Below, piece by piece: positions 1-34,274 of a stretch of 34,274 bases of DNA. The stretch is taken from positions 1 to 34,274 of the IMG/VR virus record IMGVR_UViG_3300017917_003636; one strand, 5' to 3'. The notes under the pieces are model-generated. The model did no database searches, had not been told where the DNA came from, and worked only from the letters and a program-made list of their open reading frames with translations. The DNA is from a virus. Every line of letters starts with the position of its first letter. Within the stretch, counting starts at the first letter, position 1. Both the position numbers and the translations under genes were made by a program.

Positions 1-243
1 AAATATTATTTTTCAAGTGCTGGTGGATATAGAAGATCTATTCAACCTATAGCCCAATATTTGGGTGCGGAATTAAGAGGGAATACTGGGATAGCAGGTC
101 GTGCCGCTGTTGATGTAAGTTTAAACAAACCCTCAATTAGCATCAAAGAACTTAAACAATTCATTACTATGATGCAGCAAGGTTTGAAAGACGAATCAAG
201 AGCAGAAGCTGATTTTTATAAAGGTTGGTCAAATCCAGATTAA
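1..243 (+). CDS. 5'-truncated phage protein of unknown function
   Basis: The reading frame is open from the first base of the window to a TAA at 241-243, giving 80 visible residues, so the true start lies upstream. The internal TTG at 61 is not needed as a start. The visible part has a Gly/Arg-rich stretch (GNTGIAGRAAVD) followed by a helical, Lys/Gln-rich tail ending in FYKGWSNPD. I do not recognise the family. The next gene starts two bases after its stop, so the two are probably co-transcribed. Confidence 0.7.
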   Translation, partial: KYYFSSAGGYRRSIQPIAQYLGAELRGNTGIAGRAAVDVSLNKPSISIKELKQFITMMQQGLKDESRAEADFYKGWSNPD

Positions 244-244
244 T

Positions 245-805
245 ATGTCATTCGATTACCGAGCATATCTAAAAAATAATCCATTACTAGAGGAATTACC
301 TAAAGACCAATGGGTTGATCTTGATAAAAAAGAAACCGAAGAATTTGCTGGGGATATTTTTGGCCTAATCAACACAGCTTACGCGTCAATTGGCGGTAAT
401 TTAAATTATAGTAGTGCAAGCGACGTAACAGGTGCACAAGGTGATGCTGATTATGAAGTTATTGATATAGACGATGATCCTGAAATTGATGCTGTAGTAG
501 TATCTAAAAAGAAACCAGCAGGTAATAAAATGGCTGCTATGGGTCATGATGGTTCTTCTATTGCTAAATCTAAAACTATCAATAAACAAGCAGATTTACT
601 TAAAACCCCAGGTAACTTTGTTGAGGTATCAGGTCGAATTAAAGATATTTTACTTGCTAAAGGTGTTCCTGTGGTTACTGATAAAGCTACTATTGAAAAA
701 GTAATGAAAGGTAAAGCTATGGATATTCAAGATGATGGTTCTTATACACGTTACATTAACGGTAAAGAAACTCATAAAATCCTTCTTGGAAAACCTTCAG
801 TATAA
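245..805 (+). CDS. Conserved phage protein, possible GNAT-like fold
   Basis: A 186-residue soluble protein with no signal peptide or membrane segment. An acidic patch (DYEVIDIDDDPEIDAVVV, about residues 69-86) is followed by a Lys-rich, Gly-containing stretch and a C-terminal part with GNFVEVSGRI and DGSYTRYINGKETHKI motifs. From memory this layout (acidic DDDP segment, later EVSG, final tyrosine/arginine strand) resembles small GNAT-like phage proteins seen near head or tail genes, but I cannot confirm an acetyl-CoA loop. It follows the upstream truncated gene by one base after the stop codon, and a promoter motif begins just after its stop. The family call is tentative; the gene is secure by length, start and coupling. 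Confidence 0.75.
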   Translation: MSFDYRAYLKNNPLLEELPKDQWVDLDKKETEEFAGDIFGLINTAYASIGGNLNYSSASDVTGAQGDADYEVIDIDDDPEIDAVVVSKKKPAGNKMAAMGHDGSSIAKSKTINKQADLLKTPGNFVEVSGRIKDILLAKGVPVVTDKATIEKVMKGKAMDIQDDGSYTRYINGKETHKILLGKPSV

Positions 806-807
806 AA

Positions 808-840
808 TTTGGAGAAGCGAAATTTTGTTCGTATATTTAC
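808..840 (+). promoter_or_regulatory. Promoter P1 (TTTGG ... GTATATTTAC)
   Basis: TTTGG at 808-812 and GTATATTTAC at 831-840. The first G of GG is exactly 20 bases before the second block, as in five other copies in the window. It resembles the Bacteroidetes -33 TTG / -7 TAnnTTTG promoter. The ATG of the next gene is 26 bases downstream of the -7 block. Confidence 0.75.
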
Positions 841-865
841 ACCATAGAAATTAAAAATTAAGGTT

Positions 866-1063
866 ATGGCAAATTTTAAACAGTCCCTATTAGATGCTTT
901 AGAAGACAACCGTCTTGAAATGTTGATGCCTTCACGTGAATACACAGATAATGAGATTATTTGGATGCGTGGTTACCAACAAGCACTTGAAGATATGCTT
1001 GCTGATTATAATGATGATATTGAAGATGCAATTAAAAATGCTTTGACATTTTCGATGAATTAA
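866..1063 (+). CDS. Small acidic hypothetical protein
   Basis: A 65-residue protein rich in Asp and Glu (ADYNDDIEDAIKN near the C terminus), probably all-helical and cytosolic. It has no signal peptide and no motif I recognise. It has its own promoter (P1) and a short A/T-rich leader, and a second copy of the same promoter begins at its stop codon, so it is probably a single-gene unit. Small acidic proteins expressed from host-type promoters are common among early phage genes that act on host machinery, but nothing in the sequence shows a target. Confidence 0.7.
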   Translation: MANFKQSLLDALEDNRLEMLMPSREYTDNEIIWMRGYQQALEDMLADYNDDIEDAIKNALTFSMN

Positions 1064-1096
1064 TTTGGAGAATCAAGGTTTTTAACGTATATTCAC
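1064..1096 (+). promoter_or_regulatory. Promoter P2 (TTTGG ... GTATATTCAC)
   Basis: TTTGG at 1064-1068 and GTATATTCAC at 1087-1096, with the same 20-base register as P1. It overlaps the region directly after the preceding stop codon and lies 15 bases before the ATG at 1111. Confidence 0.72.
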
Positions 1097-1110
1097 TCAA
1101 ATAAAAAGTT

Positions 1111-1359
1111 ATGGAAGATTTTATTTCACAAGACGAATTTCAATTAGAGCTTAAAGCAATGGATGAAGCTATTATCAACATGCAATGTGATGAAATTTTA
1201 GCTAAATCTGATCGTTATGGACTCCAATTAGAAGTTGTTTGGGCTGCATTCAAACACAAAGACCAATTCCCAGATGCTTCGTTTCTTGAATGCCTTCAAG
1301 TAGGAGCTCAAGAATGGGATATTGATCTTGGAAAAGAAAAAGGATCTCAATATATTTAG
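1111..1359 (+). CDS. Small hypothetical protein
   Basis: An 82-residue soluble protein, mostly helical by composition, with two aromatic patches (VVWAAFKHK and AQEWDIDL). I do not recognise a family. It lies behind promoter P2 with a short A-rich leader and ends seven bases before the first tRNA gene. The same transcript could therefore continue into the RNA island. The start at 1111 is favoured by the promoter distance. Confidence 0.7.
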   Translation: MEDFISQDEFQLELKAMDEAIINMQCDEILAKSDRYGLQLEVVWAAFKHKDQFPDASFLECLQVGAQEWDIDLGKEKGSQYI

Positions 1360-1365
1360 ATATAT

Positions 1366-1451
1366 GCTGCTGTGGTGAAATAGGTAGACACGAGGGACTT
1401 AAAATCCCTTGGCCAGTGATGGTCGTGCCGGTTCGATTCCGGCCAGCAGTA
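1366..1451 (+). tRNA. tRNA-Leu (UAA)
   Basis: Acceptor GCTGCTG pairs with CAGCAGT (one G-U). The anticodon stem AGGGA/TCCCT holds loop CTTAAAA, giving anticodon UAA. It has a long variable arm, as expected for leucine. No encoded CCA. Confidence 0.95.
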
Positions 1452-1458
1452 CAAAAAC

Positions 1459-1474
1459 GTTCTTTAACATATTG
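1459..1474 (+). promoter_or_regulatory. boxA-like element before tRNA-Ser
   Basis: GTTCTTTAACATATTG; its last G is the first base of tRNA-Ser(UGA). It matches the core of the ribosomal boxA antitermination site (E. coli GCTCTTTAACA) and recurs in the RNA island. Confidence 0.6.
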
Positions 1475-1561
1475 GAAGGGTGGCAGAGTTGGTCTATTGC
1501 ACCGGTCTTGAAAACCGGCGATCGTGAAAGCGATCCGTGAGTTCGAATCTCACCCCTTCCG
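1474..1561 (+). tRNA. tRNA-Ser (UGA)
   Basis: Acceptor GGAAGGG/CCCTTCC with discriminator G. Stem CCGGT/ACCGG with loop CTTGAAA gives anticodon UGA. The long variable arm (GATCG/CGATC) is typical of serine. Confidence 0.95.
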
Positions 1562-1569
1562 CTTGATCT

Positions 1570-1643
1570 GTCTTCGTAGCTCAGCTGGATAGAGCAACGC
1601 ACTTCTAATGCGTAGGTCATGTGTTCGAATCACATCGAGGATA
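1570..1643 (+). tRNA. tRNA-Arg (UCU)
   Basis: Acceptor GTCTTCG/CGAGGAT (two wobbles), stem ACGCA/TGCGT with loop CTTCTAA, giving anticodon UCU. The following three bases happen to read CCA; most other tRNAs here are not followed by CCA. Confidence 0.93.
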
Positions 1644-1647
1644 CCAC

Positions 1648-1721
1648 GGTCCCTTAGCTCAGTAGGTTAGAGCAACTGACTCATAATCAGTAGGTCCACG
1701 GTTCGAGCCCGTGAGGGACCA
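1648..1721 (+). tRNA. tRNA-Met (CAU), elongator type
   Basis: Acceptor GGTCCCT/AGGGACC, stem ACTGA/TCAGT with loop CTCATAA, giving anticodon CAU. It lacks the GGG/CCC initiator stem. It could in principle be Ile2 (lysidine-modified), but a separate Ile(UAU) gene makes that unnecessary. Confidence 0.9.
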
Positions 1722-1740
1722 CAAGAATTTTGATTTTAGC

Positions 1741-1772
1741 TTGGTTGCTTAAAAGAAAGTTCTTATATTTAC
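1741..1772 (+). promoter_or_regulatory. Promoter P3 (TTGG ... TTATATTTAC)
   Basis: TTGG at 1741-1744 and TTATATTTAC at 1763-1772, with the same 20-base register and the same preceding GTTC as other copies. It lies 26 bases before the ATG of the small lipoprotein gene. Confidence 0.72.
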
Positions 1773-1798
1773 AACAAATAAAAAACAATAATAATAAA

Positions 1799-1966
1799 AT
1801 GAAAAAAGTATTTTTCGCCCTTGTAGCAATTGCTACCCTTGCTTCATGTTCTAACAACACAGAAGCCACTTCAACGGATTCAACATCATGTGATTCATGT
1901 GCTGTTGATTCAACGGGAATTGATTCTCTTCAGGTTCTTGAAGATTCAATTTACCAAGCCAAGTAA
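1799..1966 (+). CDS. Small lipoprotein inside the tRNA array
   Basis: A 55-residue protein starting MKKVFFALVAIATLASC, a clear signal peptide with lipobox L-A-S-C (Cys at residue 17). The mature part is Thr/Ser/Asp-rich with a CDSC pair. The start at 1799 is chosen over the upstream ATG at 1730 because promoter P3 ends at 1772, and the signal peptide begins exactly at 1799 after an A-rich leader. It lies between tRNA-Met and tRNA-Thr. The product should be anchored in the inner or outer membrane of the host. Superinfection exclusion is a common role for small phage lipoproteins, but nothing here proves it. Confidence 0.78.
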   Translation: MKKVFFALVAIATLASCSNNTEATSTDSTSCDSCAVDSTGIDSLQVLEDSIYQAK

Positions 1967-1978
1967 TTGGCTTAAATT

Positions 1979-2051
1979 GCCCGCGTAGCTCAACTGGCAG
2001 AGCATCGCATTTGTAATGCGAGGGTTGTAGGTTCGATTCCTATCGCTGGCT
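1979..2051 (+). tRNA. tRNA-Thr (UGU)
   Basis: Acceptor GCCCGCG/CGCTGGC has one C-T mismatch (1982/2047). Stem TCGCA/TGCGA with loop TTTGTAA gives anticodon UGU. The T-arm is intact. Confidence 0.9.
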
Positions 2052-2062
2052 CAAAAGAAAAC

Positions 2063-2078
2063 GTTCTTTAACATATTG
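2063..2078 (+). promoter_or_regulatory. boxA-like element before tRNA-Gly
   Basis: GTTCTTTAACATATTG, identical to the copy before tRNA-Ser, again with its last G being the first base of the tRNA. Confidence 0.6.
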
Positions 2079-2149
2079 CAGGTATCGTATAACGGTTATT
2101 ACTCTAGCCTTCCAAGCCTGAGATCTCGGTTCGATTCCGGGTACCTGCT
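2078..2149 (+). tRNA. tRNA-Gly (UCC)
   Basis: Acceptor GCAGGTA/TACCTGC and T-stem CTCGG/CCGGG. Loop CTTCCAA gives anticodon UCC. The anticodon stem (CTAGC/GCCTG) contains two mispairs, which is unusual for a working tRNA. Confidence 0.85.
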
Positions 2150-2185
2150 CAAAAGAAAAGCTTTTTAAGAAATTTTTAAAATAGC

Positions 2186-2217
2186 TTGGATGTTTGAAAT
2201 TCTGTTCGTATATTTAT
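2186..2217 (+). promoter_or_regulatory. Promoter P4 before the large ncRNA
   Basis: TTGG at 2186-2189 and GTATATTTAT at 2208-2217 with the conserved 20-base register and the GTTC extension. The next element downstream is a boxA-like site at 2242 and then the large structured RNA, so this promoter probably drives that RNA. Confidence 0.72.
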
Positions 2218-2241
2218 ATATCAGAAAATTAATAACAAAAC

Positions 2242-2257
2242 GTTCTTTAAATTATTG
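2242..2257 (+). promoter_or_regulatory. boxA-like element before the large ncRNA
   Basis: GTTCTTTAAATTATTG, one of five related copies. By analogy with the tRNA copies, the RNA body would begin at about 2257. Confidence 0.5.
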
Positions 2258-3112
2258 AAATATCCATTCAACGAAAGTTGATAAAAGATATTGGCAGTCT
2301 ATGGTCGTTAAATAAACCTCGAAAGGGGGATAAAGTGAATTGCAAGACAAAGCAGTTTGCGGTTTATAGCAGCTTCGGTTGTTATGAGCTCGAGTAGACA
2401 AGCGGGATATCATTTAGTCTGAAGTAGTGAGGGCAACGCCGTAATGAAATGATTGAATGACTTAGCGATGTGGGTCGTTAGGTTGAGTCCGGAAGGACAA
2501 TAAGAATAACTCGTAGAATATTTGCAAGAAGTATTTCCATCCAGATTTACAATTGCGTTATTCAATATCAAAGGGTACTTAAAGCCGAAAGGCATGTAGA
2601 TGTACAGGTGGTGCTGTTATTTACCTTGTATTTGATTCTACCAAGGGTCGAAACATGAAGTAATCTTGAAGTATGGAGGTAGGGATATCTCAGAGAGTAG
2701 TTTAGTATTTTTTCGCTCAAAAGGTGGGAAAGCTAAAAGGCAGGCCACTACTTTCAATCATCCACGTCACAAACCTTTGCTATTTGGAATGCAAAATTCA
2801 AAACTATCAAAGCAAAAGTGCATGCCAGTCACGGACGAAAGATGCCTACATAGTAATGAGTTGTTCATTGCCACTAGAGGTCGCAAGCCAATAGTGATTC
2901 GTTTGAAAAGTCTATAGCACCGCAAGTGTTAATCAGCTCGGCAGAGTTGAGTAGAAGTACTAGAACGAGAGTAGTCCAATACAAGTGACTTAAAGAGTGG
3001 TTCACTTAAATAACCGGCATTGTTAGGATACAAACCAAAAGTTTGTGGATAAGAAGGGAATAAATAATCCGACAAAAGACCTAACACATAAACGTATAAT
3101 CTCAGCGTTTTA
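2257..3112 (+). ncRNA. Large structured RNA, GOLLD/ROOL-like candidate
   Basis: An ~850-base stretch without a convincing gene but full of stable hairpins, many closed by GNRA or UUCG tetraloops. Seen by eye: CAAC-GAAA-GTTG (2269-2280) inside an AATATC/GATATT stem (2259-2264/2287-2292); CCTC-GAAA-GGGG (2317-2328); an 8-bp stem with UUCG loop (2366-2385); ATCATTT/AAATGAT (2409-2415/2447-2453); GTCC-GGAA-GGAC (2487-2498); GCC-GAAA-GGC (2584-2593); and TGTTAGG/CCTAACA (3021-3027/3080-3086) enclosing ACAAAC/GTTTGT (3030-3046). It has its own promoter and boxA and lies within phage tRNA genes. GOLLD and ROOL are giant ornate RNAs (several hundred bases) known from phages and often next to tRNAs; size and context fit, but I cannot align a covariance model. 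The 3' end is approximate. Confidence 0.7.
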
Positions 3113-3176
3113 AATATTTACGCAAGTTGGACATTATTAGAGGATCGTTTCCTCTATTGCGACAAAGATAAAATTT

Positions 3177-3188
3177 AATATATTTATT
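3177..3188 (+). promoter_or_regulatory. AT-rich promoter-like motif before a short ORF
   Basis: AATATATTTATT, similar to the recurrent AATATTTATAA motif found before structural gene blocks. A TTG about 20 bases upstream (3157-3159) also gives partial fit to the TTGG-type promoter. It precedes the short ORF at 3215. Confidence 0.35.
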
Positions 3189-3214
3189 AGAAACATTTTT
3201 TAAATTCAATAACA

Positions 3215-3301
3215 ATGAAACAACATAGTATATATAATCTTCAGATGAACATTTGGTTTGCGCCGGTGAAGGAAGATTCCGTGTTGGGCTTTGTTGAATG
3301 A
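3215..3301 (+). CDS. Possible 28-residue micropeptide
   Basis: An ATG after an A-rich leader opens a 28-codon frame (MKQHSIYNLQ ... DSVLGFVE) that ends in TGA. A promoter-like AT motif lies 26 bases upstream and a strong terminator 30 bases downstream, so a short transcript unit of about 170 bases is likely. Whether the unit makes the peptide or acts as an RNA is undecided. I do not recognise the peptide; it is neither a signal peptide nor a membrane helix. Confidence 0.35.
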   Translation: MKQHSIYNLQMNIWFAPVKEDSVLGFVE

Positions 3302-3330
3302 TGTGAATAAATTAAAACACTATAAAACGA

Positions 3331-3362
3331 AGCCCGGCCCTCAGAAGCCGGGTTTTTTTTTT
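3331..3362 (+). terminator. Intrinsic terminator
   Basis: Stem CCCGGC (3333-3338) pairs perfectly with GCCGGG (3347-3352) around an 8-base loop, followed by ten T. It is the strongest terminator in the window. It ends the 3177-3330 unit and lies directly before a boxA-like site. Confidence 0.9.
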
Positions 3363-3364
3363 GA

Positions 3365-3380
3365 GTTCTTTGACATATTG
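3365..3380 (+). promoter_or_regulatory. boxA-like element before tRNA-Phe
   Basis: GTTCTTTGACATATTG, two bases after the terminator T-run and ten bases before tRNA-Phe. As I recall, the GTTCTTTGA form is the one found in Bacteroidetes rRNA leaders. Confidence 0.58.
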
Positions 3381-3389
3381 GAAAAAAAT

Positions 3390-3462
3390 GGACTGGTAGC
3401 TCAGTTGGTAGAGCGTTGGCCTGAAGAGCCAAGCGTCGGGGGTTCGAATCCCTCCCAGTCCA
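3390..3462 (+). tRNA. tRNA-Phe (GAA)
   Basis: Acceptor GGACTGG/CCAGTCC, stem TTGGC/GCCAA with loop CTGAAGA, anticodon GAA. All arms pair well. Confidence 0.96.
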
Positions 3463-3493
3463 CAAATTAATACAAAAACGTATTGATTTTTAA

Positions 3494-3566
3494 CTAGGTG
3501 TAGATCAGTTGGTAGATCGGGGCATTTGGGATGCTCAGGCCGCAGGTTCGAGTCCTGCCACTTAGA
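3494..3566 (+). tRNA. tRNA-Pro (UGG)
   Basis: Acceptor CTAGGTG/CACTTAG, D-stem GATC/GATC, stem GGGCA/TGCTC with loop TTTGGGA, anticodon UGG. The C1-G72 start is typical of bacterial tRNA-Pro. Confidence 0.94.
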
Positions 3567-3572
3567 CAAAAC

Positions 3573-3648
3573 GTCTTCGTAGCTCAGTTGGTTTTAGAGC
3601 ACCTCACTTTTAATGAGGGAGTCACAGGTTCGAGTCCTGTCGGGGACA
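3573..3648 (+). tRNA. tRNA-Lys (UUU)
   Basis: Acceptor GTCTTCG/CGGGGAC, stem CCTCA/TGAGG with loop CTTTTAA, anticodon UUU. The D-loop is slightly long. Confidence 0.95.
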
Positions 3649-3746
3649 CAAAGGAAGCACAAGAGAGTCCTTAATGCGCAAATAATATCCTTGTATAGTT
3701 TTTATGTTGGCTCTGATTCTATTTAAAAATGCTATTGCCTTCGACA

Positions 3747-3819
3747 CTTTCCTTAGCTCAGTTGGTAGAGCGCTTCTTTTACATGGAAGATGTCGTTGGT
3801 TCGAATCCAGCAGGAAAGA
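3747..3819 (+). tRNA. tRNA-Val (UAC)
   Basis: Acceptor CTTTCCT/AGGAAAG (C1-G72 is unusual for valine), stem CTTCT/GGAAG with loop TTTACAT, anticodon UAC. I saw no gene in the ~100 bases between it and tRNA-Lys. Confidence 0.93.
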
Positions 3820-3825
3820 CAAAAC

Positions 3826-3907
3826 GCCTGTATCGCATAGCGGCAATTGCTGGGGACTGTAAATCCCCTCCCTTACGGGTTCGGAGGTTCGAGTCCTTCT
3901 GCAGGCA
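3826..3907 (+). tRNA. tRNA-Tyr (GUA)
   Basis: Acceptor GCCTGTA/TGCAGGC, stem GGGGA/TCCCC with loop CTGTAAA, anticodon GUA. It has the long variable arm of bacterial tRNA-Tyr. Confidence 0.95.
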
Positions 3908-3914
3908 CAAATAT

Positions 3915-3988
3915 AGAGTCGTAGCTCAGTTGGTTAGAGCGACTGCCTGATACGCAGTAGGCCATAGGTTCGAGTCCTATCTTCTCTA
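3915..3988 (+). tRNA. tRNA-Ile (GAU), imperfect acceptor
   Basis: Stem ACTGC/GCAGT with loop CTGATAC gives anticodon GAU; the D- and T-arms are intact. The acceptor AGAGTCG/CTTCTCT has two adjacent mispairs (3919/3983 and 3920/3982), so function is uncertain. Confidence 0.88.
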
Positions 3989-3994
3989 CTTAAT

Positions 3995-4068
3995 AGTGAT
4001 ATAGCTCAATTGGTTAGAGTAGATGCCTTATACGCATCCGGTTACGAGTTCGAGTCTCGTTATCACTA
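3995..4068 (+). tRNA. tRNA-Ile (UAU)
   Basis: Acceptor AGTGATA/TATCACT, stem GATGC/GCATC with loop CTTATAC, anticodon UAU. It reads AUA directly, without the lysidine-modified CAU anticodon most bacteria use. Confidence 0.93.
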
Positions 4069-4073
4069 CAGTT

Positions 4074-4157
4074 GGAAAGTAAAACAGTCAGGGCACTGTC
4101 ACCGCCTGCTAAGCGAGTGGTACTTTAGGGTATGAATTTCGATTATTCTGCTTTCCG
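4074..4157 (+). tRNA. tRNA-Ser (GCU)
   Basis: Acceptor GGAAAGT/GCTTTCC with discriminator G, loop CTGCTAA (anticodon GCU) and a long variable arm. The D-arm (ACAGT/ACTGT with a 6-base loop) and the lower anticodon stem are atypical, and one T-stem pair is mismatched. Confidence 0.85.
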
Positions 4158-4190
4158 CTAAAGAAAAAGTATTTATTAACAAAACAAGTC

Positions 4191-4643
4191 ATGGAATTCA
4201 AAACACTACGAGACAGAAAAAAGATCGATTTAGTAGAATATGTGAGGACATATTTGAACACTCACCCAGAAGTTGAGATCCTTATTGGATGTGACTCACA
4301 AAACCATGCTGATTCTACAGTATACGCAACAGTAGTGGCTTTGTATTTCCCTCAAAATGGAGCTCATTTATTGTTCTGCAAAGAGGTTACACCTATTGAA
4401 AGAACAAGACAAGTAAGATTAATGAATGAAGTTTGGAAATCTGTTGATATTGCAGAGCAATTAAGATTAGCAGGTTTACCTAGAGCAAAATATATTGATG
4501 TTGACCTCAACCCAGATAAAAGATATAAATCAAACGAAGTGCTAAGATCAGCAGTAGGTTTAGTTGAAGGTATGGGTTATAATGTGAGATATAAAACATT
4601 AGGTGCGTTAGTAACACATGCTGCTGATGCATTAGTGAAATAA
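4191..4643 (+). CDS. YkuK/DUF458-like RNase H-fold protein
   Basis: A 150-residue soluble protein. Residues 30-51 (ILIGCDSQNH then a Val/Ala-rich strand) and the acidic strand YIDVDLNPDK (101-110) match the RNase H-like fold of the YkuK/DUF458 family, with Asp35, Asp103/Asp105 and Asp146 as candidate metal ligands. A C-terminal VTHAADALVK segment fits the last helix. The family is predicted to be nucleic-acid cleaving; its substrate is not firmly known. It is embedded in the tRNA array, between tRNA-Ser(GCU) and tRNA-Arg(ACG), separated by 33 and 5 bases. That placement makes a role in tRNA or RNA handling attractive, but this is inference. An AT-rich GTATTTATTAAC motif lies just upstream. 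Confidence 0.8.
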   Translation: MEFKTLRDRKKIDLVEYVRTYLNTHPEVEILIGCDSQNHADSTVYATVVALYFPQNGAHLLFCKEVTPIERTRQVRLMNEVWKSVDIAEQLRLAGLPRAKYIDVDLNPDKRYKSNEVLRSAVGLVEGMGYNVRYKTLGALVTHAADALVK

Positions 4644-4648
4644 TCACT

Positions 4649-4720
4649 GGTTCCTTAGTTCAACGGATAGAACAATTGACTACGGATCAATAGATAGGAG
4701 TTCGAATCTCTTAGGAACTA
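4649..4720 (+). tRNA. tRNA-Arg (ACG)
   Basis: Acceptor GGTTCCT/AGGAACT, stem ATTGA/TCAAT with loop CTACGGA, anticodon ACG. Reading of CGC/CGA would depend on the host A-to-I enzyme TadA. Confidence 0.94.
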
Positions 4721-4735
4721 CAATCCGATGTCGGT

Positions 4736-4751
4736 CCCGAGCTAGGTCGGG
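4736..4751 (+). other. Hairpin between tRNAs
   Basis: CCCGA (4736-4740) pairs with TCGGG (4747-4751) around a 6-base loop, with no T-run, between tRNA-Arg and tRNA-Trp. It may be a processing signal; nothing more can be said. Confidence 0.4.
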
Positions 4752-4758
4752 TATTACT

Positions 4759-4829
4759 GCGTCTATGGTGAAATGGTATCATCACGGTCTCCAAAACCGT
4801 TGTTCAGGGTTCGAATCCTTGTGGGCGTG
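4759..4829 (+). tRNA. tRNA-Trp (CCA)
   Basis: Acceptor GCGTCTA/TGGGCGT (three wobbles) with discriminator G, stem ACGGT/ACCGT with loop CTCCAAA, anticodon CCA. Confidence 0.93.
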
Positions 4830-4835
4830 CTAAAT

Positions 4836-4910
4836 GGTGGTTATAGCTCAGTAGGTTAGAGCAAAGGGTTGTGGTCCCTTGTGCCGTGAGTTCGATTCTC
4901 ACTAATCACC
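4836..4910 (+). tRNA. tRNA-His (GUG)
   Basis: An extra G(-1) at 4836 faces C73 at 4910, the identity mark of tRNA-His. Acceptor GTGGTTA/TAATCAC, stem AAGGG/CCCTT with loop TTGTGGT, anticodon GUG. Confidence 0.95.
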
Positions 4911-4946
4911 CAAATAAAAATTTTCCAAAAAATTTCCGCGCAAGGA

Positions 4947-4979
4947 TTTGGAGAAGCGAGATCAGGTTCGTACATTTAC
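4947..4979 (+). promoter_or_regulatory. Promoter P5 (TTTGG ... GTACATTTAC)
   Basis: TTTGG at 4947-4951 and GTACATTTAC at 4970-4979 with the conserved 20-base register; the flanks (GAGAAGCGA) also match P1. It drives the second half of the tRNA array, through a boxA-like site at 5002. Confidence 0.75.
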
Positions 4980-5001
4980 GACATAAGATTAAGAGCAAGA
5001 A

Positions 5002-5017
5002 GTTCATTGACGTATTG
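5002..5017 (+). promoter_or_regulatory. boxA-like element before tRNA-Leu (UAG)
   Basis: GTTCATTGACGTATTG, a two-base variant of the other copies. It lies 23 bases after promoter P5 and 13 bases before the tRNA. Confidence 0.5.
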
Positions 5018-5029
5018 GAAAATTAAAAT

Positions 5030-5110
5030 GCCTTGGTGGTGGAATCGGTAGACACAGCGGTCTTAGAAGCCGTGGCTTTACGCTTGAGAGTTCGAGTCTC
5101 TCCCGAGGTA
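5030..5110 (+). tRNA. tRNA-Leu (UAG)
   Basis: Acceptor GCCTTGG/CCGAGGT, stem GCGGT/GCCGT with loop CTTAGAA, anticodon UAG. It is a type II tRNA, with a shorter variable arm than the first tRNA-Leu. Confidence 0.93.
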
Positions 5111-5115
5111 CAAAT

Positions 5116-5225
5116 AGTCAGGTGGCGCAATGGTAAACGCTAACGTCTCGTGTAAGAATATCAGGTATGCATGGTCAGCCGAAAGGTAAAGATATTCAAT
5201 ACAGGTTCGATTCCTGTCCTGACTA
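5116..5225 (+). tRNA. Atypical 110-nt tRNA-like gene, isotype unresolved
   Basis: The two ends are a perfect tRNA: acceptor AGTCAGG/CCTGACT with A73, D-stem GCG/CGC with a GGTAAA loop, and T-arm ACAGG-TTCGATT-CCTGT. Between the D- and T-arms there is no normal anticodon stem. Instead there is a 7-bp hairpin, GAATATC (5156-5162) with GATATTC (5191-5197), with an inner GCC-GAAA-GGT hairpin. It may be a tRNA with an insertion or giant variable arm, a tRNA-like regulatory RNA, or a degenerate gene. Cys is the only amino acid without a normal tRNA here, but I cannot place a GCA anticodon in a proper loop. Confidence 0.6.
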
Positions 5226-5360
5226 CAGAAGGTGGCAACCCCGAAACATAGAAAGACAAAGTTGCAGTGTTGACCTCAAGTCCCAGTAGGGAGGTACACT
5301 TAAATAAAACATGTCACGAGGAAAGTGTCGACTTAAGAAACGGCAAGTACTAACGAAGGG
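5226..5360 (+). ncRNA. Possible small structured RNA
   Basis: This spacer between the tRNA-like gene and tRNA-Asn has nested pairing: GCAAC/GTTGC (5235-5239/5261-5265) and a compound hairpin GTGT/ACAC, ACCT/AGGT and CCC/GGG (5267-5299). CTTAA/TTAAG (5299-5303/5333-5337) encloses CAC/GTG; since both use C5299 these are partly alternative. No reading frame or promoter is evident. It may be part of one longer RNA with the preceding tRNA-like gene. Confidence 0.4.
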
Positions 5361-5365
5361 ATCAC

Positions 5366-5437
5366 GTCTTGGTAGCTCAGAGGCAGAGCAAGCGGCTGTT
5401 AACCGCTGGGTCGTAGGTTCGAATCCTTCCCAGGACG
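5366..5437 (+). tRNA. tRNA-Asn (GUU)
   Basis: Acceptor GTCTTGG/CCAGGAC, stem AGCGG/CCGCT with loop CTGTTAA, anticodon GUU; discriminator G as usual for asparagine. Confidence 0.95.
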
Positions 5438-5444
5438 CTAAAAT

Positions 5445-5516
5445 GGCCCGTTCGTCTAACGGTTAGGACGTTAGGTTTTCAACCTAGAAACACGAGTTCG
5501 ATTCTCGTACGGGCTA
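5445..5516 (+). tRNA. tRNA-Glu (UUC)
   Basis: Acceptor GGCCCGT/ACGGGCT, stem TTAGG/CCTAG with loop TTTTCAA, anticodon UUC. Confidence 0.95.
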
Positions 5517-5524
5517 CAATAAAT

Positions 5525-5599
5525 TGCGGGGTGGAGGAGATGGTTTCACTTACTGGGCTCATAACCCAGAGATCGCCGGTTCGAGTCCGGCCCCCGCAA
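5525..5599 (+). tRNA. tRNA-fMet (CAU), initiator
   Basis: The anticodon stem CTGGG/CCCAG has the three G-C pairs of initiator tRNAs; loop CTCATAA gives CAU. Acceptor TGCGGGG/CCCCGCA has a U1-A72 pair, where E. coli has a C1/A72 mismatch; either is a weak end. Confidence 0.93.
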
Positions 5600-5605
5600 C
5601 TATAT

Positions 5606-5676
5606 TTTCCTCTCGTCTAATGGCAGGACAAGTGGTTTTGGACCACTTAATCGAGGTTCGAATCCTTGGGGGAAAA
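5606..5676 (+). tRNA. tRNA-Gln (UUG)
   Basis: Acceptor TTTCCTC/GGGGAAA with the weak U1-A72 end typical of tRNA-Gln, stem AGTGG/CCACT with loop TTTTGGA, anticodon UUG. Confidence 0.94.
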
Positions 5677-5681
5677 CAATT

Positions 5682-5754
5682 GGGGTTGTAGCTCAACTGG
5701 CTGAGCGCTACCCTTGCAAGGTAGAGGATGAGGGTTCGAATCCCTTCTGCTCCA
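5682..5754 (+). tRNA. tRNA-Ala (UGC)
   Basis: Loop CTTGCAA in stem CTACC/GGTAG gives UGC. The alanine identity pair G3-U70 is present (5684/5751). One acceptor mismatch, T-T, at 5687/5748. Confidence 0.93.
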
Positions 5755-5755
5755 C

Positions 5756-5870
5756 AAAACATAATATGGGTAGGTAGGATTGTTAGAAGTCGTTGCCCAA
5801 TAACGGTCTAACAAGGTAACGCGCTCTGTTGTAAAATTGGGTAAGCGCTATTAAAGTAGTATTATGTTTT
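5756..5870 (+). ncRNA. Compact RNA with predicted kissing loop
   Basis: The spacer between tRNA-Ala and tRNA-Asp folds on paper into a closed three-way design. A perfect 11-bp closing stem joins 5756-5766 to 5860-5870 (AAAACATAATA/TATTATGTTTT). Inside, TTGTTAGA/TCTAACAA (5780-5787/5807-5814) carries an inner CGTT/AACG hairpin with loop GCCCAAT (5795-5801). A second hairpin GCGCT/AGCGC (5821-5825/5844-5848) has a loop containing ATTGGGT; that segment (5836-5842) can pair with all seven bases of the first loop (six Watson-Crick, one G-U), a kissing loop. There is no reading frame. I do not recognise a known family. It is likely co-transcribed with the tRNAs. Confidence 0.7.
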
Positions 5871-5874
5871 ATAT

Positions 5875-5946
5875 GGTCCATTGGTGTAATGGCTAACATG
5901 CTTGACTGTCTATCAGGCGCTACGAGTTCGATTCTCGTATGGACCG
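5875..5946 (+). tRNA. tRNA-Asp (GUC)
   Basis: Acceptor GGTCCAT/ATGGACC with discriminator G, stem CTTGA/TCAGG with loop CTGTCTA, anticodon GUC. Last tRNA of the island; a short T-run follows two bases later. Confidence 0.95.
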
Positions 5947-6026
5947 CTTTTTTAATTTTCCAATATGTATTGTTGATAAAAGTTTTTTTAAGTGTTGTTG
6001 CGTTCTTAAACATCTAACAACAAAAA

Positions 6027-7922
6027 ATGAAAAAACTACTATTAACTCTTTTGGTCAGCATTCTGACCTTTTCTGCATTTTCGCAGACAACTCCTCCAGC
6101 TCCTGGTACTGGAAAATGGCTTATTGTTGATACTAACTATACAGTTGGTGCTTCAAATGTTGGTGTAACTAAAGCAGATCTTTACTATCGAAACACAACA
6201 AACCAAAAAATTACGGGTATGCAATTCCGTGTTTGGTATGATAAAGATGCCTTTAATGGTGCTGCTCCTACTGTTGCTTTAAAATATCCACCTGCTAACC
6301 AATACATGCAGTATGTTACTAATACCACAGAAGGTAATATTACTGTTACATTAGTTTATACAGGTACAAATGCTGTTTTCTCTTATTTAGATACTGCTGC
6401 TGTTGAAGTTACATTAACTCACGCAGCTCCTGCTATTTGGAATACTTTAGATAGTATAAAAACAATGAAAATTACAGGTACTACAGTATTTAATAACTTA
6501 GCATCTACTAATTTAGGTAATGATACTACTTTAACAATGTATTCTTATGGTGGTCATTTCTTACAACAAACCTTAACTTTTAAAGGAACATTTTTAACTA
6601 CTACTGGGGCTGGGGCTAAAAATTTAACATTATCTTTAGAAAAGAAACCTAAAACAGGTTCTACTTGGACTCAAGTAAATACTTATACAACTAACCTTCA
6701 AGGTAAATTCCAATTTACAGAAACTTTAGATACAACTTATTGGGATACTCGTATTGCTATTCAAGGTGATACAATGGGTGTTGGTAATATATTGTCTACA
6801 GCGGACGCTCAAAAGATTAACCAATCAGTCCTGGCTCAATACACTCCCGTTGGATTCGACTTTTATACAATGGATATAAACAACTCTAATAGCATTACAA
6901 TAACCGATGCTTATGGAGTATTTAGTAAATTAGCAGGTAACTTCCCTTCATGGCCTAACAATACACCTAATTTATTATTTTTTACCCCTACAGAATATAA
7001 TGCTATTAATACAGCTACAACCAGTTTACAAACTACTTATCCAGGGGTAACTAACTTTACTCATTATATTAATGGTGGTGTTGATTCAGTAACTTATTAT
7101 ATAGCTGTTAAAGGTGATGCTAATGCTACTGGTTATCATATGGCTCGTTTAACACCTATTCCAATTATTGTTCCTGAAAAAGCTCCTCAGTATGTGATTG
7201 ATAATACTGTTAAATACGATAATGTAGTTGATAGTATGGAAATTAATATGCCTAAAATATCAGTTAATGAAGGTAATTTAGTTAATATTCCTGTTAAAGT
7301 ATTAACAAACGGTAAATCATTAAGTGCTTTACAACTTTATTTAAAATATGACGATGATTTACTTGAATTTAAAAAAGTAATTAACAGTGAAAAAGCAATG
7401 AAATGGATGACTTATGTAAATCCTTCAAATGGAGTTGTTGCTTGGGGAGGATTTGATATAACTAATTCAAACTTTTTTAATGATGGAGAACAAGCATTTA
7501 CTTTACAATTTATAGCCAAACAACCTCAAGATCAATGGACTACAGCTGCTTTATGGACAAGTGATAAGTATGTTGGTGACCAATCCTCTAGGGATCTTAA
7601 TATCACCCCAGCAATGGGAATTGTTGAAGTAAAAAAAGTAATTTTCAAACCAGAAGTAAATAGTTCAATTTTAGATCTTAAAATAGCTCCTAATCCAAAC
7701 GATGGTAATTATTTAGTATCATTTAATATAATTGAAGATGGTATAACAGAAGTTTCACTTTTTGATATGCAAGGTCGTAAATTAGGAACTTTAGTAAATG
7801 AATTAATGCCTGCTGGTGAATATTTATACTCAGCTAAATTTTTAGTTAAAGGTGGTATATATTATACAACTGTTACCAATAATGGAAAATCAGCAACTTA
7901 TAAAACTGTAATTTTAAAATAA
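6027..7922 (+). CDS. Secreted cohesin/dockerin-like protein with T9SS sorting domain
   Basis: A 631-residue exported protein. Residues 1-20 are a signal peptide (MKKLLLTLLVSILTFSAFSQ). Residues about 30-150 form a beta domain with cohesin-like strands; 175-250 look like a prealbumin/CarboxypepD-regulatory-type beta domain. Residues 276-304 (FDFYTMDINNSNSITITDAY ...) are a dockerin-like calcium-binding repeat. Residues 404-540 are a second, clearer cohesin-like domain (NEGNLVNIPVKV ... LQLYLKYDDDLLEF). Residues 543-631 match the T9SS type A C-terminal sorting domain (IAPNPNDGNYLVSF, VSLFDMQGRKLG, GIYYTTV, final KTVILK). T9SS carries such proteins across the outer membrane of Bacteroidetes, so the phage protein should end on the host surface. 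A paralogous middle region occurs in the product at 10410. Leader is A-rich; a boxA-like GTTCTTAAACAT lies at 6002. Exact ligand unknown. Confidence 0.82.
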   Translation: MKKLLLTLLVSILTFSAFSQTTPPAPGTGKWLIVDTNYTVGASNVGVTKADLYYRNTTNQKITGMQFRVWYDKDAFNGAAPTVALKYPPANQYMQYVTNTTEGNITVTLVYTGTNAVFSYLDTAAVEVTLTHAAPAIWNTLDSIKTMKITGTTVFNNLASTNLGNDTTLTMYSYGGHFLQQTLTFKGTFLTTTGAGAKNLTLSLEKKPKTGSTWTQVNTYTTNLQGKFQFTETLDTTYWDTRIAIQGDTMGVGNILSTADAQKINQSVLAQYTPVGFDFYTMDINNSNSITITDAYGVFSKLAGNFPSWPNNTPNLLFFTPTEYNAINTATTSLQTTYPGVTNFTHYINGGVDSVTYYIAVKGDANATGYHMARLTPIPIIVPEKAPQYVIDNTVKYDNVVDSMEINMPKISVNEGNLVNIPVKVLTNGKSLSALQLYLKYDDDLLEFKKVINSEKAMKWMTYVNPSNGVVAWGGFDITNSNFFNDGEQAFTLQFIAKQPQDQWTTAALWTSDKYVGDQSSRDLNITPAMGIVEVKKVIFKPEVNSSILDLKIAPNPNDGNYLVSFNIIEDGITEVSLFDMQGRKLGTLVNELMPAGEYLYSAKFLVKGGIYYTTVTNNGKSATYKTVILK

Positions 7923-7923
7923 A

Positions 7924-8259
7924 ATGAGCGAAGAAACACACAACGACGGTACATGGTCAGGTCTTAAAAAGACTTTAATAGGAACTTTATCAACAGCTGT
8001 ATTGGCTGGAGGTACTTGGTTTACAACAACTTTATTTGGAGGTCACGAAGAAGAATCTAAAGAAGAAACCAAAACAGAACAAGCAGCTCCGGCTTCATCA
8101 GCAGCACCTGTTGTAATTAATGTTCAACAAAACCAAGAAAATAAACAACAAGTTAAACAAGGTGGTGGAACTGTTGTTAAAGAAAGAATAATTGAAAAAC
8201 CAGTTGAAAAGCCAACTCCTGCTAAGGCTGATCCTGTAAATGACGAGGACCCATGGTAA
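7924..8259 (+). CDS. Small single-helix membrane protein
   Basis: A 111-residue protein with one hydrophobic segment (about residues 18-40: LIGTLSTAVLAGGTWFTTTL) followed by a charged, Glu/Lys/Gln/Pro-rich tail (EEESKEETKTEQAAP, later VEKPTPAKADP). There is no cleavable signal peptide, so it is likely anchored in the inner membrane with the tail extending into the periplasm or cytoplasm. The start lies one base after the upstream stop, and its last codons overlap the start of the CsgG-like gene by 7 bases, suggesting coupled translation. Family unknown; a role as scaffold or envelope-spanning partner for the neighbouring lipoprotein is inference. Confidence 0.72.
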   Translation: MSEETHNDGTWSGLKKTLIGTLSTAVLAGGTWFTTTLFGGHEEESKEETKTEQAAPASSAAPVVINVQQNQENKQQVKQGGGTVVKERIIEKPVEKPTPAKADPVNDEDPW

Positions 8260-8942
8260 GAAAAATAATTTGGTTGTTGTTAATACCTTTATTAACAGCC
8301 TGTGGTTCTATGAAGACTACAACTGAAGATGATGTTATTGAAACTAAAAGTATTTCAACTGTTTCTAACTACACAGATAGCTTAAAATATGCTGTTCAAG
8401 TAGTAAACGTTGATATGACTAAAGTTCTAACCCTTTACCCAGATTTACAAGAAAAAGGTGTTGGTTTAGGATTTGCTGAGTCAGTACTTGATTATTTGGA
8501 TGAAACTGGACGATTTATATTTACTGAAGAAAAATCTGAAATCAAAGAAAGAATGGTTACTCAATTTAAAGCTTCTAAAAAAGGAATCTTTGAAGAGCCC
8601 ATTGATGGAAAAGGTAAGATTAAAGCTGCTCGTTACTTTGTTTATGTTACTGTGGCCGATTTTGCTGTTGATGAAGATGAAACTATTGAAAAAGGCAAAG
8701 CGAAAGTTGTTGTAACAACATTCATTCGCCTTCAAGTAAGATTTGTAGACGCTGAAACAGGACAAATTTATATAGGATCAGGAGAAGGTGAAGCCACTAA
8801 AACCGGTGAAGCTTTCTTAAAATCTTTAGATGGAATGAAATTCTCTCAAAGTACTGTTGGTAAGGCGACTCGTAAATCTTTAGAAACTGCTACAACTAAA
8901 GTAATCGAAAACCTTATTAAAAACGGTGTATTTAAAAATTAA
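8253..8942 (+). CDS. CsgG-like outer-membrane lipoprotein
   Basis: A 229-residue protein with a lipoprotein signal (MVRKIIWLLLIPLLTAC, Cys17). The mature part has the layout of the CsgG family: a helix with GLGFAESVLDYLDETGRFIF (about 71-90), a helix with KSEIKERMVTQF, a strand with KAARYFVYVTVADF (125-137), then the paired strands VVTTFIRLQVRFVDAETGQI (153-172) and SGEGEA. CsgG forms the outer-membrane pore of curli secretion. Homologues in phages have been noted before, from memory in marine T4-like and SAR11 phages. The loop expected to form the transmembrane hairpins (about 139-157) is short, so it may be a CsgG-domain lipoprotein without full pore strands. It overlaps the genes on both sides. 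Confidence 0.75.
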   Translation: MVRKIIWLLLIPLLTACGSMKTTTEDDVIETKSISTVSNYTDSLKYAVQVVNVDMTKVLTLYPDLQEKGVGLGFAESVLDYLDETGRFIFTEEKSEIKERMVTQFKASKKGIFEEPIDGKGKIKAARYFVYVTVADFAVDEDETIEKGKAKVVVTTFIRLQVRFVDAETGQIYIGSGEGEATKTGEAFLKSLDGMKFSQSTVGKATRKSLETATTKVIENLIKNGVFKN

Positions 8943-10413
8943 ATTATTAATTTTATGTCTTATTGGAGGACTGTCTCTTTACGGGCAGTCCTTCATGTAC
9001 TCATATACAGATCCTTGTACTCATGAGATGAAGACTATTGTTTATGATATGAGTGCTCCTATAGTAGTTTCATATTATGGACAAACTAGAGCATTTACAT
9101 ATAATGAAATGCAAAGTGGTGTGTTTGATAGTTGGTTATCAACAGTTTATTCTCAATATACTACTCAACCGTGTCAGGGAGTATTAACAACAATAACAAC
9201 CACATCATCTACAACATTAACTACAAATGTTATAAACACGGTTTTAAACCTTAGTACGATAACTTCTATTACTTCCATGGGAGGTATCGGAAATAATATT
9301 GGAAGCACAGTAAACACAGGTACAAACGTTGAAGAAAAAAAAGGAGGAAAAGATGAGAAAAATGGAAAAAATAATAACAATAACTCTACCAATCCTGGTA
9401 ATAATAATGTTGTTTCTAACCCAACACCCAATAGTAGCTCTAATGGTAACACCACTGGTACTAATGCTGGGGGCAATGTTTCTGGGGGGACTACTGGAGG
9501 AGGAGAACAAACAAATCCAACAACAACTTCAGGAGAAGGACAACCAACTACAAACCCAGAAACCGGAAACCCTACAACAAATCCAGAACAGACTGGAGGA
9601 TCTGGAGGAAATATAGGTACAAGTAGTAATCCTAATGGAGGAAGTAATGGTAGTACTCAAAGTAGTTCAAATGAAACAACACCACCCTCACAAAGTGAAA
9701 TAGATAAAACTAAAGCAGATCAACAAAAAGCTACTTCTAGTAATGCTGCTAAGACAACCTCTAAAGCTAAAAATGAAACTAATAAACCCGCTATTTTATT
9801 AACAGGAGATATAGTAGGTTTACAAAAAACAACAGATAGTACTCAGGATGCTAGAGGAACAATTTCTTATACTAGAGTAAAAGGTGACGGAACAGCATCT
9901 TTAGGAGTATCAGCTGATTATATGGTTAATGCTAAGATTGGAAATATTACTGTAATGAAATCTTGGATAGCAACTAAAAATAATGGTGATAAAAGTATTA
10001 ATTTAGTATCATCAGGATTTTCATTTATGCCAGGATCTATTACTAATACTTCAATGTTTATTAGAATTAATAGTCTTAAAAAATTTACTGCACTTTACGG
10101 TGTTGCTGGTTCTTATGGACAGTTGTATAGAGAAGAAATAATAACAGGTTTAGGTATTGCTGGGTTTATGTATAAAGGGAAAATAGCTAAAAAAGTAGAT
10201 GCTACTATTATTTTAGCAGGTGTTTATGCTCCTTATACAAAATATTATACTTCAACTTGGTTTACAAATATGCCACTTGTGGTTCCTTTTATTAATTTAA
10301 ATTATAAAATGACTAAAACATTTGGAATGGGTTTAACAGGAGGTACTACTTATATGGCTGGTCAAAATGTTATTAATTATCAAGTATTATTAGGAGCAAA
10401 GCTTATATTATGA
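8926..10413 (+). CDS. Exported protein with low-complexity linker and C-terminal barrel-like domain
   Basis: A 495-residue protein. It begins with GTG at 8926, overlapping the upstream gene by 17 bases; the frame gives a good signal peptide (KIKLLILCLIGGLSLYG then Q). Residues 21-110 are a small domain with two cysteines. Residues about 135-285 are a long Asn/Thr/Ser/Gly-rich linker. Residues 290-495 have alternating beta strands ending in aromatic or hydrophobic residues (GVSADYMVNAKIG, YKMTKTFGMGLTGG, final LLGAKLIL), as expected of an outer-membrane beta-barrel. The position directly after a CsgG-like lipoprotein suggests both act at the outer membrane. I cannot name the family. The GTG start is unusual here; other genes use ATG. 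Confidence 0.75.
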   Translation: MYLKIKLLILCLIGGLSLYGQSFMYSYTDPCTHEMKTIVYDMSAPIVVSYYGQTRAFTYNEMQSGVFDSWLSTVYSQYTTQPCQGVLTTITTTSSTTLTTNVINTVLNLSTITSITSMGGIGNNIGSTVNTGTNVEEKKGGKDEKNGKNNNNNSTNPGNNNVVSNPTPNSSSNGNTTGTNAGGNVSGGTTGGGEQTNPTTTSGEGQPTTNPETGNPTTNPEQTGGSGGNIGTSSNPNGGSNGSTQSSSNETTPPSQSEIDKTKADQQKATSSNAAKTTSKAKNETNKPAILLTGDIVGLQKTTDSTQDARGTISYTRVKGDGTASLGVSADYMVNAKIGNITVMKSWIATKNNGDKSINLVSSGFSFMPGSITNTSMFIRINSLKKFTALYGVAGSYGQLYREEIITGLGIAGFMYKGKIAKKVDATIILAGVYAPYTKYYTSTWFTNMPLVVPFINLNYKMTKTFGMGLTGGTTYMAGQNVINYQVLLGAKLIL

Positions 10414-11486
10414 GATTATTAATTTGGATTATTTTTTTATTTTTTAGTATTCAACTAAATGCTCAATCTCCTTTATGTTCTAGTTATCCTACTAGTTTCT
10501 GCTGTGAATATGTTTCTAGTGTAACTATTAATGGACAAACATATAACGGGAGCAATGGATATGCTGCTACTTCAGGAGGTACTGGTCCTAATGGATATTA
10601 TGATTATACAGGAGGAACTGCTGTACCTACTATTACAGCCGGGCAAAATATTTCAATTTCATATACTGCTCAAACAAATGGGAATTATATGGAATATTTT
10701 AAATTATGGGTTGATTTTAATGGTAATGGAGTTTTAAGTGATGCTGGGGAACAGGTTTATGCTTATAATGTGTCTTGGACTGGTACTAAAACAGTTACAT
10801 CAACATTTCAAGTACCCACTACTGTATTTAATGGGCAGGTTTACATGCGTTTTATGATGGTATATGCTAATGTTCCTGCTTTATGTGGTAGTTATGCTTA
10901 TGGAAATACTTTTGATTTTAAAACAACTATTACAGGTGCTCAAGATCCTTTTTCATATTCAGGATATGTTTATGGAGCTGAGGGAACAGGGATACCTAAT
11001 ATTCCTGTTCAACTTTATAGTAAATTAAAATCTTCATCTACTTATACTTACTTAAGTACTCATAATACTGATGCTAATGGAAAATATTCTTTAACATCTT
11101 CTAGAGATGCTAATACTTATGACTTTCAATTAGTATTTGGTACTTTAACTATTGGTTCTCCTTCTACAAGTGATGCTCAAACTTTTAATCAAAAGGTTCT
11201 CTATCAATCTTTCAATTCAAAAGATTATTATAGGATGGATGTTAATATAGATGGTACTTTAACTATAACAGATGTTTATTTGGTATTTATGAAAATAATA
11301 GGTAGAGCCTGGAAGCTGGGAGTACCTAATTATCGAATATTTACCCCAACAGAATATAATACTATAAATTCATCAACATCAAACCTAAGAACCACATACC
11401 CAGGACAACAAAGTATTACTATAAATGGGTTAACCAATCAAGGTAATACAAATTTTTATTTAATACGAACCGGATTTAACAATTAA
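10410..11486 (+). CDS. Secreted GEVED- and dockerin-like protein
   Basis: A 358-residue exported protein. Residues 1-19 are a signal peptide (ending QLNAQ). Residues 45-185 match the GEVED domain of Bacteroidetes surface proteins (YFKLWVDFNGNGVLSDAGEQ at about 95, then a strand with YMRFMMVY). Residues 184-245 are a CarboxypepD-regulatory-type beta domain (DANGKYSL). Residues 272-300 are a dockerin-like repeat (YYRMDVNIDGTLTITDVYLV). The C terminus shares FTPTEYN and TTYPG with the protein at 6027, so the two arose from one ancestor. Unlike that protein, this one ends without a T9SS sorting domain or cohesin. Its start overlaps the upstream stop (ATGA). An inferred job is to bind the cohesin part of the 6027 protein on the host surface. 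Confidence 0.8.
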   Translation: MRLLIWIIFLFFSIQLNAQSPLCSSYPTSFCCEYVSSVTINGQTYNGSNGYAATSGGTGPNGYYDYTGGTAVPTITAGQNISISYTAQTNGNYMEYFKLWVDFNGNGVLSDAGEQVYAYNVSWTGTKTVTSTFQVPTTVFNGQVYMRFMMVYANVPALCGSYAYGNTFDFKTTITGAQDPFSYSGYVYGAEGTGIPNIPVQLYSKLKSSSTYTYLSTHNTDANGKYSLTSSRDANTYDFQLVFGTLTIGSPSTSDAQTFNQKVLYQSFNSKDYYRMDVNIDGTLTITDVYLVFMKIIGRAWKLGVPNYRIFTPTEYNTINSSTSNLRTTYPGQQSITINGLTNQGNTNFYLIRTGFNN

Positions 11487-11488
11487 TT

Positions 11489-11905
11489 ATGCTAAACATT
11501 TTACTACCTCTTTTTCTTACATTTACTAATCCTCAAGTAGATACAGTTTATAATACTTCTAAAATTCAAAAAATAGGTGAACGTGATGTTACCTTTGGTG
11601 TTAAAGAAACTGTTGAGGAAATTGCCTTAGACAAAAAAGTTGAAGGTCACATTACTGTGGAAATATCTAATATTGAATCACCCCAACAAATGCTTAATAT
11701 TGTTGGTATGCAATGGTTAAAAAAGGATTATATAGTTGATGTTAAAGTTACTATTGATGGAAAAATATATGAAGGGAAAGCAATGAGAAAAACATTTTTA
11801 TTTGCTGCCTTTTTAAATGTAGAAGGTGGAGAAGTACCTTTAAATACCAAATCATTTTCTAAAGCTTTACAAAAATCCTTAGAGGATGCCTTTAATAATC
11901 TTTAA
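11489..11905 (+). CDS. Small exported protein, possible CsgE-like
   Basis: A 138-residue protein with a short hydrophobic start (MLNILLPLFLTFT) that could be a signal peptide. The mature part has an amphipathic strand pattern (EGHITVEISNIE, DYIVDVKVTIDGKIYEG) and a helical end (KALQKSLEDAF). The pattern ITVEI ... W ... DVKVTIDG ... RKTFLFA faintly resembles CsgE, a periplasmic partner of CsgG, but the similarity is weak and by eye only. It is the last gene of the secreted module, two bases after the upstream stop. A promoter-like AATATTTATAA and the holin gene follow. Confidence 0.6.
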   Translation: MLNILLPLFLTFTNPQVDTVYNTSKIQKIGERDVTFGVKETVEEIALDKKVEGHITVEISNIESPQQMLNIVGMQWLKKDYIVDVKVTIDGKIYEGKAMRKTFLFAAFLNVEGGEVPLNTKSFSKALQKSLEDAFNNL

Positions 11906-11915
11906 ATATTTATAA
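11904..11915 (+). promoter_or_regulatory. Late-promoter-like motif before lysis genes
   Basis: AAATATTTATAA overlaps the end of the preceding gene and lies 56 bases before the holin ATG. It is one of several near-identical copies before late gene blocks. Confidence 0.4.
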
Positions 11916-11971
11916 TAAAGTTTCCCACAATCAGTTGTGTTTTGTGAAAATAAAAAACAAAACAAACAAAA

Positions 11972-12241
11972 ATGAAAAATTTCTTTAAAAATTTATTTGA
12001 CGACAACAACACTATTAATGAAAAGGCAGTTGTTGGATTTATTGCTTTTGTAATGCTTTGCATTTCATTAGCTGTTGACCTTATTACGGGATACTTCGGT
12101 AATCCGTTATTGATTAACAAATTTATCTTTGATGGATTTATGGTCCTAGTATTAGGTTCATTTGGTATTGCATCTGTGGATAAATGGATGAACAAAAAAG
12201 ACAAACACGAAGAAGATAAAGATAACGAAAACGCAGAATAA
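11972..12241 (+). CDS. Holin
   Basis: An 89-residue protein with two hydrophobic helices (about 17-40, VVGFIAFVMLCISLAVDLI, and 50-70, IFDGFMVLVLGSFGIASV) and a highly charged C-terminal tail (KKDKHEEDKDNENAE). Size, two-helix layout and charged tail are those of class II or phage-lambda-type small holins. It is followed by the endolysin gene with a TAATG overlap, which supports the call. It would make lesions in the inner membrane at a set time and release the endolysin. The start follows an A-rich leader (AAACAAAAATG). Confidence 0.8.
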   Translation: MKNFFKNLFDDNNTINEKAVVGFIAFVMLCISLAVDLITGYFGNPLLINKFIFDGFMVLVLGSFGIASVDKWMNKKDKHEEDKDNENAE

Positions 12242-12852
12242 TGAGTTTAAAAAGTTTACAAGAAAGAGTAGGAGTAGCAGCTGATGGTGCTTTTGGTCCT
12301 GGTACTATGAAAGCCGCTATGGTAATGTTAAAATTAACCCCTGTTAGAGCAGCTCATTTCTTTGCTCAAACATCACATGAAACAGGTGGTTTTAAAGCAT
12401 TTTCAGAAAACCTAAATTATTCAGCACAAGGTTTACAAGGTATTTTTGGGAAATATTTCCCAGGTACTTTAGAAGAATCTTATGCTCGTCAACCTGAAAA
12501 GATTGCTAATAGGGTTTATGCTGATAGAATGGGTAATGGTAATGAAGCTTCTGGTGATGGATGGAAATATAGAGGACGTGGTGCTCTTCAATTAACAGGA
12601 AAAGCTAACTATGAAGCATTTGCTAAATATTTAGGTACTAATGAGGTAATGGAAAATCCTGATTTAGTAGCTACCAAGTATTCATTCGATTCAGCTATGT
12701 TTTTCTTTGAAAAAAACAAATTATGGACAATTTGTGATAAAGGAATTAACGATGCTGCTATTTTAGAATTAACTAAAAGAATCAATGGTGGTACTCATGG
12801 TTTAGAAGATAGAAAATTAAAAACTTATAAATACTACGAATACGTAAAATAA
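12241..12852 (+). CDS. GH19-type endolysin
   Basis: A 203-residue peptidoglycan hydrolase. Residues 6-26 (LQERVGVAADGAFGPGTM) look like a short peptidoglycan-binding repeat. The catalytic domain has the GH19/chitinase-like lysozyme pattern: Glu47 in SHETGGF, SENLNYSAQGL (55-65), then YRGRGALQLTGKANYEAFAK. The enzyme would cut the glycan strands of the host wall. No signal peptide is present, so it needs the holin made from the gene just upstream, whose stop overlaps its start (TAATG). Length is normal for a phage GH19 endolysin. Specificity for muramidase or chitinase activity cannot be judged from sequence; phage context favours peptidoglycan. Confidence 0.9.
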   Translation: MSLKSLQERVGVAADGAFGPGTMKAAMVMLKLTPVRAAHFFAQTSHETGGFKAFSENLNYSAQGLQGIFGKYFPGTLEESYARQPEKIANRVYADRMGNGNEASGDGWKYRGRGALQLTGKANYEAFAKYLGTNEVMENPDLVATKYSFDSAMFFFEKNKLWTICDKGINDAAILELTKRINGGTHGLEDRKLKTYKYYEYVK

Positions 12853-13442
12853 TGAATTATACAAGAGAACAAATAGAAGCCGCTGTAAAAGCTAAAGGAT
12901 ATGCTTGGTTTGAAGGTGCGAAAGATTTTGATGTTAATATTGTTGGGGTTAGAAACTCTGCAACTGGTCAAGTAGTTACTAATGTTTTTGATGATACAAT
13001 GACTGTATCTTACAAAGAAGGTGGTGAATGGAAATTTCATCAATGGCCTTGTACTACAGACCCAGGTAAAAAAGGAGTAAAAGAATATCATAACGCAGCA
13101 GGCGTTGCTCGTTTAGTTGAAGGTCAATACAGAGGTTCACATACCCTAGGTTTACACCAAGGAAAATATGAAGCTTTAAAACAAGCAAAACCAGTTAAAG
13201 TTTATCGTGATGCAAATCGTGATATGACTTATGATGAAACTAAAATTGCTGAGGGTGTATTTGGTATTAATATCCACAAAGCAGGTGCAGATTCTACTTA
13301 TGTAGAAAACTGGTCTGAAGGATGCCAGGTATTCAAAAAAGCAACTGATTTTGAAGCATTTATGGCTATTGCTCGTAAAGCAGCAGCTATTCATGGTAAA
13401 TCATTTACTTATACACTGATAGAATCAGCAGATATAAAATAA
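12852..13442 (+). CDS. YkuD-like protein of the lysis cassette
   Basis: A 196-residue soluble protein starting at a TAATG overlap with the endolysin. Residues 138-161 (GINIHKAG ... NWSEGCQVF) carry a His142-x12-SEGC158 pattern close to the L,D-transpeptidase (YkuD) signature H-x-S/T-HGC; the residue before Gly157 is Glu rather than His. Proteins with SEGC next to phage endolysins are common in my memory and often unassigned. It could cut or re-link peptidoglycan peptides, or have lost activity and bind wall material. There is no signal peptide or membrane helix. It is the last gene before the terminator at 13470. Confidence 0.75.
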   Translation: MNYTREQIEAAVKAKGYAWFEGAKDFDVNIVGVRNSATGQVVTNVFDDTMTVSYKEGGEWKFHQWPCTTDPGKKGVKEYHNAAGVARLVEGQYRGSHTLGLHQGKYEALKQAKPVKVYRDANRDMTYDETKIAEGVFGINIHKAGADSTYVENWSEGCQVFKKATDFEAFMAIARKAAAIHGKSFTYTLIESADIK

Positions 13443-13469
13443 TTGTATATATAATTTTACAAAAACTAG

Positions 13470-13505
13470 CGCGGAATCATATGAAGGTTCCGCGTTTTGT
13501 TTTTA
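13470..13505 (+). terminator. Intrinsic terminator after lysis genes
   Basis: CGCGGAA (13470-13476) pairs perfectly with TTCCGCG (13488-13494) around an 11-base loop, followed by TTTTGTTTTTAT. It closes the envelope/lysis region and precedes the next promoter-like motif. Confidence 0.88.
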
Positions 13506-13530
13506 TATGCGCTTAAAATCGATTATAGAC

Positions 13531-13540
13531 ATATTTATAA
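13531..13540 (+). promoter_or_regulatory. Late-promoter-like motif
   Basis: ATATTTATAA directly before the ATG at 13543. Its location after the terminator makes a new transcript start plausible, though the spacing to the ATG would leave almost no leader. Confidence 0.35.
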
Positions 13541-13542
13541 TC

Positions 13543-13989
13543 ATGGACGTAAACAAAGTATTTGGATTATTCGGGAATGAGGATGAAAGTCCTAAGCCTG
13601 ATTTTGATCAAGAAAATGATATGTCCTATCTTTTAGAGGATTTTAAAAAACATCCTTTGTTTTGGGTTGGAATGTTCAAAAAACTTATTCATAATCATCG
13701 AACATTTAATAAAAAAATAATAGGTTTTTTCTCTAGGATGGACGAAGAATTAGATCTGTATGATGTTGAACAGGCTGGAGAGTTTGTAGTATACAATAGG
13801 GCTTTCTTTTGGATTAGCAAAGTTGATATTACTGAGGAATCTCATCAAGATGCAATAATTCGTTATGCAGATGATCATCTTCTTACATACATAAAATTTT
13901 CTATTTCCTATTTCCAGGATCTTGAAGAATATGAAAAATGTGCGCATTTGAAAAAAATTCAAGATATTGTTGAGAAGCTTTTAAACTAA
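13543..13989 (+). CDS. Hypothetical phage protein
   Basis: A 148-residue soluble, acidic protein from the ATG at 13543. The in-frame ATG at 13507 would add 12 residues but begins immediately after the T-run of the terminator and upstream of the promoter-like motif, so the later start is preferred. The sequence is helical and rich in Phe, Asp and Glu (SYLLEDFKKHPLFWVGMFKK; a C-terminal YFQDLEEYEKCAHLKKI helix). I recognise no domain. A strong TTGG-type promoter starts just after its stop, so it stands alone between two control regions. Confidence 0.65.
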   Translation: MDVNKVFGLFGNEDESPKPDFDQENDMSYLLEDFKKHPLFWVGMFKKLIHNHRTFNKKIIGFFSRMDEELDLYDVEQAGEFVVYNRAFFWISKVDITEESHQDAIIRYADDHLLTYIKFSISYFQDLEEYEKCAHLKKIQDIVEKLLN

Positions 13990-13991
13990 GC

Positions 13992-14023
13992 TTGGAGATA
14001 CATTCTCGTGTTATTATATTTGA
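13992..14023 (+). promoter_or_regulatory. Promoter P6 (TTGG ... TTATATTTGA)
   Basis: TTGG at 13992-13995 and TTATATTTGA at 14014-14023 in the same 20-base register. Its TATATTTG is an exact fit to the Bacteroidetes -7 consensus TAnnTTTG. It reads toward the small gene at 14054 and on to the sigma factor gene. Confidence 0.78.
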
Positions 14024-14053
14024 GATACGAGAGAAAAAGAAAATAAAGAAAGT

Positions 14054-14251
14054 ATGAAAAACAGAGAGATTATAATGAGACGGTTAGAGAGAGCCGAGGG
14101 TGAGGTTGAGAAACTACACATGATGTTGAACCGAGGAGGAACTCGGGAACAAGCCGAGGAAATCCTAATTACCCTACGTGAAACAATTGATGATGCTAAA
14201 TCATTTGTTCAACAAGAACCTCTAGGTCCCGGAGAAATTAATCAATATTAA
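14054..14251 (+). CDS. Small coiled-coil hypothetical protein
   Basis: A 65-residue, highly helical protein rich in Glu, Arg and Leu (RRLERAEGEVEKLHMMLNRG ... EEILITLRETIDDAKSF). The heptad-like pattern suggests a coiled coil and oligomer formation. No known family comes to mind. It is the first gene after promoter P6, 31 bases from its -7 block, and is followed by the HD-domain gene after 7 bases. The start is supported by an A-rich leader (GAAAGTATG). A regulator or adaptor role is possible but unproven. Confidence 0.68.
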   Translation: MKNREIIMRRLERAEGEVEKLHMMLNRGGTREQAEEILITLRETIDDAKSFVQQEPLGPGEINQY

Positions 14252-14258
14252 AATAGTT

Positions 14259-15047
14259 ATGCAATTAACAGCTGAACAAATTCAACAAAATTGGTTGGAC
14301 TTTATTGGTTTTATTGATGACCATATTTCTGAACCAAGAAAAACTGCTCTTAAAGCGTTTTATGAAAAATATGAGGATCGCATTGTTTTGATGCCTGCTG
14401 CTCATAAAAAAGAATACCATAATGCTTTTCCTGGGGGGTATGTAGAACATGTTAATCGTGTTGTTACTTGTGCTCTTCATCTCCATAAATTATGGGGTGA
14501 TATGGGAGCTGATTTGGATACATTTACTAAAGAAGAACTTGTATTCTCTGCTTTGAATCATGATTTAGGGAAAATGGGTTCTGAAACTGAGGATTCATAT
14601 GTTCCTCAAACTGATCAATGGCGTAAGGATAAACTTGGTGAAGATTATATGTTTAATACCAAAGTTCCATTTGCTTCTGTTCCTGATAGAGGTTTATTTC
14701 TACTCCAGGCACATGATGTTAAATATTCATTTAATGAAATGGTAGCAATTCAAACACATGATGGTTTATATGATAAGGCAAATGAGAAATATCTTATGGC
14801 TTATATGCCCGAACAAAAACCTCGTACATCTCTCCCATTTATTATCCACCAGGCAGATTTAATGGCTGCTCGTATTGAATTTGAACGTGAGTGGTTACCT
14901 AAATTAAATGGTAGCGTGGATACTAAAAAGAAAGGTTTTACATTAGAGTCAAATAAAAAAAGTGCACCTTCAAAAAATAATACTCAAACAAAAGCATTGG
15001 GTTCATTAAAAAATGAAGGCCTTAAAAATTTATTAGACAACTTATGA
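14259..15047 (+). CDS. HD-domain phosphohydrolase
   Basis: A 262-residue protein with the metal-binding residues of the HD superfamily in order: His64 (GGYVEHVNRV), His101-Asp102 (ALNHDLGKMG), His167 (IQTHDG) and Asp200 (IHQADLMAARIE). HD proteins cleave phosphate esters in nucleotides or second messengers; the substrate is not visible here. The C-terminal 40 residues are Lys/Asn/Ser-rich and probably flexible. Phage HD proteins are often nucleotide hydrolases that reshape the dNTP or signalling pool; that is family knowledge, not shown here. It lies between a small coiled-coil gene and a membrane protein gene whose start overlaps its stop by 4 bases. Confidence 0.85.
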   Translation: MQLTAEQIQQNWLDFIGFIDDHISEPRKTALKAFYEKYEDRIVLMPAAHKKEYHNAFPGGYVEHVNRVVTCALHLHKLWGDMGADLDTFTKEELVFSALNHDLGKMGSETEDSYVPQTDQWRKDKLGEDYMFNTKVPFASVPDRGLFLLQAHDVKYSFNEMVAIQTHDGLYDKANEKYLMAYMPEQKPRTSLPFIIHQADLMAARIEFEREWLPKLNGSVDTKKKGFTLESNKKSAPSKNNTQTKALGSLKNEGLKNLLDNL

Positions 15048-15325
15048 TAATAGTAACAGTAATATTAGGTTTAATGGTCGTGATCTTAGGATACACGACC
15101 TTTAACCTCCTACGTAAAAATGAAAAACAAGAAGATATCCTTGCAGGGTATATGACCTATTTAAACAAAATATCAGATGTAATAGAAGCATCAGATAAAA
15201 AAATCAAAGAAATTGATATTAAAGGCAGTTTCAAATCAGATGATGAAATAGGTTTTTTCTTCCAACAAATTCAAAGTATTCAAACTATCTTGAATTCTTT
15301 CGTTATTAAAAATGTTGAAAAATAA
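15044..15325 (+). CDS. Small membrane-anchored hypothetical protein
   Basis: A 93-residue protein with an N-terminal hydrophobic helix (about residues 2-22: IIVTVILGLMVVILGYTTF) followed by a charged helical region. It is probably a type I or II inner-membrane anchor with a cytoplasmic or periplasmic coiled part (DKKIKEIDIKGSFKSDDEIG). It overlaps the HD gene by 4 bases and the sigma factor gene by one (TAATG), so the three are translationally coupled. Family and function are unknown. Confidence 0.68.
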   Translation: MIIVTVILGLMVVILGYTTFNLLRKNEKQEDILAGYMTYLNKISDVIEASDKKIKEIDIKGSFKSDDEIGFFFQQIQSIQTILNSFVIKNVEK

Positions 15326-16032
15326 TGGAAGTCCAAGTAAAAAAAAAGAAAAAAGGGGTACAATACTTTACCCAAGAAACTGAGGATGCAATTGTATTAT
15401 ATAATAAAACAACAGATCCTGAATTAAGAAGTAGACTTTATAATGATAAAATTCATTATGCTTTTTTCAAACTAACAGAAAATATTATCCATACCTTTAA
15501 ATTTTATTATACTGAGGTAGATAATATTGAAGATTTACAACATGAAGTAATTACTTTTCTTTTAAGTAAAATCCATCTATTTAATAAAGATAAAGGAGCA
15601 AAAGCCTATTCCTATTTTGGTACTATTGCAAAACGTTATTTAATTCTCTCAAACCAGAAAAATTATAAAAAACGTATTGATACTGCTCCTGTAGAAGTAT
15701 TGGAAGAAGATGAATCTCATTCGTACAATATAGATGATATTGCTTATAATGATAAATTATCACAATTTATAGATTTGTATACTGATTATTGTACAAAAAA
15801 TATATTTGAAATATTTCCAAAAGAATACGATGCTCAAATAGCAGATGCTATTCTTGAATTGTTTAGAAAAAGAGAAAATTTAGATGTATTTAATAAAAAA
15901 GCTCTTTACATTTATATCCGTGAAATAATAGATGTTAAAACTCCCAAAATTACCAAGATAGCTAATCAGCTTTACGATATTTTTAAGAAAAACTATATAT
16001 TTTATTTAGAACACGGATATACAAATTTTTAG
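15325..16032 (+). CDS. Late transcription sigma factor, gp55-like
   Basis: A 235-residue protein whose middle (about 64-108, with DNIEDLQHEVITFLLSKIHL and AYSYFGTIAKRYL) matches region 2 of T4-type late sigma factors: a helix, an aromatic FNKDKG loop and the SYFGTIAKR segment that contacts core polymerase and the -10 box. T4 gp55 binds host RNA polymerase and, with a sliding-clamp activator, reads late promoters. The C-terminal half is long and helical, not seen in the shorter T4 protein. No sigma region 4 is evident, as in gp55. Location just upstream of the baseplate genes agrees with a late-gene regulator. The AATATTTATAA motif that recurs before late blocks is a good candidate target, but this is inference. 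Confidence 0.72.
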   Translation: MEVQVKKKKKGVQYFTQETEDAIVLYNKTTDPELRSRLYNDKIHYAFFKLTENIIHTFKFYYTEVDNIEDLQHEVITFLLSKIHLFNKDKGAKAYSYFGTIAKRYLILSNQKNYKKRIDTAPVEVLEEDESHSYNIDDIAYNDKLSQFIDLYTDYCTKNIFEIFPKEYDAQIADAILELFRKRENLDVFNKKALYIYIREIIDVKTPKITKIANQLYDIFKKNYIFYLEHGYTNF

Positions 16033-16036
16033 TTTT

Positions 16037-16045
16037 AATATTTAT
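16037..16045 (+). promoter_or_regulatory. Late-promoter-like motif before baseplate genes
   Basis: AATATTTAT between the sigma factor stop and the ATG at 16067. A second TATATTTATG overlaps that ATG. Confidence 0.4.
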
Positions 16046-16066
16046 CATAAACTAAATGGTATATTT

Positions 16067-16402
16067 ATGTCACAATTTGATAATGTAGTCTTTGGTAAGA
16101 AAAAATTTTCCGATCTTTTAGAGGAAATTTATAATAACCAAAAGAAAAAAGACCAACAGGTAACAGCACTCATTAATGAACTAAAACCCCTTATCTCTGA
16201 TATTGGGGATGCTACTTTGGTAGTTCCTTTAATTAAGGAATACATGGATATAAGTGTAAAAAACGATGATATTCTAATCAAAATGGCTGCTTTAGCTCAA
16301 CGTGCTATGCAAACCCAAACAGCTGAAGGTGCTTTAACTATTTCTGATGAAGAAAAAGAGCAACTTTTAGCTACTATGAACGATTTAAAAGGAGGGAAAT
16401 AA
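16067..16402 (+). CDS. Conserved phage protein ahead of baseplate genes
   Basis: A 111-residue, helical protein (DLLEEIYNNQKKKDQQVTAL ... EEKEQLLATMNDLKGGK). It has the look of an elongated coiled-coil or tail-assembly chaperone, with no signal peptide or membrane segment. It is the first gene of the structural block, behind an AT-rich promoter-like motif, and is joined to the hub gene by a TAATG overlap. A structural or chaperone role is suggested by location only. Confidence 0.68.
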   Translation: MSQFDNVVFGKKKFSDLLEEIYNNQKKKDQQVTALINELKPLISDIGDATLVVPLIKEYMDISVKNDDILIKMAALAQRAMQTQTAEGALTISDEEKEQLLATMNDLKGGK

Positions 16403-17685
16403 TGGCATTAACCTATGGTTTAGCAGCTCAAGAAGCCCAAAATCAAAATTCATTTAATCAATCAGGCCAATTTGTAATCCAACCTGTAAGGGTACGTTTT
16501 ACTTTTTTAGATCCTGAAGATATAAAGAAAACATATCCACGTTTATTTGATAAATATGGATCATATGATACTTTAGGAGGAATTTTATTTGAACCATTTA
16601 CCAATCCAGTTGTACCTGTTAGTGAAGTATTTGAAGATAATTTAATTGCAAATTATAATTTTGCTAAACCCTTATTTCCTAATATAAGACACGTTCCTTT
16701 ATTAAATGAAATAACTTACATTATATCTTTTCCATCCACCCGAAGCCAGGATCCTAGAAATGTAGATTTAAACCAAACCGACTATTACTATTTTCAACCT
16801 ATTAATTTATGGAATACATTACATCAAAATGCATTCCCTGACCCTTTAATAGATTATAATGTAGAATCAAACCCTCAACCTAGAAATGTTTCCTACCAAC
16901 AAGCTTCAGCAGGTGCTGTTTCTAATGCTGATGCTCCACCTCCTGAAATCAATTTAGGGAATACTTTTATTGAAAGAGATAATATCAAATATTTAAAACC
17001 TTATGAAGGAGATGTAATATATGAAGGTAGATGGGGTCATAGTATTCGTTTTGGTTCAACTGTTAAAGACCAAAATCCATGGTCAAATATAGGTGAAAAT
17101 GGTGATCCAATTTTAATTTTAAGAAATGGTCAAGCCCCAACAGCCACAGAAGCTTGGATTCCAACTATTGAAGAGATTAATAAAGATTTAGGATCTATAT
17201 ATTTTGGTAGTACTCAACAATTACCTTTAGAAGCATCTTCTACAGACTATTCAAGTTATTCTTCTAATGCTCCTACTATTCCTAATCAATATAGTGGAAG
17301 CCAAATTATCATAACCTCAGGACGATTAGTTTTTAATAGTTCTAATGATCATATTCTTTTAAGTTCAAATAAATCTATTAATTTAAATGCTGTTGAAAGT
17401 GTAAATGTTGACACTGATACTATGGTTATACAAACTGGTAAATTATATTTGGGAGATAAAGACGCTGATGAACCTTTACTTTTAGGTAATCAAACAGTTG
17501 ATTTATTAGATCAATTAATTGAAGCCTTTAAAGTATTTACAGCAACCTGTCAAACATTAGTAGGAGCACCTGCTGGAGTTCCTTTAGCACCTTTAAATGC
17601 TATATCTACAAGTGTTAATAATACTTTAGTTTTGTTACAAAAAGATTTAGAAAATATTAAATCAAAAGATAACTTTACAATATAA
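16402..17685 (+). CDS. Baseplate hub/OB-fold structural protein, gp5-like
   Basis: A 427-residue virion protein. Residues about 25-60 form beta strands with FVIQPVRVRFTFLDPEDI; around residues 195-235 the pattern YEGRWGHSIRFGSTVKDQN then GENGDPILILRNGQ resembles the hub OB-fold region seen in T4-like phage gp5 relatives, and YFGSTQQLPLEA follows. The C-terminal part has beta-helix-like repeats (QIIITSGRLVFNSSNDHILL, SSNKSINLNAVESVNVD) typical of the needle portion of cell-puncturing proteins. No lysozyme domain is visible, unlike T4 gp5, so the wall cutting may rest elsewhere. It is coupled to its neighbours by TAATG overlaps at both ends. The call is by fold and neighbourhood. Confidence 0.7.
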   Translation: MALTYGLAAQEAQNQNSFNQSGQFVIQPVRVRFTFLDPEDIKKTYPRLFDKYGSYDTLGGILFEPFTNPVVPVSEVFEDNLIANYNFAKPLFPNIRHVPLLNEITYIISFPSTRSQDPRNVDLNQTDYYYFQPINLWNTLHQNAFPDPLIDYNVESNPQPRNVSYQQASAGAVSNADAPPPEINLGNTFIERDNIKYLKPYEGDVIYEGRWGHSIRFGSTVKDQNPWSNIGENGDPILILRNGQAPTATEAWIPTIEEINKDLGSIYFGSTQQLPLEASSTDYSSYSSNAPTIPNQYSGSQIIITSGRLVFNSSNDHILLSSNKSINLNAVESVNVDTDTMVIQTGKLYLGDKDADEPLLLGNQTVDLLDQLIEAFKVFTATCQTLVGAPAGVPLAPLNAISTSVNNTLVLLQKDLENIKSKDNFTI

Positions 17686-18731
17686 TGGCAACTCTACCAA
17701 TTAATACTTCCTCAAATTTATTAGCATCTTCAAAGGTGCCTAAGTTACCTTCTTTGCAACAATTAAAAACAAAGAAAAAACAGGACTTAGAAAATGCTAG
17801 AGCAGAAGCTAAATTAAAAAGAGAAGAAGCTAAAAAAATAGCAGCTGATAGAAAAGCCAGTTTAAATTCTGATTCAAAAACAGTACAAAATAACAAATCA
17901 GAGGATATGAAAGCAGCAGGAGTTGGAAAACTTAATGCTTTACTTAATTCTCAAACTACTAAAATAACATCTTTAGTTATACCTAATCTTTTAGTTTTAG
18001 CTAAAAAAGTAGCCGATTCACAAGGTGTTGATTTATGTCCTAGCCCTATTATTACCCAACAAACTCTACTTCAGTTAAATAATATTATTAAAGATTTAAA
18101 TGCAACTGTAGAAGGAGTTAATAAAGTAGCCCAAATTAGCACAGCAACAACAACAGTAGCTAATACTTTACAAAAAACCTCAACAGCATTATCTACAGCT
18201 CTACCAATTGCATCAGCAGCTGCCAAAACCATACCTGTAATCCCAGGTATTGTAGTATCTGCCATAGATGATTTAGATTATATTAATAATAAAATATTAT
18301 ATAAAAATGATGGAACACCAAGACTTCCACCTCTTATAGGAAGTGTTAATGCTTTATCAATGTCAACTTCATTATTTTCTTCATTATTGAGAAATGCTGT
18401 AGGATTAATAAATGGTTTATCCTTAATACTTTCTCGATGTCTCCCTGAAGGTCAAAAAAATGAAATTGAACAAATATCAGCCGTAACTCAACAATATGCT
18501 GATTATGGAAATGATAATTATGAAAATTTTGATAACACATCATATAAAGGTTTTATTATAAAAATAGAAGAAGTACCATATACTCCTACTGTTAATCGTA
18601 GACGAGCAGTTGGTTATACAACAAATGGTGTTCCTTTAATTCAAACCGAATTATCATTTTCAACAAATAATCAAACATTAGTCACAGAACTTAAATTAAT
18701 TATTGATAGAGATAATTTAAAAGCTTATTAA
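17685..18731 (+). CDS. Tail/baseplate structural protein with coiled-coil N terminus
   Basis: A 348-residue protein. Residues about 25-75 are a Lys/Glu/Ala-rich coiled coil (KKQDLENARAEAKLKREEAK). Residues 140-205 are Ala/Thr/Val-rich and hydrophobic, and 210-260 hold more hydrophobic helices, which is unusual for a virion protein and could act in membrane contact. The C-terminal 60 residues (GFIIKIEEVPYTPTVNRRRA ... FSTNNQTLVTELKLIIDRDN) form a beta module often seen in baseplate proteins. It starts at a TAATG overlap with the hub gene. I cannot name the exact T4 counterpart; tail-tube or hub-associated proteins are possibilities. Confidence 0.65.
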   Translation: MATLPINTSSNLLASSKVPKLPSLQQLKTKKKQDLENARAEAKLKREEAKKIAADRKASLNSDSKTVQNNKSEDMKAAGVGKLNALLNSQTTKITSLVIPNLLVLAKKVADSQGVDLCPSPIITQQTLLQLNNIIKDLNATVEGVNKVAQISTATTTVANTLQKTSTALSTALPIASAAAKTIPVIPGIVVSAIDDLDYINNKILYKNDGTPRLPPLIGSVNALSMSTSLFSSLLRNAVGLINGLSLILSRCLPEGQKNEIEQISAVTQQYADYGNDNYENFDNTSYKGFIIKIEEVPYTPTVNRRRAVGYTTNGVPLIQTELSFSTNNQTLVTELKLIIDRDNLKAY

Positions 18732-18735
18732 TTTT

Positions 18736-18746
18736 AATATTTATAA
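18736..18746 (+). promoter_or_regulatory. Late-promoter-like motif
   Basis: AATATTTATAA between the stop at 18731 and the ATG at 18750, in the intergenic gap of an otherwise gapless block. Confidence 0.4.
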
Positions 18747-18749
18747 ACA

Positions 18750-19094
18750 ATGAAAACTGACGCTTTAAAAACTTTAATAAAAGAAGCTGTAAGAGAAGCT
18801 ATTCAAGAGGAATTAAAAGAAATCCTTTTGGAAGCAGTTCGTGCTCCTAAAACGGTTGTTAATGAAACCTTAAGAGATACTTATGCTCAACCTCATATTG
18901 AAAAACCTAAACAGCTAACAGCTTCTGAAAGACAGGCAATGTTTGGTGGTATTTTAGGTGAAATGCAAAATGGAGGAGCAGCAACTTCCCAATATGCAGG
19001 AAACTTCAACCCAGCTCCTGTAGATACAATTAATGGACCTTTACCTACAGGTGAGGTAGGATTAGATATGATAATGGGGTTAATGAATAAATAA
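18750..19094 (+). CDS. Small structural/assembly hypothetical protein
   Basis: A 114-residue protein with an N-terminal amphipathic helix rich in Glu and Lys (LIKEAVREAIQEELKEILLE) and a flexible Gly/Ala/Pro-rich second half. The layout resembles small scaffold or tail assembly proteins. It lies directly upstream of the gp25-like gene, 2 bases apart, behind a late-promoter-like motif. No domain is recognised. Confidence 0.65.
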   Translation: MKTDALKTLIKEAVREAIQEELKEILLEAVRAPKTVVNETLRDTYAQPHIEKPKQLTASERQAMFGGILGEMQNGGAATSQYAGNFNPAPVDTINGPLPTGEVGLDMIMGLMNK

Positions 19095-19096
19095 TA

Positions 19097-19501
19097 ATGG
19101 CTATAATTGTTCAAAATAGATTTCCAATTGATTCCGTTGACCGAAAAGCGATAGGGGTTAATATACCGTTTAACGCTCCGGCTGTCTTTCAATCTAACTA
19201 TTTAACAAGAGATGCTATTAGAAATAATTTAACGAATTTTTTCTCTACAAATCAAGGAGAAAGAGTATTTAATCCTTATTTTGGAAGTGGATTAAATAAA
19301 TTAGTATTTGAAAATATAGATAATATTACAACCGATTTTATAGCAAAATTTATAAAAGATGAAATTAATCAATATTTTCCATTTGTTGGGGTACAACAAA
19401 TCATTGTTGCACCTAATGAAGATACCAATACAATTGTCATTACTTTAAAATATCAAGCTACAAATTTTGGTATTCAAGATGAAATTAATATAACACTATA
19501 A
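19097..19501 (+). CDS. 25: Baseplate wedge protein, gp25-like
   Basis: A 134-residue protein of the gp25/W baseplate family (also related to T6SS TssE). Residues 38-75 contain the family core: RDAIRNNLTNFFSTNQGERV then FNPYFGSGLNKLVFENID, including the Glu-Arg (E55-R56) pair at the sheath-binding site. The C-terminal half carries the expected strands (NTIVITLKYQATNFGIQDEI). It would sit in the inner baseplate wedge, where it starts sheath assembly in the contractile tail. The following gene is a gp6-like wedge protein, the standard order in T4-like phages. Confidence 0.88.
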   Translation: MAIIVQNRFPIDSVDRKAIGVNIPFNAPAVFQSNYLTRDAIRNNLTNFFSTNQGERVFNPYFGSGLNKLVFENIDNITTDFIAKFIKDEINQYFPFVGVQQIIVAPNEDTNTIVITLKYQATNFGIQDEINITL

Positions 19502-19502
19502 A

Positions 19503-21353
19503 ATGGCTATTAGAAGAGATATAAAATATGTTGATAGAGACTTTACTTCATTAAGAAATAGTCTTATAAACTATGCTAAAACATATTTTCCAAATACATA
19601 CAACGACTTTACCCCAGCATCTCCAGGAATGATGTTTATGGAAATGGCTGCTTACGTAGGAGATGTTTTATCATTTTATGTAGATAACCAATTCCAAGAA
19701 ACTTTTATTCAATATTCCCGCCAAACACAAAATTTATATGATTTGGCTTATATGTTAGGATATAAACCTAAAGCAACAAACGCAGCAACTGTAGATATAG
19801 AACTTTATCAGCAACTCCCAGCAACCCTTTCAGGTAGTGTAACAGTTCCAGATTTTTCGTATGCTTTACAAGTTCCTGCTAATACAACTGTTGCATCAAC
19901 TCTTAATCCTTCTTTACAATTTTTAATTACTGATAAGACTAATTTTGCTTTTAGTAGTTCAATGGATCCTACAGAAGTAACTGTTTATCAAACAGCAGCT
20001 GGTGTACCTACTTATTACTTAATTAAAAAAATAAGAAGCGCTATTTCAGCAACAGTTAAATCAACATCTTTTTCATTTACTTCCCCAGTTCCTTTTGATT
20101 CAAGAAATATTACGGATACTAATATTATTGGGATTTTAGATATTACAGATTCTACTACTGGAGACATATGGTATGAAGTAGATTATTTAGCCCAAGATGC
20201 AATATTTGAAACTCTTACTAATTCCAACCCAAATGATCCTAACTACCTCCAGGATCCAGATGTTGCTAATTTATTAAGAATTAAATCTGTTCAAAACAGA
20301 TTTGCAACAAGATTTTTAGATAAATCTACCCTTCAAATTCAATTTGGTTCTGGAAACCCAACAGATACAACTGAAGAAATTATCCCAAACCCCGATAATG
20401 TTGGTTTAGGTCTTCCTGATAATCAAAGTAAATTAACAACTGCTTACGCACCTACAAACTTTATATTTACAAACACTTATGGTATTTCTCCTTCAAATAC
20501 AACTTTAGTAGTTAGATATCTTGTTGGTGGAGGAGTAGAATCAAATGCTCAAGCAAATGTACTTCAAACTATAGATACTAATAATGTAACTTTTGTAAAT
20601 TCATCATTAGCTAATAGTAACTTAGCACAACAAATTTTTAATACATTATTAGCTACAAATCCAAATGCTGCTTCTGGTGGTTCTGATGGAGATGATATAA
20701 ATGAATTAAGACAAAATTCATTAGGAAGTTTTCAAGGTCAATTAAGAAGTGTAACATTTGATGATTATGTTGTTAGATCTTTAAGTTTACCTTCTGAATA
20801 TGGAACAGTAGCTAAAGTTTATGCTACAAAACCAAATGCTGCTTCTCGTTCTATAAGTACTGTAGATTTATATGTATTATCTTATAACAATGATAAACAG
20901 TTAGTAAATGCTTCTGCTGGTTTAAAAAGAAATTTAAATACATATTTGTCTCAATATAAAATGATTAATGATTCAATTGGTATTAGAGATGCATTTATAA
21001 TTAATATAGGTATTGATTTTGAAATCATAACACTCCCAGGATCTAATTCTGATGAAGTACTATTAAAATGTATAGTAGCATTAAGAGATATATTTGATAT
21101 TGACAAATGGCAAATCAACCAACCAATTCTGTTAAGAACTTTATTTGTAACTCTAGATGCTATTCAAGGGGTTCAAACAGTAAAAGCTATTAATATTATT
21201 AATAAAACAGATTCAACTCTAGGATATTCTAATTATGCATATGATATATCAGCAGCAACTGCTAATAATGTTATATATCCATCTTTAGATCCAATGATTT
21301 TTGAATTAAAATATCCAAACACAGACATACAAGGTAAAGTAGTACCTCTATAA
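19503..21353 (+). CDS. 6: Baseplate wedge protein, gp6/J-like
   Basis: A 616-residue protein of the gp6/baseplate J family. The N terminus (YVDRDFTSLRNSLINYAKTY at about 9-28, SPGMMFMEMAAYVGDVLSFY near 43-62, then LYDLAYMLGYKPKA) is the diagnostic part; a Gly/Asp-rich loop (GGSDGDDINELRQN at about 395-410) precedes the J-type core (SLGSFQGQLRSVTFDDYV and PSEYGTVAKVYATKP). Two copies of gp6 form the ring-linking wedge of the baseplate. Length matches T4 gp6 (about 660 residues). It starts 2 bases after the gp25-like gene. Confidence 0.85.
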   Translation: MAIRRDIKYVDRDFTSLRNSLINYAKTYFPNTYNDFTPASPGMMFMEMAAYVGDVLSFYVDNQFQETFIQYSRQTQNLYDLAYMLGYKPKATNAATVDIELYQQLPATLSGSVTVPDFSYALQVPANTTVASTLNPSLQFLITDKTNFAFSSSMDPTEVTVYQTAAGVPTYYLIKKIRSAISATVKSTSFSFTSPVPFDSRNITDTNIIGILDITDSTTGDIWYEVDYLAQDAIFETLTNSNPNDPNYLQDPDVANLLRIKSVQNRFATRFLDKSTLQIQFGSGNPTDTTEEIIPNPDNVGLGLPDNQSKLTTAYAPTNFIFTNTYGISPSNTTLVVRYLVGGGVESNAQANVLQTIDTNNVTFVNSSLANSNLAQQIFNTLLATNPNAASGGSDGDDINELRQNSLGSFQGQLRSVTFDDYVVRSLSLPSEYGTVAKVYATKPNAASRSISTVDLYVLSYNNDKQLVNASAGLKRNLNTYLSQYKMINDSIGIRDAFIINIGIDFEIITLPGSNSDEVLLKCIVALRDIFDIDKWQINQPILLRTLFVTLDAIQGVQTVKAINIINKTDSTLGYSNYAYDISAATANNVIYPSLDPMIFELKYPNTDIQGKVVPL

Positions 21354-21363
21354 TTATAAAAAA

Positions 21364-22542
21364 ATGGCAGTATACAAATTATTTCCTACTAAAGACGCAA
21401 CTTTATATTCTCTATTCCCTAATATGAATACGGGATTGGATGAAATTGTTGAAGCAACTGAAACTTCTTTTGCTTATACTGATCCAAATCCTCAAACTAG
21501 CCGTTTTTTAATTAATTTTTCCGAAACTGAAATAGATGATGTTTTAGAAAATAAAATTGGTATTAGTAGCTCAGCCCAATTATTAAATAATAATTTATGG
21601 AGAGCTAACCTACAATGTTATATTGCTACATCAACAGGTTTAAATTCAAACACAACAGTTGAATGTTATCCTGTATATGGAGATTGGGATATGGGTACTG
21701 GTAGATATTTAGATGATCCTATCCAAACAAATGGAACAAGTTGGATTTGGAAAACATATTCAGGATCAGGTGGTGCTCAATGGTTAACAGCAAGTTACCC
21801 AGCTTATGTAACAGCTTCATATAATACTACTTATGCTGTAGCTGGTGGTGGAAACTGGTTTACTGCATCTGCTCAACCTTGGTTTAACTCAACATTATAC
21901 CCAATTACAGCATCTGTAACATTTGGTTTTTGGGATAGTAAAGATTTAAATTTAAATGTAACTAACATAGTTAGAGCAAGATATACAGGTTCAATTTCAG
22001 CAGATGGATTTATTTTAAAACAAGCTGTTGAATTTATATATGATAAAGATGTTCAACCTGAATTAAAATATTTTTCTAGAGATACTCATACAATATACCC
22101 TCCATCTTTACAATTTAGTTGGAGAGATTACACCTGGAATTCAGGGTCTTCATCGATGGAAATCCTAAATACTCTTCCAGCAACACTCACTCTAGCCCAA
22201 AACCCAGGTACTTTTTATCCTCAAAGTTATAATAGATTTAGAATAAATGCTAGACCAGAATATCCTGCTCAAGTATGGCAAACAAGCTCAGCTTATACAA
22301 ATAATTATTATTTACCAACAGCATCGTACTGGGCTATTAAAGACTTAGATACAAATGAAATGGTAGTTGATTTTGACACTCAATTTACTCAATTAAGTGC
22401 AGATGCAACTTCAAGCTATTTTGATGTGTATATGAATGGTTTAGAACCTGAAAGATATTATGCTATTTTAATTAAAACAAATATTGCAGGAACAGTGCAA
22501 GTATTTGATGATCAATATTATTTTAAAGTAATTAACGGATAA
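21364..22542 (+). CDS. Baseplate/tail structural protein with DNRLRE-like N terminus
   Basis: A 392-residue virion protein. Residues 3-75 (KLFPTKDATLYSLFPNMNTG ... SRFLINFSETEIDDVL) and 85-125 (NTTVECYPVYGDWDMGTGRY) resemble the DNRLRE beta-sandwich used in adhesive surface proteins. The middle is Trp/Tyr/Ser-rich and the C terminus ends with a beta domain (NEMVVDFDTQFTQLSADATS). Position after the gp6-like gene would suit a gp7/gp8-type wedge or a fibre adaptor. Function is by neighbourhood. The next gene starts at a TAATG overlap. Confidence 0.65.
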   Translation: MAVYKLFPTKDATLYSLFPNMNTGLDEIVEATETSFAYTDPNPQTSRFLINFSETEIDDVLENKIGISSSAQLLNNNLWRANLQCYIATSTGLNSNTTVECYPVYGDWDMGTGRYLDDPIQTNGTSWIWKTYSGSGGAQWLTASYPAYVTASYNTTYAVAGGGNWFTASAQPWFNSTLYPITASVTFGFWDSKDLNLNVTNIVRARYTGSISADGFILKQAVEFIYDKDVQPELKYFSRDTHTIYPPSLQFSWRDYTWNSGSSSMEILNTLPATLTLAQNPGTFYPQSYNRFRINARPEYPAQVWQTSSAYTNNYYLPTASYWAIKDLDTNEMVVDFDTQFTQLSADATSSYFDVYMNGLEPERYYAILIKTNIAGTVQVFDDQYYFKVING

Positions 22543-22925
22543 TGGCTAATTTACCTCTAGTTAAACAGGTATTCGAAAAAAAAGCATTTAACGATACCAT
22601 TAATACAACATTTACTGAATTAACATCTTCGGCTGTTGTATCGACTAGTTCTTTATTACCGTCTGTTGAAGAATTTTTTAATTATTATCAAGCTTTATTC
22701 TATCAAATACCTAAGTTTGGAGATACAAATTCCCATCAATATCTTGTTATATCTAGTCAAGACTATATAGGATCTGAGACCGGAGGTAATGAAGTAGTTG
22801 ATGCTCTAATATCCGAAGTAACAATTCTTAGACAAGAAAATCTAGAATTACAACAACAATTAGCCCAAAATACAATTACCTCAGTAGAGGATGCCTTAAA
22901 AAATATACAGAATATAAATGGTTAA
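22542..22925 (+). CDS. Hypothetical phage structural protein
   Basis: A 127-residue protein with a Thr/Ser-rich N terminus and a C-terminal coiled coil (ALISEVTILRQENLELQQQL). Its stop overlaps the giant structural gene by 8 bases and its start overlaps the upstream stop, so it is translated as part of the baseplate block. The coiled coil suggests a trimer or a connector between wedge proteins. Family unknown. Confidence 0.68.
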   Translation: MANLPLVKQVFEKKAFNDTINTTFTELTSSAVVSTSSLLPSVEEFFNYYQALFYQIPKFGDTNSHQYLVISSQDYIGSETGGNEVVDALISEVTILRQENLELQQQLAQNTITSVEDALKNIQNING

Positions 22926-25900
22926 TATTAGTAACATAAATCCAAATACACTAACACTTCAGAACATTAGTTCTGAGGATGTTTCTATTATTCCAAATAC
23001 AACTATTACATCTTCTTTTAGTCCTGTAGATAGTAAAGTTGAGTATTTTGTTTACGATTTTAATAATAATCTTTTATCATCAAATTATGATTTAAGATCA
23101 TATAAACCAGTACAAATTACACCTGAAGGGAATATCATTGATATGACTCTTGTTCCAGAATTTGATGCTGTTAATGCAGGATATGACACAGGAATTATAA
23201 AAACTATTTATAATTTTATTACCCCAGAATTAGATTCTGAGACTTTTAATTTTTTTATTAGTGAAATATCTCCATCAAGAACAGAAATTAGATTAAGTTC
23301 TAATAAAAATCCATTATTTAATACTGTTGGAATTGATGCTGTTAACTTTATAAGTAGTTCAAATTATGATTTTTACAATACATTTAGACAAAATGTAGAA
23401 ACTAGTAATTATTTTGATGAATTTTATTTAAATTTTGGAAATAATGTATATGTTGTAGGAGTAAATTCTTTATTAGAATATAATTCTCAAAATAATACAA
23501 TTTCATTATTAGTTAAATTATATGAACCTCTTCCAACAAGTATTGGTCCAAAAACAGAGCTTTATATTGTAACTAAAAATGCTGAATCTGTTGCTTATCA
23601 AATAGAATTTGTACAAGAAAATTTATTTCAAGACTCATCCATTAAACTTAGTGGACCTAACTACAACATCCCTTTAAAAGATGAAACAGGTCCATTAACC
23701 CAATATAAAACCTATGACGAGATCCTTTCAACAACATTATCAGGATCTTTATTCCAATTAATTAATAATATATCATCTTCTTCACCTCAATTATCAGTAG
23801 ATTATACTGACTATGAAGATTTTGTATTCTTTTCATCAGCATATCAAAGATTATACAATTTTAAAGAAAAAGTAACAAATATTTCTTCTTCTCAAGCTCA
23901 ATTAAATTTATTGTATAGTAACATATCTGGTCCATCAACCAACACTACCGCGGTTTCTTCAAGTAAGATATTACTAGAAAAAGAAATACAAACTATAATT
24001 AGTAGTTTTGATGGATATGAAAACTTTTTATATTATACCTCGGGAGCATATGCTTGGCCCAAAACCAACACAGAAGCTCCTTATATCCTATATCCGCCTA
24101 CCAGTACACAAGCACTTACTTGGTATAATAATCAAATAGCTGTAGCAGCAGAATATGATTCTAATAACCAAAATAATTTAGATTACGTTGTCCCTTCTTA
24201 TTTAAGAAATAATCCAAGTAATGATAATTATTTATTATTTGTTAGTTTAATAGGACAGTTTTTTGATGAAATTTGGTTATATACAAAAGCTATTACTTCT
24301 AAATTAGATGCTAATTCAAATTTATATGAAGGTGTTTCTAAAGATTTAGTAGCAACCGTATTAGAATCTTTAGGTACTAAAATATATGATAGTACTTATA
24401 CTCTAGAAAACATATATAGTTCATTAATTGGACTTTCAGCTAATGGTTCATTATATCCTTCAACAGGAAGTGCATTAATTACAAATTATGTAACTGCATC
24501 TGTTCCTAATACAGAAGATATTCCAACAATCGATGATTTTGTAAAATTATCCTATAAGAAAATTTACCACAATTTACCTTATCTTTTAAAGAAAAAAGGT
24601 ACAAATACTGGTTTAAAAGCATTAATTAATATTTTTGGTATTCCTGATACTATTCTTCAAATTAATGAGTTTGGTGGTAAAAATAAAGTAGGAAATAACG
24701 ATTGGGATTATTGGCAAGATAAATTTAATTATAAATTAGATATTTCTGGTAGCGATTCTAAAGTAATAGTTCCTTGGCAAGTTAATAGTTTGTGGGGTGC
24801 AACATCTCTAAGACCAAATACTCTCCAATTCAGATTCAAAACCCCAGGATTAGATTCAGCCCTTGCTTCTCCTTCTCAGAGTTTATGGAATTTAGATAAT
24901 ACAGGAAATACAGCTATTGTACTAGAATATACTGGTTCCGGATATGCAACCGGATCATATTCAGGTTCAATTACAAGTAGTTTTAATGAATATGCTACTT
25001 TAAAATTTATTCCTAATTATTCTACTAACCCAACAGTATCTGCAAGTATATATTTACCATTTTTTAATGGTGAATGGTGGTCAGTAATGGTAACTAGAAG
25101 TGGAAGTAATTTTTCATTATTTGCGGCAGATAAAATATATAATGGAGATGATGGATTTATTGTAGGATACACAGGTTCGGCAACCGCTAGTGCTATTTCA
25201 TCTTCATGGACAACTTCAACATCTTCATATTTTGGAGCATCAGGATCAACATTAAATATAGGTTCTAAAACCTATAATAATTTTAGTGGATCTTACCAAG
25301 AAATAAGATATTACACTACACAAATTCCTTCAGGAACATTTTATGATTATACTATGAATCCTTATTCTATAGAAGGAGTAGGAATTAATGGTGCTTATGA
25401 TCAATTAATATTTAGAGGTACTTTAGGAAATGATCTTTATACCGCATCTAAATCGATGCATCCTAAAATCACAGGTTCCTATATAACTCAATCATTTACT
25501 TCTAATAGTAATTTTACTATTGTTAGTGGAAGTTTTTCTGTAAATAGAGAATTTGTATTCCAAGATCAAATTCCTGCCGGAGTAAGAAATACTGTTTCTA
25601 AAAAGATTAAAAATATATCTACTATTTTACCTTATAGTGGATCAAATGAAGTAAATCTTCCTCAAAATACAACTTTATCTCCATTTATTTATATTGATCA
25701 AGATAGTTACAATAGTTCTTCTTATGTAGCAGATGTTGATTATGTTGAGGTAGCATTTTCCCCTCAAAATGAAATAAATGAAGATATAAATGCCCAAATA
25801 GGTTATTTTAATATCGGTGAATACATAGGTGACCCTAGACAAGTCTCTTCTTCAGCAGATTCATACCCAGAATTAGATGCTTTACGAGATGATTATTTCC

Positions 25901-28668
25901 AAAAATATTATAGTAATTATAATTTATGGGATTATATAAGACTTATCAGATATTATGATAATGCTTTATTTAAGATGATTAAAGATTACGTACCTGTTAG
26001 AAGTTCTTTAACAACAGGTATTGTAATTAAACAACATATTTTAGAAAGAAACAAATATCCTGTTCCACAAGCAGATATTTCTACTCCAATAGCGATAGTT
26101 GGAGAAAGTGCTTCTGTTTCTTATTATACTACATTTAATGAATATATTGATCCACCGGGATTTGAGCAATATCCTATATTATCATCTGGGGTATATGGTT
26201 TAACAATTACTGGTAGTATAACAGATAATGGTATTGGTGGTTTATATGAAATTATTCTTTACCAACCAAATGGAATAACCCCAATCGCAGGTTTATTTGA
26301 TTATACTTCCTCACCTTCTGAAACATTTACTTTTAGTGGTTCTTATAATTCAACAGTTCCTTATGGAAGTTATATTGGTTTTGCTTCGGATGCTGGAAAC
26401 GGTTTCAATATAAATATCTTTACAGCTTCTTTCCAATTAGCTAATCCTTATTACACTCCGTATTATACTGAGAATATGGAAATCACTGGATCTCCAATTC
26501 AAATGTATGAAATAACAGGTAGTACAGGAGGTACAATGCCTGATTTATTTGGATTAACTCAATCATTTTACACTGGTAATAATGTTGTAAATATTACACA
26601 AAGCTGGACAGGTTCAACCCCTTCACTTTTAGGTCCTGTATACTTTACAGATTCAACTCAAATGGAGTTTTTCAATGGTGAAATAAGTGGATCTACAATT
26701 ATAGTTGAAACAGGTAGTTTAAGTGATTGTGATGTAGAAATTATTGAAATTTATTCAACTAGTTCTATATATGGGGGAAATGTCTTTCCGGTAGTGGGTG
26801 GTTTATCTTATAATCCGGCATTTGCTTTACAACGTGATGTTGATATAGATAAAACTTATTATATTTCCTTCACCTCAGCTAACTCCTCCGGTTCACTAGC
26901 ATCAGCTAGTATTAAAATTTATGATAACTCCGGAAGAATATTTTATGGAGGTACTATTTCAAGCAACCCAGGACAACCAGCACCAGGAGCATCAATTACT
27001 GTAAATCAATTCCAAATAAGTAACCCATTATATCCATTATATTTTGAAAACGCAACTGGCGTTAATTCAGCAAATGTTACTAATATAACATTATATGAGG
27101 ATTTTATTGATCAAGATTGCCAAGTAATATACAATGATATTCAAGTAAGTAGACCAAATCCTAAATTTTACGATGTTGATTTTGCATCAAATGCAATAAC
27201 TGCAGTGAATAGAGTAAATATTATTAGTGCTTCAAGAGGAACTGGTAGTGCTACACCATCTACTACTCCTGAATCTAATTATACAACAGCCCGTATATTT
27301 AATCCAAGATATAATGGATGTGAAAATACATCTCCTGATTTTAATGTAGGATATGATAGTAACCCTGTTGTAGAAAGTGATCGTGTTTATTTTGCTTATT
27401 TTAATTGGGTAGGAGGAACTACTCCTGAAATTATCCCAAAAGCTGGTTTTAATGTTAAGTATTTAATAGATGATTCTGGTAATATATCAACACCAAATCT
27501 AACAAGTTCTTATTATGATAATTTAACTAGAACCTTTAATGAAAACAATAAAGCAAATATTATTTTCCTCCCAGACTCAACAAGTGGAAATATTTCTCCT
27601 TTAAAAGGAACTAAATCTGTTATAAAAGCAGGCGCTTTAGCTCAAGCTATTATATTCTCTCAAACAGGAAGTGTTTCTGCCCAAGCATTAACAACAATGT
27701 CCTTTAGTTCCACAGTTGCTACTATTAATTTTAATCTTCAAGCAACAATAGGTACTGATGATTTTACACTCCCTGGTACATATAATCAGTTAGATATTTT
27801 AGCCCCTTCAACTTCTGGTTCAACAGCAACTACTGCTTCTTTCACAGGTGATTATGTTGCTATTAGAACATCAGACCCAGAAGTTGTAATAATTCCTAAA
27901 ATTTATCTGGATGTTACCTATACCGATACAGTCAATAATTATCCAGCTGCAGCTGATTTTCTTATTGAAAAATCAGTTAATAATGGATCTAGTTGGTCAA
28001 CAGTATATACTACTAGTAGTACTTTAACCTCAGGAAATACATACCAATTTAATATAACTTCTATTTCTGAAACTCCAATATCCGGAAGTAGATATAGATC
28101 TAGAATAATTTATGATTTAATAGGAGGATCTCCTTATACTTCTGATCCACATTTCCAAATAAATGATGGAACATTTTATATAACAACAAATCCACCTTTT
28201 AATGCTCAAGTAACTTCTAGTTTTTGGTTTACTGGATCATCATCACCTAGTATACTAACTGGATCTCAATTTAATTCTGATATATATGGAATATCTTACC
28301 AAAACCAAGTAACAGGATCAGGATATGATTATCCATATCAATTATTTACTGTCCAAAGAGGAGATATAATAAGATTTGCCGCAAGTGAAAATCAAACATA
28401 TTTAGTTTTAAATGTTAGCGCACCTAACCAAAACGCTAATAATACATTGTATTTAACTTTAGATAGACCTATAGTAGCAGGAACTAATTTAAATTCATTT
28501 TTAATAAAAAGATATGTTCCTAATCCTAACATTGTGTTGATTGATGCTGATAAAACAGATAGTGTAGGAAGTGGAGCAGGATTTTTAATGCCTGAATATG
28601 CTTCTGATACACTTTTAAATAAATTTGACAGTATTGTTCAAGATTTAACATCAAAAGGAATAATTTAA
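22918..28668 (+). CDS. Giant baseplate/tail structural protein with LamG-like domain
   Basis: A 1916-residue virion protein, the largest of the window. Residues 541-587 (KLSYKKIYHNLPYLLKKKGT then GLKALINIFGIPDTILQINE) are a helical module resembling tail protein I-type baseplate segments. Residues about 615-800 form a LamG/concanavalin-like beta sandwich (FFNGEWWSVMVTRSGSNFSL, KTYNNFSGSYQEIRYYT), a carbohydrate-binding fold. Residues 1005-1050 repeat a helical module (YDNALFKMIKDYVPVRSSLT, VIKQHILERNKYPVPQA). The last 850 residues are Ser/Thr/Gly-rich beta repeats with many TGS motifs. Its role may combine wedge assembly (like gp7/gp10) with host-surface binding. Only a few Cys occur. It overlaps the upstream gene by 8 bases. 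Confidence 0.72.
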   Translation: MVNISNINPNTLTLQNISSEDVSIIPNTTITSSFSPVDSKVEYFVYDFNNNLLSSNYDLRSYKPVQITPEGNIIDMTLVPEFDAVNAGYDTGIIKTIYNFITPELDSETFNFFISEISPSRTEIRLSSNKNPLFNTVGIDAVNFISSSNYDFYNTFRQNVETSNYFDEFYLNFGNNVYVVGVNSLLEYNSQNNTISLLVKLYEPLPTSIGPKTELYIVTKNAESVAYQIEFVQENLFQDSSIKLSGPNYNIPLKDETGPLTQYKTYDEILSTTLSGSLFQLINNISSSSPQLSVDYTDYEDFVFFSSAYQRLYNFKEKVTNISSSQAQLNLLYSNISGPSTNTTAVSSSKILLEKEIQTIISSFDGYENFLYYTSGAYAWPKTNTEAPYILYPPTSTQALTWYNNQIAVAAEYDSNNQNNLDYVVPSYLRNNPSNDNYLLFVSLIGQFFDEIWLYTKAITSKLDANSNLYEGVSKDLVATVLESLGTKIYDSTYTLENIYSSLIGLSANGSLYPSTGSALITNYVTASVPNTEDIPTIDDFVKLSYKKIYHNLPYLLKKKGTNTGLKALINIFGIPDTILQINEFGGKNKVGNNDWDYWQDKFNYKLDISGSDSKVIVPWQVNSLWGATSLRPNTLQFRFKTPGLDSALASPSQSLWNLDNTGNTAIVLEYTGSGYATGSYSGSITSSFNEYATLKFIPNYSTNPTVSASIYLPFFNGEWWSVMVTRSGSNFSLFAADKIYNGDDGFIVGYTGSATASAISSSWTTSTSSYFGASGSTLNIGSKTYNNFSGSYQEIRYYTTQIPSGTFYDYTMNPYSIEGVGINGAYDQLIFRGTLGNDLYTASKSMHPKITGSYITQSFTSNSNFTIVSGSFSVNREFVFQDQIPAGVRNTVSKKIKNISTILPYSGSNEVNLPQNTTLSPFIYIDQDSYNSSSYVADVDYVEVAFSPQNEINEDINAQIGYFNIGEYIGDPRQVSSSADSYPELDALRDDYFQKYYSNYNLWDYIRLIRYYDNALFKMIKDYVPVRSSLTTGIVIKQHILERNKYPVPQADISTPIAIVGESASVSYYTTFNEYIDPPGFEQYPILSSGVYGLTITGSITDNGIGGLYEIILYQPNGITPIAGLFDYTSSPSETFTFSGSYNSTVPYGSYIGFASDAGNGFNINIFTASFQLANPYYTPYYTENMEITGSPIQMYEITGSTGGTMPDLFGLTQSFYTGNNVVNITQSWTGSTPSLLGPVYFTDSTQMEFFNGEISGSTIIVETGSLSDCDVEIIEIYSTSSIYGGNVFPVVGGLSYNPAFALQRDVDIDKTYYISFTSANSSGSLASASIKIYDNSGRIFYGGTISSNPGQPAPGASITVNQFQISNPLYPLYFENATGVNSANVTNITLYEDFIDQDCQVIYNDIQVSRPNPKFYDVDFASNAITAVNRVNIISASRGTGSATPSTTPESNYTTARIFNPRYNGCENTSPDFNVGYDSNPVVESDRVYFAYFNWVGGTTPEIIPKAGFNVKYLIDDSGNISTPNLTSSYYDNLTRTFNENNKANIIFLPDSTSGNISPLKGTKSVIKAGALAQAIIFSQTGSVSAQALTTMSFSSTVATINFNLQATIGTDDFTLPGTYNQLDILAPSTSGSTATTASFTGDYVAIRTSDPEVVIIPKIYLDVTYTDTVNNYPAAADFLIEKSVNNGSSWSTVYTTSSTLTSGNTYQFNITSISETPISGSRYRSRIIYDLIGGSPYTSDPHFQINDGTFYITTNPPFNAQVTSSFWFTGSSSPSILTGSQFNSDIYGISYQNQVTGSGYDYPYQLFTVQRGDIIRFAASENQTYLVLNVSAPNQNANNTLYLTLDRPIVAGTNLNSFLIKRYVPNPNIVLIDADKTDSVGSGAGFLMPEYASDTLLNKFDSIVQDLTSKGII

Positions 28669-28679
28669 TATATTTATAA
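28668..28679 (+). promoter_or_regulatory. Late-promoter-like motif
   Basis: TAATATATTTATAAC-type sequence starting at the stop of the giant gene, 18 bases before the next ATG (28697). Confidence 0.4.
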
Positions 28680-28696
28680 CAAAATAAAAAAATAAA

Positions 28697-29350
28697 ATGG
28701 GATATTTAAATAACTCAGTAGTAACAATAGACGCTATTTTAACTGATACAGGTCGTCAATTATTAGCCCAAAATGATGGTTCTTTTAGAATCACACAATA
28801 CGCTTTAGCTGATGATGAAATTGATTATACACTTTATAATCCAAATCACCCATCAGGTTCTGCTTATTATGGACAAGCAATTGAAAACATGCCTTTGTTA
28901 GAGGCTTTTCCTCAATCAACACAGGTGATGAAATACAAATTAGTAACTTTACCTCGTGGAACAGCTAAAATGCCTATCTTAGATTTAGGTTACAATGCAA
29001 TTGTAATTAAACAAGGTGCTTCATTAGCAATTACACCTCAAACATTAAATTATTTGGGTGGAAATACTTTTGAAACTAGTGGATATACCGCTACAATTTC
29101 TGATGTTCGTTTATTTAGTACATTTGAAGGTGTTGGTATTAATACTCCACAAGTTCAAGCACTTAATACAACATCAACATTAGGTACCTCAGTATCTAAA
29201 ACAGTTGTTGGAACTACGATTAATTTAAGAGCAACAACTATTAATACTCTATTTGGTTCAAATACTCAATTACAAGCCACATTAACCGTAGAAGGTAGAG
29301 ATTCGGGAGCTAGATTAACTATCCCAGTAACAGTAACACAAGTATCTTAA
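28697..29350 (+). CDS. Virion structural protein, unknown type
   Basis: A 217-residue protein. The N terminus (MGYLNNSVVTIDAILTDTGR) with LLAQNDGSFRITQYALADDE is a pattern I recall from tail or baseplate proteins of T4-like phages, where DTGR(Q/K)LLA precedes an acidic ADDEIDY loop. The rest is beta-rich (VKQ-, TPQTLNYLGG, a Thr-rich end). It stands behind its own late-promoter-like motif and is followed by two paralogous proteins. The exact role is unclear. Confidence 0.68.
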   Translation: MGYLNNSVVTIDAILTDTGRQLLAQNDGSFRITQYALADDEIDYTLYNPNHPSGSAYYGQAIENMPLLEAFPQSTQVMKYKLVTLPRGTAKMPILDLGYNAIVIKQGASLAITPQTLNYLGGNTFETSGYTATISDVRLFSTFEGVGINTPQVQALNTTSTLGTSVSKTVVGTTINLRATTINTLFGSNTQLQATLTVEGRDSGARLTIPVTVTQVS

Positions 29351-29360
29351 TATATAAAGT

Positions 29361-30419
29361 ATGTCATTTAATAGACTAGACGCAGCCGATTTTGTAATAA
29401 GTACAGATGCTATTTCATCTACCTTATGGTCCAATAATTCTCCTGCATTAACAGCAATTTTTACTTCCTCAGTTCAAGTAAACGGATCCTCAGGAAATTT
29501 TTATACAAACGTTTATGACTCATCTACTTCAGGATCAGTACAATTTGCTATTGCCTATGGTAATGCAGATGGTAGTGGAAGTTTAGCCTACAATACAGCA
29601 GTTAATGGTTATTCACCCACTAGTACTATATATGGACAGTGGCAAGATTTAGTAATAGGTGATGAAAATACTAATTTTACCTTTGGAGCTATTACTTCAT
29701 CTGAATTTTATGCTTTAACTTTTGAAAGAGCAAGATATAAAGATGCTTTATTTTTAGGTTCTTTATCTTTAACATTATCTGGATCAGGAACTGGAGGTTC
29801 AATTACATTAACTGATAATAGTAATTATGTATCATCTGTTCAATTTTGTGAAGCTGGCAGAGTTTTTCAGTTGATTACAGGTTCAGCAGGTGTAAGAGCT
29901 AGTATTTCTTCAAGAAATACAGCTGATGGTTACTCAGCAACTTCAGGATCTTACGGTTGGTTACTCCCAGATATAGGAACTATTTTATTAAATCCTAAAG
30001 CATTAGCTCAACCTGCAGTTAGTGGTGGTATAAATTTTCAATATAGTGGTTCAGCAACATCATCAGCAGCACCTAGTATTTCACCTAATATTGCTTTATT
30101 TAGTTCAATAAGTTCATCTTTAGCTAATTTAGGTTCATCAGCTGATTTCTATATTAATTCCCAAGAATCAATCACATCAGATTTTATCTTTGTAAGACCA
30201 AGAAGTACAGAATTTAACTATTCAGAAAACCCAAGTTTTATTTCAGGTTCAACTGGTGAAGTATTATATTCTTCATTTATTAATAATCCACAAACATATA
30301 TAACAACTATTGGATTATATAATGATACAAACCAATTATTAGCTGTTGCTAAATTGTCAAGACCTTTACCAAAAGACTTTACAAAAGAAGCATTAATTCG
30401 CGTTAAGCTAGATTTCTAA
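29361..30419 (+). CDS. Tail structural protein, first of a paralogous pair
   Basis: A 352-residue Ser/Gly/Thr-rich beta protein. It shares its layout with the next gene: an N terminus of the type LDAADFVISTDAIS, a long variable beta middle with many SGS motifs, and a conserved C terminus (YITTIGLYNDTNQLLAVAKL then SRPLPKDF). The conserved ends probably fix the protein in the tail, while the variable middle could be the exposed part. No signal peptide. It starts 10 bases after the upstream stop. Confidence 0.7.
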   Translation: MSFNRLDAADFVISTDAISSTLWSNNSPALTAIFTSSVQVNGSSGNFYTNVYDSSTSGSVQFAIAYGNADGSGSLAYNTAVNGYSPTSTIYGQWQDLVIGDENTNFTFGAITSSEFYALTFERARYKDALFLGSLSLTLSGSGTGGSITLTDNSNYVSSVQFCEAGRVFQLITGSAGVRASISSRNTADGYSATSGSYGWLLPDIGTILLNPKALAQPAVSGGINFQYSGSATSSAAPSISPNIALFSSISSSLANLGSSADFYINSQESITSDFIFVRPRSTEFNYSENPSFISGSTGEVLYSSFINNPQTYITTIGLYNDTNQLLAVAKLSRPLPKDFTKEALIRVKLDF

Positions 30420-30424
30420 AATGA

Positions 30425-31438
30425 ATGGGCGCATACAAACAATTTCTAGCATCGGATATAATAATAACCCCGTTTGAGGTTAGTAAAGGATTTTCCTATA
30501 AAGGAAATGAATTAATTGCATCTAATGTTGGTATTGATAGATTTTTAGGAACAAACATTTCAGGTACCTTATTTAATCCATCTACCGACCCTACAACTGG
30601 GTGGGTATCTACTCAATATCAAAGATTAGTTTATAGTTCTATACAAGAATTATATTATTCTAATTATTTGAGTTCTTCATATGGTGATAAAGCCAATACA
30701 GCAAGTATATTTCCTGGGTCCCAACCTGAAGGAAATGTATTAGTAGGCACTAACTACTCAGATGGAAGGTACTATAATTACAATCAATCTACCTTAACTT
30801 TCGAAAAATTTTTCCCAACAGGATCTGGAAGTGTAATTGCTATAATGTCTGTTCCTTCTAAATTATATGGAAACTATATTCAACCAAATTCATTTAATTG
30901 GTCATGTCCTAGTGGTTCTGTATATGATGATGGAGAAGGAAATTTAATATTATCTTCATCCGGAGAAATTTGTGGTCAAATATTTTATCCTCACGGTTTA
31001 GCAGTAATTACAAGTGATAGTAGTCCTGGATTAGATGGTTATGGTTTTACTATATATGGTAGTGGTATATATGGAGCCGCATCAACAGCAATTATAGATA
31101 ATTTTGCAACATCATCAAATGTAACTTGTTCATTTTCATCCTCTCTTACTATTTATGAAACACAATATAAGTGTACTTTAAGAGATAATGAATATAATTT
31201 TACATTAAACCCATCATCAACCTCCGGAAGTACTTTTATTACTAGTTCAATAGGAACTTTTTATACTCCTGGACAGTATTTAAATAATAATATAACGGGT
31301 TCATATTTTACTCCTTATGTTACTACTATTGGGTTATATGATGAATATCAAAATTTACTAGCAGTTGGAAAACTTTCCCAACCACTCCCAGTTTCACCAA
31401 CAACAGATACTACAATACTTATTAATATAGATAGATAA
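30425..31438 (+). CDS. Tail structural protein, second of a paralogous pair
   Basis: A 337-residue protein matching the upstream one at both ends: N terminus YKQFLASDIIITPFEVSKGF and C terminus YVTTIGLYDEYQNLLAVGKL then SQPLPVSP. The middle is unrelated by eye and contains cysteines (NWSCPSGSVYDD, GEICGQIF) that are rare elsewhere in the structural block. The ATG at 30425 is in the frame; an ATG at 30421 is out of frame. The pair looks like an old tandem duplication with a diverged exposed domain. Confidence 0.7.
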   Translation: MGAYKQFLASDIIITPFEVSKGFSYKGNELIASNVGIDRFLGTNISGTLFNPSTDPTTGWVSTQYQRLVYSSIQELYYSNYLSSSYGDKANTASIFPGSQPEGNVLVGTNYSDGRYYNYNQSTLTFEKFFPTGSGSVIAIMSVPSKLYGNYIQPNSFNWSCPSGSVYDDGEGNLILSSSGEICGQIFYPHGLAVITSDSSPGLDGYGFTIYGSGIYGAASTAIIDNFATSSNVTCSFSSSLTIYETQYKCTLRDNEYNFTLNPSSTSGSTFITSSIGTFYTPGQYLNNNITGSYFTPYVTTIGLYDEYQNLLAVGKLSQPLPVSPTTDTTILINIDR

Positions 31439-31439
31439 A

Positions 31440-32084
31440 ATGGCACAATTAAATTCTTCAAATGTCGTAAATGGTAATATAGTTGAATCAAATGATATTC
31501 TTCAATTATATGATGCTTTCACAGCAGGTGGAGGCACAACAGGAGTATATAATGTTTCTATAAGCGGATCATTAACCGGATCAGCAACATCAGCTTCATA
31601 TGCTTTAACTGCAAGTTATGCGGCAAATGTACCTGTTACTGCAAGTTATGCCCTTACTGCTTCATACATTTTAAATGCAATAAGTTCATCTCGTGCTGTG
31701 TCATCTTCATTTGCTACTAGTGCTTCATTTGCAACAAATAGTAATACAGCTGTTAATGCTACAAATGCTACATACGCTACACAAATATCATCATCAGTAG
31801 TAATGCCTAGTGGATCAGCTCCATTATCTAATTATTTAGCAGTAGCCGTTGGTTCTCTTATTATGACTGGAAGTCTAGCCACAACAGCAACATCCGATGC
31901 TTTAAAAAACAAAGTTCTAGGACAAACTTTATTTGTAAATACTACTATTTTTAACATTACAGGATCAGGACAAACATCAGGAGTTAGATCATATTCTCCA
32001 TCAACAGGTCAAATTCAAATCCAAACAGCCGGAGGAGGAACAAGTGATTTTGTTATGTGGACAGCATATTATGTTCCTAGTTAA
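31440..32084 (+). CDS. Tail-fibre-type repeat protein
   Basis: A 214-residue protein whose residues about 50-120 repeat short alternating motifs (SASYALTASYA, VTASYALTASYI, SSFATSASFAT, NATNATYAT), the triple-beta-strand pattern of phage fibre shafts. The C terminus (NTTIFNITGSGQTSGVRSYS then QIQIQTAGGGTSDFVMW) is a small beta tip. Such fibres are trimers that contact the host surface. It starts one base after the previous stop. Short for a full fibre, so it may be a proximal connector, neck-like fibre or the end of a multi-gene fibre. Confidence 0.75.
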   Translation: MAQLNSSNVVNGNIVESNDILQLYDAFTAGGGTTGVYNVSISGSLTGSATSASYALTASYAANVPVTASYALTASYILNAISSSRAVSSSFATSASFATNSNTAVNATNATYATQISSSVVMPSGSAPLSNYLAVAVGSLIMTGSLATTATSDALKNKVLGQTLFVNTTIFNITGSGQTSGVRSYSPSTGQIQIQTAGGGTSDFVMWTAYYVPS

Positions 32085-32093
32085 TATTTATTA
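32082..32093 (+). promoter_or_regulatory. Late-promoter-like motif
   Basis: TAATATTTATTA overlaps the stop of the fibre gene, 11 bases before the ATG at 32104. Confidence 0.35.
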
Positions 32094-32103
32094 AAAAAAT
32101 TTT

Positions 32104-32565
32104 ATGAAAAATTGGTTATATAAAGATAAGGAAATTAATTCAATAGAAGAATTACCTCAAGATAGTTTTGGTTTTATATACATAACTACTCATATACCGA
32201 GCAACCGTGCGTATATTGGTAAGAAATCGTTATATCACAATATAAAGCGCAAATTAACAAAGAAAGAATTAGCGGAGCAAACCGGACCTGGTCGCAAACC
32301 TACTTCAAAAGTAGTTTCAAAAGAAAGCGATTGGAAGACATATTTTGGTTCAGCTAAACCTGTTCAAGAACTCATTAAGGAAGGTAAACAAGACGAATTT
32401 AAACGTGAAATTCTAAAGGTAGTTGATAATAAAAAATTATTAACTTACTATGAATGTAAATATCTTTTTATGATGGGTGTTTTAGAATACCCCGAAACTT
32501 ATTTTAACGACAATATTTTAGGAAAATTCTTTTCACGTGACTTTGGAATTGTAAAAAAAGATTAG
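32104..32565 (+). CDS. GIY-YIG-like endonuclease (Seg-type)
   Basis: A 153-residue protein. The N-terminal GFIYITTHI (residues 23-31) and AYIGKKSL (36-43) correspond to the two GIY-YIG signature strands, here written as FIY and YIG. Basic segments follow (KRKLTKKEL, GRKPTSKVVSKESDWKTYFG). Short free-standing GIY-YIG proteins in T4 (Seg family) are homing endonucleases; others of this type are repair or recombination nucleases. A tail of the T4 MobE/SegE kind is possible. It sits between tail genes and the primase, a typical insertion place for a homing gene. Confidence 0.72.
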   Translation: MKNWLYKDKEINSIEELPQDSFGFIYITTHIPSNRAYIGKKSLYHNIKRKLTKKELAEQTGPGRKPTSKVVSKESDWKTYFGSAKPVQELIKEGKQDEFKREILKVVDNKKLLTYYECKYLFMMGVLEYPETYFNDNILGKFFSRDFGIVKKD

Positions 32566-32573
32566 TACATTAG
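32542..32573 (+). promoter_or_regulatory. Possible TTGG-type promoter before primase
   Basis: TTTGG at 32542-32546 and GTACATTAG beginning at 32565 keep the exact 20-base register of P1-P6, but the block lies only 5 bases from the primase ATG and overlaps the end of the previous gene. A transcript from here would have almost no leader. Confidence 0.35.
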
Positions 32574-32577
32574 TACT

Positions 32578-33507
32578 ATGATAAATCAATCTCTAGTTGC
32601 ACTGACTAATTCTGTGCTTGGAACAGGTAAAGCAACGGCAAGAGGTAATTATGCTTACCACTGTCCGTTATGCCATCACCACAAACCAAAGTTAGAGATT
32701 AATATGTCTGAAAATGCCAAAGGTGAAAATGCTTGGCATTGTTGGGTTTGTGACAAAAAAGGTAAGAAAATTTATCAATTATTTAAAGCAGTAGAAGTAC
32801 CACCAAATGTAATGGTGGAATTAAAAGCTATTGTAAAATATACTGGTCCTGAAAAGGAGTTAGTAGTAGAACATAAATTAGCACTCCCCAAAGAATTTAA
32901 ACCATTAACAAATATTCCTCCTTCAGACATTATTGGAAGACATGCTTTAGCATACATTAAATCTAGAGGAATTAGTGAAGAAGATATTTTAAAATATCAA
33001 ATAGGTTATTGTGAGAATGGAAGGTATGCTAATATGGTTATTATTCCTTCTTTTGATGCTAAAGGTAATTTAAATTATTTTACAGGTCGTTCATTTGAAA
33101 AAGAACCCTCAGTAAAATATAGAAACCCATCAGTATCTCGTGACATTATACCATTTGAATTGTTTATAAATTGGGAATTACCGCTTATATTGTGCGAAGG
33201 ACCATTTGACGCAATAGCCATTAAACGAAACGTTATCCCGCTTCTAGGCAAAAATATACAATCAAATTTGATGAAGAAGATCGTTATGTCTTCTGTTGAA
33301 AAGATTTACATTGCACTCGATAGAGATGCTCAAAAACAAGCTTTAGACTTTTGTGAAAAATTAATGCAAGAAGGTAAAGAAGTATATCTTGTAGACATGA
33401 AGGATAAAGATCCAAGTGAAATGGGGTTCGCTAGCTTCACCAATTTAATCCAAGAAACTTACCCCTTAACATTCTCAGGTTTACTTGAGAAAAAATTATT
33501 CTTATGA
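32578..33507 (+). CDS. DNA primase, DnaG/gp61-like
   Basis: A 309-residue primase. The N terminus has a zinc ribbon (YHCPLCHHH at 27-35 and WHCWVCDKKGK at 53-63, Cys29/32/55/58 as ligands). A short middle follows, then the Toprim core: Glu207 in LILCEGPFDAIAI, Asp248 and Asp250 in YIALDRDA, and DKDPSEMG at 277-284. It would make RNA primers for lagging-strand synthesis with the phage helicase. The protein is short compared with DnaG and close in size to T4 gp61. Its stop overlaps the start of the nuclease gene (ATGA), so the two are coupled. Confidence 0.88.
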   Translation: MINQSLVALTNSVLGTGKATARGNYAYHCPLCHHHKPKLEINMSENAKGENAWHCWVCDKKGKKIYQLFKAVEVPPNVMVELKAIVKYTGPEKELVVEHKLALPKEFKPLTNIPPSDIIGRHALAYIKSRGISEEDILKYQIGYCENGRYANMVIIPSFDAKGNLNYFTGRSFEKEPSVKYRNPSVSRDIIPFELFINWELPLILCEGPFDAIAIKRNVIPLLGKNIQSNLMKKIVMSSVEKIYIALDRDAQKQALDFCEKLMQEGKEVYLVDMKDKDPSEMGFASFTNLIQETYPLTFSGLLEKKLFL

Positions 33508-34274
33508 GAAAAAGAAATGTAAAAGTAGTACACAATCGAATCCTGGAAATTTCAGAAGATCACAAACAAATTACTCTTCCTGATTCTAGGTATTACAGAC
33601 GAAATGGAGAGTATTATCCATCAATTACACACGTTTTAAGTTGTTATCCTAAAGGTAAACATTTTGAAGAATGGCTAAAAAACATGGGTCGTTCAGCCGA
33701 TTATATTGTCAGAAAAGCAGCTGAAGATGGAACTCAGGTACATGAAATGATTGAAGATTACTTAGAAGGTAAAGAAATGAATTTTTTAAATTCTTCCGGT
33801 TATCCACAATATGATCCAAATATTTGGCAAATGTTCTTACGATTTGTTGATTTTTGGGAAACATATAAACCTGAATTAATCGACCAAGAAATCCACTTAT
33901 TTTCAGATACACTTAAAGTAGCAGGAACAACAGATTTAGTTTGTAAAATTGGTAATGATTTATGGATTATTGACCATAAAACATCAAATCATATCCAAAC
34001 AACATATGAATTACAAGCTGCTGTTTATGCTCATTGTTATGAAGAATGTTTTGGTATTAAACCTGATAAAACAGGTATTTTATGGTTAAAATCTTCTAAA
34101 CGTAAAGGTTCAAAAGATAAAATGCAAGGTAAAGGATGGGAAATGATTTTACCATCTCGTACACAAGAAGAAAATATTGAAATCTTTAAAACAGTAAAAC
34201 GTTTATTTGATTTAGAAAATCCAAACGAAGCACCTGTATTTACTGAGTTTAAAACTCAAGTAAAAAAAGAAGAT
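33504..34274 (+). CDS. PD-(D/E)XK exonuclease (RecB/Cas4-like), 3'-truncated
   Basis: The frame opens at ATG 33504 (overlapping the primase stop) and stays open for 257 codons to the window edge, so the C terminus is missing. Residues 39-47 (PSITHVLSC) and His80 (GTQVHEMIEDYLEG) fit the first part of the fold. The nuclease core is GTTDLVCK (Asp144) and LWIIDHKTS (Asp157, Lys159), followed by the QxxxY-type motif LQAAVYAHC. These are the marks of RecB/Cas4-type exonucleases of phages, which act in recombination or host DNA degradation. No CRISPR genes are visible here. Confidence 0.85.
   Translation, partial: MRKRNVKVVHNRILEISEDHKQITLPDSRYYRRNGEYYPSITHVLSCYPKGKHFEEWLKNMGRSADYIVRKAAEDGTQVHEMIEDYLEGKEMNFLNSSGYPQYDPNIWQMFLRFVDFWETYKPELIDQEIHLFSDTLKVAGTTDLVCKIGNDLWIIDHKTSNHIQTTYELQAAVYAHCYEECFGIKPDKTGILWLKSSKRKGSKDKMQGKGWEMILPSRTQEENIEIFKTVKRLFDLENPNEAPVFTEFKTQVKKED

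Follow-up and report, generated by a model that had tools for sequence, protein, structure and literature searches.

A candidate small noncoding RNA cassette of phage tRNA arrays, with covarying kissing loops

Introduction

Structured noncoding RNAs of phage and prophage tRNA arrays include GOLLD (RF02032), a very large RNA whose Rfam model has 416 nt, many of whose members exceed 800 nt, and which assembles as a 14-mer into a natural RNA nanocage (PMC12286853). Phage T4 encodes two short, stable noncoding RNAs beside its tRNA genes, RNAs C and D, also known as species 1 and species 2 RNA, with lengths of 139 and 119 nt, and they are the best precedent for small stable RNAs arising from a phage tRNA cluster. 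Freshwater-1 (RF02979) is a small structured RNA present in tRNA spacers of relatives of the phage considered here, where it lies within a larger spacer that has its own closing stem. The phi29 pRNA (RF00044) has paired ends and two hairpins with complementary loops, and is of about the same size as the element described below.

This element is a 115-nt sequence between two tRNA genes of a phage contig, for which an initial annotation had proposed four pairings, including a kissing loop, and membership of no known family. An evolutionarily conserved RNA structure between phage tRNA genes (12 compensated pairs, 13 copies) was found, and the element appears to represent a new family of a known kind, the structured noncoding RNAs of phage tRNA arrays. 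It is unusual in that its kissing contact covaries and in that it behaves as a cassette.

The locus and its closest relatives

The window, which is the whole 34,274-base phage contig analysed here (IMG/VR viral record IMGVR_UViG_3300017917_003636), encodes 23 tRNAs called by ARAGORN, all on the plus strand and spanning 1366-5947, and its array also holds a GOLLD RNA (2693-3108) and a tRNA-like RNA (5116-5225), both found with Rfam. The baseplate wedge protein is 46% identical to its counterpart in Flavobacterium phage immuto, a resemblance that makes a Bacteroidetes host likely. The element (5756-5870, plus strand, as are all features below unless stated) lies between tRNA-Ala(TGC) at 5682-5755 and tRNA-Asp(GTC) at 5875-5947, both of which are recognised by ARAGORN and by the Rfam tRNA model. 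It was placed correctly in this gap by the initial annotation, which had also described it as leaving no spare sequence, whereas 4 nt (ATAT) remain unused.

In Rfam 15, no family matches the element at gathering score and none matches positions 5740-5890 on either strand at E<=10, in agreement with the earlier assignment to no known family. No paper describing the element was found in the literature searched, and an earlier description outside Rfam is possible. A tRNA or tRNA-like identity, with T arm and acceptor stem, finds no ARAGORN or Rfam tRNA call on the element. A coding role was ruled out, as no open stretch exceeds 22 codons in any frame of any of the 13 family members.

Each of the described RNAs differs from the element. 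GOLLD, far larger, shares neither sequence nor fold with it, and RF02032 matches the window at 2693-3108 only. Freshwater-1 has a different sequence, and the RF02979 model, which matches two related loci (L005 8989-9050 and L007 4899-4960), does not match the element. A T arm like that of a tRNA is present in T4 RNA C, and both C and D, when folded, are without the plan of closing stem and kissing loops, so that homology to either was ruled out on fold. The loops of phi29 pRNA pair between molecules and the RNA has no link to tRNA genes; its covariance model gives no match to the element at E<=10.

Structure of the element in the window

All four pairings proposed by the initial annotation were found in the window: the closing stem, P2 with its inner hairpin, P3 and the loop complementarity. 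The 5' strand of the closing stem, AAAACATAATAT (5756-5767), pairs with the 3' strand at 5859-5870 through 11 Watson-Crick pairs (5756-5766/5860-5870) and a twelfth pair, U.G 5767/5859, and is paired in 100% of the alignment cells of the family. It is followed by an unpaired segment, GGGUAGGUAGGA (5768-5779), which is the same in 13/13 homologues and is presumed to be a partner-binding or core segment. The P2 hairpin (5780-5814) consists of an 8-bp stem (5780-5787/5807-5814), 100% paired across homologues, and an inner 4-bp stem CGTT/AACG (5791-5794/5802-5805), 90% paired and without covariation. An invariant linker GGUAA (5815-5819) leads from P2 to the P3 hairpin (5821-5848), in which GCGCT (5821-5825) pairs with AGCGC (5844-5848) around an 18-nt loop, with 96% of cells paired. 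A further unpaired segment, AUUAAAGUA (5850-5858), precedes the 3' strand of the closing stem and, like the linker, is identical in all 13 homologues.

The loop of P2, GCCCAAT at 5795-5801, can form six Watson-Crick pairs and a G.U with ATTGGGT at 5836-5842 in the loop of P3. The seven-base complementarity claimed earlier is thus present in the window, but only a 5-bp core is kept across homologues, in which CCCAA (5796-5800) is partnered by UUGGG (5837-5841) and the edges vary.

The expectation that these pairings would be unlikely by chance was borne out for the terminal stem, since at least 11 Watson-Crick pairs arose in 2/200,000 mononucleotide shuffles with 18 end registers allowed. The RNAfold z-score of the element is a modest -2.45, with 4/200 shuffles folding equally well, and in the nested minimum-energy fold of the window part of the P3 region is paired otherwise than in the initial annotation. 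Because the folding energy of the single sequence is only moderately unusual and P3 is drawn differently, comparative evidence was needed, and that evidence favours P3 as it was first drawn over the minimum-energy alternative.

Homologues and covariation

A protein encoded within the array (4191-4643) served as query and led to 30 related loci, to which pattern scans added more, and homologues of the element were identified among them with two covariance models (R1 and R3). The family comprises 13 copies, the window and 12 others (L002, L003, L004, L031, L033, L036, L037, L045, L047, L067, L068 and L069), of which 10 are distinct and all lie in viral contigs of IMG/VR. Every copy is full length, is situated in a tRNA array and has the same sense as the surrounding tRNAs. 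With 13 copies found in IMG/VR, the family is rare; with the element as query, blastn over 50,697 phage genomes returned chance-level matches only, and one exact pattern scanned over 84,980 bacterial and archaeal genomes had no match. Three candidates from the first pattern scan (L032, L034 and L035) were rejected as chance matches without a covariance-model match, as were L065 and L066, and a marginal match in Cellulophaga phage phi14:2, scoring 21 bits, lacking P3 and with no tRNA close by, was not counted.

In a plain MAFFT alignment (A5), built without structure information, standard pairs occupy 98.2% of 328 pair cells, the kissing helix included, and sliding the partner by 1-3 columns lowers pairing to 36-47%. 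Double compensatory changes affect 12/33 pairs, compared with a mean of 2.8 in shuffles, none of which (0/500) reached as high a count; the proposal that the element is a novel small phage RNA, structured and with a kissing loop, is upheld by this result. Such changes occur in six of the 12 pairs of the closing stem across the 10 distinct homologues, including L069, whose stem reads AATAATATCTA/TAGATATTATT as against AAAACATAATA/TATTATGTTTT and is still perfectly paired. In P2 they occur in 2/7 pairs (GC to UA and AU to UA), in P3 in 2/5, with single-side changes in one pair, and in the kissing helix in 2/5 (CG to UA and CG to GC). The compensatory changes that the initial annotation had suggested seeking in homologous phage tRNA arrays are therefore present, those of the kissing loops among them.

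Ten copies have CCCAA/UUGGG as their kissing core, L067 and L068 have CCUAA/UUAGG, and L069 has CUGAA/UUCAG; changes in the second strand match those in the first, and all five pairs form in every copy. Conservation covers five of the seven loop pairs, G.U 5795/5842 and U-A 5801/5836 being variable, and the first loop reads, for example, CCCCAAAT or ACCCAAAA in other copies. A change in one loop that is not matched in the other, which had been named as the observation that would speak against the contact, is confined to the ends of the kissing helix (5795 and an inserted A) and is absent from the core. As there are only 10 distinct sequences, among which L069 and the L067/L068 pair supply much of the covariation, these counts represent few independent events, though these fall in four helices at once.

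Invariant columns make up 37/51 of the unpaired positions versus 34/66 of the paired ones, which indicates that single strands are constrained in sequence and stems in pairing, a combination that is the signature of a functional RNA and not of a spacer or a DNA repeat. The comparison of 13 sequences, not the statistics of any single sequence, is the decisive support for the structure.

Cassette behaviour

The element is present in at least three tRNA contexts. It occupies the Ala/Asp slot in the window, L002, L003, L004, L031, L045 and L047, and also in L067 and L068, where the tRNA ahead of it is Ala-like and has no ARAGORN call; it occupies the Asp/Glu slot in L033, L036 and L037, and in L069 it lies behind a Thr tRNA. 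Between L033 and the window the element is 99% identical, whereas the flanking 80-85 nt are only 59% and 62% identical, and in this comparison the boundaries of the unit coincide with the closing stem. No homologue of the window baseplate protein was detected in the 252-kb L033 contig, and 8 of 25 window proteins match this phage over the 140 kb compared. Since all eight derive from 6027-13442, adjoining the array, exchange of the array neighbourhood between distant phages is plausible.

The Ala/Asp slot has other occupants as well, namely an unrelated 68-nt closing-stem unit in L036 (11157-11224) and an unrelated 220-nt spacer in L013 (8966-9185). It is reduced to 7 nt (AAAATTT) in L005 and to 11 nt in L014, from which it is evident that absence of the element is tolerated. 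One unit is thus found in several slots and in phages distant from each other, and a given slot holds different units; the element is a mobile structured-RNA cassette.

Closed spacers as a wider class

Strong end-to-end complementarity (duplex <= -10 kcal/mol) is found in 30% of 160 distinct spacers of 45-300 nt, versus 4.7% of mismatched ends, and with one representative per spacer family the proportions at -9 are 41% and 9% (median p about 3e-7). These closing stems begin at most a few nt away from the tRNA ends. In the same arrays, 102/288 distinct spacers have a length below 15 nt. Apart from T-loop strings resembling those of tRNAs, AT-rich strings and a boxA-like core, no 9-mer recurs across many spacer families.

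A second unnamed spacer RNA of about 131 nt, here called family A, occurs in five tRNA contexts (L002:3641-3771, L003:9713-9840, L005:9567-9697, L007:5227-5356, L008:1071-1208, L017:9496-9623 and, on the minus strand, L045:4529-4659). Compensated pairs number 16/34, versus 6.3 in shuffles, and include 8 of the 11 pairs of its closing stem; a GGGUU/AACCC pseudoknot is probable. Family A has no Rfam match. Its model also matches Cellulophaga phage phi14:2 (L062 1461-1575, E 2e-5), and Vibrio phages contain its loop CACCGAAAAAGGGUUUGUAGUAGGU as well. Freshwater-1 is the core of larger closing-stem spacers in L005 (8889-9089) and L007 (4803-4984), closed for example by ATGAAAC/GTTTCAT, and as it sits within a larger closed spacer the curated RF02979 family may be truncated. 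Thus the element is one among several RNA cassettes that these arrays carry.

Proposed function and alternative explanations

The element is probably a self-contained small RNA gene without a coding function, about 115 nt long, that phages keep as a cassette among their tRNA genes; its RNA would be cut out of the tRNA precursor and act in trans. It would be transcribed within a long tRNA precursor and its ends would be set by tRNA maturation, with RNase P cutting the 5' end of the downstream tRNA and 3' processing freeing the upstream one. The closing stem could then seal the excised RNA against exonucleases, and the kissing helix could lock a compact fold that exposes GGGUAGGUAGGA, GGUAA and AUUAAAGUA, the invariant unpaired segments, to a protein or RNA partner in the infected cell. 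The single argument for a role in trans is that these unpaired bases are invariant. Pairing of a GGGUAGG segment with the anticodon stem of tRNA-Ala was considered and rejected, as this stem differs in L045 and the segment is unchanged.

A purely cis-acting role is rather unlikely. The element would here be an insulator that keeps neighbouring tRNAs from misfolding together, or a spacer that presents the junctions to nucleases and is then degraded, for which the frequency of closing stems in the longer array spacers, and their start so close to the tRNA ends, provide some support. The many very short gaps and the 7-nt slot of L005 imply that no insulator is needed there, and neither the covarying kissing loop nor the 37 invariant unpaired columns is required for such a role. 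The invariance of the unpaired segments and the ability of the same slot to hold only 7 nt also favour a self-contained RNA over the processing guide suggested in the initial annotation; a decoy, likewise named there, is a conceivable role. Movement between sites and between phages at up to 99% identity, together with perfect terminal inverted repeats, recalls a MITE-like mobile DNA element whose 12-bp repeats are transposase sites and whose RNA fold is incidental, but DNA ends do not explain the covariation of P2, P3 and the kissing helix, the L069 repeat differs and stays perfectly paired, no target-site duplication is visible, and all copies lie between tRNAs in sense, all of which makes this explanation very improbable. 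That the pairings arose by chance in an ordinary spacer, as the single-sequence z-score might allow, is practically negligible and is excluded by the covariation on 13 homologues and by the terminal-stem control.

The kissing contact admits further interpretations. Complementary loops could pair between molecules, as in phi29 pRNA, giving a ring or larger assembly, an idea consistent with the shared plan of paired ends and two hairpins within about 115 nt, and with the presence of the nanocage-forming GOLLD in the same array. Intramolecular and intermolecular pairing are inseparable by sequence, the single-stranded linkers of 6-12 nt allow intramolecular kissing, and pRNA gave no match at the threshold above, so that oligomerisation is considered improbable. 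Slightly less credit is given to a new self-cleaving ribozyme, or to another catalytic RNA with a role in processing the tRNA precursor: the size, the compact pseudoknotted fold, the abundance of invariant unpaired bases and the place at a tRNA junction would fit, but no Rfam ribozyme family matches, no known catalytic core is present and most tRNA junctions of the array are without such an element. The loops might instead pair only in an alternative state of an RNA switch, P2 and P3 giving way to a long CCCAA/UUGGG helix without any kissing complex, and RNAfold does prefer for L002 and L004 a nested fold in which CCCCA/UUGGG replaces both hairpins. As covariation is seen in P2, in P3 and in the loop helix, and no base is shared among them, a single structure can hold all three, and a switch is highly improbable. 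A broader and doubtful conjecture is that the element belongs to a new functional class of compact kissing-loop RNAs and is catalytic, cleaving itself in the precursor, or is assembled through its loops, as one of a set of interchangeable cassettes that large phages store in array gaps in an integron-like manner.

With this element, the poorly understood RNAs of phage tRNA arrays gain a family that is supported by covariation, the contact between its two loops included. As further structured units without a name lie in the spacers, tRNA arrays of large phages appear to be an untapped source of structured RNAs, and if such units are indeed excised and act in trans, these arrays do more than supply tRNAs.

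Other features of the array

The GOLLD RNA of the window scores 276.8 bits and is preceded by a long noncoding stretch from about 2240. The tRNA-like RNA at 5116-5225 scores 40.6 bits with the Rfam tRNA model, has no ARAGORN call, and combines a normal acceptor and T arm with an oversized middle; similar sequences are present in L009, L010, L011 and L016, and it may be a tRNA with an intron or a noncoding RNA that resembles a tRNA. The boxA-like strings GTTCTTTAACATATTG, GTTCTTTGACATATTGG and GTTCATTGACGTATTGG recur inside the tRNA array of the window (1453-1473, 2053-2077, 2240-2260, 3362-3382 and 5000-5022) and in its relatives, which suggests rRNA-type antitermination of a long tRNA transcript.

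Follow-up and report, generated by a model that had tools for sequence, protein, structure and literature searches.

A conserved six-gene set in large viruses of Flavobacterium-like hosts, apparently for mounting an exchangeable protein of sugar-binding type on the surface of the infected cell

Introduction

Phages are known to carry curli (type VIII secretion) operons, which have been described in pelagiphages (PMC7029224, PMC9599517) and in Melnitz (PMC9004378), and for which the proposed roles are defence against superinfection, 'sibling capture' or the timing of lysis. Phage-encoded cargo of T9SS is likewise known, both from Cryophage, whose authors suggest that it serves superinfection exclusion (PMC7468147), and near BACON proteins (PMC6949934). 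Though both kinds of system are thus already known from phages, no report was found of the combination that occurs in the locus considered here. This lies in a stretch of viral DNA of 34,274 nucleotides (IMG/VR record IMGVR_UViG_3300017917_003636; hereafter, the window). In the literature searched there was also no relevant report of a phage cohesin with T9SS, or of phage cohesin or dockerin parts. The strongest new points are that a six-gene unit with a predicted CsgG-fold protein is conserved, and that the outer domain of one of its proteins (B) is exchanged on a constant scaffold.

Like the phage curli operons, the window cassette has a CsgG-fold lipoprotein together with exported, probably adhesive proteins in a phage operon. 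A further likeness is PA14, which is joined to the curlin repeats of gp18 of Pelagibacter phage HTVC008M and here serves, in some relatives, as the outer domain of B. (That gp18, at 10638–11963 of sequence L066, is annotated as hypothetical; Pfam finds in it a PA14 domain and then curlin repeats, so that a domain of ligand-binding type is here carried by an amyloid-type part. As a word, PA14 is absent from PMC9599517.) Unlike the curli operons, in whose place of curlin repeats and CsgF (neither found here) stand cohesins, a dockerin-like module and a T9SS tail, the present locus has Bacteroidota hosts and only distant sequence similarity to CsgG. With Cryophage and the phages with BACON proteins it shares phage proteins that bear T9SS sorting tails, and variable cargo. 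The difference is that variation in Cryophage affects the proteins with the tail (endoglucanase, GH39, PA14), and in the present cassette the untailed partner of a constant tailed protein. The likeness to the cellulosome is that the cohesin folds are near those of scaffoldin cohesins, and that the partner has a dockerin-type loop beside a beta-sandwich module; the differences are that the module has one loop, no enzymes are seen, a T9SS tail replaces the usual anchors, the parts are virus-borne and the binding is putative. The same set of genes is present in an isolated phage, immuto (gp13–gp19), though there, unlike in the window, A is split in two and B is a C-type lectin protein encoded upstream of A.

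The six-gene cassette and its distribution

The first of the six genes is A, followed by those for the small membrane protein, the CsgG-like protein and the barrel-like protein, then B, and last a short paralogue of the CsgG-like gene (positions below are those of the window, and all genes and domains of the cassette, as well as the lysis-type genes after it, are on the + strand). This order recurs in more than 100 viral loci, fetched as IMG/VR relatives of A, of B and of the CsgG-like protein. It is kept in nearly all relatives, and absent members are mostly at contig ends. In a few clades the short paralogue is moved, being found before A in L038–L044 and before B in L015, L018, L032, L037 and L046. 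A scan for the CsgG-like protein confirmed at least 522 viral relatives among 600 candidate stretches, a count of places and not of phages, since one phage may recur. The corresponding profile scan of 84,980 bacterial genomes, which reaches only sequences with its short patterns, gave four loci, three of them in phage-like surroundings within MAG bins and the fourth a single short match, and thus no clear cellular copy or host source of the gene.

Protein A

Protein A (631 aa, 6027..7922, the open reading frame as first annotated) is a T9SS cargo scaffold with the order signal peptide, cohesin fold 1, TTR/dockerin-like module, cohesin 2 and T9SS type A tail. A signal peptide, a cohesin-like domain and the type A tail had been claimed for it by the first-pass annotation, and all three are borne out, PF00963 and TIGR04183 both scoring over their curated cut-offs. 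The signal peptide is assigned from the sequence itself with the help of a simple pattern rule; by that rule signal-peptide-like starts are present in 107 of 108 A homologues and in nearly all B homologues. Cohesin 2 (residues 405–524, 7239..7598) matches PF00963 with E 1.1e-7 and 32.5 bits against a cut-off of 24.1; its profile matches the scaffoldin/cellulosomal cohesins 2vn5 and 1g1k in PDB at E 3e-5, and residues 402–523 of the predicted structure align with the scaffoldin cohesin 2vn5_A at a VIA-align Z of 11.0. A cohesin is present in 22 of 28 A homologues. The sorting domain (residues 553–629, 7683..7913) matches TIGR04183 with E 4.9e-8 and 32.8 bits (cut-off 23). The Pfam tail model PF18962 gives E 0.0017 on window A, below its cut-off, and each of the two models matches 27 of the 28 homologues at E<=0.01. 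In immuto and in seven large IMG/VR records (155–270 kb) there is exactly one T9SS tail per record, in A or its counterpart gp15.

The N-terminal domain of A (residues 26–181, 6102..6569) is predicted to be a second cohesin fold. In the structure that AlphaFold predicts for A (mean pLDDT 71.5, pTM 0.47) it aligns with the scaffoldin cohesin 4fl4_I at a VIA-align Z of 12.2 (rmsd 2.9 over 137 residues), and the leading VIA-align matches are cohesins without exception. In three related phages PF00963 matches the corresponding N-terminal segment, with E 2e-5, 9e-5 and 6e-4, all below cut-off; the fold and these sub-threshold profile matches are what the assignment consists of. The comparison of cohesin 2 with the N-terminal domain by hhalign gave no convincing match (probability 1.6), so the kinship of the two cohesin domains rests on fold.

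Protein B and the module common to A and B

Protein B (358 aa, 10410..11486, again the open reading frame as first annotated) has a signal peptide, a GEVED domain (residues 96–171, 10695..10922; PF20009, E 5.9e-13) as its exchangeable outer domain, and then a module in common with A. The earlier claim that B has GEVED without a sorting tail is upheld: a profile scan of the window protein found no T9SS tail. The short motifs FTPTEYN and TTYPG, noted at the start as common to A and B, turn out to belong to a larger module of 168 residues that is 39% identical between the two proteins (E 2e-32). By alignment with A, it occupies residues 179–358 of B (10944..11483); in A it occupies residues 181–372 (6567..7142). 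Its layout is a TTR-like sandwich followed by a single dockerin-type loop and helices, in A a one-loop helix-loop-helix. Against PDB its profile finds a TTR-like match at E 0.0017 and no significant dockerin match.

The canonical dockerin has a pair of loops. A 'dockerin-like repeat' had been reported in A and B, and of this one loop stands, fitting the pattern DxNxxxxIxIxD (DINNSNSITITD at 6873..6908 in A); the loop of B (DVNIDGTLTITD at 11238–11273) also fits a dockerin loop. The duplicated pair does not stand: the alignments of A and of B have one clear calcium-type loop and no second dockerin loop-helix repeat. Loop positions 1, 3 and 12 (D283, N285 and D294) are invariant in the 28-row alignment of A, though in immuto gp14 the first Asp is replaced by Asn. 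Dockerin_1 (PF00404), the one of four profiles proposed for checking the locus that did not respond on the window proteins (TIGR04183, PF00963 and GEVED did), has no match at E<1 in window A or B. It does match 6 of 28 A homologues (best E 2.2e-4), and some B relatives weakly (E 0.015–0.075, below cut-off).

The CsgG-like protein and the remaining members

The third gene (8253..8942) encodes a lipoprotein of 229 aa with the lipobox LTAC, a candidate subunit of an outer-membrane pore. In its predicted monomer model (mean pLDDT 72.5) the product appears to be of CsgG fold: the first 25 Foldseek matches are CsgG (E 2.8e-7 to 3.7e-5, probability 1.00), with TM-scores that are low (0.31–0.51), and by VIA-align it reaches Z 12.3 against CsgG over 173 residues, versus 9.5 for the best non-CsgG, PelC. 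Sequence comparison is less forthcoming. Pfam CsgG has no match in the window protein and matches 4 of 20 homologues, the best at E 0.0016; the profile of the family matches a two-sequence alignment of true CsgG only weakly (probability 19.6), and nothing was found with it among PDB sequences. The pore itself is putative. The last gene (11489..11905) encodes a short exported paralogue of 138 aa, which hhalign connects to the CsgG-like profile (probability 97%, E 4e-11), and which finds nothing significant in PDB.

Between A and the CsgG-like gene is a small membrane protein (111 aa, 7924..8259), conserved across the cassette, with one N-terminal hydrophobic segment and a Q/N/P-rich tail. The barrel-like protein (495 aa, 8926..10413), described from its sequence and homologues, has a signal peptide, a conserved N-terminal domain (YSYxDPC...VxYYGQ), a Ser/Asn/Gly-rich linker and a C-terminal barrel-like domain; the latter has no match among PDB profiles. 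Pfam finds neither curlin repeats nor CsgF in the window cassette proteins or in the B variants scanned.

Exchange of the outer domain of B

By outer domain, five groups of B homologues can be told apart: GEVED, C-type lectin, PA14 and two for which Pfam gives no match. Some members of the C-type lectin group also have LamG or Ig-like domains. Where the outer domain is GEVED or a long lectin it precedes the TTR-like domain; where it is PA14, a short C-type lectin or of an unnamed type it lies inside that domain. (The two types without a Pfam match, represented by L070 9993–11195 and L142 10402–11580, are candidate undescribed ligand-binding domains.)

On a tree of 80 CsgG-like proteins, with moderate branch supports, the five states require 29 changes. 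As the least possible is 4 and the mean after shuffling is 38.9, the domains cluster somewhat yet change often. Exchange is also apparent at close range. In contigs L083 and L084 the DNA is 91–98% identical on both sides, bar short indels, and the B outer domains are unrelated. Among 171 pairs of cassettes whose CsgG-like proteins are at least 90% identical, the outer domains are below 40% identity in 117 (median 26%). In those 117 the constant parts remain alike (A ~78%, barrel 77%), and the B module is down to 38% identity, so that exchange often takes along part of the module. Such exchange suggests that what is displayed or bound matters and changes, though it could occur for reasons apart from display, for example the binding of a virion or a nutrient.

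The split scaffold of immuto

In the isolated Flavobacterium phage vB_FspM_immuto (MW353176) the same gene set, gp13–gp19, is rearranged and A is two genes. gp14 has a signal peptide, the N-terminal domain and the dockerin-like module, ends at an LGDVNGTG motif and has no tail; gp15 has its own signal peptide, a cohesin (PF00963, E 6e-9) and the sorting tail (PF18962, E 5e-9). The B counterpart, gp13, has a C-type lectin domain (E 1.9e-15) and the module, lacks a tail and is upstream of the A genes. The depositors' names in GenBank are 'cohesin domain-containing' for gp15 and 'lectin C-type' for gp13. The split of A fits parts that meet non-covalently. Since two cohesin-fold domains and two dockerin-like modules are here distributed over three proteins, a chain from gp15 to gp14 to gp13 is suggested by the domain content. 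(L141 was considered as a second split A and rejected, as its second open reading frame starts inside the protein and is without a signal peptide.)

Proposed surface display and its alternatives

Taken together, the six genes of these large viruses of Flavobacterium-like hosts would seem to serve for mounting an exchangeable protein, of a sugar-binding type, on the surface of the infected cell, with parts like the cellulosomal cohesin-dockerin clip and the pore for curli export. From known T9SS biology, the host T9SS would carry A across the outer membrane and anchor it. B, because it is without a T9SS tail, would perhaps cross by the CsgG-like putative pore, and would then be held on A by a cohesin-dockerin-type contact. 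The infected cell would thereby present a variable ligand-binding domain, whether GEVED, C-type lectin, LamG or PA14. That the parts of the cassette form such a surface-display unit is believed with slightly more confidence than doubt, from domain content and predicted structures. The first-pass annotation had also proposed a phage surface complex, and the virus-borne T9SS cargo with genuine cohesins, the tail-less partner with matching module and the conserved operon of these two signal-peptide proteins support it in part; what goes beyond it is a candidate pore of CsgG type, a further cohesin in A and the swapping of the outer domain in B. Against display by this route stand the one loop of the module where the canonical dockerin has a pair, and the weak match of the CsgG-like protein to the true CsgG profile. 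Further, A has the module itself and so could bind itself instead of B.

The likeliest use would be to alter what sticks to the infected cell. Exchange of the outer domain is expected both for the masking of competing phages' receptors and for adhesion to varying partners; superinfection blocking by such masking is conceivable but doubtful as the specific use, and adhesion or aggregation before lysis equally so. In its fullest form the reading is tentative, if plausible: a distinct virus surface apparatus, with a T9SS-exported cohesin scaffold, interchangeable lectin-type proteins, a dockerin-like clip and a dedicated CsgG-like pore, in which the mounted domain is swapped among close phages like receptor-binding tips.

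The cassette could still remodel the cell surface if A and B were secreted separately and without mutual binding, in which case the parts with cohesin fold and dockerin-like loop would be structural modules of Bacteroidota-type surface proteins. The single loop, the silence of Dockerin_1 on the window proteins and the TTR-like part being the best-supported fold of the module are all in keeping with this. However, module and cohesins occur together in almost every cassette, and in immuto gp14 and gp15 are split and have separate signal peptides, with gp14 and gp13 tail-less. Separate secretion is on these grounds rather unlikely.

A role in lysis or release is raised by what follows the cassette: the CsgG-like protein would form a pore in the outer membrane ahead of lysis, and A, B and the barrel-like product would help to disrupt that membrane. 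Directly downstream in the window are genes for a holin-like membrane protein (11972–12241) and a GH19-type endolysin (12241–12852), then a second lysis-related gene (12852–13442), with a strong terminator-like hairpin at 13468–13496 on its 3′ side. The hairpin is consistent with the transcription of A and all genes down to the last lysis-related one as a single unit in the window phage, and a pinholin or secretin role has been proposed for the CsgG of Melnitz (PMC9004378). But lysis-type genes adjoin the cassette in many, not all, relatives; in several the endolysin is on the opposite strand, in immuto the adjoining genes are without lysis annotation, and a lysis protein would not be expected to carry exchangeable domains of lectin, PA14 or GEVED type, so that this reading is improbable. 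The quick swap of ligand-binding domains also resembles that of tail-fibre tips, as if A and B were virion decorations or receptor-binding parts. The signal-peptide-like starts, the T9SS tail and the separate six-gene unit argue otherwise, as does immuto, whose cassette (11–16 kb) and baseplate genes (82 kb) lie wide apart, and a place in the virion is judged highly improbable.

If the surface-display reading is true, the virus re-dresses infected bacteria, ahead of lysis, in a binding protein that can be exchanged, and the exchange pattern says that the thing displayed matters. Phage curli operons and phage T9SS cargo would then be joined in a single idea, and a cohesin-dockerin-type clip would exist in a virus, for which the literature searched held no earlier report. 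The isolated phage immuto and its Flavobacterium host would offer a test system.

The window phage and its relatives

The closest relative of the window baseplate protein is that of immuto (46% over 616 residues), so the window phage is an immuto-like phage of myovirus type, probably with a Flavobacterium-like host. The phages with cassette A and B are T4-like and related to a Flavobacterium phage. One sequence binned as a Sphingomonadaceae MAG (L061, RFPL01000028.1) bears a cassette of the Flavobacterium-phage type, probably through a binning error. Elsewhere in the window, a cluster of 23 tRNA genes (1366–5947) is directly upstream of the cassette, and the tail region has an open reading frame of 1916 aa (22918–28668).
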